From positions 21,761,409 through 21,825,408 of the forward strand of contig OY727093.1 in NCBI GenBank assembly GCA_963402885.1: 64,000 nt of DNA. Reading direction: 5' to 3'. This document shows positions 1-64,000 of the stretch, piece after piece; the stretch's first letter is position 1, and every line of letters starts with the position of its first letter. The translations under genes were made by a program, and so were the position numbers. The stretch comes from Antedon bifida (lineage: Eukaryota; Echinodermata; Crinoidea; Comatulida; Antedonidae). Below the pieces are notes generated by a model. It did no database searches. It was not told the origin of the DNA and saw only the letters and a list, made by a program, of their open reading frames with translations.

Positions 1-1240
1 CGATACCATTTTCAAAAGTACAAACTTATATTATCACATTGGTATTTGGGTTCATTACAATATAAGAGATAGTCACAATTTATTATGTATATAAAAGACA
101 GCCCTGAAAATGGAAATAATTTGTGGAACAAAAATTGTGATAATTCCGAAACCCTGAACCGGATAATCATTAGAGACCCCTAATTTTTTCCGAATTATAT
201 GCTCTACAATTTGAAATTAATTTGGAACCAATCTGACTAGTTTTCGACATATAGGATCCAAAACATCGCCGAAAATAACCGTTTTTAGCCACCAACGAAG
301 TAAACAAATTGTATGAACTACGCCATTTTTCGATAAAATAATTACATAAAATTACGGTTTTTAGTAATATATTTTGTATATCAACATTGTAAAATAAAAT
401 CTATGATATTACATGTTTATTAAACTCTCAAAGACAACATTACTTCATGGCACACATGAGAAAATTCTTCTGCAGTGTGTTGATTCGCATCAACCAATTA
501 AAGGATGAGAATCCAAAATCGTTCCACCGTGAGCCCTCATAGACTCTCTTTTCCCTCTCTTTGGGTTCAGTATCTTGGACCTATAAATTAGCCGAATTTC
601 AAAGGTTTCGGTCGTAGATATATAGCTTTCGCGTTGATAAAGCTTCTTTATGATTATGTCCTCTGGGAATATAGCTGCCTAAAGGCATGGCGCAAAAATA
701 TATATTTATCAATCCAAAGGCAAGTAGTTTACTTTATGAATTACATTTTTGTTCTGTACAGTTGGCCAGACTGTTTACTACTGATATGATTGTTCAACAA
801 AAATAATTGCTATAATAAATCATTATATCTGAAGAAAGAACAATGATTAAAACTCAAAAAGTCAAGCAGCGTTTTTCTTTTTATATTGTCATTCATATTT
901 AGTCCATTCCAAAAACCACCCTCACCATGGCATATGCTTGTACCCTAATGAAACTTACACAGTACAGTTCAGAATTTCTTGATGTTATTGTTACGTCGTT
1001 AAAAATCTTGGATTTAACAAGAAAATTTGATTAGATATGCAATTTGTATCCACCTCATGCCAGAAATGTTTTACCATGAATGTGATTTTTGACTGGATTA
1101 ATGTACAGTATTTTTATTTATATATAATTGCCATTTCCTTTTGTATTTTTGTTGATTTGGATTGAAATCATTTTTGTATTTAAACTAAAGTGGATACTTT
1201 CTTTCCCTTTTCAGGGAATTTATTATTTCAATGTATATTG
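1..1240. other. Non-coding AT-rich DNA, no gene recognised
   Basis: I see no exon with splice sites and recognisable protein similarity here. It may be an intron of TRAF3IP1, whose 5' exons are not in view, or intergenic DNA. Confidence 0.5.
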
Positions 1241-1850
1241 GCCTTTGGCCCTAATACAAACAAATAAAAAATAACTATAACTTAAGATAATGGTTTCTTC
1301 TTTCAAAAGCAAAGTAGACGTATTTTCCTAAATTATAAGTAAAATTTGTGTTGGAAAGTAATAAACATAGCTTATTAATAGAAGGAAAAACACGAATAAA
1401 TCTTGGAATAAAACTTTTTCTTAAATCATTGTAAAATGTGCATTGCAAAATAAAATGATATTCATCCTCAATAATGTTCTTTTTACATAATTTACACGTT
1501 CTCTTATACCTTTCTACACCCTCCCATCTGCCCTTTTCAATTTCTAGCTCTAATATCCCTAAACGTAACTTAGTTAATAATCTTCTTTGTTTATTAATTA
1601 AATTAATGATGTTGGTCAAGTGATAACTTAAACATATTTCTTTTTTATAAAGAGAAAAGAGCTTTAACTTATTATGTAAACTAAATTTTTGAATGCATTT
1701 TTGTTTTTCAATATCACATAAGCGCAACTTAAATTCTCTCAAAAATAAACCTTTACTATTAACAAGATACAAAGAATGATCAATTTGGTTAATATAAAAT
1801 GCTTTATATATGTTTTTTTCTTCAATTAGATTCTGATTCGGATAAAGGTA
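1240..1850 (-). mobile_element. LINE 3' fragment with zf-RVT-like C-terminal domain
   Basis: On the minus strand a 165-residue reading frame (1772 to 1275) carries a pattern typical of the C-terminal tail of non-LTR retrotransposon polyproteins: an LTKLRLGILELE segment, then a CKLC...DEYHFILQC zinc-knuckle-like Cys/His cluster, then aromatic-rich sequence. No reverse transcriptase is present upstream of it, so this is a 5'-truncated copy. After the stop comes a short AT-rich tail reaching about 1240. The clade cannot be fixed from this tail alone. Confidence 0.7.
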
Positions 1851-2239
1851 TGTTTCGATACTCTAAAACATGGTCTTTAGCTTCTTTTTCTTTCTTTGTT
1901 TATATCTCATCGGTGTCTGTTATTAGCCTTATGTTGCAAAGGTATATTTTGCTAATGTGATGTATCGTTTCATTTTTTGTATAGTGTAGTTGGTTACCCT
2001 TTATAGTACTCTGTAGATTCTGTATGTAGAAAATTCTTTATAGTGTTAAACAGTATTGCCTTTACAAAAAATTTTTTATTTTGGTATATCAAATTGTTTT
2101 TTATTGCTTGATTTATTATGTCCAAGCCTGACTAGCCTGTATGCAATTGTTCTAGTTCTTATTGTAATTTACTAAAGTATTACAAGTAAAAAGGGAAATA
2201 AAAACTTTTTTTTTTATTTAAAAGGTAAGCTTTTTTTAA

Positions 2240-2400
2240 TGTAATTTTCATTTCATTTATTTATTTATTTATTTATTTGACCAACAAGCCATAAGATAAA
2301 TGAGATGAATTGGTCAGGGACTGCTAAAGTAATACGATTACTGTAACTACAAGAGTCAGCAGTCCCATGATCTAAACTAAAATAAATTTATAATAAACAA
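2240..2400 (-). repeat. Probable LINE/SINE 3' tail with (ATTT)n
   Basis: A run of ATTT repeats (about 2252-2279) is followed by a moderately complex segment containing short inverted words (GACTGCT and AGCAGTC). On the minus strand this reads as a retroposon 3' end finishing in an (AAAT)n tail, like the tails at 11225, 31945, 34735 and 49845. Confidence 0.4.
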
Positions 2401-2559
2401 ATAATGTATTAAGCCGTGAATATACAAAAAAAAGAACAATTACATAAGAGTAAGATTGATTGAACTGATTAGAATTGATCAGGAATGAATAACAAAAGAA
2501 TTAAAGGTAATTTCTGTATTTACTGTATATTTTACAAATACTAAAATCAACTCTAATTA

Positions 2560-5500
2560 GTTATCCGCACCTTAGCGGATAACTCCTTGTGATTGTATGA
2601 GATCATCATCAACATTTTTGGTTATCCGCAACACAAAAGTTGTGATTGTATGGATTTTTGTTTTCACCTGTGTTATTCTTTCTTTCCACAATTTTTTGCA
2701 CAGCCTATCTCTTAAACTTGTAAGCATAGCATTTTGTAACTTTACCAGAATTTTAACCTTTGCCTGAAGATGTCGTAATAAGGTTTTCGTTAGCGCCAGA
2801 GTTGCTCAGCATAACGTACGAGTGATTATATGAAATTCTATGATTGATCATAAATTCAGAACAATAAGTTATTTTTTATTGAAACTTAATGAAATCATAA
2901 TTTATATAAGGGGTCAACGGAATAAAAATGGCTTATTGCACAAGAATGTATGCCCGCACATTTGTAGTAGATTGAATTAATTTTGATGAACTTTAATGGC
3001 AAAATGATGACTCACTTTAATGGCAAAATGATGACGCACATGCACGTTAAACTTTAATAATCGTGTGCTAAAAAATGGGTAATTTAATGCAAATTTGTGA
3101 AAAATATTCCTATTTTTAATCATTTATAGCTCCTAAGAATGGCTGGTTCATAATTTATGAGCAACCATATAATTTCATAAATCACATGTAACTTATGCTG
3201 CGCGACTCTAACGTCATATAACGAAGTTTCTTGCACATCTACAGCTACAGGTCAATCTTTTGACAAAGTTCTACAATCTTATGTTGACCAGAATGACAGA
3301 TATTCGTGCAACACAATTCTTGGAAAGAAAAAAGAATAACAAAGAACATGAAAAAAGATCGTGACAATAACAAGGGTTATCCGCAACTAAGTTGCGTATA
3401 ACCCCAAAAAAAGATTGTGACAATAACAAGGGGTTATCCGCCAAATGCGGATAACCAAATAAATATATTTTGTACAAATTTGCATTCAATTACCTATTTT
3501 TTAGCAAACGATTAATAAATTTTAACGTGTACGTGCATCGTTATTTTGCAATTAAAGTTCATCAAAATAAATTAAATCTACTACTACAGAAAGTGTGAAA
3601 AACAAAATTCAATTGGAAAACCTTTTTTCTACGCTTTGTATAAGCCGTGCCCATAAGTGCGTGCGCAAAACGCAAACAAATTTAGAAAATTTCGATATGC
3701 TCAAAATGACCTAAAATGTACGCGAAATTAGATGAAATTAGAAATTAATTTAGCACATGTTGAAATTGAAATAAATATGAGTAATCATGTAATTTTGTGC
3801 GCAACATGCTACTTTTATCATGTCAAAAATTGCTCCATATTATGAAATACACTTTTGTAAAGTTTCATTAAAAAATTAATTTTACTTCAGAATTTATGAT
3901 CAACCATAACATTTCATAAAATCGTGTGTAACTTACGCTGTGCGACTCTAACGTCATATAACGAAGTTTCTTGCACATCTAGAGATAGAGGTCAATCTTC
4001 TGACAAAGTTATACAATCTTATTCTTATGTTAACAAGAATTAAAGATACGCTGCAGACAAAATTCAGGGGGAAAAAAGAAGAATAAGATAGGGGGTGAAA
4101 AAAATAAGATTAGAATAACATGAGTTACCTAATTTCATCTATACAGTATATTTTAATAACTTTGAATCAGTTATGAATCTGAATGAAAAGTGACCCACTT
4201 GATTAGAACTTATTATAGAAGCTGTTGAATTGTACATATGAATTCATATACTAATTGTGTCTATCTGATGTCATGACGTCATCATGGCCGGATGAATTTA
4301 AAAAGTTGGATTTTCATCTTTTTCGTGCCCAAAATTCTTAAAATTTTTATGAATGTAATTATTTATGTAACTCTGTTATATCTTCATGTTTCATTTTTAT
4401 GACTTCATCATGGTAAAAATTGGAATAAAAGATGGGTCTCGCAATTTCTTCTATGCTATATATTCTATAAATTTAAAACCATTAAACCATTACACTGTAT
4501 ATAACAAACTGTATATAATATATACGGTGTATTCTGTAAAAATACTGTATAATGTTATGACAACAAATAGACAGCATTCATAGTTTAATGTATGTTCATA
4601 TATTTTAACGATTTTATGAATTTCAATTTCAATGATCATAATTAAAAACTAGAAGCCATTTTGTATTGAAAAAAAATTTAATTCATATCAAGAGTCAACT
4701 TTCTGTGGATTAAAAATGGCATGTTTCACACAAATGCATTTAACATTTCAAATTGGTTTTTTTTGGGGTAGGGGGTAACATATGTATTCATTTTTATGAA
4801 CTTTAAATACAAAACCATGAAACTTATGCTTACCCCATTTACTCTTGGATTGTAATAATGTTCTTTTTCTCAGTTAATTCTCTTAAACACGATTAATAAC
4901 AATTTTAATTTTTTATGACGTTGTCATGTCAAAAAAATTAAATTTAAAAAAAATTAATCTATACAGTATATTTCAATCTGTTATGGCTCCTCAAAACGAA
5001 AAATCTTTTGAAATCTCATCGGAAAAATTGTTGGGTTCATTACGAACGTCGGAGGGAAGTCACCAATGGAAAAAAATAGGCCTACTCATCAGTAGGACAA
5101 CTGTAGTTGGCCGGAAATGACACTTAGCGTGCTAGCAAACGGCAGGACGATCGTACTGTAGCCTAATTTTTCCGCCGGTAAACATACCCGATAAGAAACA
5201 TTTTTTGCGTTCATTACGAACGTTAGGAGAAAGTCCCCAATGAAAAAAATAGGCCTACTCATCAGTAGGCAACTCTAGTTGGCCGAAAACGACACTTCAT
5301 AGCGCGCTAGCAAACTGCAAAACGATCGGCCGACCGTAAAGCGTCACGGTAGACAACCCAAGCGTCATGGTACCGTGACGCTTCAAGGGCCTGGGGAGAA
5401 CACTGTACTATGTATGGCACAATTCAGCAATATAAACATTATTTACTTCAGGTCACAGGATGGCATAATCATTTTCGGCGTTTTATTGTTGAGTATGCAT
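2560..5500. mobile_element. Decayed cluster of Helitron-like copies in both orientations
   Basis: The same 5' hairpin word that starts the 20.5-31.9 kb units (TTATCCGC...GCGGATAA followed by CTCCTTGTGATTGT) occurs on the + strand near 2562-2600. It also occurs on the minus strand twice near 3370-3450. Body segments typical of the family (the stretch ending in a GCGCAGCGTAAGTTACGCGC-like word, and the TGTAGCTGTAGATGTGCAAGAAA word) appear inverted at 3140-3300 and 3900-4090. 3'-body segments in + orientation lie at 4110-4580, with TGACGTCA at 4274. Segments at 2960-3120 and 3475-3595 are inverted copies of each other. The pieces are clearly more diverged than the tandem units further right. Confidence 0.6.
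5035..5330. repeat. Direct duplication, period 174 bp
   Basis: A segment beginning GTTCATTACGAACGT at 5035 recurs at 5209. It shares the words ATAGGCCTACTCATCAGTAGG, GTTGGCCG and GCTAGCAAAC in the same order. The two copies differ by scattered substitutions. A short palindrome (AAGCGTCA...TGACGCTT, about 5360-5383) follows. No gene is seen. Confidence 0.6.
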
Positions 5501-6176
5501 GGATAACGTCAGGGAACTCGTCACGATGACAAAAGTTAAATATCAATGATCACAAAAATTTCACAATATCTTTCAAATAATTTAGCTAATTAGCTTTTCA
5601 CTTCAGTGTGATCACTCATGAAATCAGATTATCGATCATATCTCCATAACTCGTCATAACATATCAATAAAATTCACTATACAAATAAAAATGCACGTGT
5701 ACGTTGAATCATGCTTGTGAAATCGCGCATGACCCTTTTATGATTGCATAACAAATATTTTAAAAGCTTAAAATGATGTTTTGATCAATTTAGAGCATGA
5801 ATTAGGTGTTTGTGTGTATGAAAAAATTACTGCACACAATTATTAAAAAGCGTAAAAAAAATAAAACTTTTTAAAAATCACTTTCTACTCACCACCCTTA
5901 AGTACATTCACCAAATTTGAGTCCATTCCGATTTACGTTACACAAAATGTTTAACTACTAATAATTCATAATAAATCATTATTTCTTGTTTTTATTACAG
6001 ATTCATTGTTTTTTTAAATAATATTTAATGTGTGCAATATTTTACACTTCTGTGGATAATTTTGTAATTGATACTGTATGTATTAGAATTAATTAATATA
6101 ACTAAATAATTATATTTAGAGTTTCTAGTTTATAGTTGAAAGGCACAAATCATTTACAATGGCATTTATTTTGCAG

Positions 6177-6237
6177 ATTATGACCACGATCAGAAAAGAC
6201 AAGATGCTGATACACTTCCTCCACAAGTCAATGCAAG
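6177..6237 (+). CDS. TRAF3IP1: TRAF3IP1 exon A (61 nt)
   Basis: The acceptor TTTTGCAG ends at 6176. The exon reads (x)AT-YDHDQKRQDADTLPPQVNA-AG and ends before a GTTGAT donor. It enters with two bases of a split codon, so a further upstream exon must end with one base over. The sequence is hydrophilic, like the variable linker before the RPSSARPAPP block. The weak donor makes the 3' border slightly less certain than the others. Confidence 0.75.
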
Positions 6238-9200
6238 GTTGATAATTATCAGCATTTTTATGAATACATAATTACATAGAGTTTGGAAGATAAAACATTG
6301 GATTTAAAATTACATGATATAATATTGTCATGATTTGGGTTACCATTGCACAGGTTTTCTAGGTTTTCTATTTTTAGGGTATATGCATTATCATGCAATA
6401 CCTTTTTGATTTTGTCAGAATCTTTGTTTCTTTATTCATTTATTCTTTCCTTAACATTATTTTTTCCATCAATGATCTTGAGATCTATTTCATCAAGCCA
6501 CATACATTTTTCAGTATATTCTTTATGGCCAGGAATCGCTGTAAGCTTTTCATAGTGCACAATAAAACATTATGAGGTCGCGCGATTTAATGAAATCACG
6601 TTTGTTATATCTTTACAACTAGCTATCAAAATTAAAGCACATTTGGTGCTCATAAATTTCAGATATTGCACCATATAGAAATAAAATTATGTGCGTAGCG
6701 CATACAATATACACATGCACATATTTTAAAATTAATTTTCGAATAAATTAAAGCACATTTGAAGCCATTTTAACACTAGTTTGAACAAGGCCATATACAT
6801 GGCTGCAGTCGCATGAAGTTAGTTTTTACCGACCAACTGACATAGGGAGCTGTAGAGTTGCACGTGACTAAAAATTGCACATAAATTTTACACGATTTCT
6901 GTTTTACAATTTCTTTTTAGCAATATCATCCTATAACTTACTTCAACTTTAAATCATGTTATATGAGCACTTTAAAAGTGTAAACTCGAATAATTTTGAA
7001 AATGTTATAAAAATGTGTGATTTTTCTGGTCCTCAGAAATGAAACAAAAATTTACCTATAGTCTACCTCTTATTTCACTAGGATTTTATTAAAAAAATAC
7101 CTATAGTCTACCTTATTTATTCAGTTCGCTGAATCTTATTTTTACCAACTGTAAGCAATATATTTGATAAAAGTATGTTTTACAAGGGAAAATAGTATTT
7201 ATCAAAACTTTTTGTTTACCACTACAATGTTGTAATTGAGTTGTGTACATATATTCAGCAATTAAAAACAATTTAAAGCATCCTCAAATTATTGTGCACA
7301 TATGTTTCAGCAAATTGGGAAAACATCCCTATTCGGGGCAAATTGTTTAACCTAAATTTGTTTTAATCGTCAATATTTAATTATCTAACTAAAGTTAATT
7401 AATCAATTCATTAGGTGTTAAAAATCACTACCAAAAGTAGTGTACTAACATTCTATATCATTGAGTAAAAATTATAAAAGTTATGCATGATTTACCGAAA
7501 TTTGCCCTTATGTAAATTTATATAGATTCAAGATTCTGACAAAATCAATCAATATATCTACATTTTTAAAAAACAATATATCTTATATATTTAAATCAAA
7601 GCATATAACCTTCGTCATAGTTACAAATTAAATCTAGTTATTTATACATTTTAGTGAGAATGATGTAGCATATGAACACTAATGATTTTGAATTGAGTAC
7701 ACACCATTTTACAAAGCCTTGTAGTTGTACCTATATATTAAAACCTACAAGGAAGTATTACGGCTTGAAGAGAGATCGGTAACGGTAAGCTGAAACCGCA
7801 TAGCTTGTTCCACATAAAATCTGTATCTATCCTGAACGGAAACCGCCCATCCACATTGTGTGTAAATGGACATAAAGAATAACAATAACATAGATTCTAT
7901 ATTTTTATTAATTAACCCCAAACCCTTACCGCTCTTCAGTATAAATTGGCCTTAATTCCTAATCAGCATTGCCAGAGTGATAAAATTTAACTTAGCCGTA
8001 GCCTGGCTCAAGTAATTCAATGCCAGATTGAGCTAAATAATGTCAAATCCCCACCAACCGTTGCATGTCTAAACAAGGTCTGTAAAACCCCAACTGACAC
8101 AAAATAAGGCCCACGTTGTTCAAAATTTATATTTCTAACTTTGTGTGTAATAACTAGTAATTTCTCCTAATATTTGGGGCACGAAAATTGTAAATGCAGA
8201 TGAACCAAAGAAACTGTGGTTTTAGCGTAATTAAGACAATTTTGAATTTTATAGAGCTGACAGATGTTCAGAAATTTCAAATAGGAAATAAAAATATATA
8301 AGAATCTCTGAGAAAACATTTTTAAAATAGAGCTGCTCGATGCCCAGAAATGGCACTTAACTTGAAATATGAAATAAAAATATATAAGTGTCTCCAGGAC
8401 CTCAGCCCCACCATGGTTGAGGCTGACGTAAGAAAATTTGGAAAAATAGAGCTGCTACGATACACAGAAATGGCATGTTTAATTTGAAATATGGGAAAAA
8501 TAAGAAGAAAAATTTTAAAAAAATTACAGCCACTAGGTCAACGGAAATTGGCCTTTTTTAAGGGGTTGGGGAGGAATAATAAATAATTTGTTGTTTAATT
8601 GGAAGCCAGTTAAGTTTATATAATATTGGTGTAATATGAGCAAATCTTGAAGTGCCGGATACAAGTCAAGCTGCAGTATTTAAAAGAAGTTGTAGTTTAT
8701 TAAGTTCTTTATTTGGTAGACCAAACAAAATGGCATTGTAGTAGTCTAACCTAATTAGTGCATGGACAAGTTTAATAAGCGAGGAGTGGGTTAAGGATTT
8801 GCGAATTGATCTTATGTTACGAAGGTGGTAGGTAACAGATTTACTAATGTTGTTGATATGTCTGGACATAGTCATTGCTGAGTCAAATACAACTCCGATA
8901 TTTCTAACCTCCAATGAAGAAATAAGACTTCTGTTTTACCAGGGTTAAAACAGAGCAATCCTGAACATCAACAACACAAGCTTCGATAACCGACTTCGCC
9001 TCATTAAACTCTGCTGGATTGAAGCTGATGTACAGTTGCGTGTCATCTGCGTACGCATGATATTGAACACAATGTCTCCTAATGATATCACTCAAGGGCG
9101 AGATGTAAACTAAAAACAATACTGGACCCAGTATTGATCCTTGAGGAACACCGCATTTCAGGTCGATAGAGGTGGATCTGACATTACCAATCTGGACCTT

Positions 9201-12200
9201 CCTAGAAGACAAATATGACTTGAACCAAGTCAGAGCAGATCCACGGATACCAATAGACAAGAGTCTTGCAATAAGAATGGAATGATCAATGGTATCAAAA
9301 GCTGCCGACAGGTCGAGGTACACAGCCAAAACACAATTTCCTTTATCCAGAGCTAAAATAATATCATTATGCACCTTAAGAATGGCTGACTCTGTACTGT
9401 GGTGCTTTCTATATGCTGATTAAAGAGGGTCGAAAAGATTATTGTCGTCAGGAAAATGTATGAGATCTAAAGCAACGCATTTCTCAAGGATCTTGGACAA
9501 GAAAGCGACATTAGAAGTAGGTCAAAAATTTGCCATGGAAGTATGATCCAATGAACCTTGCCACGCATTGGTGAGCAGCCTGCCGAATAGTCAATTGAGT
9601 CCGAAACGAAACCGATAGAGGAAATATAGTATGGAAGAAAATTTGACATGTTTTTGTAAAATATGATATGTTCGAAATTGCAAAATTTAAACAAAATATT
9701 ATTCTTGTTCTATGGTATATTATTTTTTTGGTTGTTCAAAAGCACAAAATTATGCCAGATTATGCTAAAAACGGCTAAATAAAGCCCTGGCATTATGCCA
9801 GATGCAGTGGGCCTCCAAAAAATGCCAAATAGCATAATAATGCCAGAAATGTTCCTAACCCATATCTAGTTGGACTTTTACTTTTTCAGTATTTTGTATT
9901 GGTTATACCATAAATCATAAAACAGTCATTTTGAGAATACATCTGTTTACCGTCTATAACACTTCTACTCTTTTCAATGGCTAGCTTCTCAGCCTAGCCT
10001 TCAAAAAATGTTTTAAATGGAAGTAGCAGATTAATTGAATAAAAGTTTACTTTAGCACTGACCGTGAGTACGTCGGAGGGCTATTACACTTTATTATAGG
10101 CATGCATTATTGCCAGCAACTTAAACAATATGCACACACTTGCGCTGTCCCTTTGTATGAATCGTTCAACATTGGGTCCAGCTCATTGTTGTTTACGCAT
10201 GATATATCATGTTCCATCCAGGCAAAGTTTATCGACACATTCGTCGTGTACTGTGTATCAACATACGCTACAGCAAAAGGGTATGAATTATGTTCGAAAT
10301 CTAGAGTACAGCTATTAATTATGTTCACGATCTGCAGTACAGCTATTAATTTAATTACTGTTTCGTTCCCACGCATAACCATTCACCGCGAGTTACTTAG
10401 ATAGTGCATTGTTTCTCTCTTTTTATCATAATTTACCATAAAACGAACATTTAAGACAAGGAATGACCTGGTTTAATGTTTTTAGAGTAATATATATTCA
10501 TTATTTTTACAAAACGTCACAATTGTAGTGAAGCATACTGTTAGAAATAATATTTTTATTTTCACAGTCGACAAATGACCAGGCCTAGCAGTGCCCGACC
10601 AGCTCCACCTAAAGTAAAGCAAGAAGCAGTACAAGACCCAAACATAAGGTAAATTTGCATTTTTATTTTACAAAATTAAACCAAATTGTATTTTACCTTA
10701 AGCCAGTTGACGTTGAGTTATACATACATGATCGTTCTTGTTTTCTTGGTTCTATCGAGCGTAGCTGGGTTCTTGATGCTGCAACCTAGCCTAGAACATT
10801 TTAATGCTGATATCTTGATCTATGCTTACACTAGACAAAATTTAAATTAAATGGCGTTTGTATTATAATTTAATTTGACTCTCTCTCTACACTATCAAAC
10901 TTTATGTGACAAAAAAATATTATGTGCCCATGGACATGATGATGTCATATTACTACCGTATTTGTGTATATCACTACAATGTTTGGGCTCATCACATTTT
11001 TTTGTCACATGAAGTTTGATAGTGTAAACAGAGCTTTACATTTTATCGGACCTTAAAAGTGTACAAAAAAGATGAAAAACATTATCAGTGTGTACATAGT
11101 TTGTTCACAGATTTAACGATTGTTAAGTTAAACTCAGTCCAACTTAATTGATTTTTACCCCTTTTCCTATAAAATCGTCATTAACTCAACGCAACTTGCC
11201 GCAATTCAACGTCAACTGGAAAACATGATTTTTTATTTTTTTTATTTATTTGGTATAACACTCAAAATGCAACAAAAGTTGAAAATCTTATGAGTTTACA
11301 AAAAGTACAACAATAATATATCTATACTAAAATGAACAGAAAAAAAACCCAATAATTACATCTTACAAAAATATAATATTGCACAAATTTAAAATTATTG
11401 ATTATTATTTGATCTAATTATTAGAAATTCAGAAATATATACAGGTTTAAATTATTTATTATTTATAAAGTCCTCTTAGAAATTAAATTCAAAATGTCAT
11501 TACAAAGATCAATACAATTACTGTATTATTATTTATTTATTTAAAAGTCTTATTGCACAAGGAAGGAATTTCCATAACGGTTAGTCCTACATCTAGGTAC
11601 ACTGTACTTGTTGAAGAAATGCAGTCAAGTCCTCTCGGGCTTGATGTTCTCAGGTATCCACAAAGTGAAACGCCCAGATGTCACCAGACTGTTTCCAAAT
11701 TTGGCATATACACTTAACCGTCTGTCTTGTAAGGATGTTACATTCAAGTTTTTTAAAGTGTCTTGGTACCCCGTGTAGTTGTTATAGCTGATGATGATCT
11801 TAAAGGCTCTTTTTTGAAGAAATTCCAACTGGGTGAATTGCTGTTTAGTGATTATCATGTTACGACTCTAGTTCTCAAGCCCTGCAGTATCTTAAATGGA
11901 TGAACCTTGAATCAAAACTTTCTTACAATGAAACTATTACTATGTTTAAGATTTTCCATAACTTAGCACCTTCATATCTTGGAAACAGATTTACCTTAAG
12001 AGATCCCCAATATAACACAAGATCAAAGGATACATTATATGTTGAAAAACCAAAAACTGAAATACAAAAAATGGAGTTTAACCTATTGCGGTGCTAAGTT
12101 ATGGAATAACCTAAACATAGAATCTAGAAATGCGACAAGTCTTGCTAAATTCAATGCACAAGACTTGTAGGCAGGTTAATTTCTATGTTTTATGATGTAT

Positions 12201-15200
12201 CTTTTTTATATTATACAGTACTTGAATTTGCATCTTTTAATTTTAAATTGTTTTTTCTTTTTATAAATTCTGTTCATTCATTAATCCTTTTTACTTTTAA
12301 ATCAAATTATTATTACTTGCTTGAATGTATTGTGTACTGTAGCTTACAGTATGTTAAAATTGTTTTTATGTTTTTATCATGGGAAAATTTGTTGTTAATT
12401 TTAAGAATAATTTACGAAAAACACCTTTTGGTGATCAAGTTCTCCGTGTTGAAATAAAGCATTTATTATTATTATCATCCCGAGGTGCACCATATCGTTT
12501 TAAAATATACCACATAAACAAACAACGAGAGGACTTGGATATCATTTCTTTAACTTGATAATCCCAGTTACACCCAGTAACTTAACAGACTTTTCTTCTA
12601 TAACATTGTCACCAATTGTTAACGGCACAAAATTGGGTTCATTCCTCATAAAATGAACATGCATTACATTGCATTTAGTAGGGTTAGGTTGCATGTTATT
12701 CTCATCACACCTGGTCTGAAGTGCATCGAGATGACTCTGAAGAGAATGACTAACCAAATTAGTATCACCACCTTGAGGTACACGATTAATCTCACCGATC
12801 GTCAAATCATCTACGAACTTCCATCTCTCTGGAACGTGCTCTAACAGGTCATTTACCATCACCGTGAAAAGTGTAGGCCCTAGTTTAGTGCCCTGGGGCA
12901 CTCAACAAGCGACTGGTTTGAAAGATGATAAACTTCCATTAAACCTAACACATTGTGACCTTCCAGCTAAAAAGCTACAAATGGTTGGGATCACAGATGG
13001 ACAGATGTTGTATTTAATTCATTTGTTGATTAAGGTAGTGTGATTAATTCGGTCGAATGCCTTACTAAAATCAACTGTACAAATCGAGGCATACGTTCCT
13101 GGACAATCGGTACCCGACAGAATCCTGTTACATAGGTCAATCAAGTAATGTGTAGTTGAGCAACCTTTAGAGTTTCCAAATTGTTGAGGGTCCAAATGGG
13201 GTTGAATATCCACTCGGCAAATAAAACTCTCAAAAATACGACCAAATAAAGGTGTAATGGATATTGGTTAATATTCATCTGGGCTAGAGGCTTTAGAGGT
13301 CTTAGAATAGGCGTAATAGCTGCACGTTTCCACACATTAGGAAAAACATGGGTGTTTAGGTGTCTTTGGGAAACATCAATATTTACATTTAATTGAAGTG
13401 AGAGCTTTCTTTTCAGGATTGGTAGTGGAAAGCAAGTAAACAATGTAATTGTTGACAATGGTGCCAATTCAGAAGATGATGATGATGATACCTTTCTTGT
13501 GGAAGAATCACAGCCACTTACCCAAGATAATCAACAGGTAAATTTGATTATATTCACTTTTCTTTATATTAGGTTTGTCACTTTTTATACATACAGTAAT
13601 TTGTAATATTTTTAGAAGGTTTTTATTAGCAAATACTGAATCTATTATAGATTTGTGCAGCAATTTCATATTTAAATTTCCTATGAAGGTGATGAAGGTG
13701 AAGGTCTATTACCCCTTTCTCATTGCCTAGCTCAGGCATGTGTAAACTCTCATCATTGTGAAAGAGTCATAAATGATTAACATTGAGTAGTAACATTTTC
13801 TAGTTGTATAGGAATCCTATAGGCTTTGTGAATAAACGCAAGGAATAAAACCTCATTCGTTGCTTTTTCCTGCATCATGCAATCCAATACTGGGATAGTT
13901 CTGTCTGGTAAAAATACACAAATTTCAATACTGTATTCACCCTGTTGGTTGCTTCCTCCTTTCGGATCCAAGAAAGTAACAAATTGACTCTGTAGACTAC
14001 ACAAGTTGTCAAGAATTATGATTTGGCTTTACACCTTTAAATGACTGAGTTCATTTGGACTCTTATAAGGACATATTACTGGTCCTTTGTGAATTAGTTT
14101 GCATGATAGACATGGAAGTACAGTATATTTTTATAATTCCATGGTTAAGTTATAATTCTATGACTTGTTAGGTTGGACCTAATGAAGTGGAAGATGATGG
14201 TCAGCATGGATCACTGGTCAAGAAGATAATGGAAACAAAGACAGAGTTGGAAAAGAATGATAAAAAAAAAGATGTAAGTTATAAATTTACATGAAACATT
14301 TGAGTAATTGCCAATTAATTATTTACAGACCCCACTACGCTAAAAAGATGGAAAATTCGCGCTATATCCCATAATCTGTTGAGGGTAAGTTGAAAAACAT
14401 ACCCATATATACCCAGAATAATATGTCTCCACTGAGAATCATCCGTCAGAGTAAACTATATTTTTTATATATTTGAACTAATATTAATCTAAGAAAATCT
14501 AACTGCTTTGTGCTTTTTTTCAAACAATTAAACTAATACAATTAGAAGAGATCTTAATTCATTGAGGCATGTGGATCAATTTTTAATTAACCACAATTTT
14601 GATGAAAAGAGATTTTTGTACAAAGATACAGTACTTCAAAAGATCAATTAAAAATAATTGGAATTTCTGAAATTTGGAACATCACTAATTCAGAAAGATA
14701 TAATTTAGATTAAATGTTTTCTAAAAGATTGAGTTTTCATTTTTGTTATCTAATTTTAAGGTCACAAACTGTATTTTAAATATTATATGAGCCTATTGCG
14801 GTAAAAATATGAAATATAAGTTGATTCTATTAATTTAAGCGGCCCGTTATAAATACTGCTTGTATTGCGTGCGAATTGATATTTTCATTTTTCTTCTGCT
14901 ATTCACCCACTTTCGATCAATCATGAAGGCTAAAACAAATAGAAAAATCGTAACTTACAATTAATGGAGCAACTAGACAATGTCAGGCTACGCTAGCGTA
15001 CGATGCTCGTTAGGCTAGGCCTAAAGACCATCCACGAGAGGACATTCGATGTGAGCTACTTAGGTAGTGCATTGCTTCTCTCTTTTTATCATAATTTACC
15101 ATAAAACGTACATTTAAGACTGGTTTATTGTTCTATTTTAAGTAATTTAAGTAATGCATTAATTTTACAAAACGTCTAAAATTGTAGGCTAGGGATATTG

Positions 15201-17655
15201 TCTTTAATATATGTCCCTTTTTAAACTTTTTTTCTTGTGGTTGGAAATTCACCAAAATGTATGTAAATCAAAAGAATAATCAATGTTAGAATTACTATTT
15301 TTAATACCAGTAGTTTTCATTATCGTTAAAAATCAGTAAAATTCTAATCTTATACAGTATAACATTACAAAAAATCCTGTAGCATCACTATTTAAAAAAA
15401 GGGCTTTTTTATGGTAATCGTTCTGCTTCATAGCTGTCGAAGTAGGATTATTATTAAAGTTGCAAAAGTTTGTATTTATATTAAACAATCTTCATTCAAA
15501 ATCAGTAATATTCCTTTAAAAAAACAATAGACATTTTTAATGTGACCAGTGTATAATAACATTGTTGTAAAATCTGCAGTGATCCTTGTCGAGTCAATCA
15601 GTCAATATTCAGTAATTGTATAATTAGGTAATCTCTGTTTGAATTTTCCAGGATAAACCAATTGTACTTGATGCAGCACGTAAAAAGGAACACCAGATGG
15701 TCCAACGAGAAGTTGAAAAATTGCGAGGGTTTATTCAAACACTAACACGTAGTGCTAATCCGCTTGGAAAAACTATGGATTATTTGCAAGAAGATATGGA
15801 TAGTATGCAAAAAGAACTGGATAAATGGAAGAGAGAAAATAAAGAACATTCCTTAGCAATAAAACGAGAGCAAAAGTAAGTAAAGTGAGAAAGATAAGTT
15901 TACAATGTTAAAACTAATTAAACTTTACTATTAAAAATTATCACCAAATTATAAGATGCATTATCTACATTTTTTGGTTGTCTATTTTAAGGTCACAATT
16001 TGTAATTTGTTTGTAAAAATAAATCCTATATCATCAGTCTTTTGCGATAATTTTGTTCATCTTTAAAATGTGAAAAGTGTTTTTATTGATATTTTTCATT
16101 TGATTTTCCATGCTTGAGTTACTCCCAAATTTACATTCCCTTTTTTTCATTCCCTTTTTTTCATTCATTTATTGATGACAATATTATGGTTGGAAATTAT
16201 TCTATGCTATTTGAAACACCTGATTGTATTCTTGCAATTTGATTAGTTAATTGCGCATCGGTATGATGATGCTGGGTTCTAATGCACAAGCAGCTTTTTA
16301 ATATATTTTGAGAATTCTTGTCATGCTGATATATTTAGTTCGAAAATCAATCTGTAGTGCGCATTGTTGTTTTCTATTTTACTCCTTATCCAAAGTTGCA
16401 GCAGTGCCTTTTTGAATGGCCTACAGTAGCTTCCAGGCTTAGACTTCGTCAATGATAAATAAATTGATTAAAACATAGAAGTGAGAAACTTTTCAGACAC
16501 AAGAAGTCTTGTACGAATGCTTTATTCCACTCTGTCTTTATTTCATTTTCCACAGATGTGGGATGAGATTCCGGTACATATTATGGACCTGTTCCTATAC
16601 AATGAAATTAAATTTTTTTCTGTTTAATATAATTTTATAACCAGATTGTCTACCAGTCTGTTTATAACGATATTTTTATTGCTTTTTGACAATCCGCCAG
16701 AATTGTTTCCTGTTTTTTTTTTATTGCTATCCATCATGTATACTTGTTTTTTTTTTTCGTGTTAATTATGTTTTCTGGAAAATGAATTGAATTGAATTAA
16801 ATTTTAGAAAAATAGGTGTGTTGTAAAACAAATAATGAATGTTTGTATTGAATGGAGAGAATATTTCCTTCAACTCATAAACATTCAACATGTGTTATAT
16901 GCCTTTTTCACAAAACGGAAGACATATTCAATCGATGACAAACGATGCCTTGCAACAAAGCCTAACAGAAATAACATAGCATTCTCAGGAGATTTCAGGA
17001 CACCATGTTAACTAAAAAATCGAAACTTTTGAATGGATCGATCTATAAGAAAAAAAATTACTGTGGTGTTTTTTTTATGGATTTTAAGCCATCACAATCA
17101 CACAGTTATGTAGGCTAATCTTTTTACAGTTATCCTATTTTACAGTAAAAATGTTGTCCATAGGAATGTCAGTTGAGGAGTTACGAATTTTTAAGTAACT
17201 TGTCCTCCGAAAATAAGCTTAAAACACTATGTTATTTCTGTTGTTTTCGCTTCGTTGCATGGCATTGTTTGTCATTGATCGAAGATGTCTTCCATTTCAT
17301 GAAAAAGGTGTATTGTATACTTTTAGAATTCTGATTTTAATAGATGGCCATTTAACAATAAACTTTAAAAAAAAGTCACAGTATAGCTTACACTCAATTT
17401 CTAGCAAATAGTTTATTGTCATCAGTGCATGTTGCATTGAGTGAACTCATCTTGAAACCTAATTATTCATAATTGTTGTTTAATCTTTTTAATTTTAGTG
17501 TAACAGAGGGCGAGTTAGAACCATTATATGCACAATTGTCAGAACTAGACCAGTCTATTGCAGATCAGCTTGAGCTGATAGGCGCTGTTAAGTCAAAAAT
17601 CTTACGCAATGAAGAGAAAATGGCAAAAATGATGAACAGTGTCGTATTATCTTGA
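6177..17655 (+). CDS. TRAF3IP1: TRAF3-interacting protein 1 / IFT54, C-terminal half (six exons)
   Basis: The product is the IFT-B subunit IFT54 (TRAF3IP1, MIP-T3). In animals it binds tubulin through an N-terminal CH-like domain and IFT20 through a C-terminal coiled coil, within intraflagellar transport in cilia. Coding exons: 6177-6237, 10568-10648, 13417-13537, 14172-14273, 15652-15875, 17499-17655. All have AG/GT borders and matching phases, giving 247 residues before TGA (17653-17655). Recognisable blocks in human order are RPSSARPAPP, an acidic stretch ending DDDDDTFLVEES, HGSLVKKIMETK, PLGKTMDYLQEDMDSMQ, and the final ILRNEEKMAKMM. The last two exons are highly charged and heptad-like, as expected for the coiled coil. 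Human TRAF3IP1 is about 690 residues, so the CH domain and Lys/Glu-rich middle are missing here and should lie upstream. Introns carry LINEs and MITEs. Family assignment is firm from memory of the human sequence; exon borders are read by eye. Confidence 0.94.
6240..8580. other. TRAF3IP1 intron, AT-rich, no gene seen
   Basis: Nothing supportable as coding or structured RNA. The reading frames present are short and low-complexity. Confidence 0.5.
8585..9580 (-). mobile_element. LINE reverse transcriptase fragment (CR1/L2-like)
   Basis: Minus-strand reading frames show non-LTR reverse transcriptase blocks in order: a SKILEKC-like start near 9500, YLDLSAAFDTIDH (about 9330), CGVPQGSILGPVLF (about 9140), the catalytic YADDTQLY (about 9050), then NIGVVFDS, LVHALIRLDY and a WLP-type C-terminal block near 8600. 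The copy is disrupted. There is a stop between the first block and AFDTIDH, and a shift of frame near 8905-8914, where the 156-residue and 82-residue frames overlap. It lacks both the endonuclease and a full 3' end. It lies antisense in a TRAF3IP1 intron. Confidence 0.88.
10388..10550 (+). mobile_element. Partial MITE, AGACACC family (3' part)
   Basis: This shares a long segment with copies at 14745-15202 and 39604-40252 (inverted there). The shared words are AGTGCATTG, CTCTTTTTATCATAATTTAC and CATAAAACG, then TGACCTGGTTTAATGTTTTTA. Its terminal repeat is eroded. It ends just before exon B of TRAF3IP1. Confidence 0.6.
10568..10648 (+). CDS. TRAF3IP1: TRAF3IP1 exon B (81 nt)
   Basis: The acceptor TTTTCACAG is at 10559-10567 and the donor AAG/GTAAAT at 10648/10649. 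Joined to exon A it reads SRQMTRPSSARPAPPKVKQ, which contains the conserved RPSSARPAPP block of animal TRAF3IP1. It continues EAVQDPNI and leaves two bases of a split codon for exon C. Confidence 0.92.
10703..11219. mobile_element. MITE with CCAGTTGACGTTGA terminal inverted repeats
   Basis: CCAGTTGACGTTGA at 10703-10716 is matched by its exact reverse complement at 11206-11219. The inner bases (GAGTTA and TAACTC) suggest further imperfect pairing. No coding capacity is seen. A second hairpin element (10886-11028) lies inside it, so this looks like a nested insertion. No clear target duplication was found. Confidence 0.6.
10886..11028. mobile_element. Hairpin MITE nested in the previous element
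   Basis: TACACTATCAAACTT on the left and AAGTTTGATAGTGTA on the right are exact inverted repeats. Pairing continues imperfectly through ATGTGACAAAAAAA and TTTTTTTGTCACAT. A diverged relative (GGGCACATCACACTTTTTTT) is at 38518-38585, upstream of cubilin. Confidence 0.65.
11225..11865 (-). mobile_element. LINE 3' part, split by a later LINE insertion
   Basis: Minus-strand translation from 11858 gives LEFLQKRAFKIIISY, then LKNLNVTSLQDRRLSVYAKF: the conserved C-terminal region downstream of a CR1-like reverse transcriptase. The element's 3' UTR runs to a T-rich border near 11225-11245. It is probably the continuation of the minus-strand LINE at 12480-13405; the plus-strand LINE end at 11870-12480 sits between the two. 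Confidence 0.7.
11870..12480 (+). mobile_element. LINE 3' end (plus strand), inserted into another LINE
   Basis: Plus-strand frames give LKWMNLESKLSYNETITMF, then KIFHNLAPSYLG. A shift of frame later comes a GAKLWNNLNIESRNATSLAKF block. This is the usual LINE RT C-terminus. An AT-rich 3' UTR ends at AATAAAGC and an (ATT)n tail (about 12463-12476). The tail and the flanking minus-strand LINE sequence show that this is a 5'-truncated copy that landed inside an older element. Confidence 0.72.
12480..13405 (-). mobile_element. LINE reverse transcriptase fragment ending at a TRAF3IP1 splice acceptor
   Basis: Minus-strand pieces include FPNVWKRAAITPIL and NINQYP (about 13340-13250), DFSKAFDRINH (about 13060), MPQGTKLGPTLF (about 12890), the catalytic FVDDLTIGE (about 12800), SVKLLGV (about 12570) and KRYGAP (about 12490). 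The frame breaks more than once. The 5' end of what is recognisable stops within roughly 10-30 bp of the acceptor of TRAF3IP1 exon C (AG at 13415-13416). FVDDL in place of YADD marks it as a different lineage from the LINE at 8.6 kb. Confidence 0.82.
13417..13537 (+). CDS. TRAF3IP1: TRAF3IP1 exon C (121 nt)
   Basis: The acceptor TTTTCAG precedes 13417 and the donor CAG/GTAAAT is at 13537/13538. With the split codon from exon B it reads RIGSGKQVNNVIVDNG, then an acidic tract of five Asp followed by TFLVEESQPL. This corresponds to the human segment with DDDDQFIVEE. It ends in phase 0. Confidence 0.92.
14172..14273 (+). CDS. TRAF3IP1: TRAF3IP1 exon D (102 nt)
   Basis: A phase 0-0 exon of 34 codons between TTGTTAG and GTAAGTT. 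It reads VGPNEVEDDGQHGSLVKKIM, then ETKTELEKND and a Lys run. It aligns with human HGGLVKKILETK, part of the C-terminal region that leads into the coiled coil. Confidence 0.93.
14745..15202 (+). mobile_element. MITE, AGACACC family (eroded ends)
   Basis: It shares with the copies at 60195-60619 and 39604-40252 an opening like AAGGTCACA, the words CCTATTGCG and AGCGGCCCG, TATAAAT, GAATTGATATTTTCAT and CACCCACTT, and the closing TTTACAAAACG. The right end is ATTGTCTTTAA (15197-15206) and the left terminal repeat is not recognisable. It is non-coding and sits in a TRAF3IP1 intron. A shorter relative of its 5' part lies at about 15980-16085. Confidence 0.65.
15652..15875 (+). CDS. TRAF3IP1: TRAF3IP1 exon E (224 nt), coiled coil
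   Basis: The acceptor TTTTCCAG precedes GATAAACCA and the donor is CAAAA/GTAAGT. It reads DKPIVLDAARKKEHQMVQRE, then VEKLRGFIQTLTRSA, then PLGKTMDYLQEDMDSMQ and KELDKWKRENKEHSL. The human equivalents are [20 protein letters not shown] and MDYIQEDVDAMQ. This is the IFT20-binding coiled-coil region. Confidence 0.96.
15876..17498. other. TRAF3IP1 last intron; T-rich, possible retroposon tail at 16640-16800
   Basis: No exon is seen. The stretch ending GAATTGAATTGAATT (about 16783-16799), after T-rich sequence, resembles the 3' end of a retroposon with a short tandem tail, but no coding part supports a family call. Confidence 0.4.
17499..17655 (+). CDS. TRAF3IP1: TRAF3IP1 terminal exon F with stop
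   Basis: The acceptor is TTAATTTTAG. The exon reads (N)VTEGELEPLYAQLSELDQS, then IADQLELIGAVKSKILRNEE and KMAKMMNSVVLS, with TGA at 17653-17655. Human TRAF3IP1 ends in the same way with ANILKNEEKIQKM. The predicted end of translation is therefore secure. Confidence 0.96.
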
Positions 17656-17838
17656 ATCTGAAATATTTGACCTTGTTGAATACTGTATTTGGGAACTTGT
17701 TCATATTACAGTTAATGAATGATTTTCATTGGCTTTTACTAACAGTTGTCAAATTATTCAGTGGTTATAATAGGCCTACATTGTGATTATGTAATATATT
17801 ATGTAATTATTATGTTCTATATTACATGCAAATAGAGC

Positions 17839-17844
17839 AATAAA
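17839..17844 (+). terminator. Candidate polyadenylation signal of TRAF3IP1
   Basis: AATAAA lies 184 bp after the stop codon, followed by a T-rich stretch. It is the first canonical hexamer downstream, so a 3' UTR of about 200 nt is likely. Confidence 0.65.
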
Positions 17845-17859
17845 AGCATTTTCTTCAAA

Positions 17860-19029
17860 AAGTTCATACTTACAAATTGATTGAAATACTTGAAATTGTA
17901 ATTTTTTTTTCTCCCAAGGTACCAGTGCTATAGTGTATTATAGAGTGTTATATTATTTATATTGTACTGTATGAAATATTAATACATAATAATTATTATT
18001 CTTGTTTTTATTACATGTTGATTCAGACTAAAAAGGAGAATTGTACGTAAAGAAATAATAATCCATAGGCTAGAGGACTTTACAATAGCAGTTTACTATT
18101 TCTGTATATGGGACAGAAAGATACGTAAAACATGGGATTCATAAAATCCAGGTTGACCTTACATTTATCCTCCAAATACATAGATCGTAGTTAAAAAGTC
18201 TGTCGTGTTTGCCTACTTTACTTACAGCTAGGCCTAGACTAATCTAGGGCCTAGCTATAGATGTGAGGCCTAGCTGTGAGGCCTAACTAGAACAGAATAT
18301 GCAGGCTGTGCAGTGTTTAAATAAAGTATTATAAATAAAAAATCAAAGTTCTTGTATTTTCTTTCATTAAAAACAGTCGCCCTCAATGTACGAAAATAGC
18401 ATACTATTTATGTAATAAAATACTAAAAATGATGACGTCATCGGTCATTTTATGTGTACATAAAATCCAGGGAACGTAAATCAGGGTATGTAAAACAAAG
18501 ATTCTACTGTAAATGTACTGTACTAAAATAATAAATGTTTCAATAAATGTTTAATACCTTTAAGTGTTATAAAAAAACAAATAAAGATACATTTTAAACT
18601 GAATCAAATGTACCTTTCATTTAATTTCAATCAAAAGACAAGAATCTACTTAGATGTTACATAAACAAAATAAATAATTGAATTCTGTGAAATTAAAATT
18701 ATATTTTTATCTCATAACAATTATTTTACAAATCGCACTCATAAACATTGAAGATCCCAATAAAAACATGAAAGATTAATAAGAAAAGACTTTGAATAGG
18801 CCATCTTAGTTTTGATAAAGTTAATTACTTCCGTAGAAAAAAAACCTAAACAAAATAATGTTTTCACTTATAAAAAGACAAAATAAAAAGTAAAATTCAA
18901 CCAAAAACCCATTGATTTCCAGTCAATTTGACTATTTTTTCTTTAAATTACAGTTTTTTCAGGTAAATATATTTTTGTTTTCCATCCAATTTTGGTAAAA
19001 GGGAATTCTAACTATTATATAAAATGTCA
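17860..19029. other. Intergenic AT-rich DNA
   Basis: No gene is seen. A dispersed repeat word set at 18425-18510 (TGACGTCATCGGTCATTTTA, then TACATAAAATCCAGGGAACG and AATCAGGGTA) has a diverged copy at 58530-58595. TAGGCCTA-type palindromes cluster at 18225-18285. Confidence 0.5.
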
Positions 19030-19334
19030 TACTATTAGATACATAAACACATGTACAAATAAACTTATTACTGTGAGTGTGGGTAGGCCCTACTATTAGA
19101 TACATAAACACATGTACAAATAAACTTATTACTGTGAGTGTGGGTAGGCCCTACTATTAGATACATAAACACATGTACAAATAAACTTATTACTGTGAGT
19201 GTGGGTAGGCCCTACTATTAGATACATAAACACATGTACAAATAAACTTATTACTGTGAGTGTGGGTAGGCCCTACTATTAAATACATAAACACATGTAC
19301 AAATAAACTTATTACTGTGAGTGTGGGTAGGCCC
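19030..19334. repeat. 61-bp minisatellite, five copies
   Basis: Five head-to-tail copies of a 61-bp unit start at 19030, 19091, 19152, 19213 and 19274. Each begins TACTATTAGATACATAAACA and ends GAGTGTGGGTAGGCCC. Copies are identical by eye except one G to A change in the last, so the expansion looks recent. Confidence 0.95.
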
Positions 19335-19411
19335 TAGATATATAAACGCACAATATACAAATAATCTTTATTATTGAAAGTTGCTTCTCAACATTTGTAT
19401 TATTAATAATT

Positions 19412-19850
19412 ACAACTAGAGGGTATTCCGAGAGTACAAACCTCCGCCTACTGTAAAATTCCCCTACATAAAATGTCCCCGGAAAATATATATATTTTTT
19501 TTTTTTTTGTATTAGGTCTAAGTGTAAATAGGCTAACTGCACACTACAAAGTTGTGGATGAGAGTTTGGTGTAATGGTTATGTATACATCCTCTCACAGT
19601 TCAGATCGCTGGTTCAAGTCCCACTGAAGTTTTTTTTTTTATTATTATTTTTTTTTTTTGTGGACCTTGATCTTTGACCCTGACCCTTCAAAATTTAACC
19701 ACAATTATATGATGAGGCATAGATCATTGTGGCCAAATTTGGTGAGAATCGGATAAAAACTGTGGCCTCCAGGCTGTTCACAGATACACACAAACACACG
19801 CAAACATACAGGGGTGAAAACATAACCTCCTTGGCGGAGGTAATAAATAT
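19412..19850 (+). mobile_element. tRNA-derived SINE (composite)
   Basis: A leader containing CCGAGAGTACAAACCTCCGC and CTACTGTAAAATTC is followed by a T-rich spacer. Then comes a tRNA-like body with an A box (TGGTGTAATGG, about 19570) and a B box (GGTTCAAGTCC, about 19611). A T-run and a unique 3' region follow, ending CACACAAACACACGCAAACA, then CCTCCTTGGCGGAGGTAATAA. An antisense copy of the leader plus tRNA-like start is at 46795-46995. The superfamily is not assigned. Confidence 0.75.
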
Positions 19851-19872
19851 AAACATCATAGTGATGTATTGT

Positions 19873-20096
19873 TTACTATTTCAATCGACCATGACAGTTT
19901 TAACAAAGTATTAAATCGCAAATGTTTTACTGTATTTAGTGGTATATTATTTATAGGCCTATAAAATATGAAAAGAAATATTTTTTTACTAAGTGGATAA
20001 AGAATATATTTAAAAATTGTTCCTCTTTGTACCCATCCTCTTCTCCATCCCTCAACTCTAATGTTACATAAAAAACACAAATTTGGTTTGTTTAAG
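19873..20096 (+). repeat. Dispersed repeat, copy 1
   Basis: About 220 bp shared with 62383-62598 on the same strand, including TACTATTTCAATCGAC, AACAAAGTATTAAATCGCAA, GTGGTATATTATTT, GGATAAAGAATATATTT and CACAAATT. The outer flanks differ. There is no coding capacity or clear terminal repeat. Confidence 0.75.
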
Positions 20097-20291
20097 TGAG
20101 TCCAAATTGGCCGAAAAATAATTGGGATGCTTTGTCAGTACAGGACTTGAAAGGTCAATATTATCAGTCAATACTTTTTAACTACTACCCGTGCTCCGCA
20201 ATGTATTTTATTATATTATGTTACTCGTGCGCGTGTCAGCCGATAGCTCTAGTGTGCGCCGGGCTTTAATCCATGCACTGACTCTCCCTTA

Positions 20292-20449
20292 AGCTTGGTT
20301 CCCACTAGGACGCAACGCAGGGACGTAGACGCAATGCAAGCGAGTTGACCAATGACATGCGACAGTTCAAATAATTCATCGCTTTTGATTGGTTAAATCC
20401 CTTACGTTGCTTTACGTCGTTGTGTTGCGTCTCTAGTGGGAACCACGCA
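20292..20449. mobile_element. Harbinger-like MITE, TGGTTCCCACTAG family, copy 1
   Basis: The inverted ends are AGCTTGGTTCCCACTAG and CTAGTGGGAACCACGC, and the inner GACGCAACGCA words also pair. TTA flanks both sides (20289-20291 and 20450-20452), fitting the 3-bp TWA duplication of PIF/Harbinger transposons. It is 158 bp and non-coding. A sister copy is at 34233-34411. Confidence 0.75.
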
Positions 20450-20548
20450 TTATTCTGCTTCATTTCTCTGAACAAATAGACTGCTAATGCTGTATTTTTT
20501 TTGGGTTTGAAATGTTCACACAACTTAGTAATTACCTCATTATAACCA

Positions 20549-20913
20549 TCATTGGTTATCCGCACTTGGCGGATAACCCCTTGTTATTGTCAGGATCTTT
20601 TTTTTTTTTTTTTTTTTCTTTTTTTTTTTGGTTATCCGCAACTTAGAAGTTGCGGATAACCCTTGTGATTGTAATTTTTGGTTATCCGCACTTGGCGGAT
20701 AACCCCTTGTTATTGTCAGGATCTTTTTGGTTATCCGCACTTGGCGGATAACCCCTTGTTATTGTCAGGATCTTTTTTTTTTTTTTTTTTTTTCTTTTTT
20801 TTTTTTTGGTTATCCGCAACTTATAAAGTTGCGGATAACCCTTGTGATTGTAAATATCTTTTTTTTTTTTTGGTTATCCGCACTTGGCGGATAACCCCTT
20901 GTTATTGTCAGGA

Positions 20914-20930
<17 letters not shown>
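20549..20930 (+). mobile_element. Stack of Helitron-like 5' ends
   Basis: Within 400 bp the short hairpin GGTTATCCGC...GCGGATAACC, followed by CCTTGTTATTGTCAGGATCT or CCTTGTGATTGTAA and then a T-run, occurs six times in the same orientation. Two variants alternate: a loop of ACTTGG, and a longer ACTTAGAAGT-type loop. None but the last is followed by the element body, so these look like repeated partial ends piled at the left border of the array. Confidence 0.7.
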
Positions 20931-20944
<14 letters not shown>

Positions 20945-22087
20945 CTATGTTCTTCTTTCTTTCCACGAATTTTGTTGCACGCATATCTCTAATTCTGGCC
21001 TACATAAGATTGTATAACTTTGTCATAAGATTGACCTATAGCTGTAGATGTGCAGCCAAGCTTTTCGACGATTTCGGAGTTGCGCAGCGTAAGTTACGCA
21101 CGATTTTATGAATTTCAATGATTGATCATAGATTAAAAACCAAAAGTCATTTTGTATTGAAACTTGGTGAAAATTTAAGTCATATCAAGCGCAAACTTTC
21201 TATGGATTAAAAATGGGAGGTTGCGCAGAAAGTTACGCGCGCACGCGCGTTTAAAATTTCAAATTGCGAAAAATCCATTTCTAATCAACTTTCTACGCGT
21301 TTCATGTCATTTTGAGCATTTCAAAAATTCCCACGCGTGCGCAATATTTTTACGCGCGCGTGCGCACGTAGGGCAAAAACATGTTTTTTTTGCTTGATTT
21401 TTGTTTTTTCAGCCTTTTCTAGTAATTTTACCAACTTTCAAACAATTTCGACTTAAAATCACGTCATACGAGCACGTAGAATTGAACAATTTGCGCGCGT
21501 TTTTGATAAACAATTTCAAAAATTTGTCAAAATTATACCTTTTTTTAAACAGTCATAGATTATAAACTACATGGTCAATTTTATTTTTTTTTACATATTC
21601 TGAAAGTAGATGAGTTGTAGATGTAGAATCATGCATCCATTTGGCTAACCGGACATTGTGACGTCATCGTATGGCCACTCCAATATCAAATATAGGATTT
21701 TTGTCTCTTTCGTCATAGCTCATCACATTTAATAGAGCGCATCTCTACTTATCCATATTCCATTTTCCTCAATTTTGTAATATTGTCTAGGTCAATCAAT
21801 TATCTTTTACATGATTTACCATTTTTAAAATTGTGATGACGTCATCATGTTCAAAAGCGTCAATAACTTTGGTAACTTATTTTCACCTATTCTGCACTGT
21901 ATGTAGTACGTATACAGTATATTGTGTATACCGTATATACTCAGACGTGAAGCAAAATACAGGGCACACTAACACTTTTTCAATGGCATAATCGTTTTTC
22001 TGTGCGCAATATTCTAACTTATGTCGTGCGCGTGGCTTTTGCGCTGCGGATAACCTAACTCGTCCGTAGTGACGAGTTCAAATCTAG
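20875..22087 (+). mobile_element. Helitron-like unit 1 (short subfamily)
   Basis: The 5' hairpin near 20875 is followed by a T-run and TCTTCTTTCTTTCCACGAAT. The 3' end has GCGGATAACC, the hairpin AACTCGTC...GACGAGTT, then CAAATCTAG at 22079-22087. A hairpin a few bases before a terminal CTAG is the Helitron 3' signature. The inverted pair GGTTATCCGC (5') and GCGGATAACC (3') recalls the subterminal repeats of Helentrons. No Rep/helicase is present, so the unit is non-autonomous. Two TGACGTCA sites, at 21659 and 21837. Confidence 0.72.
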
Positions 22088-23736
22088 TTAGTTATCCGCT
22101 TAGTAGCGGATAACTCCTTGTGATTGTAGTGGATCATTATTTTTTTTCTGTATTATTAGTTATCCGCATAGTAGCGGATAACTCCTTGTAATCGTCCTGT
22201 TACTTTTTTTTTTTCTTATTTCTTTCTCCCTCATTTTTGTGTCTCACGTATCTCAAAAACTTGTAAACATAACATTTCATAACTTTGTCAACATATGGGC
22301 ATTTACGTGAAGTTGTGCACCTCCTATTTTTGAATGACGTCAGAGTTGCGCAACGTGACTTACGCGCGATTTTATGATTTTTAATGATTGATCATAGCTT
22401 AAAAACCAAGCGTAATTTTTTTTTTACCCTTTATGAAAATTTAAGTCATATCAAGGGCAAACTTTTAGTTAACTAAAAATGGCGTGTTTTACAAGAAGTT
22501 ACGCGCGCACGCGCATTTAAAATTTTAAAATGCGCAAAATTAATTTCTAATCAACTTTTTACGCCATTCATGACATTTTGCGCATGTCAAAATTTCCCGC
22601 GCGCGCGAACAATTTTACGCGTGCAGTGCGCACGCAGCATGAAAATCATGTTTTTTTCTATTAAATTGTGATTTTCCAGCCTTTCCTAGTCATTTTTAAA
22701 AAGATTGACATCATTTCAAATTAAAATGACGTCATACGTACACGTTGATTTAGACCATTTGCATGCGTTTTAGTTGCAAAAGTTACAAAATATTGTCAAA
22801 ATTATGCCTATTTTGAATCTATTATAGCTCCTCAGGATCAACCGTTACCCCCGAGTTTTTTAACTTAATATGTAAGCAGATATGATGTAGATATGAATTC
22901 ATGCAGAATTTTTTCCTTATGGATGTTGTGACGTCATCGTATGGCCACACAAATGTAAAAAATAGGATTTTTGTCTCTTTCGTTATTGCTCATCACATTC
23001 AATGGAGCGCATCACGCTTATCCGTCTTCCATTTTCTCCGAGATTTTAATATTATTTAGGTCAATCAACTATCTTTCGCATGAGTTAAAAATATTTTAAT
23101 TTTTATAACGTCATCATGCCTAAAACTTTAAATTACGTGGGTCATTAATTTTATCTTTACAGTAAATTTTAATCTGTTATAGCTCGTAAGAATAAAATGT
23201 GATAATCACGATTAAAACGTTTTCTGGAAGCTATTGGATTGTAGATACGAATTCATGTGAACATTTTGTCAATCAGATGTAGTGACGTCATCATATGGCC
23301 AGTTGAATAAAAAAAGTCGTATTTTCATATTTTGCGTCATAGTTCATCACATTTAAAAGAGCGCGCATCTATATTTTACGTATCCAAATTTCTTCTACAC
23401 GCTAATATGTTGTTGCTGAGATAATATCCTTCCGAAATTGGTATTTTAGTGTTTCATTTTGATACCGTCGCCATGTTAAAAAATGGAATAAATGGCGGGT
23501 CCCGTAATTTCACCTATTCTACACTGTATGTAATATGTATACAGATTATACTGTTTATACTGTATATACTATATGACACAAAATTGACAGAATTCAGCAC
23601 TAACAACATATCATATTCTTCAGATCAGGTCATAATGCCATAATCTTTTTCTGGGTGCAAAATTCTAACGTATGACGTGCACGTGGCGTTTGTCGTGCGG
23701 ATAACTAACTCGTCAAAGTGACGAGTTTCATGTCTA
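22088..23736 (+). mobile_element. Helitron-like unit 2 (long subfamily)
   Basis: It begins directly after the CTAG of unit 1 with TTAGTTATCCGC. Two 5' hairpins are present (22090 and 22156), so it may itself be a nested pair. It ends ACTCGTCAAAGTGACGAGT, then CTAG at 23733-23736. It is about 1.65 kb with a longer 3' body than unit 1. TGACGTCA sites: 22335, 22727, 22929, 23283. Confidence 0.72.
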
Positions 23737-25322
23737 GTTGGTTATCCGCAACTAGTAAGTTGCGGATAACCCTTGTTATTGTAAATATCTTTTTTCTTCA
23801 TCTTTATTCTTCTTTCTTTCCCGGATTTTTGTGCGTCGCATATCTCTCATCCTTGTCAACATAAGATTGTATAACTTTGTCATAAGATTGACCTGTAGCT
23901 GTAGATGTGCAAGAAACTTCGTTATATGACTTTAGAGTCGCGCAGCGTAAGTTACGCGCGATTTTATGAATTGCAATGATTGGTCATAGATTATAAACCA
24001 AAAGTAATTTTATATTGACACTTGGTGAAAATTTAAGTTAAATTAAGGGCAAACTTTCTATGGATTAAAAATGACATGTTTCACAAGAAGTTACGCGCGC
24101 ACGCGCATTTAAAAATTAAAAATGCGCAAAATTAATTTCTAATCAACTTTCTACACTGATCATGACATTTTGAGCATGTCAAAAATTCCCACGCGCGCGA
24201 AAAAAATTACGCGTAAGGTGCGCACGGAGCATAAAAATCATGTGTTTTTCTCTTGAATTATAATTTTACAGTCTTTCCTAGTTATTTTAAAAAAGATTGA
24301 CATCATTTCAAATTAAAATGACGTCATACGAACACGTTGATTTAGACCATTTGCACGCGCTTTAGTTGCAAAAGTGACAAAATTTTGTCAAAATTATGCC
24401 TATTTTGAATCTATTATAGCTCCTCAGGATCAACCGTTACCCCCAATTTTTTAAATTTAATATGTAAGCAGATATGTTGTAGATATGAATTCATGCAGAA
24501 TCTTTACCCCTCGGATGTTATGACGTCATCGTATGGCCACACGAATGTAAAATATTGGATTTTTGACTGTTTCGTTATTGCTCATTACATTAAATAGAGC
24601 GCATCTCGCTTATACGTATTCCATTTCGTCATATATTTTAATACTGTCTAGGTCAATCAGCTATCTTTCGCATGAGTTAAAAATATTTTAATTTTTATGA
24701 CGTCATCATGTCTAAAAATGTAAATAACGTGGGTCACCTATTTTCATCTTTACAGTAAATTTCAATCTGTTATAACTCGTCAGAATAAAAAGTGACGCTC
24801 TTGATTAAAACTTATTATAGAAGTTTGTTGAATTGTAGATATAAATTCATATTCAAATTTTGTATATCTGATGTCATGACGTCATCATATGACCAGTTGA
24901 ATTCAAAAAGTCATATTTGCATCTTTGGGTAAAAGTTCATTGCGTTTAAACGAGAGCGCATCTCACTTTTACGTGCCCAAAATTCTTCAAATTTGTATTA
25001 ATGTAATTATTTAGATAATTATCTTCTGAAATAGTTATCTTTATATGTCAATTTGATGACGTCATCGTGTTAATAATTGGATTTAAAAGATGGGTCTCGT
25101 AATTTCGTCTATGCTACACTGTATATAACATATACAGTGTATTCTGTAAATTCTGTAATATGCTGTATGCTACAAAATAGGTACAATTCAGCACTGTAAA
25201 CATATTTATTTCATGTCATATGATGGCATAATAATTGTCGGCGTTCATATAAAATAAACGTATGTGCATGTTGCGTTTGCGCGGATAACCAGAACTCGTC
25301 AAAGTGACGAGTTCAAATCTAG
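23737..25322 (+). mobile_element. Helitron-like unit 3 (long subfamily)
   Basis: It starts TTGGTTATCCGCAACTAG and ends with the GACGAGTT hairpin arm, CAAAT and CTAG. About 1.59 kb. It is very similar by eye to unit 4 (shared GCGCGAAAAAAATTACGCG and TAAGGTGCGCACGGAGC). Five TGACGTCA sites: 24319, 24521, 24698, 24877, 25057. Confidence 0.75.
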
Positions 25323-26845
25323 TTCATCTTTATTCTTCTTTCTTTCCCGGATTTTTGTTGCAGCTATATCTCAAATTTTTGTAGACATAACTTTGTATAA
25401 CTTTGTCATAAGATTGACCGGTAGCTGTAGATGTGCAGGAAACTTCGTCATATGACGTTAGAGTCGCGCAGCGTAAGTTACGCGCAATTTTACGAATTTC
25501 AATGATTGATCATAGATTATAAACCAAAAGTCATTTTTTATTGACACTTACTGAAAATTTAAGTCATATCAAGCGCAAACTTTCTATGGATTAAAAATGG
25601 CATGTTTCACAAGAAGTTACGCGCGCACGCGCATTTAAAATTTCAAAATGCGGAAAATTAATTTCTAATCAACTTTCTACGCTGATCATGACATTTTGAG
25701 CATGTCAAAAATTCCCACGCGCGCGAAAAAAATTACGCGTAAGGTGCGCACGGAGCATGAAAATCATGTGTTTTTCTCTTGAATTATGATTTTACAGCCT
25801 TTCCTAGTCATTTTAAAAAAGATTGACATAATTTCCAATTAAAATGACGTCATACGAACACGTTGATTTAGACCATTTGCGCGCGCTTTAGTTGCAAAAG
25901 TGACAAAATTTTGTCAAAATTATGCCTATTTTGAATCTATTATAGCTCCTCAGGATCAACCGTTACCCCCAATTTTTTTAATTTAATATAGAAGCAGATA
26001 TGTTGTAGATATGAATTCATGCAGAATCTTTACCCCTCGGATGTTATGACGTCATCGTATGGCCACACGAATGTAAAATATTGGATTTTTGACTGTTTCG
26101 TTATTGCTCATTACATTAAATAGAGCGCATCTCGCTTATACGTATTCCATTTCCTCATATATTTTAATACTGTCTAGGTCAATCAACTATCTTTCGCATG
26201 AGTTAAAAATATTTTAATTTTTATGACGTCATCATGTCTAAAAATGTAAATAACGTGGGTCACCTATTTTCATCTTTACAGTAAATTTCAATCTGTTATA
26301 ACTCGTCAGAATAAAAAGTGATAATCATGATTAAAACGTTTTCTGGAAGCTATTGGATTGTAGATACAAATTCATGTGAATATTTTGCCAAACAGATGTT
26401 GTGACGTCATCATATGGCCAGTTGAATTCAAAAAGTCATATTTTCATCTCTTGCGTAAAAGTTCATTGCATTTAAACGAGAGCGCATCTCACTTTTACGT
26501 GCTCAAAATTCTTCAAATTTGTATTAATGTAATTATTTAGATAATTATCTTCAAAAATTGTTATCTTTATATGTCAATTTGATGACGTCATCTTGTTAAT
26601 AATTGGATTTAAAAGATGGGTCTCGAAATTTCGTCTATGCTGCACTGTATATAACATACAGTGTATTCTGTAAATACTGTAATATGCTGTATGCTACAAA
26701 ATAGGTACAATTCAGCACTGTAAACATTCTTAATTCATGTCATAGGATGGCATAATAATTGTCGAAGTTCATATAGTTTAAAGTATGTGCATGTTGCGTT
26801 TGCGCGGATAACCCGAACTCGTCAAAGTGACGAGTTCAAATCTAG
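25323..26845 (+). mobile_element. Helitron-like unit 4 (long subfamily, no 5' hairpin)
   Basis: It starts TTCATCTTTATTCTTC straight after the preceding CTAG and lacks the TTATCCGC hairpin at its 5' end. The 3' end is complete (hairpin then CTAG, 26842-26845). About 1.52 kb. TGACGTCA sites: 25845, 26047, 26224, 26402, 26583. Confidence 0.74.
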
Positions 26846-27991
26846 TTTTTCTATATTCTTCTTTCTTTCCACGAATTTTGTTGCACGCATATCTCTAATT
26901 CTGGCCAACAATAGATTGTATAACTTTGTCATAAGATTGACCTGTAGCTGTAAATGTGCAAGAAACTTTGTTTTATGAATTTCGAGTCGCGCAGCGCAAG
27001 TTACGATCGATTTTATGAATTTCAATGATTGATCATAGATTAAAAACCAAAAGTCATTTTGTATTGAAACTTTGTGAAAATTTAAGTCATACCATGCGCA
27101 AACTTTCTATGTATTAAAAATGGCATGTTTCACAGAAAGTTACGCGCGCACGCGCGTTTAAAATTTCAAAATGCGAAAAATCAATTTCTAATCAACTTTC
27201 TACGCGATTCATGTCATTTTGAGCATTTCAAAAATTCAGACGCGTGCGCAATTTTTTACGCGCGCGTGCGCACGTAGCGCAACATCATTTTTTTTTTGCT
27301 TGATTTTTGTTTTTTCAACCTTTTCTAGTAATTTTACCAACTTTCAAACAATTTTGACTTAAAATCACGTCATACGAGCACGTTAAATTGAACAATTTGC
27401 GCGCGTTTTTGATGAAAAAGTTCAAAAATTTGTCAAATTATGCCTTTTTTTAAAATGTCATAGATTTCAAACTACGTGGTGACATTTTTTAAAATTACAG
27501 ATTCTGGAAGTTGATGAGTTGTAGATATCAAATCATGAATCAATATGGCTAACCGGACATTGTGACGTCATCGTATGGCCACTTGAATATAAAATATATG
27601 ATTTTTGTATCTTTCGTCATAGCTTATCACATTTAATAGAGCGCATCTCCACTTATCCGTATTCCATTTCCCCATTTTTTTTTATATTGTCTAGGTCAAT
27701 CAATTACCATTCGCATGATTCACCATTTTTAAAATTGTGATGACGTCATCATGTTCAAAAGCGTAAATAACTTTGATCACTTATTTTTACCTATACGGCA
27801 CTGTATGTAGTATGTATACAGTATATAGTGTATATTGTATATACTTAGACGTGACACAAAATAGAGGGCGCACTAACACTTTTTCAATGGCATAATCGTT
27901 TTTCTGCGCGCAATATTCTAACTTATGTCGTGCGCGTGGCTTTTGCGCTGCGGATAACCTAACTCGTCCGTAGTGACGAGTTCAAATCTAG
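26846..27991 (+). mobile_element. Helitron-like unit 5 (short subfamily, no 5' hairpin)
   Basis: It starts TTTTTCTATATTCTTC and ends with the AACTCGTCCGTAGTGACGAG hairpin and CTAG at 27988-27991. About 1.15 kb. It is near-identical by eye to unit 8 over long stretches (for example both read GTTTTATGAATTTCGAGTCG). TGACGTCA sites: 27563, 27741. Confidence 0.74.
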
Positions 27992-29612
27992 TTTTTTTTT
28001 TTTTTTTTTCTTTTTTTTTTTTTTGGTTATCCGCAACTTAGAAGTTGCGGATAACCCTTGTGATTGTAAATATCTTTTTTTTTTTTCATCTTCTTTGTTC
28101 TTCTTTCTTTCCCGGAATTTTGTTGCATGCATATCTCTCATTCTTGTCAACATAACATTGTATAACTTTGTCAAAAGATTGACCTGTAGCTGTAGATGTG
28201 CAAGAAACTTCGTTATATGACGTTAGAGTCGCGCAGCGTAAGTTACGCGCAATTTTATGAATTTCAATGATTGATCATAGATTATAAACCAAAAGTCATT
28301 TTGTATTGACACTTGGTGAAAATTTAAGTCATATCATGGGAAAACTTTCTATGGATTAAAAATAGCATGTTTCACAAGAAGTTACGCGCGCACGCGCATT
28401 TAAAATTTCAAAATGCGCAAAATTAATTTCTAATCAACTTTCTACGCTGATCATGACATTTTGAACATGTCAAAAATTCCCACGCGCGCGAAAAAAATTA
28501 CGCGTAAGGTGCGCACGGAGCATGAAAATCATGTGTTTTTTTCTTGAATTATGATTTTACAGCCTTTCTTAGTCATTTTAAAAAAGATTTACATCATTTC
28601 AAATTTAAATGACGTCATACGAACACGTTGATTTAGACCATTTGCGCGCGTTTTAGTTGCAAAAGTGACAACATATTGTCAAAATTAAGCCTATTTTTAA
28701 TCTATTATAGCTCCTCAGGATCATCCACGACCCCCAATTTTTTTAATTTAATATGAAAGCAGATATGTTGTAGATATGAATTCATGCAGAACCTTTACCA
28801 CTCGGATGTTATGACGTCATCGTATGGCCACACGAATGTAAAATATAGGATTTTTTACTCTTTCGTTATTGCTCATCAAATTCAACAAAGCGCTTCTCGG
28901 TTATAGGTATTCCATTTCCCCCGAAATTTTAATATTGTCTACGTTAATCAACTATCTTTCGCATGAATTAAAAATATTTTAATTTTTATGACGTCATCAT
29001 GTCTAAAAACGTAAATAACGTGGGTCACTTATTTTCATCTTTACAGTAAATTTCAATCTGTTATAGCTCGTCAGAATAAAAAGTGATAATCATGATTAAA
29101 ACGTTTTCTGGAAGCTATTGGATTGTAGATACGAATTGATGTGAATATTCTGCCAATCAGATGTTGTGACGTCATCATATGGCCAGTTGAATTCAAAAAG
29201 TCATATTTTCATCTCCTGCGTAAAAGTTCATTGCGTTTAAACGAGAGCGCATCTCACTTTTACGTGCCCAAAATTCTTCAAATTTGTTTTAATGTAAATT
29301 TTTAGATAATTATCTTCTAAAATTGTTATCTTTATATGTCAATTTGATGACGTCATCGTGTTAAAAATTGGATTTAAAAGATGGGTCTCGTAATTTTGTA
29401 TATGCTACACTGTATATAACATATACAGTTTATTCTGTAAAATACTGTAATATGGTGTATGCTACATAATAGGTACAATTCAGCACTGTAAACATATTTA
29501 TTTCATGTCATAGGATGCATAATAATTGTCGAGGTTCATATAGTTATAAGTATGTGCATGTTGCGTTTGCGCGGATAACCCGAACTCGTCAAAGTGACGA
29601 GTTCAAATCTAG
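27992..29612 (+). mobile_element. Helitron-like unit 6 (long subfamily)
   Basis: A T-run, then the hairpin GGTTATCCGCAACTTAGAAG...GCGGATAACC near 28025, then the long-subfamily body. The 3' end is at CTAG 29609-29612. About 1.62 kb. TGACGTCA sites: 28610, 28812, 28989, 29167, 29348. Confidence 0.75.
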
Positions 29613-30840
29613 TTTTTTGGTTATCCGCACTTGGCGGATAACCCTTTGTTATTGTCAGGATCTTTTTTTTTTTTCTTTTTTTTCTCTTTTTTTTTCTATT
29701 TTCTTCTTTCTTTCCACGAATTTTGTTGCACGCATATCTCTAATTATGGCCAACATAAGATTGTGTAACTTTGTCATAATATTGACCTGTAGCGGTAGAT
29801 GTGCAGGACGTTTAGTTTTTTTACTTTAGAGTCGCGCAACGTGACTTACGCGCCATTTTATGAATTTCAATGATTGGTAATAGATTAAAAACTAGAAGTC
29901 ATTTTGTTTTGAAACTTAGTGAACATTTAAGTCATATCAAGCGCAAACTTTCTATGGATTAAAAATGGCATGTTTCACAGAAAGTTACGCGCGCACGCGC
30001 GTTTAAAATTTCAAAATGCGAAAAATCAATTTCTAATCAACTTTCTACGCGTTTCATGGCATTTTAAGCATGTCAAAAATTCCCACACGCGCGCAATTTT
30101 TTTACGCGTGCGTGCGCACTTAGCGCAAAAACACCTTTTTTTTGCTTAATTTTTGTTTTTCCAGCCTTTTCTAGTAATTTTACCAACTTTTAAACAATTT
30201 TGACTTAAAATTATGTCATACGAGCTCGTAGAATTGGACAATTCGCGCACGTTTTTGATAAAAAAGTTTAAAAATTCGTGAAAATTATGCCTTTTTTAAA
30301 AAAGTCATAGATTCTAAACTACGTGGTGAAATTTTTTTAAATTACAGATTCTGGAAGTTGATAAGTTTTAGATATTGAATAATGAATCGATATGGCTAAC
30401 CGGACATTGTGACGTCATCGTATGGCCACTCGAATATAAAATATAGGGTTTTTGTCTCTTTCGTCATAGCTCATCACATTTAATAGAGCGCATCTCCAAT
30501 TATCCGTATTCTATTGCCCTCCATTTTTTTATATTGTCTAGGTCAATCAATTATCTTTCACATGATTTACCATTTTTAAAATTGCGATGACGTCATCATG
30601 GTCAAAAGCGTCATTAACTTTGGTCACTAAATTTTCACCTATTCTGAACTGTATGTAGTACGTATACAGTATATAGTGTATACTGTATATACTTTGACGT
30701 GACGCAAAATAGAGAGCGCACTAACATTTTTTTCAATAGCATAATCGTTGTTCTGTGCGTAATATTCTAACGTATGACGTGCACGTGGCTTTTGGGCTGC
30801 GGATAACCTAACTCGTCCGTAGTGACGAGTTCAAATCTAG
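29613..30840 (+). mobile_element. Helitron-like unit 7 (short subfamily)
   Basis: It starts TTTTTTGGTTATCCGCACTT with the GGCGGATAACC hairpin, then a T-run. It ends CTAG at 30837-30840. About 1.23 kb. TGACGTCA sites: 30410 and 30588. Confidence 0.74.
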
Positions 30841-31939
30841 TCTATATTCTTCTTTCTTTCCACGAATTTTGTTGCACGCATATCTCTAATTCTGGCCAAC
30901 ATTAGATTGTATAACTTTGTCATAAGATTGACCTGTAGCTGTAAATGTGCAAGAAACTTTGTTTTATGAATTTCGAGTCGCGCAGCGCAAGTTACGCGCG
31001 ATTTTATGAATTTCAATGATTGATCATAGATTAAAAACCAAAAGTCATTTTGTACTGAAACTTTGTGAAAATTTAAGTCATACCATGCGCAAACTTTCTA
31101 TGGATTAAAAATGGCATGTTTCACAGAAAGTTACGCGCGCACGCGCGTTTAAAATTTCAAAATGCGAAAAATCAATTTCTAATCAACTTTCTACGCGTTT
31201 CATGTCATTTTGAGCATTTAAAAAATTCCCACGCGTGCGCATCAAAATCATTTTTTTTTTGCTTGATTTTTGTTTTTCTAACCTTTTCTAGTAATTTTAC
31301 CAACTTTCAAACAATTTTGACTTAAAATCACGTCATACGAGCATGTTAAATTGAACAATTTGCGCGCGTTTTTGATGAAAAAGTTCAAAAATTCGTCAAA
31401 TTATGCCTTTTTTTTAAATGTCATAGATTTCAAACTACGTGGTGACATTTTTTTAAATTACAGATTCTGGAAGTTGATGAGTTGTAGATATCAAATCATG
31501 AATCAATATGGCTAACCGGACATTGTGACGTCATCGTATGGCCACTTGAATATAAAATATATGATTTTTGTATCTTTCGTCATAGCTTATCACATTTAAT
31601 AGAGCGCATCTCCACTTATCCGTATTCCATTTCCCCATTTTTTTTTATATTGTCTAGGTCAATCAATTACCTTTCGCATGATTCACCATTTTTAAAATTG
31701 TGATGACGTCATCATGTTCAAAAGCGTAAAATTTTTACCTATACGGCACTGTATGCAGTATGTATACAGTATATAGTGTATACTGTATATACTTAGACGT
31801 GACACAAAATAGAGAGCACACTGAAATTGTTTTAATGGCATAATCGTTTTTCTGTTTGCAATATTCTAACGTATGACGTGCACGTGGCCTTTGCGCTGCG
31901 GATAACCTAACTCGTCCGTAGTGACGAGTTCAAATCTAG
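30841..31939 (+). mobile_element. Helitron-like unit 8 (short subfamily), right border of the array
   Basis: It begins TCTATATTCTTCTTTC with no spacer after unit 7's CTAG, so the 5' end is TC as in Helitrons. It ends CTAG at 31936-31939 and is followed by unrelated sequence starting TTTGGATTATT. It has small internal losses compared with unit 5. About 1.10 kb. TGACGTCA sites: 31525 and 31704. Confidence 0.75.
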
Positions 31940-32640
31940 TTTGGATTATTATTATTATTATTATTATTTATTCAGGCAAAAGATACATTTTACAAATATA
32001 ATACAAATCAACAAATTAAACAAACACAACGCAAAAGAAAATATAAAATCATAGTAACTAGCTGCCAGGAAAGCACAAAAGCACCTAAGCCACTGTCACC
32101 AATTAGGTGTGTTCCTCCAACAGTGACTAATTATTACAAATAATATATATAATATAGATGATGATAGAGTTAATATCTTAAAAGAATAACTTAATTATAT
32201 TAGCCTATAGTTTATATATGTAAATGCTAAATTAAATCATAAATAAACAACTATAAAATAAAATTATTTTAAATTTACATTAAAATATGTTAATAATAAA
32301 TTAAGTACAAAGTACTGTAATATTTCCTCCCAATTGTTTATTAACTTAATCAACGGGTAAGTAATGTTCCCTTAGGTTACTTTTAAATGTACTCCATTTT
32401 AATAAGATAAAAGCATTTCTTAAATCCATGGGTAATGCATCCAAAGTCTACAAAACCGTACAGGTAAGCAATGCAGTGCACTATCAGTCCGAGCTTTAAG
32501 TCTTTTAAATGTTAATATTTCCTGATGACGATGATTGATTTTAATCAGTTCATTTAAGTATTCATTGTTCATATTTAATGCTATAAGTATAATGATTGGC
32601 TATAGTTTCCTAAATTTCGTAAGATTTCTCACCAATGCAG
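31940..32640 (-). mobile_element. Probable LINE 3' end with (AAT)n tail, antisense
   Basis: An (ATT)n run at 31945-31969 is followed on the right by complex sequence. Read on the minus strand it finishes CAGGCAAAAGATACATTTTA inverted, with GAATAAATAATAAT as the tail. No reverse transcriptase part is recognised, so the call rests on the tail and context. Confidence 0.5.
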
Positions 32641-33158
32641 GGCCGTAACCAGGTTTGATGCTGGGGTGGGTCGTTTAAATTTTTTCGCGGAACAATGCCC
32701 TAGAAATTGTTTTCCTCTAGATGGCCATAAATCGCATTTCCGGCTATTCGCTTGTGTTTCTAGACTAAAGAATTAGGTGTAATTTCTTTACTATTTATAG
32801 AGCGTCAGAGCCATTTTTTAAGAATATGTAATAATAAGCACAAACTCGTTTTGTTTGGTTCATAAACTCTAGAATTATAAACTGACTGACTGGTGACTGC
32901 GCGTACCATAACTTCTGTATAAAAGATCCAGACATCTTGGTGTTTGGTAGTTCAAATTTGTATGAGATTTGCTAATGAGATAACTAATATTAACAAATGA
33001 TTTTGGTTGTAATTATTGACTTCTAAATAAATTTCGATTTAAATTGAATATTCTCTTTTTATTAGGGCTTAGGCTTGTAGTAAATCGTACTGTTAAATAC
33101 CCATCCTTCCTGGTTACGGGCAGCATTACTTTTTGTCCTATATTAAGGCAGAAACTAT

Positions 33159-33802
33159 GGATGGGTGTCTAGAAAACTCAGATCTCAGATATATAGACCA
33201 AAAGTCAGATATCTGAGTTTTCTAGATCTAGAATGCCCAGATTATCAAATGGATAGTTCCATTATTAATCAGAGGGTAGCTTGTTTGAAATACTACAGTA
33301 TTTTATTATACGTTTTCTTACTACTAATAATAAATATTGTAACTTGTAGTAGCGTCCTCAAACTTAAATCATAAAGAAATACAGTATACACCTTTTAAAA
33401 TATAGGTTTAGTATTTAGGCCTAGCCTAGCTATTACAAACTCAATTCAAGGCTCAACGTGTGGGCGCTCGCGAGGGGGTAGGCCGGGTCCGGCCTACATT
33501 TTAACGGTAACGTGCACTGTATTTTCTTTATGATTTAAGCCGTAGGCCGCTTCTACATTTTACAATATTAGTAAGAAAACGTACACATTAATCAGTTTTA
33601 ATAATACTCTAGTATTTCAAATGACCTACCTTCTGATTAATAATGGAATGATCCAAATGACCTACCAACCAATTATTGATCTGAGTTTTCTAGTTCCATT
33701 CTGGAACTTAAAAACTCAGATATTGATATTGAACTCAGATATCTGAGTTTTCTAGATCTAGAAAACTCAGATGCATCTGAGATCTGAGTTTTCTAGACAC
33801 CC
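33159..33802. mobile_element. Fold-back element with 9-bp target duplication (MULE-like)
   Basis: Long inverted arms. The left GGGTGTCTAGAAAACTCAGA (from 33163) pairs with the right end (...TTTTCTAGACACCC to 33802). Further in, the ATTCCATTATTAATCAGA region (about 33248-33330) pairs with its complement at about 33555-33655. The 9-mer AGAAACTAT flanks both ends (33150-33158 and 33803-33811). A 9-bp duplication with long terminal inverted repeats is typical of Mutator-like elements. The arms carry repeated AGATATCTGAGTTTTCTAGA palindromic words. No transposase is seen. Confidence 0.8.
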
Positions 33803-34232
33803 AGAAACTATAGGCCTAGCCGGACGTTGTCACGTTGCTGAATTAATTGTTTTTTGGCAGAATCCGTTAATATGTAGGCCTTTGATATAATTAAACCTGT
33901 ATAAACACAATTGATTCTAAAGGTTATATGTGAGTTTTAATTAATTCATTTAATATGTACATTGTTGGTTGTCAAAAAATAAATAGTTTAGTAACATAAG
34001 CAACATATATAAAGTTTTTGTTTTATTTATTTTATTTTTGCATTGAGCAGTTCCTAAGATTTTCCCATGTATATATAGGGATTAATTCATGTTATGTCAG
34101 AAAGTACAATGTCAGACTTACATGAGACAACATGGTTGGTGACAGTTTTTGCAGCAACTATGGGTTTTCCGTCACATCATGAACCTTCATGATGTGGGGA
34201 TTCAGGCCCTCTATATTTTCTGTATAGCCTAA

Positions 34233-34411
34233 AGCGTGGTTCCCACTAGCGACGCAACGCAAGGACGTAACGCAACGCAAGTGAATTGACCAATTACAAG
34301 CGATGGCTTATTCGCTTGTGATTGCTAACTGTCTATAACTTCGCTTGTCATTGGTTAAAACGCTTGCGTTGCGTTTACGTCCTTACGTTACGTTCTAGTG
34401 GGAACCAAGCT
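34233..34411. mobile_element. Harbinger-like MITE, TGGTTCCCACTAG family, copy 2
   Basis: The ends AGCGTGGTTCCCACTAG and CTAGTGGGAACCAAGCT pair, flanked by TAA on both sides (34230-34232 and 34412-34414). The inner GACGCAACGCAAGGACGTAA and its complement at 34360-34390 also pair, making it almost wholly palindromic. Length 179 bp. Confidence 0.8.
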
Positions 34412-34734
34412 TAAATAGGAAAAATTCTTACGGCCGGTACGGCAATTGAGCCGTCTTCTGTGCATCGTTGCGCACGTTCCTTGCAACGAAGTACGTCTCG
34501 ATTCGATTTTTCATTTAGGCCTATCCCAACGTGGTCCAGTACTTTTTATATCTTCGTCTAGATCAAGTGGTTTGATACAATTGAAATATCAAACGGATCC
34601 AGTTGTAGTTATGTTGGGTATATTTCATCTCGTAATATAATACGTGGTTACGAGATTATTGTGAGATACGAGCCTAGCGCATGCGCGAATCAGTGAGCAC
34701 AAGTGCTGTAAAGCGAATACTACACATTTTTTAT

Positions 34735-34830
34735 TGTTATTATTATTATTTTATTTATATAGCGCTTTTCCAAATTAGTGTAAAATGATCAAAGCACATT
34801 TACACAGTGAGCATATTTTTTCACGCATTT
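34735..34830 (-). repeat. Retroposon 3' tail, TTTATATAGCGCTTTT type
   Basis: (ATT)n, then ATTTTATTTATATAGCGCTT, then CAAAGCACATTTACACAG. This combination is common at the 3' ends of retroposons in animal genomes. The rest of the element is not recognised. Confidence 0.5.
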
Positions 34831-35289
34831 TATATACTTAATTTTGTTTTCACGGAGACAAGCGCAGCAAACTCAATATACGAGTTGAGGTGTTAAGCCA
34901 TCTTAATGATGACAACGAGGATGCTGACACATGTAATTAAAGATGTTTTAATCAATTGGACTACGTCATTTTAGTGAAGTGGATCATGGATGGGAGAAAA
35001 TGAATACAGTGCAATGCATTTCTGCTGTAATTTTTACTACTGTCTAAAGTTGTTTACATAGATAAATGTGCTTACTTACACTATCAAGTACATAATATTA
35101 AAACATTTCTAAATATGTGAATTAGAAAAAAGATATTCAAATGATAATACAGTAATAATATAAACCCATTTTTTAATCCTACCATAAATAATACATGCTC
35201 AAATAGATAAATGCTTATACATCAAGTTCACAAACAAAGTAACCCAGGAAGACCTATTGTTTCAGCTTGTAATAGTCCCACTGTGGTAT

Positions 35290-36830
35290 TAGTGAATTTA
35301 TAGATAGTATTTTGCAACCTATCGTGCAAAAATTACCAATATTAAGGATACTAATGAAGCTGTGAAATTATTTGAGAATTTTCAATTTACATCAATGGGA
35401 GGATATATTTTCACTATGGATGTTAAATCTTTATATACGTCAATACCTATCAATGATGGACTAATCGCACTCAGACACTATCTATAGAAGGACATAAACC
35501 AACCGCGAATTTCGCCTTTCTGAACTAGTACTTACTACTACAGCTTTTGCTTTTAATGGATTATATTATCGTCAAATATCAGGAGTCAGTATGGGTAGCA
35601 AGATCATCATTTGCTTGTCTCTTTATGGGCTACCTTGAACATAATATCTTTGAACAATTTGAAGGACAGAAACCTGAATTATTTAAGCGATACATTGATG
35701 ATTGTATTGGAGCAACTAGTGGTAGTACTGAAGATGTACTTGCGTTCATTGATTTTGCGAATAATTACCATCCAGCTATTGAGTTTACATATGAAATATC
35801 CTCTAAATCGGTCGCATTTTTGGACATTCACATTAAGTAGGCCTATTGATAACTTAAATTTGACAACATCAGTACATTATAAGGATACAGATGCCCACAC
35901 ATACCTTATAATTACGCATCATCACACCCGCCTTCTTGTAAGAGAGCTATTCCGTATTCTCAATTGTTGAGACTAAGAAGGATTTGTAGTAGCAATGAGG
36001 ACTTTAAGTTGAGGACCGCAGAAATGGCTGAATTCTTTTATCAACGTGGATATCCTAATGACATTGTTGATAAATCATTGGATAAGATACACACCATCAC
36101 TCATGAAGAAGCACTCATACCTAAAGTTCATGATGTGTCTGATCGTACGTCTTTAGTTCTAACATTCCATCCTACTTCAAATAAAATCGCAAAAATCGTC
36201 ATGGATAACTACCATATCTTGGAATCTGACCCAGTAACTAAGAACATTTTTAATGTACATCCCATGATATCATATAAACGAGATCGTAATCTTAAAGATC
36301 AGTTAGTGAATTCTAAATTAAAATCATCAAATCATAATGATGATGGTATGACTAAGTGTAACAGAAATAGATATAAGACGTGTAAATATGTAATATGTAC
36401 TAGTAGTATCATAGGACCACGTAAGAATTTTGATATTCAAGATAATTTTAATTGTGTTTCTATTAATGTGATGCCATTATTTGTACGAACATGGAGTCCA
36501 TGGTACGAAATGTAATGTAATCTATATTGGAGAAACTAAACGAAGACTTGGGGATAGATTTAGAACATTTACGTTCCATTCATCTTAATACACCCGGTCT
36601 CCCTGTAGCAGAACATTTTCATGATAACCACAATATTAATGATATACGGGTTACTGGCATAAAACAATGCAACTCATCCGAACGCGACCGTAGACGACTA
36701 GAAGAACGTATGATCCATTTGTGCGCCATTTTGAACTTGGGGCTGTTACCATGGTTACGGGATCGTGAAAATGTGTTACCTAGCATTTTTGGTATCCTAG
36801 CACCATAATAAAGTGAAATCAAGTGAAATC
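35290..36830 (+). mobile_element. Penelope-like element fossil (RT plus GIY-YIG)
   Basis: Plus-strand frames contain Penelope-type reverse transcriptase features: a DVKSLYTSIP block near 35410, a YIDDCIGA catalytic block near 35690 and SVAFLDIHI near 35815. They are followed by a Cys-containing linker, a YIGE-type start of a GIY-YIG nuclease near 36515, and its C-terminal part with an LEERMIHL motif near 36700. The domain order (RT then GIY-YIG) is diagnostic of Penelope-like elements. The copy is broken, with several interruptions, lacks the N-terminal region, and is an old remnant. Confidence 0.85.
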
Positions 36831-37037
36831 TCACTTTGAGCATTAAAATCGTACGGAAATACACGAGGACCCTGACTATTATTGTAATACCCAGCCTTTG
36901 GCTACTCAATTTAGAAGTTTACCGGTAGCACATAATATCTTGATACATTTTTATTTATATTCAACTTCGTGGGATTGTCTTTTTTTCCTGAAACTCGTAA
37001 TAACATTGCGGTAATGATTCATTCATAATAGAGGATA

Positions 37038-37256
37038 TGATTATTACAAAGTGCGACAGAAGTTATCACAAAGTTCGACAGGTTATTACAAAGTGCGAAA
37101 GTTTTGTTACAAAGTGCGACGATTATTGCAAGGTGCGACAAGTATTATAAAGTGCGACAAGTATTATAAAGTGCGACAGGTGTACAAAGTGTGACGATTA
37201 TTGCAAAGTGCGACAAGTATTACAAAGTGCGACGATTATTACAAAGTGCCACAGTA
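37038..37256. repeat. Minisatellite, TTACAAAGTGCGAC unit
   Basis: About eleven imperfect copies of a 15-20 bp unit (ATTACAAAGTGCGACAG and variants with GCAAAGTGCGACAAGT). Unit length varies. One isolated unit (AACAAAGTGCGACC) appears at 42029. Confidence 0.85.
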
Positions 37257-37529
37257 CACTCTTTAAATAAATTAAACTAAATCTTTACAATATTTTGGAC
37301 ATTATAATGGTCTTATTTTTCAGCTTGAAATGTGAATTTCTATTGTTAACATTTCAGCCTATGTTTTCTTTGTAATCAGATGTCTAATAAATTAAATGTT
37401 GGTTTTTCATTTATAGTCCGTATACAGTAGAGCACATATGCATAGAAAAGGGTCCCGGTGTACTAAAATATAACGAGTCTAATAAGTCTACATTATGATA
37501 AAGGCATACTGTCGCGACATCCATATTAT

Positions 37530-37970
37530 TCTTTATACTTACAAGCGCGGCGTTGACTATAGAGCCCCAATCTTACTTAACAATCTCCCGTCCTTTATCC
37601 GCCGATCTACTGTAGGAAATTTAAAATTTTAAACAATATCTTATCCATGGAGATCCATGTCCTATATTTAACTAGTTTTCTGACCTGCCTGTTTTTGAAT
37701 TTTTCAATTGTTCATAATATTAGCATGTTGAACCTTTGTGTATATATGGAATTCTTGTATTATATTTTATTATTTGAGTTTTGAATTTTATGAAATCTGG
37801 AAATGTTATCACAATTTTTATATTTATAGTAGTTTTTTAAAATTAATTTGTTTATGATAATGTATTCTTGTACTGTTTGTATTGTGTTGTCGAGTGCCCC
37901 ACTGATCAGCTTTGCTGGATGGGCTACCCTCATGAAACATGGTTCAATAAATAAAAGTAAAATACTAACA
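37530..37970 (+). mobile_element. LINE 3' end
   Basis: A short frame reads YKRGVDYRAPILLNNLPSFI, then RRSTVGNLKF and stop (TAA 37630-37632). This matches the terminal block of CR1-like reverse transcriptases (R-x-AP-x-LWNxLPxxIR...SxxxFK). About 330 bp of AT-rich 3' UTR follows and ends at GGTTCAATAAATAAAAGTAA. It is heavily 5'-truncated. Confidence 0.65.
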
Positions 37971-38439
37971 TCTTTTTATAACACGATATTAAACTGGAGC
38001 TGTCGGATCCGGTACGAGATAACACAAGTTCAATAACCGGTTTTATGATGTGCATTTATTATAGCGAATTAAAACACAAACCCCGTCCTCAGTTCAGGTG
38101 AAATGACAAATGTATATGGCATTACAATAAAGGCAACCAACCAAGGCCTGTATATTTCAGGTTTGGTTAAGTTAGGGAAGAGTCACTCTTTCCTGGTTAA
38201 GTAAGATAGTTTCAAACGTTTACACAATGAATATATTATTCTAGCTAGCTTATTTATCAAGGTGACCAATTTCACACAAAATGTATATATGTACATAAAA
38301 TAAGGAAATAAGATAATAGTAGGCCTAGTAGACACAGAATATGCCTGTGTATGGCCTAATTAATAATAAATAAATACTGTACGTCGACGTAACAGTTTGC
38401 TTTTAAATTACTAACCGACTGTAATTTGTACTTCTTTTT

Positions 38440-38600
38440 TAGGGGCACGGAAAACCCACTGTGGCCCATCCCATAATGGACATTTTTTATTAATTATATC
38501 ACTACCATTATTATGTGGGAATATCACTCCCATATTTGGGCACATCACACTTTTTTTTGGGTCAAACTATAGTTTAGACAGTGTGCATAAAAACAGGGAA
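38440..38600. repeat. Diverged hairpin-MITE relative upstream of cubilin
   Basis: TTTGGGCACATCACACTTTT followed by a T-run, then CAAACTATAGTTTAGACAGTG, resembles the right arm of the element at 10886-11028. The left arm is not clear. It lies 300-450 bp before the cubilin start codon, so it may overlap promoter DNA; no TATA box or other core element could be identified with confidence. Confidence 0.4.
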
Positions 38601-38899
38601 GAGTTCGATAAAAAGCAGGTAGAATTGAATAGAGTATAAAGGAGAATACCAATGTGACATTCCAAAATAAGCTGACCAATCAGCGCGAACCAATCGCACA
38701 GCACACTCTTCCCAACGAGTACAGAATACTTTACTTTGGCAATGTGTGGTGACTTTTGGGAATGGATGGTAGTGTCTTTGTTTTCTCCCAACTACCCACG
38801 TCACGTTTAAATCTGCAATAACTGTAAAAAAAATTAATCTATGTTTTTTAGAGTAAATAATTGACATAGTGGAATATTTAGGTGTAACCTATCATCATC

Positions 38900-39015
38900 A
38901 TGTATGGTAGCAAGTGTAACATCTTCGTTGGGCTAGCTCTGGTAGGCCTATTATTTTTGGTAGAAGAAGTGATGATGCAGTCTCGCGAAAAGAGAGCGGT
39001 AAACACCGAAGAGCA
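38900..39015 (+). CDS. CUBN: Cubilin exon 1: signal peptide and furin site
   Basis: ATG at 38900. It encodes [20 protein letters not shown], then [18 protein letters not shown] with two bases over, before a GTAAGT donor. A hydrophobic core is followed by REKR. Human cubilin is likewise cleaved at RQKR to give the mature N-terminus. The split codon completes Q-P-K-M with exon 2, as human QQPRM. Confidence 0.93.
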
Positions 39016-42000
39016 GTAAGTATTAGTATTTATCTGTTAATTCATGTATGTGTTTGATATAAATTATTATTAGTTATCTGCACTATAGTGGATAACTCCT
39101 TGTGATTGTATGAAACCATCTTCAATTTTTTTTATCGCCGTGGCTAAAGATACGGTACCGTATCCATACTTAAATTAAACTAAAAAAGCTAAAGGTACGT
39201 ACGGTAAATATAAATTGCATTCCTAAAACTCGTACCTAAATATTAAATTCGTTCCTAAATATTAAAAACTTAACCCTCTATATAATCTCTCTTAAATTAA
39301 AAGCTAAAAAAAAAAAAAAAGACGTCAAGTAGAGAATCAAACCTCCAACCCCTTAAGCCTCGACAAGCCCACTAAGCTACACAGCTGGCTTGCTGAAGAA
39401 CCTATTTGATTAGAATCTATTTTAAAAATTTATTTAGCGCCCTCTATTATTATTGTACCTTTAGTTTTTAAAAGTATTGCTACGGTACTGTATCTTTAGC
39501 CATAACGTTTTTTTATCTGCAAGTAGCTTATCGTAGAAAAAGAAAGTTTTTTACAATTGATTGTTGTTTTTCAATTTCATACATTCTGTAGTAACTTAGT
39601 TAAAGACACCGGATCCAAGACACCGGATCCAAGACACCTTCCCTACAATTTGTGACACTAAAAATAATACATATATATTTCTTTAAAAACATTAAACCAG
39701 GTCATTCCTTGTCTTAAATGTACGTTTTATGGTAAATTATGATAAAAAGTGAGAAACAATGCACTACCTAAGTAGCTCGCGGCGACTGACCTCTCGTGGA
39801 CGGTCTTTAGGCCTAGCCTAGCTAGGCTTAGTTTTGTAGGCCTAGCTGGCAAACATCGGTAACGTACGAACATTGTACGCTAGCTATATACCTAGCCTGA
39901 CGTTGTATATTGCTGCAATAATTGTCTTTCTATTTTTGCCAGACTCCGTTGATACAAATTGGGGAAAACCTGGTATTTTTGCTGAAAAGTTAGGAGTCTT
40001 CCATTTGTTTTGGCCTCACGATCGATCGAAAAGTGAGTGAATTACAGAAGAAAAACAGAAATATCAATCCGCGCGCAATGCATTTTGGGATTTATAGCGG
40101 GCCGCTATAATTATTAGAATCGACTTATTTTTCACATTTTTAACCATTTAAAGACGAAAAAAGTTATCGCAATAGGACCATATAGTATTATTTTTACATT
40201 AAATATAGTTTGTGATCTTGAATTAGATTTAAAAAACGTAGGGAAGGTGTCTTTAACTAAGGCTATGTTCAGACCCATGGCGTTAGACCGTTTTAGCGTA
40301 CAACGTTACTAGCAAGGTCACATTACAAACCGCAGAGAAAAAAATGAGGTGTTCAGACCCATAGCGTACGATTATCGTTACGGAAGTGCGTCATTCAGGT
40401 TGTTACCAGTTGCATATTCTTGTGCTCTTACCCATGTGTTTCATCATTATCTCCACTGTACTGTATATAGGCCTAGATCTTAGCCCTACAAAATTAGGAC
40501 AAAATTTGCCATTTAAATAAAACATACCTCAGCATTTATTTTTTTTAAATATAGTCAAATTTCTGTTTCTATTGTTTTTATTTTGTAGTAAAAACATCTC
40601 CCCCAGGCTCTTGTGTTGTTACGAAAATAAAGCAGGCCTCCTGATGAAGATTGTATTGTGTGTTAAATTGTGATTCTGTCTGTTGAAAGTAACCCTAACT
40701 TTCTAGAAAAAAGATACAGCTCCCCTTGTTTACTGAATTTGTTAAGAGTTAGGGGGTTTTCTAGTCTGCCTTGTATACTGTATTATGAATGAGTGACTTG
40801 ATGTCCCACGCTAGTTTTTAGGTTGAATGAATGCGTGAATGACTCTAGCTAGGCCTAGGCCTAAAAAAGGAGACGGGATCGTAGTCCCTATGTTTAAATA
40901 CAAGGTGCATTTTTTTATTTCATTTGTTAGAAAAAATATTGGTATCAGTTAATGCATGTAGTTTGTAACCTAGTTTTTGTTTCAACAGTTGTATTTGTAG
41001 TCTAGTTAGGCCTTATTTATTCTGGCCTTTTTTGTTGTTGAAATCCATCTCACACATTGCCGATACAGTACAGCCTGAGCCCAGGTCAAACCTTGTTTCT
41101 CGTCATAACATGAAACGTTCTGATTGGATACGACGTAGAGTTACAGTAGCGTCGTACGCTAAAACGGTACTATCAACCGTTTTCCACTACAATGTTACAA
41201 CCATTGTACAACGCATTGTGCGCTAATCACCGAATCTACTCAATGAGCCAAACCGTGATTTACAAAATACATTCTGTTCCAAATATAGGTGTAATTAATT
41301 AAAACTTCAACGACGCGATCATTCGATACGGTTGGCCAGCTGCCGAGACTAAACACCATTTTAATTTGGCGGTTTGGCATGGTGTTTGTAGGCCAGGCCA
41401 TTGCAGTACACAACAGAGAAGGTTGTGTAGTTAATACGTGATGTAACAACTCGCGAAAGATGGTCAAATTACGCACTATTTTTTTGCCCGGTTTCAGTGT
41501 TTAAATCCTTAAAATTCAGGAAAGTGACATAGCCTATCGTGTGCAGCCCATCAATAAACATCAGTGTGCCAAATGTGAGCATGTACCATTCAGTGGTTTC
41601 GGAGGAGATACGTAAAATACGAGAAAGATTTAGTAGCATTAATATATAGATTCCATGTTAAGATTTAACATAAAAGGGACATTTTCCTTTTTTTTATTTT
41701 AGTCCTATTCAATTATTAGTATCAGTATATATGATCTAGGATCTGACGAGGGTCAGAACGTTTTTGGAAAAATAGATGCTTCCACACTGTTTAATAGGCT
41801 AGAGCAAAGTTTCCATCACATTTAAAAATAAATCCTTCCTAAATACTGTACGGATCTTTATCAATGAACTAATAAACTTTGATCGAAAAACACTTCAAAC
41901 GATATCAACATTTGCAGTACTCCGAAAATGCCTCCGAAATAGTGCATGTGTACTGTGTTGTTGGTGGTGGTCTGTTAACCTAAATCTGCCACTGATGCTA

Positions 42001-45000
42001 CGTCGGCGGTGGCCGCCATTTTTTTTCTAACAAAGTGCGACCTCTATGTTATGAGTAATCTTTAAATATTGCGCCTTTGTGGCCTTTCACACAGAAAACT
42101 GTAAAAATACCGTAATATTACCTTCTGTGTGAATGACCGGCAAAATACCAGGTTGCTTACTGGGATATTGCTGCAATTCTATGTGAAAAGGGCTTATTAC
42201 TTACGGTCTTCTGTGGGCAGTCTTTTTACCAGAGACCCGCGACCCAATACGAAAAGGGGAGACCCAACTATACGAAAAGGGAGAAGGCATCTACTCCTAT
42301 ATTCCGTCAAACAATTATTATTTTACTTCCCATGCTATTGAGGGATGGAAGGGTGCATCTCTGTTCGGTCATGCTATAATATTCGCCCGGTATCTTCAGG
42401 TAGGGCACGGTATCGTTAATGTTAAGAGTTAATAAGTTGCTTTAGTCACAAAAAATTTAACTTAATCAGTATTTTGACAGTTTTTTATATTAAAAAATGT
42501 ATAAAACATAGGCCCTGTTTCTGCTGCCAATTTTTTAAATTACATATATACGGTATTTTTTTGGTAGCGGAAAGGGCGCTGAAAAAAAAAAATACCATAT
42601 TTTGTATACCATATTTTCCCCACCAAATTTGTGGAAAAAATACAGTATTTTCAAATTTATGCCGTATTTTCTGTAACCATTTCTGCTGCCAATAAAAAAT
42701 ACCGTATTTTTTTTTATGAAAAAAAATGTGGAGCGGTATGGTATTTTATAAATCTGTGAGTACGGATAGACTAGTCTCCAAAGCAAGTAAACTCAAAGCT
42801 GAAGTGCCTGCAAAAGCAGTACAACAATTTCAAAACACTGATAATAACTCGGGGAGGGAACGAATTACTTGTCCCCATTACGATGTTTTGGACCGGATAT
42901 TGGGATATCGAGCCATAGCTGTGCTCTCACTACATCTCTATGACTAGGCTGTTGAAAGTGAGGCGTAAAATTCCTTTATTGCATGATATGAGCGTGGGAA
43001 TTCATCGAGAGTGGAGTTACGTCAGTGCTCACGCACAGTATACTTGGGTCAAACACAGACTTCCGGCCCAAGAATGGCAATTTGGGTAAAAAGGATGAAT
43101 TTTAACACAGCCACCCAAGAAGTATTTAGAAATAAATGTTAACTTTTTTGTTAAACCAGTTGTCAAGTACTTACTTGCTACGTTAACATTTATTTTTAGA
43201 TATCCATTTGACACCAGATGAAATGTTTTGAGAAACCAAGGGCCTGTTTCTGCTGAAAAAATAAAAATAACCGATTTTTTGTAAGTACCACAAACCACAG
43301 AAATGATCGCGTTGCAACTAAAAATGTTCTCCGACGTTAATCGGTTATCTGGTAATCGCTTTTTAAAAATCACGTCATCCATACCCACAGCGCAGTTCAA
43401 ATTATGGAAGGCCGATGAGAGTTGGTTTGTTTACATCCTATCGCTGCCTAAAACTCTCACATGTAGGATTAAAAATTGAACTCGTAAAGCTATATTATTT
43501 GTAAAATAAACATCTAGTAAACTAGGCCTCTACCGTACCACATACAACAGAATAATGATGTTATATTAATAAGGGCACGTCGGCGAGAAAAGTTCGTTTC
43601 GCCGTTCGGCGTTGGTTCTACTGTAGGGCCTAGCTAGGCTATATATTTCTACCGAAACAACAGGCCTAAAAAAGGACATGCAAAACATCGTTAGCCTGGA
43701 CTGGTGGAATGTAACGGTGTACTTGTAACGCAGAATCTTGGAGTCTCTTGGTATAATTCTCCCCCACAAAATAATAAAAATCAAATGTTTAACATTTGAT
43801 TGTTATTCGGTCGGTCCACATCGCTGATCGTCGTCGATCGCGCAAATAAACAGCATGCTTTGTGAATGAGAGTGTTGCCATACTCTAGAGGTCAAAGTGG
43901 GGTCAATAATCGCTATTTGTGTTGCAGCTCAAAACTGCTCCGCAATAATCGGTTAAAACAAGAAATAATCGATTAAAACACGCAATGGATTGAGTGTTTT
44001 TAATCGGTTATTTTTAATCGGTTATTTTATTTTGCGCCGTTTCTGCTGCCCAAAAATAATCGATTAAAAAAATAAACGGTTAATAATCGATTATTTCTGC
44101 TCAGCAGAAACAGGCCCCAAGAAGTATTGTTAAAGCTCAGGTACAGGCATGAATTTTAAACATAATATTTGGTTAATTGTACATAAATCAAATATTTGTA
44201 ACAGAAATCAAGACGAAAAAACATGAATTTCCCTTAATATGGCCAAATACAAAATTTGACAAAATTCTTCCATAAAAACCAGGAAGACTTTTTTTCAGTA
44301 GTTAGGTAGTTAACCTAATGTAATAACATGTCTGGTGACTCCCTAGAAGGTGAAAAAAGATGGTGGATATACGGTGGATAATTTTTGCTATAGCATGAAA
44401 ATAAAAAGCTGAAGTTGAATAAAAATACCAGAAATGTAATATTCAAGTTATATTACCTATATTTAGTTATCTGATAACATTTTTTACCACACCGTTTATT
44501 TTTCATAGCTTTTTAAAATGCCTCTCTATTTACAAAATTTGTGTACAAAAGAATAGAGATTTTACTGTGTAATTTGAACTATCCCCCCACTGATAAGAAA
44601 GTGCTTATTTTCAACAAGCTTGTGTAACACAAATAAAATCCCAAAAATTATGAAACATAGGGGAAACTATAGATCGATAATTATTAGAATGTATGATCAA
44701 TAGAAATTTTTTGCCCGCACCTGGCCTTTAACAGAAACGGGGTACTAAAAAATACCATATTTTATACCATATTTTGAGCAGTTGCAGCAGAAACAGGCCC
44801 ATACAATTAAATATCACAATAACATTAAATATTATGTTTGCATGTACTTGATAACATTTTATATCATGAAACCCTATCCGGGCAAAGATTAGCATGGCCC
44901 TCCCAGTTATAGGCTTACATGCAAACGGTGTTCATATTACTTTTAGTGAATAGTAAAAAGAGAGAAGAATTAAATAAACTTTTAGGATAATTATTAAATA

Positions 45001-48000
45001 CTTAGGTCTGCTATTAAATAAGTGGTACATTCAATCGCAGTCTGGAGTCGAGATGTATCCTTTTCGATTTCCCATAAGATTATTGCCGATGATCTCACCG
45101 GTTCTCTAGAAATTAGGCCTGCATTTAAGGTATATGTTGGGTCTCCCTTTTCGTATAGTTGGGTCTCCATTTTCGTATAGTGAATCTTCCTTTTCGTATA
45201 GTTAAGTTTCCCTTTTCGTATAGTTGGGTCTCCCTTTTCGTATAGTAGGGTCTTCCTTTTCGTATAGTTGGGTCTTCCTTTTTCGTATAGTTGGGTTTCC
45301 GTTTTCGTATTATAGTGAATCTTCCTTTTCATATAGTTAAGTTTCTCTTCGTATAGTTGGGTCTCCCTTTTCGTATAGTAGGGTCTTCCTTTTCGTATAG
45401 TTGGGTCTAATTCCTTTTCGTATAGTTGGGTCTTCCTTTTCGTATAGTTATAGTTGAATCTTCCTTTTCGTATAGTTGGGTCTCCCTTTTCGTATAGTTA
45501 ATTCTCCCTTTTCGTATAGTAAAGACTCCCTTTTTGTATAGTATGTTCTCCCTTTTTGTACGTAGAGTCTCCCTTTTCATATAGTCGGGTCATGCTTTTC
45601 GAAGTGGGTCTCAGGTCTCTGGTCTTGTGTATACCCCTAGTAGCTGGGGTCAATGAGAGTAGGTCTCTCTAAAATTGTAATATATATGTGGTACAGATCG
45701 ATTTTAGTGTTGTAAATTGTACAGCAGGTACATAGATACCTACACAATTTCTACAATAAAAGGTAAAGATGGAAATTTCCGTCTTTTTAGCAGTCTGACA
45801 GAGATTTTTGTTTTTGCTGGTGAAAGTGTTAATAATAAACTTTTTATTTTTGATTGCAGGCCAAAAATGATGACAAACAGTGGTCATTTAGTTTTTCGTA
45901 CAGGAGAGAACCATAATATATCCTTTAAAACAGGTGGTGGGAGTGGTAGAGTCCTGTTTAATGAGGTTGACCTAGAAGAAGCCACAAAGAAGGTACAGTA
46001 TATTGAATTCAAATTTTTTTTTAATGCAATAGGCTTGCAGTGTTACAGGTGCAACTGAGTTAAAGGTCTTTTTACTTTCCAATGCTGGCCCCAAACTGCC
46101 TTGTCTGGGTTAGAACTAACAGTTCATTTTATTAGCCATTTAGCAAAAGTCAGTTTATCTATTAACCTAAGTAGCCAAATGAATTGGTCTTTAGCCAAAA
46201 TTAAAAATTAATGAAATATAATGGTAAAAACATTTTAGTCAATTTATCCATGTAAATTAGGCCTACACTCTGTTCCCTGTACCTTTTTGTAAGGCATTTG
46301 GATAGAGCCAGGCCTAAATCACTGTATGATGAAAAGTAATAATTTTCGTTGTATTTTAGATGATCAAAACAATTGTTTGAAATGTTTTTAATCATACAGT
46401 ATTCATACATTGATATGTAGTTCTTTGATAGTAAACCAGTTATGTAAACTTACGTTTGCAAGACAGTTTCGTCTAGCTGTCAGCTGGTCCCCTAGGCTAC
46501 ACATAAATTAAAATTTTGGGACTATTTGGGACCATGGTCCCAATTCTGGACCACTTTTTAGTATACTTTTCAGACCTGCTAGTGTTAAAAGATAGGACAT
46601 AATTTTTCAAAAGCCGGCGAGCAGTCTTAAAGTAACAAGTAAACTGAAATTGCATTTTCTCGAGAACTACTTGTCCAAAAAACTTCATTTTTGTACAAGA
46701 GGCAAGAGTTATAATTTGTGATTTGTAATTTTAAAACATAATTTGATTTAATGTGCACATTTTTTGATGCGAGTAGTTTAAAAAACCTATTTGTTTTCAA
46801 ATTCACTCGTTTGATTTTCGCGTTATATAACCATTACACCAAACTCGCATACACATGCTTGTAGTGAAATTAGCCTAAATCACAAACAGCATTAAGACAC
46901 ACACAAATATATACAGTATATATATTTTTTTTAACCGGAGAAATCTTATGTAGGAGAATTTTACAGTAGGCGGAGGTATGCACTCTCGGAGTGGCTTTCT
47001 AGTTGATTATGTGACCCTCTGGGGTTTTAGCTGGCTAAAGCCACGGCGCGAAAATCCTGTATGCTAAGATGATGTCTGTTCAAATTTTATTTTGACAACA
47101 TTTCAATATGTCTAACAAATTTTATTTTGACAACATTTCAATATGTCTAAGGGTATTTGACAATCCCCAGTACCTACTTGAATTGTAGGTTCAAGCAGGT
47201 AGATAATGCATGCATTAACCAAAGACTAATCATTTGAGCTATTTACCATGATGATAACTAACGGCCTCTGCAGTGACTTACAAAATATACTAGCATTCAT
47301 GCTTATAATTACTAAAAAAAAAGGTTTAATGAGTTTGAATAGTTTTAATCACTGTGTACTTTGTCTATGTCTACAACAATAAATGTTTATGGCAATATCT
47401 CTTTATCTTGTGTTAGTGTTTAAATTTAAATCATTATAGCAATTTTGATATGAGCAAGTACTTGTATTATCAGTTTAATTGTTTTATTGTTGTATCAAAT
47501 TTCTAATCAAGAGAATTTTCAAAGATGTTACCGATATGTATCAAACCTCAGCTATTTTACACCGTATCCCATTATAGACAGGCCAAAGTTTTAGGCCTAA
47601 AAACAGCCATAAATGCAGTGTATGGTAAATGAATTGTCAACTAAATAAACATAAAGTATAGCGATAATGAAATGAAAAAAATAAAGTATGATGCAACAAT
47701 ATAAATAACTGCACTTAGTATTATGAATATATTTACATACATATTTCATTATGATGTCATCAATTTACGTTCGTAAAATTCGGTAATATTGTGGTTCGTA
47801 ATTGAGGGTTTTTACTGTACATTTATGACAATTCTGGTTTAATGTTTTAAAAGTAAAACATATATGCATTATTTTTACAAAACTTCAAAATTGCAGGGAA
47901 AGTGTCTTTAAAGTGGAGCTACACTTAGACTTTCTCAGCTTATATTATGTTTAAGTATGTTTAATTGAAAGTGATTACATACAAAAAACAGGGAAGATAT

Positions 48001-51000
48001 GGCAATATTTTCCAAAAACTAATTTCTAAAAAATCGGTCAGAAAATAGTGTTTTTTACTACATTACACTTTTTCAGTAACTTAGGGGTTATTAGTTTACA
48101 GTACGTCGCAAAACGCGTTACACTTAGCGACTGACGCGTTTTAGTCGCCGGTGAACGCGTTGGTGAAATGTCTTCCCTTTGGTAAATTATGTGTTGGAAA
48201 ATGGCGAATCAATTTTATACCAGGGAGTTGTAAAATAATGTTTACAACTCCCTGTTTATACACACAATTAATACGATTTGTTTAGGCCCAAGTAATATTT
48301 CCGATAAAAATGTCAGCGTAATTTACATGTAACATCATGATTTGCACTGTACAACAACAGCATAATAATCTTAATCAAATTGCTTATTAATTTTAAGCTA
48401 GGCCTAGCTAAATCGTCTGCTCAGCCTAGCTAGCATAGGCTTGAATTCATGTCTAGGTAGGACTGTAGTCATGGGTTCGAAAATGCTTGGTCGTTTCGTC
48501 CCATTTATCGTTCCTGGGTTTTCTCGCACATTAAGAATTCTCTACAAAACAAGACTGGTATTGCTCAGAATAGTAAAGAATAGTAACGGATGTGGAAGCT
48601 TATGTCTGACTAAAAAGCAACTACTCAGGCACCCTATCATGGCCCATGGGTAGGCCGAGATTGGGTGCCAGAACAAACTTCACTGCTGTAAGGCTATCAG
48701 GCAGCCAGCTAGAGGCCAAGCAGCATCGTTACATACCTAGACTCTAGTAGGCCTAGGCCTAGCTTTATTGAATATATAGCCATGTCTTTCTCAAATCTCG
48801 TTAAATTTGACATTTCAGTAATAATCTCATAATCACTTATTACACTGTGAAACATGATAGGGTCACATCCAGAATGTTTTAATATACTTATCGCCCGTCA
48901 AAAATAACATCGCGACAATAACAGATCGCCAGCTGCAGTGTGAAAAATGTCATGAGAAATGTCACGTGATCATACTCCCTAGCAAAGTCAAAAACCCAAT
49001 TGGACCCAACGGGGGAAAGTGTCTATTTACGCGAAATTGCGCAATGTATACGCAGTAACAATACCAGAAATAAAAAGATCTGGAAAAATTACATATAAAA
49101 ACATTTTACATTTTTTTTTTAGTGAAGAAATTAATTTTTTAGGAATATTCAAATATACCCCCCTTTTGCATGTAAAAGAATAGGAAATTACAAGGTATCC
49201 CCCCAAAACGCAAAAAGGCGTGATTTTCAAGAAAATCATACTCATTGAAAAAATGTTCAAAAAAATATGAAGTATGAGGGATAATATTTTTAAAGAATAG
49301 TTGAAATATATGAAAAATAGCAATTTTCTGGGTGGAGCTCCACTTTAATAGTACATAATTTATATGACTACATGTACATTAAAACAGTTGTATGCATTTT
49401 CTATACAGAACACCAAATTATAATTAAACTATTGATGGTAGCTGATATTTTTAACTTAAAATTTTGTTTTCTCAAAATACTGTAAATTCTGTTATTCAAA
49501 TTAAGGACAACTGTGAATGTCTTTAAAATCATTTTAATCCCTTAATACTTTAATAAGAATATTGAGAGTAAATAGAGTAGTACTAGTAGATATATATAGG
49601 GTAATGTACAGTTTTTTGTTTTTGAAATTTAAAATGGTCCTGAAATTCACAAAGGTTATTTAAATGTATCAAATTAACACAAGCCCATACAAATAAAAAC
49701 AAAATGTATAGTTGATTATTGAAAAATACTCTAAAAAATAATACACCATTACAATATTCTATTTCAACGGCCGTCGGGAGCATCTATATTTATGACTCCA
49801 CATCATACACAAAAGCATTGCAGGTCGTGCGATAGTTTATCATATCATATCATTTATTTCGTCAAAAGTACAAAGAAAGACATAAAAACATTACAAAAGT
49901 AATTCAATGAGACAGGATCACCTAAAAGTTATGAATAAAAATAACCGTCGAGAGGCTCTCCACATAGTTTGGAAAGGTACGCGAAGCATTAAAATTAATA
50001 CTAATTTATTCAATATCAAATGATGTTGAAATAGAGTGCCTAAATGTACTTTGGTTTGTAATAAAACTCAAATTTAGAAGGCCTAGACCTACCTCTCAAA
50101 CTAATCTTTACTAGGCCTAGGCCCCGGCAAAAAAAACTGCAAATTGTTTATTGGAGGAATATGAATATATTTGCAAAGTGACATCACCCGCAAAATTTTA
50201 GATTTTCAAATGGGGCTTACCCCAAAAGGGAGAATTTATATTTTGTAACAATACCTTCTATTAACACCTAAAACATCATTCTTAAAAAAAATGAAAAAAT
50301 TGAAAAACCATTTCAGGTCTATTAGTATTAAGCAGAATTGTAATTTTTATTTCAATACAAAGATACTGAAAAGAAAAATTAAAACAAATCATTACAAAAT
50401 AATAAATATTGACATTATATACTGATAGTAGAACTTTATGATATTGCAAAGCCCATTAAAGATAGGTCAGTATTGTTTATATCAATATGGTAAAGTTTTA
50501 ATGATATCATTTTCATTATTTGATAAGAAAGGTAAATACTACTTGATATTCATATTGTCAGTATATTTATATTCACCTGTATTACTTTGAATTATCTTTT
50601 TTTTTTGCTTTTGTAAAATTTGGAAATGCTTGTATATTAGGTGAGATCTGATTTGGTAGAATATGGAAGCATCTGTATATGCCCATGGCTAAATAAACTC
50701 AAGAGTCCTCAGAAACACAAGTCTCCACCAAGGTCAAAACATGTGTTTAGTTACATCCCTACACATTGACAATGATATATTCTGTAAGCTTATCATTTGA
50801 TCATCATCTGATGTACTGTTTCTAATGGCTTTGTTTAATGTGCTGGAATAAGCATTCTATGTTTATTGTACATGATGACACATTTTGTTTTAAAAGTTTC
50901 TATTTTCCCCCCAACAATTTGATTCCCATATAATAGTAAATGGTTAGCATGATCCCAATTGAACACATTTTGGGAATTTAATCCAATTACTATAGCTTGC

Positions 51001-54000
51001 CATCCATTGAAATTTGCCTTTGGTTTATATGAACCAGGATATTATTAAAGGCCGTTCTCATCATGCTATTTGATACGTTGTGGGGGATCATCAACTGCAA
51101 TTCCATTTACTATAGTTTGTATTTTCTTTGCTTACTATTTCCTGATTCTTTGATGTTAAATGATAGTATACAAATAATGCATTAGTGGATATGTAGCGAG
51201 GGTATTTACATTGGTGCGACATTGTGAATACCCGAGTGTGCTGCATCTCCACTAACGTACAAAATTGTGTGTTACTTGTTTTATAACATGTATTTATGAA
51301 CTATTTTCCCATACCTTTTAGGCTGAATACACCCAAGCCTAGCATAGGAACTATGCCTACCACTGTAAGCAACACTCTGTTAGGTATTAGCTAACATGTG
51401 CCACTGTTATACAAGTGATTCCATTAAATTGTATTGTATTGGCGACCAAATCACTGCCTAGCCTAGGCCTAGCAAAACACCCCTGTACCAGAAATGACAA
51501 GATATACAAGTTGTATGTGTTTTTTTTAAATAGGCTGCGATGCAGAAGACTGGGGAAATAGTGAAGCGCCTAGCGCGATCGATAATCTGTCAGACGATTC
51601 AAACACAGAGTGCTGTTATTGTTTTTGCTGCGCAGTTTTGCACTCTAGTGCATGATCGTGGAAAACTACCATAAAAGAACCCATATTATAATGAATTATC
51701 GGGATCGCAATTTCGGGATATTCATTATTTTTTCAGTTTCCCAGTAGGTCATTTGAATTATTTAGCATAAGTTTTGGATGAGGTTAAGAGACATATCATG
51801 ATCGGGACAGTATAATCAGGACAGTATAATCAGGACAGTATAATCGGGAGAGTTAATTTGGGGTTTTGTTTGGCTCCCGCCAGCTAAGCTGGATCTCGCT
51901 AATTCTGGATCCCAAAACAGGATTCCGCTGCTATGACAGTATTTATCATATGATCGGGACAGTTGATTTACTGGATTTGTTTTGGACTACTCTCATCGGC
52001 CAAACTTTTAGTGCAGATTTTAGATGAACAGGAATTGTTTTTAACCGCCACCAAGACAAGATTTGTCAATATGGTCAGGACTCTTCGTGAGCCAAACTGG
52101 ATTTGTTTAACAATCTCATGATATGTTTGAAATCCCACTGATTAGCTGGATTTGTCATTATAATCGGAACCATAAATTTAGGATAGAGACAGGACTAGTT
52201 TTTTAACAGTATTTTAATAATATTTTAGCATTTCCATTTGCAAATTGTATTTTTGCTTTGCTGTTTTATTCTCTTAATTATTCCAAGCAAAACAAATTTC
52301 CATTTTAAAGTGGATCAATCAAACATTTCTTGAATCTTGAATCTGAATTGTTTAGTGTAAATAATAATTCAATATTGGTTCATCTTGACTCAGAATTCTT
52401 ATGAGTGCAATGATGCATTCCCAGCTCTACGATAATAGAGGTATTTACTGAATTGGCTACTAGTACTACTGTATATTTCTTCACAATCACTTCAATAGTT
52501 ATGTCCACGAGTTGTTAAGTACATCGGGCCATAAATTACTGTATGAGAAAATCAAACCACTCTGCTAAGCTCTTCCCGATATGAAATGAAGCTGAAGCCT
52601 TGTTTACATGTCTAACCAATTGTTAGACGTGGTTAGCCACTCTCGAGTCGATTGGGTTGTTAACGAGATTGTGTCAGATAAGAAAATTGCGTCTACACCG
52701 ATCTCGATGTGGAAGTTTATATACATTGTAGCTAACCCATGTAAGCCTAGTATAGGCACAGCACTGCTAAAAAAGGCCCTCAATCTGGCCACTTCTTTCC
52801 ACTTCTGTCAAAATATTTTACTCACTTAATTGTTTCTTTTATTTTCACAAAAAAGATATCGCAATCCGCAATTTGAGTGACTTTCAATAGCTGTTCACAA
52901 GCCTCACGAGCTGATTCTATTGAGAGCCGATTGAGGGCTGCCTGTTGTGGATAGAATCCACACTTGAGCGATATTTACATGATGGAACTACTCGCGAGCC
53001 GATCAATGGTTTGAGAGTAACCAGTGTACCTTGTAGTGTTTTCCAGTGTACCTTGTAGTACCGGTGTAGTCAAAGCAGAGACCAGTGTAAACTGGATGCC
53101 ATTTAACTTATTTTAAATTTTGTGCCATTTCTGCTGCCTCAAATTTGGGGATATATTTATTCAACCAATATAAATCAATTATTTTTTCATAGCATCAATA
53201 ATCCATTTGATATACAGGATTTATTAGAGGGTTTTTTAACAATGTTTTATTACCCAGCAATTAGGTTTAATAATAATATTATACATTACATTAATATAGT
53301 GATTGATTGCTTAATTTAAAATGTACAGTAATGATTGAAACCAACATTTAAACATAATAGTAGTAAAAAACATATGGTTTATTATTTATTTTAATGATGA
53401 AATATAGCTCATCTCTCTATGGAATTAAGGCAGTCAATATCTGTCATCAAATACTGTATTGTACATAAATAATGCCTGAACCAGAAGTTGTTTGCTACCT
53501 GTTGGACTACCAGGAATTTATGGTACTACTACTGCATGACCTCTACTATGGAAGGCCATTGGTACTTGCTCTAGGCTGGTACTTATGAGGTTGAATTTTT
53601 TTCAAGGATGAGTTTTTTGGTCTGTGAACAGCATTAGACCAGGCAGGGATATTTTACATTTCCATTTTTTGCATCTTGCCTAAGCATTAAAGCAATGCTC
53701 ACAAATTGCTTTTACTTATGTGAAGCTAGTTTAACACATGTTACTTTATAATCTCTTAACCACTTTATTTGAATATTTACCAGTGTGTGTGGATTTATGT
53801 GTTTTTTAATAGTTTCCAGGGGAAAATTATTGATTAATATAATTATGGTCTAGGACAACTATCCCCTGGACAACTACCACCCGGGAAAACTACCACCTGG
53901 ACAATTACCCCCTAGGACAACTACCCTCTAGGACAACTAGGACAATTACCCCCTAGGACAATTATCCCCTAGGACAATTATTCCCTAGGACAACTACCCT

Positions 54001-57000
54001 CTAGGACAACTACAGCTTTGGACAACTACGATTAACAAGCTGCTTCTTTTAGTGCCAATTGTATTGTAAATCAAATTGTGTGCGAGAAGGGGACTACATG
54101 GGCGGTATACCACAATATACATTTTTCAATATTTGACATGAAATTATTATTAACATGTAGCATCTGTACCCCAGACTTACGACAGTGAATTAGCTTAAAT
54201 GTAAAATAAATTTAATGTTTTCCATTTTATTCATAAATAAAATAAATTAATCAAATTTCTCTCACAAATTCATAAAACAGATAGTTTTACACTGATCGAG
54301 GGTGAAATTAACTGAGTAGAAAGTCCAAAGTGAGAATAATGGTAAAATCTTACCATAATTTAATCAAGTGCGAATGAAGCTACAGTATGACTTCTTCCAG
54401 AGCACATGTCCATGTCTGAGTTTACAAATTCCCATTTAGACTCTCTTCCCAGATGTGCTTTGGGATGTGCGCATGCCCCCCTCCGGGTTTACATTTTTTT
54501 TTAGCCCATGTGATAACTGTTTTCTAATGCTTCCGCTCTCTTTAATATGACTGCCTAAAGGAGTGGTTATTTGATTGACTAGCCCACGATCAAGACTTAA
54601 AGGGACGTAAGATATATTTAAACATCAAAACTTTGTAAAAACACATCTATGGAATAATACCCCTTTTACACCGCCAGTAAAAATGCGGAGTTGATCTGGA
54701 ATTGTATAACCCGAGTCGTACCCGGGACGCAAAAATGCGGAAATGTAGGCCGGTGTAAACGACGTAAAAAGTTACCCGGGTCGCTGAATCACCCGAGTAA
54801 GTGATGCGGAATGTATTCAGCGTCAAGTCAACCCGGGACGTACCCGGGATGAACCCGTGTTTGCGGTGTAAAACACTCAGCGTATCTTTACCCGTTTGTT
54901 TACTATCCTCGCTCACTATAGTATTTAATTTACATAAAATTAGGATAAGATTGATTTTGTTTATTCGCTTATTCAATAAATTAAACTTATGGTTATTTGT
55001 TATTCATTTTTATTTCAAGATATTATTCTTTCAGACTTAATTTTTGTGTGTATTGCCATAAAACAAAATTGTGGGAGGTATAATGAGCAGACCGTTACTA
55101 TTTTATTTATTTATTTTATGTCTTTAGGCAATGTGGCCAAGGATTACCAATAGTGAATTAATCACTGTCCTATCAGATAGGTGGTAATCCACTATGGTGT
55201 CTCTTCATGCGTGAGAGGGCGATATTCCGATTGAAATACACGGGTTGGAATTTTTCAGTGTAAATACACGCAACCCGTGTCATTCCCGTGTTATGAATCG
55301 GGTGTGAAAAAGAAATTTATCCGGACACGACACAGGTTTGTTATAAGCTCGGCGGTGTAAAAGGGGTATAAGTAACATTTTACAAACCATGAATCTTTAG
55401 TACTGTAGTACTTTTTTTGTGGAATTAATTGCATATATATTGTTTATAAATAGATTGATGAAAATTCAGAAGCAATTAAGCAGTTACAAAGTACAACTCC
55501 TCCTCCAGATGTGAGTGATCAGGTGACCCAACTACAAGGTGATGTTACATCATTGCAAGCCAGGGTTACTAACCTTGAAAACAACGGAGGTGCTACAATT
55601 CCACCAGACTTTGATTCTCGATTAAGTACTCTGGAAAGTCAGGTAAAATTAGCTAATGATGATATTCATTTGCTGTGAACACATTCGTTATTGGCCGTTT
55701 CTACATTTAGCTAGAATTTACATAAGCAGTTGAATTGTTGGTTTCTACGATTGTTTCTACAATAACCAGCGTTTTCTATGGTTGTTAAATTACTCTATGA
55801 TCTCATAATATTTACAATGTTTAAAATCTGATTACAATTTGCATTTCAGATGTCCGACCTCCAATCTGAAGTTAATGGTATTAAGAATGTGAGTTTCATA
55901 TTAGCTTTTTTTTTTATTTTTCAGAGAATTACAAAAATCATGACGTTATGCTCATGGTAACCTTACATAGGTCCTTTTTCTGTTGCGAAAAAAAATAACT
56001 GGTTATTAAAAGTGTAAATAAATTAACCCCAATTTAACAGGTTATCGCTGTTAACGTTTAGCTGCAACAGAAAATAACTGTTATTTGATTGACAGCCTAG
56101 TATGAAATTGAATCAACTACACTATCTACATTGAACCTAATACTATATCCTTTGAATTGACCACCAGAGCCCATTGCATTTTATGTAATGCTAACTACCA
56201 CCAACTGATTTAAACAGTTATTTTGAGAGCACAAATTTACTAGAAATGCAGTTGATATAAAAATTATATTTTAAATCTAGTTTGAAATAAACAGTTTATT
56301 CAGCACGATGCAGCAGAAACAAATTAATTACCATATCATTGCCATTTAATTGATGTAATATGTAATTGGTCATTGAAAATAAGCAGCCTCTTTTATTTTT
56401 TTATAAAATGTTGTGTAAAGTTGTTTAAATTTTTAAAAAGTATATCATTTAAAAATGTTTATTATCACAAGTAAATATACATTTCTAATTTGTGTTTTAA
56501 ATTCAGGTTTGATCATATTTTATTTTATGTGATAACGTTGTACATGTTTTTCTATTACCAAGGATCTAGAATTGAACAATTGTGCAAGTAATCCTTGTCA
56601 AAATGGAGGTTCTTGTGTCAGTATGTATAGTGGCTTTTATTGTTACTGTACCAGTAACTGGAAGGTAATTTTACAGTTCTTAAGTTACTTGTTTAAATAT
56701 TAACAATATCATATCACTCTTTGCCATAAACCCCTTCAAACAAATAAGCTTTGAATAACCTACCACTGTTGTTAAAGAATACAATAAAAATAGCAGTATT
56801 GATTATACTTTTGCAGTTGACCATACCATGACCTTCCAAAAAGAAATATAAAAGTTAAAGTAAGAAAAGTTGAGAATTTTGTTTTAAAAATGAAGAAAAA
56901 TGTTAAAAAACAAGTAGATTTGAACTTGTCATCATCACTTTGAACGAGTTAGTTTATCTATGGAAATGCAAAATGCACATTGTACGTAGATATAAACGCA

Positions 57001-60000
57001 AAATTGGTACATTCTAATCAAGTTACAAAATGTACTGTGTACCTTCCGAAACAAAAGTGGCTGGAAAAAAAAAAGAATAATACAGAAAAACAAAGATCCT
57101 GACTATCACATTCAATGGTTATTCGCCAAGTTTATATAACAATTAGGCCTAAACAAAATACATAGGAAAAGAATGAACAAATATAGAAAACAAAGAACAT
57201 ATCAATCAAATCAAATAAATCGTATTCCCTAAACAATAAAAAAACATGTACAAAGGTCATAATAGTCAAAGTAAAACAAGAAAATAATAGAAAAAGCAAA
57301 ACACAATTAATTAAGAGTTAAAAGAGAACAAGGTAGGCATACCCTTTTTATTCTAATATTATTTTGTTATCAATAGGATATTTTTCCAGAGAGTACACTA
57401 ATAAGTTTGATTATGATAAACAAACTGCAAAAAATTGAAGCAAGCCATTATGATTCTATATTTAAAACTAATCTAAAACTCTTTTTTATTGTTTTATAAT
57501 TTATGAAATAGAATGGATGAATTAAAATTATATTTAATAATATGTGCATAATAAATAATGCATATATATTTAATCAAATACATCACCACTTATTTAATTC
57601 ATTATTATAAAAGATTGTGTTATATAACCCAGAATTGTTGTAATAATAGTTGTTTTCATAAATAGGTAACAGTAGTGCAATGTGGTACAATAATGTATGC
57701 TCAGTAGCTATTGTTGCATTGCACTACATATTCATGAAAACAACTATTATTTTTTATTTATATAATGATTTAGTCTAAAAATCATGTAAGGAATTTAAAA
57801 AAAATAAAAAACGATGCCTTCCATATAACTAGAGAAAGTGTGCTGTGGTTGCCAGTCTTGGCAATGAACTAGTGTGTGGAATAGCACCCTACTGGGTAGT
57901 CCCTCCTCCCTCCCACTTTTGTTCTTATCTTGTCATTTGAATGATGTCGTACAAATGGAATGATTTGATTAATTGATTATCTTGTTATACTTTGACTATT
58001 ATGAGAATATTTTTTATAGCTTGCAAAACTGATATGTGAAATCTCTTTATTTCTACAACTTAAATTGGAGAATTTAAATTGGTCATGGCCATGGACTATG
58101 TATTTTCTCCAATAGTTATTTATAATTGAAATTTTGAATTGTTTAGGGTACAACCTGCAGTAGTGATGTAAATGAATGCTCTTTAATCAGTGGAGGTCCT
58201 GATGATTGTCAAAATGGAGCTACCTGCACCAATACACAAGGAGGCTTCAGGTAACATAAACTTTAGCAAATATTTATCTTCTCTGAAATATTTCAAAACA
58301 ACAAAGTATTCAGTAAATAATTGAAGAAGTTTGAAACCCTGGATGTTATATAGGTATTGCTCTGTTTAATTCACCTACAGATATTTACCCAAAATAGATA
58401 TCAATATAAGAAAACTGGTAAATTTGAACATCATAAAATTACACAAAAGTACAGAGTAAGGCCACATATAAAAAATACTTGTTTATCGTCACCGCCTGCC
58501 CCTGGATCTTGGCCCTTCTCTGATTTTTAAAAATGACATCATTGGTAATTTTGTGCGTATGTAAAATCCAAGGAACATAAAATCAGGGTACGTATTCTGT
58601 AATCACAGGACTGATTTTACCATGAGCTTTGAAGGATTTTTTTTAATGTCCAGCGGAGGCAAAATACAGTCCCCAATTTGGCGAAGAGGACAACATTTAT
58701 TTGCCAGGATTCCCCAATTGCTGTTAGTGATTTGGTGAACGACTAGCACGAGTCTTATATACAACAAAATGTGTTTTATAAATTTTCTGTGAATTATGCC
58801 AAACCAAATGTTTTTCAATGAATGATGGCTAGAGTTTAGTTCAATATTGATGGTTAACCCCTCCCATAATGTACAATTAATTTGTATGGAAAAAAAAACC
58901 CTTCCGTCCTTCCGTTTTTTGAGGATGTGATGCTAAATAAGTATTTTTTTATATGTAGCCTAATAAAGAAAGGGATGATATTTGTTTTTATGTGTATCAG
59001 TTTTTAATCGGTTATGTCATTTTGCGCCGTTTCTGTTGCCCAAAAATAATCGATTATAAAAATATTATTCCTGCTCAGCAGGAACAGGCCTTTAGTGTTG
59101 TATTTTGTTCGAAAACCTTTGGAATTATTATTTAAGAGCTGATTTTCGTTTATTTAATGAAATTGGCAATATTTAAATGGGTTTGTTCTTTTATAAGCAT
59201 TTAAATGCTTCAAGAATTTCCCCTTTTCTTGGTTAAAATAAATATTTTTATTTGTTACTTTCATTTTAAAATTGTTTATGTAAAAACATTGTTTATGTAA
59301 GAAAATAAAAGAAATTGTCATTATCATAGTTGTTCATGTGCACCCAATTGGTATGGTCCAAAATGCACAATTCAATATGATGATTGTACAACAGCATCTA
59401 ATACTGAACTTTGTGGACATGGAACATGTGTTAACTTGAATCGAGTAGTACCTGGTCAGGTGAGTCTATCTCTTTATTATGTTTTTTTGGTGCATGATAA
59501 TTATGTAAATTGTGTCAAACAATACTTCTCAATATTAGTATAAAAGGTTCATCTGGATCTCTGTATAGTATTATAGTTTTACGGTTTTATTCCCTTTGGA
59601 TCATCCAAAAGAAAATACTTCTCAATTCTCAATATTGTTCTGATGCAGGAGAAAATTATATGACTCAAACTATATTTATTGTTATATTGATTTAGTTTAT
59701 ATGAAATGCACGTTCTAGTGTAAAAAAAAACAATTCTTATTCATTCTCTTTTACTGTAGCTATCACTTATTTGATTCCTCCATTTTTGTTTCAATATTAT
59801 GTCTTCCCAGCTTCATCTATGCAACATGATTTTTCTTTATTATTAGGCCAAGTATGATTGTATATGCTTCGAAGGATGGCAGCAATCTGCAAATGCTGCC
59901 AACCCAGCCTGTACAAGTGATGTTGATGAATGTCAAGCTAGGGTTTATCCTTGTTCCAGTGATCCATATGTTCCTTGTATTAATGTACAAGGATCGTATT

Positions 60001-62953
60001 ATTGCAGCACATGTCCAACTGGTAAGAATATTTGTATTTATAGCATAAATGTGTTTTTCTAATTATTTAAGCCCTATGATTTTAGTAAGAAACTTTAACC
60101 TTTACTATCGAGGTGAAATTCTCAAATTAGGGTTTTCAAAATTATGATTGAGTTGGATAAAACTTTTGGTTAACTAGAATTGAGCCTATTTTAAAGACAC
60201 TAGACCTAGGTTTTTTTTAACCTAATAAGGTCACACCGTAAGTACATTTTATGTTAAAATAAATACCATATAGACCTATTGCGATAATTTTTTTCGTCTT
60301 TAAACTGTTAAAAATGATTCTTATGATTTTAGCGGCCCGCTATAAATCCCAACATGCATCTCGCACGGATTGATATTTTCATATTGTGATGCGATGTGAT
60401 GCACCCACTTCAATCGATTGCATGAAAGGGTAAACAAATAAAAGAACTGTAACTTTTCAGAAAAAATACCAGGTCTTACCAAACGGATTCTGCCAAAAAA
60501 GGAAAGACAATCTTCGAACGCACATTTAAGAGGAGAAATGACCTGGTTTAATGTTTTTAAAGTTATATATATATATGCATTATTTTTACAAAATGTCAAA
60601 AATTGCATGTCTAGTGTCTTTAAAATACCCAACGCAGTAATTAAGAATGGAGAACATTAATTGATCCTATGAGATTTTAAACAGTTCATAATATTTGAAG
60701 CACTCATGTAGGGCCCTACCAAAACATTTAGTGTGTCAGATGGACTTGCTTTTGCATCTAAAAATTCAAAAACATTGTTTATAAGGTTACACTGGAAATG
60801 GACATCAGTGTGCAGATATTAATGAATGTAATACAAATAATGGAGGGTGTTCACAGTTTCCGTATGTTACATGTACAAACACACAAGGCTCTAGAACATG
60901 TGGACCATGCCCAGCTGGTAAGTTTGTTTTTTTTGTTTGTGCCAATGTCTATTAGTCAGTATTTTGGTCACCAACAATTCAAATATCAAAACCTTCTGAT
61001 ATTAATTTTTACATATTTTAGTTATTCTATATTTAGTGTTGTCTGAACCTTGAACCTCCTCCTACGATAATTGTTTTTAATAGCTGAAAACCGGTTGACA
61101 AGTTCGAGTACAGCATCACAAGGCCAAAAAAAAAATTTATTGTGTTGGCCACGTTTTGGGTAAATCCCAAAAATGGGTACGTCGGTAGGAAAATTTTATT
61201 TTATTTTTTTTTTTTAGACCAAAAATGTGTTGCCGGCAAAATAATAAAAAAATTGCACAAATGATGCTTAAAAGACTTTTAAAAACACTTTTCATAGCAC
61301 CCTAGGCTCACGCTAGCTATAAATATTGTTTCAACAAAGTTTAAAAATAGGTTTATTAAATAAACGTAGGCCTAGCTTTTTTAGGCAAAGGCCTAGTGCT
61401 GCTAGGCCTAGAGGCTCTAGCTAATTATAAGCAACAACAATCAAGATCGAAATAAACTATTTCCGTGTTATATGCTACAAAATACGCGAGTTAACATATT
61501 ATTCCATACGTAATTACACTGGCATTAAATATATAACATTAAAATGCCTACAGGCCTAGCGTGCATGCCGGAACGGGTGGATTATCGCTATATAAATAAC
61601 AAGTTTGAACAATAGAGCTTACATCAATCTTTGGTAATTTTTTTTTTAAACGTATAGGCCTACTTGCTTGGCGAATCCATGCCTTTTAAATCATTTAACA
61701 AGTTTGTAATCGGATCGTAGTACTGTACAGTAAAACCAAAAAGCACCGCCTCAACAACCTCGTGCGATGTACGATCTGTTGTTCTTTGCAGCAGATCAAC
61801 ATTGGTTGAGTCCATTAATTATGAGAGTGTTTCAAAATGTGATAACTATTTAAAACGTGTCTCAACTACAGTACTGTGTAATTAAAGCGTTTATTTAGTT
61901 AAAACTTGGATCCCCTCAAAATTGATAATATTCCGGTTATCACGTGATTGATTCACGGTTGGTTGCACACTTGACACTAGACTTGCCGAAAGTCTGTATT
62001 TTGTTATGTCAGTCGGCGTGTCGATTTTTGTCCTGAAACGCAGACTTGTAAGACGCGTATACAAATCGATTTGCAGACCACAAACATCCGATAAGAATGA
62101 CGTAGATTATCATACCATATTTGGCTTGGGAGACTGTGCAGGGGTGACTTTGTAAGGGGCGACTTTTTATTTGGGCGACTTTGTGATGGGACGAATGCGC
62201 AACCGGATAATCGTATGCACCAAGAATTCTTGGTGACAAACCATGTGACTTGTACGTGTTTGCCAAGACGGTGTTCCAGCTCAAATGTATATGTATGAAA
62301 TGCCATATGTGCCAAAATAATCTTTTTACTAATATTAAGTCAAAACACCGTCTAGAACCCAAGACTATCGTTACATGTACTGTACTATTTCAATCGACTA
62401 TGACGGTGACAGTTTCAACAAAGTATTAAATCGCAATGTTTTACTGTGTTTAGTGGTATATTATTTGTAAAACAATTAATATTTCGTTACAGAATGGATA
62501 AAGAATATATTTTTAAATTGTTCCTCTTTGCACCCATCCTCTTCCCCATCCCTCAACCCTAATGTTACATGCAAAACACAAATTAAGTTTGTTTAAATTT
62601 GACACAAACTTCTCTTTCGGAAGTAATTCCCAGGTTGCTAATTTTAGTTGAGTACATAAATCACTGTCTATTTATTCGTTCATGTCAACAACATGTATTA
62701 TTGCCCTGCGATACTTTTGAAATAGCCAGTTTTTTAAATGCTGAAATTACTATGCCATCTGTGGGCACAAACTAAATGGTCTAGCAATGTAAGTAATCAT
62801 CTAGTAATGGTAATTTTGCTTGTTTTAATTGTTTGTTGTTGTGTTTAAACTATACAGGATATGTTGGGGATGGTGTGACATGTACCTACATTGGTATGTG
62901 CTCTCAAGACAATGGTGGCTGTAGTCCATATGCAACATGTACTAATAACCAAG
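38900..62953 (+). CDS. CUBN: Cubilin, N-terminal part (ten exons; continues past window)
   Basis: Cubilin is the large peripheral endocytic receptor that pairs with amnionless on absorptive epithelia; in vertebrates it takes up the intrinsic factor-B12 complex and proteins. Exons: 38900-39015, 45860-45992, 55454-55642, 55850-55888, 56563-56664, 58147-58250, 59330-59459, 59847-60021, 60786-60917, 62858-62953. All phases match, giving 405 residues so far. Order: hydrophobic signal segment (residues 8-21), furin site REKR (29-32, human RQKR), the conserved [19 protein letters not shown] block, a coiled-coil-like trimerisation segment (about 84-160), then EGF domains from C166 onward, several calcium-binding (DVNEC, DVDEC, DINEC). 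Full-length cubilin has about eight EGF and 27 CUB domains, so most of the gene lies to the right. The start is fixed by an in-frame TAA at 38885-38887. Assignment rests on recall of human cubilin and is strong. Confidence 0.95.
39070..39125 (+). mobile_element. Solitary Helitron-like 5' end in cubilin intron 1
   Basis: AGTTATCTGCACTATAGTGG, then ATAACTCCTTGTGATTGTAT, matches the 5' hairpin and following word of the Helitron-like family (compare 22088 and 2562). The element body does not follow; unrelated AT-rich sequence does. Confidence 0.6.
39604..40252. mobile_element. MITE, AGACACC family, TTAA target (piggyBac-like)
   Basis: The left end AGACACC... and right end ...GGTGTCT are flanked by TTAA on both sides (39600-39603 and 40253-40256). 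The inverted match continues inward through TTCCCTAC. The left arm carries an extra doubled GGATCCAAGACACC inside the terminal repeat. It is non-coding, 649 bp. The interior shares AGCGGGCCGCTATAA and CATTTAAAGACGAAAAAAG with the copy at 60195-60619. It sits about 590 bp after cubilin exon 1. Confidence 0.8.
40257..42215. other. Cubilin intron 1, no gene seen
   Basis: GGCTATGTTCAGACCCATGG at 40261 and GTGTTCAGACCCATAGCGT at 40353 form a short direct repeat. GCGTACGATT-type words recur inverted near 41150. This may be another small transposon, but ends could not be defined. Confidence 0.4.
42511..44799. mobile_element. GGCCTGTTTCTGCTG-family DNA element, outer copy
   Basis: The left end GGCCCTGTTTCTGCTGCC and right end GCAGCAGAAACAGGCC are inverted repeats. 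CATA flanks both sides (42507-42510 and 44800-44803). Near the ends it is rich in ATACCATATTTT and AATACCGTATTTT words in both senses. It encloses the inner copy at 43241-44116. No transposase is seen. Confidence 0.6.
43241..44116. mobile_element. GGCCTGTTTCTGCTG-family DNA element, inner copy
   Basis: The ends GGCCTGTTTCTGCTGA and TCAGCAGAAACAGGCC are perfect 16-bp inverted repeats. CCAAG flanks both sides (43236-43240 and 44117-44121). The right half carries many AATCGGTTATT and AATCGATTATT words able to pair with each other. A right-end fragment of the same type is at 58998-59092. Confidence 0.72.
44880..44945 (+). pseudogene. Possible U6 snRNA-like fragment
   Basis: AAGATTAGCATGGCCC at 44885-44900 is a perfect match to the 16-nt core of U6 snRNA. 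Downstream GCAAACGGTGTTCATATTA loosely resembles the U6 3' region (GCAAATTCGTGAAGCGTTCCATATT). The U6 5' stem and the intact middle are missing, so this would be a decayed pseudogene or a chance match. Confidence 0.4.
45133..45600. repeat. Minisatellite, CCCTTTTCGTATAGTTGGGTCT unit
   Basis: About twenty imperfect copies of a 20-23 bp unit (TCTCCCTTTTCGTATAGTTG or TCTTCCTTTTCGTATAG), with mixed GGGTCT, GAATCT and AAGTTT junction variants. It forms the right arm of the inverted element described at 42225-45622. Confidence 0.9.
45860..45992 (+). CDS. CUBN: Cubilin exon 2
   Basis: The acceptor TTGATTGCAG ends at 45859 and the donor AAG/GTACAG is at 45992/45993. It reads [20 protein letters not shown], then [18 protein letters not shown] and EEATKK. 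Human: PRMATERGNLVFLTGSAQNI then EFRTGSLGKIKLNDEDL. This is the N-terminal segment that contacts amnionless in the mammalian complex. Confidence 0.96.
46795..46995 (-). mobile_element. tRNA-derived SINE, antisense copy (5' part)
   Basis: Read on the minus strand it gives CTCCGAGAGTGCATACCTCC, then GCCTACTGTAAAATTCTCC, a T-rich spacer and GCGAGTTTGGTGTAATGGTT. This is the same order as 19412-19580. The tRNA-like part breaks off after the A box. Confidence 0.6.
47010..49830. other. Cubilin intron 2, mostly unannotated
   Basis: A partial AGACACC-family MITE 3' end lies at about 47831-47907 (TGGTTTAATGTTTTA...AAAGTGTCTTTAA). An AAATTTTATTTTGACAACAT direct duplication is at 47085-47145. TAGGCCTA clusters are at 48400-48440 and 48745-48765. 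No gene is seen; the 70-residue frame at 48441 has no recognisable features. Confidence 0.5.
49840..50050 (-). repeat. Retroposon 3' tail, antisense
   Basis: CATATCATATCATTTATTTC, then GTCAAAAGTACAAAGAAAGA and a complex region containing CCGTCGAGAGGCTCTCC. On the minus strand it ends in an AT-rich tandem tail, similar in layout to the tails at 2240, 11225 and 31940. Confidence 0.4.
51184..51256. repeat. Imperfect hairpin around a GGGTATTTACATTG loop
   Basis: AGTGGATATGTAGCGAGGGT, then ATT, pairs imperfectly with AATACCCGAGTGTGCTGCAT, then CTCCACT. The arms are about 25 bp. It is small and non-coding, perhaps a remnant of a MITE. Confidence 0.45.
51801..51856. repeat. 14-bp tandem repeat, four copies
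   Basis: ATCGGGACAGTATA, ATCAGGACAGTATA (twice) and ATCGGGAGAGTTAA follow one another. Related words (GATCGGGACAGTTGATTTA, ATGGTCAGGACTCTTC) recur to about 52090, so a wider decayed array is possible. Confidence 0.8.
53851..54030. repeat. Minisatellite, CTAGGACAATTACCCC unit
   Basis: About ten imperfect copies of a 16-17 bp unit (CTAGGACAACTACCCTCTAG; CTAGGACAATTATCCC; variants with CTGGACAACTACCACC). It lies in cubilin intron 2. Confidence 0.9.
54658..55368. mobile_element. Harbinger-like MITE with TACCCCTTTTACACCGCC ends
   Basis: TACCCCTTTTACACCGCC (left) and GGCGGTGTAAAAGGGGTA (right) are perfect inverted repeats. TAA flanks each side (54655-54657 and 55369-55371), fitting the TWA duplication of PIF/Harbinger. 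The subterminal regions carry repeated ACCCGGG or ACCCGTG words. A separate repeat containing (ATTT)n and a GTGGTAATCCACTA palindrome (about 55095-55215) interrupts the right half. No transposase is seen. Confidence 0.82.
55454..55642 (+). CDS. CUBN: Cubilin exon 3 (189 nt), helical segment
   Basis: The acceptor ATAAATAG precedes 55454 and the donor CAG/GTAAAA follows. It reads [20 protein letters not shown], then [20 protein letters not shown] and LENNGG, ending RLSTLESQ. The heptad-like LQ/VT pattern suggests a coiled coil that helps form the cubilin trimer. Human has QISSQIYQLNSKLVDLERK at this place. Confidence 0.92.
55850..55888 (+). CDS. CUBN: Cubilin exon 4 (39-nt micro-exon)
   Basis: Thirteen codons, [13 protein letters not shown], between ATTTCAG and GTGAGT. 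Phase 0-0. It continues the helical pattern of exon 3 and joins DLELNNC in exon 5. Such a short exon is easily missed, but both splice sites and the reading frame support it. Confidence 0.8.
55971..56321. mobile_element. Eroded GGCCTGTTTCTGCTG-family copy
   Basis: GGTCCTTTTTCTGTTGCG on the left and GCAGCAGAAAC near 56303-56316 on the right are degraded forms of the family ends. The inside contains AATAACTGGTTATT-type words as in the copies at 43-44 kb. It is in cubilin intron 4. Confidence 0.45.
56563..56664 (+). CDS. CUBN: Cubilin exon 5: EGF domain 1
   Basis: The exon reads [20 protein letters not shown], then [14 protein letters not shown], with acceptor TACCAAG and donor [21 protein letters not shown] matches human [15 protein letters not shown] 1 finishes in exon 6 (GTTC). 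Phase 0-0. Confidence 0.96.
56700..57640. other. Cubilin intron 5, left part; no gene seen
   Basis: A-rich sequence with no recognisable element. AAAAAAGAATAATACAGAAA then CAAAGATCCTGACTATCACA, then TTATTCGCC at 57066-57128 resembles an inverted, decayed Helitron-like 5' end (compare 3400-3445). Confidence 0.35.
57642..57751. mobile_element. Hairpin MITE, 110 bp
   Basis: AATAATAGTTGTTTTCAT and ATGAAAACAACTATTATT are perfect inverted ends. Inner AGTGCAATG and CATTGCACT also pair. The element can fold on itself almost end to end. No coding sequence. It is in cubilin intron 5. Confidence 0.75.
58147..58250 (+). CDS. CUBN: Cubilin exon 6: end of EGF 1, start of EGF 2
   Basis: [20 protein letters not shown], then [14 protein letters not shown], between GTTTAG and AG/GTAACA. 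DVNEC plus [10 protein letters not shown] (completed by exon 7) is the calcium-binding EGF signature with the Asn hydroxylation pattern. Human DVNECEIYSG aligns. It ends with two bases of a split codon. Confidence 0.96.
58998..59092. mobile_element. Right-end fragment of the GGCCTGTTTCTGCTG family
   Basis: TTTTTAATCGGTTATGTCAT, then TTTGCGCCGTTTCTGTTGCC, then CTGCTCAGCAGGAACAGGCC matches the right end of the inner copy at about 44010-44116. The left half is absent. Confidence 0.65.
59330..59459 (+). CDS. CUBN: Cubilin exon 7: end of EGF 2, start of EGF 3
   Basis: (S)[20 protein letters not shown], then [20 protein letters not shown] and PGQ, between ATCATAG and CAG/GTGAGT. It aligns with human YDDCEGGSVARCVHGICEDL. 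Phase 0 at its end. Confidence 0.95.
59847..60021 (+). CDS. CUBN: Cubilin exon 8: end of EGF 3, most of EGF 4
   Basis: [20 protein letters not shown], then [19 protein letters not shown], then [19 protein letters not shown], between TTATTAG and G/GTAAGA. It matches human PKYSCVCDAGWMFSPNSPAC and CFNTQGSFYCGACPTG. Phase 1 at its end. Confidence 0.96.
60195..60619. mobile_element. MITE, AGACACC family, second intact-ended copy
   Basis: AGACACTAGAC and GTCTAGTGTCT are the inverted ends, flanked by TTAA (60191-60194 and 60620-60623). The interior is shared with 39604-40252 and 14745-15202 (CCTATTGCGATAA, AGCGGCCCGCTATAAATCCC, TGACCTGGTTTAATGTTTTT). It is 425 bp, non-coding, in cubilin intron 8. 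Confidence 0.82.
60786..60917 (+). CDS. CUBN: Cubilin exon 9: end of EGF 4, EGF 5
   Basis: (G)[20 protein letters not shown], then [20 protein letters not shown] and CPA-G, between TATAAG and G/GTAAGT. It matches human [20 protein letters not shown]. Phase 1-1, the usual symmetric phase of EGF exons. Confidence 0.96.
61000..62382. other. Cubilin intron 9, left part; no gene seen
   Basis: It holds a T-run with ACCAAAAATGTGTTGCCGGC, and a dense cluster of TAGGCCTA-type words (61365-61425 and 61550-61660). The minus-strand frames of about 100 residues at 62004-62362 overlap each other and show no known motif. Confidence 0.45.
62383..62598 (+). repeat. Dispersed repeat, copy 2
   Basis: Same-strand relative of 19873-20096, with a small insertion (GACGGTGACAGTTT versus GACAGTTTT) and a different short middle segment after GTGGTATATTATTT. 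It ends at AAGTTTGTTTAAA. Confidence 0.75.
62858..62953 (+). CDS. CUBN: Cubilin exon 10: start of EGF 6
   Basis: (G)[20 protein letters not shown], then [12 protein letters not shown], after acceptor TATACAG. Human: YQGDGRVCTLTDICSVSNGG. The 3' border is less sure: AAG/GTTCGT at 62953 keeps the phase 1-1 pattern, but AAA/GTTACG at 62963 is also possible and would add GSL, as in human TLGSL. The next exon lies beyond the window. Confidence 0.85.
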
Positions 62954-62963
62954 GTTCGTTAAA

Positions 62964-63670
62964 GTTACGTTAATTCTTTGATATCTACTCCTGTGATATC
63001 TACTCCAAAAAATAGATTTAACAAGGTGTTTATTTTTTGGCCAAAAATGTAGGCGTGTGTTTCAAGTCATAACTTAGCTGCTCATTAAATTTTCAGTCTC
63101 TGTATGTGACAAAACTTTGTCATATGTGACAAAATAAATTGTTCACTCATTGTCTATAATTATTTTTTATGTGTAGCATATCAACATTACACTATCGAGC
63201 TTTGTGTCTGTTATTATATTTCCTTAAATAACAAAAAGGGTGTTAGGTATTTAACACATTTGAATTTGAATAGGTCAGGTTGTATTTTAAAATGATTTGA
63301 AGGATCACTAAGATACAAACAAGTTTGGGTCATTGTTTTACAAGTCAAACCTGTTGCTGTTTATCTATAAGGTCATCTGAATTATGATGGTTTTATTGTG
63401 GGTGATTTTGACAACAAACACAATTAAATTAAATCCTCAAATAACATTATTAATGGGCACTAATCAAATATATTCATTGTTGTTTCAAATTGTGAACATG
63501 CATTTTATATTATAAGGTAAGGAAATAAAATCATCAAATGTGTCTAGATTTAGGGTTCCAGCCCATAACACTCTTTCACCTCTCCACTCCCCATACCTCA
63601 ACATCCTCCATCTGCTCCTGCTCATTTACTAATAAATGTTAAATACTGTTATTAAAACAGTTATTATATA
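62964..63670. other. Cubilin intron 10, no feature recognised
   Basis: AT-rich sequence without an evident exon or element up to the repeated unit at the right edge. Confidence 0.5.
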
Positions 63671-63675
63671 TATAT

Positions 63676-64000
63676 CTCATCTTAATTGTTTCAAATTAAT
63701 TAATTTAGTTTCAGTATATCACTGTGCGCACAGAATTCATGTTCTGTGCCTATGATCTCTGGTGCGCGTGCGTACAAATGAGGACTAGTGCTGTTCTGCC
63801 GTACCATGCCGAAAGTGTCAAAGAGTCGCTATCCAAGTTTGAACAATACCATGAAAGCCCCAGTGGTCTAATGGTTAGGAAAACTGCATATCAAGCAGAC
63901 AGTCCGAGTTCGAGTCTCGGTTGGGGCGACTTTTTCTCATTCTCACAGATTTCCTCATCTTTATCGTTTCAAATTAATTAATTAAATTTCAGTATATCAC
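63676..64000. repeat. Direct repeat unit, period 278 bp
   Basis: The segment from 63676 to 63722 (CTCATCTTAATTGTTTCAAA, then TTAATTAATTTAGTTTCAGT, then ATATCAC) recurs at 63954-64000 with few differences. The window edge therefore falls at the end of the second copy of this segment. The unit between them contains the tRNA-like gene, suggesting a tandem array or a duplication that continues to the right. Confidence 0.75.
63857..63928 (+). tRNA. tRNA-like gene, anticodon AUC (Asp by code), Glu-like body
   Basis: The cloverleaf folds with a 7-bp acceptor stem (GCCCCAG with TTGGGGC, last pair G-U). The A box is TGGTCTAATGG. The anticodon stem is CTGC/GCAG plus one A-A mismatch, around the loop ATATCAA with U33. 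The T arm CCGAG-TTCGAGT-CTCGG is perfect and holds the B box. A T5 terminator follows at 63931-63935. The body aligns base for base in length with animal tRNA-Glu, but the anticodon is AUC, which would read GAU (Asp). Nuclear tRNA-Asp normally has GUC. It may be a tRNA pseudogene or SINE source rather than a translating tRNA. Confidence 0.6.

Follow-up and report, generated by a model that had tools for sequence, protein, structure and literature searches.

Tandem or adjacent Helitrons have been described in bat, maize and other genomes. In the available parts of the papers concerned they are ascribed to missed termination or to insertion beside a neighbour, and for maize insertion near other Helitrons is reported (PMC2267711, PMC4067079, PMC12477314). 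The FoHeli elements of Fusarium carry multiple 5' termini, which the available text ascribes to self-insertion (PMC5148889). Two further systems are HINE/DINE-1-like elements with palindromic subterminal repeats (Thomas, Vadnagara and Pritham 2014, PMC4067079) and Helentrons with a reversed open reading frame, such as Helentron-Da-40 of D. ananassae and those of D. rerio (PMC4067079, PMC5148889).

The window analysed here, a stretch of 64,000 nucleotides from the crinoid Antedon bifida, contains an array of related elements. As in the tandem Helitrons of bat and maize, the joints are head to tail and CTAG adjoins a 5' end, but the joints in our arrays often lie inside the T-run of the resident's 5' end. 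Several 5' ends ahead of one 3' end are also seen in FoHeli. Those are, in the part of the source available, single elements, whereas here there are full arrays, in which hairpins are stacked towards the left end and headless bodies lie towards the right. The family is already known; what is new is the proposed bracket-like growth of the arrays. In the open-access literature searched, we came across no account of Helentron arrays nested through insertion into pads.

Structure and class of the units

Eight head-to-tail units of 1.10-1.65 kb occupy positions 20549-31939 with zero spacer (Table 1), and their number, span and size range agree with the original prediction. Unit 1 is not one clean unit, since six 5' hairpins are stacked at its front (20554-20920), where a 192-bp period is present in 2 copies at 20552-20920. 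The module at 20872 appears to be the hairpin of unit 1 itself, and the other five would be orphaned 5' ends of other units. In an RNA-family search of the window, tRNA was the sole family to reach the gathering score, and none reached it within the array.

Table 1 Coordinates of the array and its flanks in the window
Feature	Position	Strand	Length (nt)	Subfamily	Description
Host left flank	20082..20551	+			99.8-100% copy on contig C8 beside a related array
Unit 1	20549..22087	+	1539	short	preceded by stack of six 5' hairpins
Hairpin stack	20554..20920	+			module starts 20554 (s), 20630 (l), 20680 (s), 20729 (s), 20808 (l), 20872 (s)
Unit 2	22088..23737	+	1650	long	't' type, two 5' hairpins beginning AGTTATCCGC
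Unit 3	23738..25322	+	1585	long	'l' type, 5' hairpin intact, TTGGTTATCCGC
Unit 4	25323..26845	+	1523	long	headless, begins in pad (TTCATCTTTATTCTTCTTTC)
Unit 5	26846..27991	+	1146	short	headless, begins in pad (TTTTTCTATATTCTTCTTTC)
Unit 6	27992..29612	+	1621	long	T-run, then 5' hairpin at 28025
Unit 7	29613..30840	+	1228	short	TTTTTT, then 5' hairpin
Unit 8	30841..31939	+	1099	short	headless, begins in pad (TCTATATTCTTCTTTC)
Representative 3' end	31898..31939	+			subterminal repeat GCGGATAACC, hairpin AACTCGTC..GACGAGTT, then CAAATCTAG
Right flank	31940..32085	+			(ATT)n, then dispersed repeat (37 other listed places, 93-99%)

All eight units end in a hairpin followed by CTAG; the sequence there is TTTCATGTCTAG in unit 2 and TTCAAATCTAG in the other seven. 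Folding energies are -6.9 kcal/mol (z -1.97) and -10.7 kcal/mol (z -4.27) for two 3' ends, and lie between -11.3 and -15.7 kcal/mol (z -5.65 to -8.30) for three 5' hairpins. The predicted start with T or TC does not hold. Intact units begin with TTGGTTATCC or TTAGTTATCC, in the pattern TT(G/A)GTTATCC with the insertion position at T|T, units 4, 5 and 8 begin inside the T-rich pad, without a 5' hairpin at the start, and unit 6 has a T-run ahead of its hairpin.

These ends identify the units as HINEs, short non-autonomous Helentrons, in line with the likeness that had been predicted. In intact units a palindromic subterminal repeat (GGTTATCCGC..GCGGATAACC) is found 2 nt in from the start, a copy of GCGGATAACC starts 42 nt from the 3' end (about 38-60 bp in HINEs), and the 3' palindrome AACTCGTC..GACGAGTT lies 9 nt from the end (about 8-35 bp in HINEs). 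Insertion is at T|T without target-site duplication (T after all but 12 of 1,695 tips; one in-body empty site). The 5' palindromic repeat with its copy near the 3' end, the 3' palindrome, the T-rich TT target without duplication and a Helentron partner are all shared with the HINE/DINE-1-like elements in the available part of PMC4067079. In contrast to the HINEs described there, the repeat common to both ends measures 10 bp here, shorter than the 12-15 bp of mite HINEs, the 3' end is CTAG as in canonical Helitrons, and the units are massed in bracket-like head-to-tail arrays.

Two other classes were considered. A canonical Helitron1 would have a 3' hairpin followed by CTRR, which is present in 8/8 units, but also a 5' TC and an A|T target; the starts TTGG/TTAG and the T|T target rule this class out. 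The fixed 3' end and variable 5' start raised the possibility of a 5'-truncated retroelement, which was set aside in view of the type-matched hairpins on the left and of Rep/helicase elements that share the tip.

The genome contains 39 matches to the Rep domain (PF14214). None lies inside the window, and by this Rep-domain test the predicted lack of a Rep gene there is borne out. In the one open frame scanned, of 3,152 aa, we found PF14214, PF05970, PF03372 and the OTU domain PF02338; Rep, helicase and endonuclease are thus fused in one protein, as expected of a Helentron. The frame is antisense to the tip. A minus-strand frame with Rep, helicase and endonuclease is shared with the reversed-ORF Helentrons as far as the available text of PMC4067079 and PMC5148889 describes them. 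Here, in contrast, OTU, Rep, helicase and endonuclease occupy a single frame (about 3,100 aa) that also contains DUF6570 and has a PF04843 match, and the two copies read sit among HINE units. One autonomous copy (C11) has a tip that lies inside an array, and that of another (C7) abuts a unit hairpin.

A search for a partner sharing both ends had been proposed. The HINE 3' tip is present 7.9-9.2 kb upstream of five Rep matches. At the other end, pad-like sequence was seen in copy A only, and no full 5' hairpin end of an autonomous copy was seen. The HINEs most likely owe their mobility to the Helentrons with OTU, Rep, helicase and endonuclease that the same genome carries. Judging from the Rep domain, the units may transpose by a single-strand, Rep-cut route. 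Both the CTAG end on a Helentron-type element and the reversed ORF bear on the relationship between Helitron and Helentron ends.

Junctions and proposed nested insertions across the genome

Across the 315.6 Mb of the genome, the last 17 bases of the representative 3' end (Table 1) occur exactly 1,695 times. The reversed pattern has no match, so the tip is not a chance sequence. In all but 12 of these tips the CTAG end is followed by T, and the predicted Helitron-like terminus is upheld. Within 30 nt after a tip, pattern searches of the genome found a 5' hairpin 486 times, the pad motif TCTTCTTTC 448 times and the opposite-strand pad 0 times. This 448:0 strand bias is expected of any head-to-tail process and alone cannot tell the models apart. 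Of 30 sampled C1 tips, 26 are followed by unit sequence in the same orientation, although for two of these 26 (L057 and L059) alignment first starts 350-500 nt further on.

Among 100 listed tip-hairpin junctions, 68 read exactly CTAG|TTGG; a circle or multimer would produce this joint, and so would a canonical insertion with a host T on one side and the resident's TT on the other. Pads of the t type account for 28 of 100 listed pad junctions, and resume with 5 Ts (15), 4 Ts (12) or 3 Ts (1). Stacked hairpins gave 1,229 pattern matches, and the 100 listed comprise 88 hairpin-hairpin and 12 tip-hairpin pairs; the matches are not independent events, since multi-hairpin 5' ends can be copied by transposition.

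Seven arrays were read, and were parsed from matches longer than 60 bases. In all five read with both flanks, which sets aside arr16.56 (read without its left flank) and arr20.83 (cut at the right), the leftmost hairpin has the type of the last, headless body. Three of the five are not independent, as their outer bodies are closely related (97.2-99.5%). Strict last-in-first-out pairing fails in the window, where 11 hairpins face 8 bodies, and one hairpin of arr10.3 stays unmatched. Separately, arr16.56 has a t-type hairpin at its left edge and a headless t-type last body. Similar piles occur at other places in the genome.

Two insertions inside unit bodies were found. In one, ATATCTTT|TTGGTTATCC...CTAG|TGTATAAC can be compared with an uninterrupted relative, ATATCTTTTGTATAAC: the T count is kept, with zero duplication and zero loss, making this an exact empty site. 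In the other, the resident resumes in register, as judged by eye with the internal 355-bp duplication of the family taken into account. At the C1:13.18-Mb insertion the resident did resume, but our own prediction of the exact left-flank letters was wrong. In the C1:16.8-Mb array, the unit 2-type resumption that we expected was not found downstream of the inner units, and the junction looks like a deletion-derived CTAG. The proposed check of empty sites gave T|T for the first in-body insertion, but a search with both flanks found none for the window array as a whole. The one other copy of the left flank also bears an array, and the right-flank sequence is itself a repeat dispersed through the genome.

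We consider it probable that the arrays grew mainly as new copies inserted again and again at a T|T in the T-rich front of copies already in place, together with recombination and composite mobility. A newcomer would insert at T|T either within the pad, the T-run inside the resident's 5' hairpin, or immediately in front of that hairpin. As the pad is T-rich on just one of its strands and the element would join to the T strand, presumably through a preference of the enzyme acting on a single-strand intermediate, a newcomer in the pad would take the resident's orientation. Such an insertion would orphan the resident's 5' hairpin on the left and leave its headless body on the right, and arrays would therefore read like nested brackets. 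The stacked hairpins may be orphans of this kind. The junctions seem to record who landed in whom, orphan hairpin to the left and headless body to the right, from which an order of events may be read. Recombination between units probably had a further part in shaping the arrays, as did the transposition of composites as a whole.

More tentatively, the 5' pad may be a self-made landing site, whose one-strand T|T steers rolling-circle copies into bracket-nested arrays of one orientation that later move as composites, with no need for missed termination or unequal exchange. If true, large tandem repeats could arise by this transposon route. The apparent record in the junctions makes it testable from sequence elsewhere how tandem Helentron arrays, and satellite-like repeats derived from them, originated, for example in Drosophila DINE-1 and oyster HINEs.

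Kinship of the units and other origins of the arrays

The units fall into a short subfamily (units 1, 5, 7 and 8; 90-97% alike) and a long one (units 2, 3, 4 and 6; 81-94%), which are 69-76% alike. Adjacent units in the window mix the subfamilies and are 71-94% alike, differing by up to 29%. This speaks against the origin first proposed for the array, missed termination of rolling-circle transposition, and against the related insertion of a circle or concatemer, either of which would make the tandem units in one event. Missed termination is the published explanation for tandem Helitrons in the available part of PMC4067079, and Helraiser, according to that of PMC4778049, forms circles with exact end joints. 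The frequent exact CTAG|TTGG joints would fit, as would adjacent pairs 97.2% and 95.7% alike in two arrays, but canonical insertion yields the same joint, and when 6 adjacent pairs were compared, 2 proved to be each other's best match in the set and 4 did not. Closer relatives also lie elsewhere. With 40 places scored for each 300-base piece, 18 other places score above the best array neighbour for unit 8, one of them the C8 paralogue of the window array, and all 39 other listed matches for unit 6 lie outside the array. The 448 matches that restart inside the pad, rather than at the 5' end, and the resumption inside bodies count further against a single event. We regard this origin as unlikely for the arrays, although missed termination may be the source of some exact CTAG|TTGG junctions and of whole-composite movement.

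Unequal crossing-over with gene conversion could expand and reshuffle arrays like a satellite, insertion being merely the seed. The C8 paralogue offers some support. In comparison rows of at least 95% identity it matches the window at 99.8-100% in the left flank and 98.7-100% in unit 8 (150-base blocks), but it has a mosaic of units 7 and 1 at the place of unit 7, and about 8.9 kb of the window array are absent. At this difference the T count is not additive (5 against 3+6), which counts against the insertion model. Identity among the outer bodies of four arrays is 95.8-99.5%, compared with at most 96.2% for whole inner units of arr10.3 and arr13.18, whose inner parts share one differently placed 133-base stretch at 99.2%. 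Exchange does not, however, produce hairpins type-paired with headless bodies or in-body insertions with an exact empty site, and the units of the window array are not homogenised. As the main process it appears rather improbable.

Several units might also transpose together as a single composite element that runs from the outermost 5' hairpin, past the inner tips, as far as the outermost tip. Arrays arr10.3 and arr13.18 differ in their flanks and share the left hairpin stretch (81 bp, 100%), the pad split point and outer bodies 99.5% identical, and the t-type pads repeatedly resume with similar numbers of Ts. The repeated split would equally be explained if insertion favoured one point in the T-run, and since the inner units are less alike than the outer body, the parts of these two arrays did not simply travel together unchanged. 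As an account of the arrays, such transposition is very improbable, and insertion into resident copies remains our preferred reading. Repeats are difficult to assemble, but the chance of an assembly artefact or collapse is negligible given units 69-97% alike, 27 contigs covering the 315.6 Mb and identical junction types that recur hundreds of times genome-wide.

Unit architecture and family of the array

The window (C1:21761409-21825408; genome of 315.6 Mb in 27 contigs) contains an array at 20549-31939 that consists of eight head-to-tail units, as originally predicted, and a hairpin followed by CTAG terminates all eight. Intact units start with TTGGTTATCC or TTAGTTATCC, a hairpin, and continue into a T-rich stretch, the pad. 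Six consecutive 5' hairpins head unit 1; the 5' hairpin is absent from the start of units 4, 5 and 8. Two subfamilies with 69-76% identity to each other can be distinguished: short (units 1, 5, 7 and 8; mutual identity 90-97%) and long (units 2, 3, 4 and 6; 81-94%). An internal duplication, its copies about 355 bp apart, is present in the long units and missing from the short ones. The subfamilies are intermingled, with 71-94% identity between adjacent units.

The exact 17-base 3' tip occurs in 1,695 copies genome-wide (reversed control pattern, 0), and the following base is not T in 12 of these. The units match HINEs, short non-autonomous Helentrons, for which PMC4067079 describes subterminal palindromic repeats, a 3' palindrome and a T|T target, all shared by the window units. 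The CTAG end is Helitron-like, but the start and target differ from those of a canonical Helitron, which rules out that class. The predicted Helitron-like, Helentron/HINE assignment was close: the HINE features hold, the canonical Helitron start and target do not. The family itself is already known.

Arrays are common in the genome. The first 30 tips by position on C1, the contig of the window, were taken as a non-random sample from the 834 hits obtained with a single tip variant. At 26 of the 30, equally oriented unit sequence comes next, although at two of these 26 the first aligned stretch begins 350-500 nt downstream. Genome-wide, a tip with a 5' hairpin in the next 30 nt gives 486 pattern matches, a tip with the pad motif after it gives 448, and a tip with an opposite-strand pad gives 0; these counts use exact motifs, copies are not independent events, and one tip could count twice if two hairpins succeed it.

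Origin of the arrays

The original prediction attributed the array to missed termination, which would join the units in a single multimer event. Of 100 tip-hairpin junctions listed, 68 are exact CTAG|TTGG joints. These are compatible with a multimer and also with an insertion that places the unit between a T of the host and the TT of the resident; PMC2267711 discusses an adjacent pair in maize similarly. Six adjacent pairs, a subset of those present in these arrays, were compared. In two of them each unit is the other's best match within the set (97.2% and 95.7%). Against a single event, this does not hold for the other four (80.7-93.6%), and neighbouring window units mix subfamilies. For a 300-base piece of unit 8, 18 other places outscore the closest array neighbour, one being a paralogue of the window array on contig C8. 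With a unit 6 piece of equal length, the 39 further matches listed all fall outside the array. Repeated T|T insertion into resident copies, on the same strand each time, is the better account of how the array formed.

Insertions within unit bodies were read at two loci. At the first, arr13.18 (C1:13179932-13187800), the resident breaks off at ATATCTTT, a full unit intervenes, and the resident continues at TGTATAAC. An uninterrupted relative in another array, arr16.80, reads ATATCTTTTGTATAAC. The comparison defines an inserted element TTGG...CTAG at a T|T target, with no loss or duplication. The suggested check of empty sites for AT or TT targets yields T|T at this in-body insertion, with the relative in arr16.80 as the empty site. 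At the second locus (L058/L059), the interrupted resident resumes in register, judged by eye and allowing for the family's internal 355-bp duplication. The commoner junction has a hairpin to the left of the inserted unit and a body resuming on its right. This would correspond to insertion in the pad, whereby the resident hairpin stays on the left and the body resumes on the right.

Such nesting would pair hairpins and bodies like brackets. The type of the first hairpin equals that of the last headless body (one beginning in the pad, without its own 5' hairpin) in each of the five arrays whose two flanks were both read (window, arr10.3, arr13.18, arr13.67 and arr16.80); two more, read without one flank, were left out of the count. 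The outer bodies of three of the five are related (97.2-99.5%), so the independent cases number about three. In the simplest array, arr13.67, a single long element sits in the pad of a short one. For each of the headless window units 4, 5 and 8, the left stack holds a hairpin of its type; the window array has 11 hairpins and 8 bodies, leaving about three hairpins without an assigned body. Searches of an open-access library gave no description of bracket-nested, pad-directed arrays; for Fusarium, PMC5148889 proposes that multiple 5' ends arise by self-insertion.

The left flank of the window array recurs on C8 (99.8-100% for 20082-20728, apart from 196 additional bases in one place). Next on C8 come three hairpins, a mosaic of unit 7 and unit 1, unit 8 (98.7-100% in 150-base blocks, as far as its broken tip) and unit 4-like sequence (C8 read up to 26703123). 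C8 lacks about 8.9 kb of the window array there, through loss on C8 or gain in the window. A further unit tip on C8 adjoins the flank at a T-run; in the window this T-run has no interruption. These differences suggest that recombination among units probably also acts on the arrays.

Candidate autonomous partner

The Helitron Rep domain (PF14214) has 39 matches genome-wide, many within long open frames. None falls in the window, bearing out the Rep part of the claim that the window lacks Rep/helicase. The one frame scanned (3,152 aa; L069/L070) contains DUF6570, OTU, a PF04843 (Herpes_teg_N) match, Rep, PIF1 helicase and endonuclease; this set of domains identifies it as a Helentron. Between the OTU and DUF6570 regions lies an internal array of K/R-rich repeats of about 18 aa.

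Two autonomous copies were read. On contig C11, a hairpin-CTAG tip lies upstream of the frame in the opposite direction and directly adjoins a unit. PMC4067079 and PMC5148889 describe reversed frames in D. ananassae and D. rerio Helentrons. On C8, units flank both sides of the copy and the far side of the frame ends in pad-like sequence; its own tip was not seen in the sequence read. A probe of 443 bases taken from the C11 tip has 41 listed matches (1,443 candidates). Five of these align from base 1 onwards and lie upstream of a Rep match, at a distance of 7.9-9.2 kb. At the Rep match C10:7512334 the probe body lies at this distance and the tip part 3.7 kb further off; the probe match at C10:7520043 has none of the 39 Rep matches at a comparable distance.

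The Rep matches at C11:11231037 and 11264147 are about 33 kb apart, as are their 5' tips, which are nearly identical over 443 bases. This suggests a recent duplication.

Other features of the window

Further features in the window, with positions counted from its start
Feature	Position	Strand	Remarks
Decayed fragments of the same family	2554-5482		
Facing hairpin stacks within the decayed fragments	2554-2640	+	
Facing hairpin stacks within the decayed fragments	about 3370-3463	-	
171-aa open frame	8904-9419	-	
61-bp tandem repeat	19030-19336		5 copies, 99% matches; left of array
Dispersed repeat, right flank	31944-32085		begins (ATT)n
tRNA gene	63857-63928	+	ARAGORN: Asp, anticodon atc; Rfam: tRNA

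The pattern used detected no 3' tip in the decayed fragments. By eye, the 171-aa frame looks like a fragment of a non-LTR reverse transcriptase. The right-flank repeat is present at 93-99% identity in at least 37 other places.
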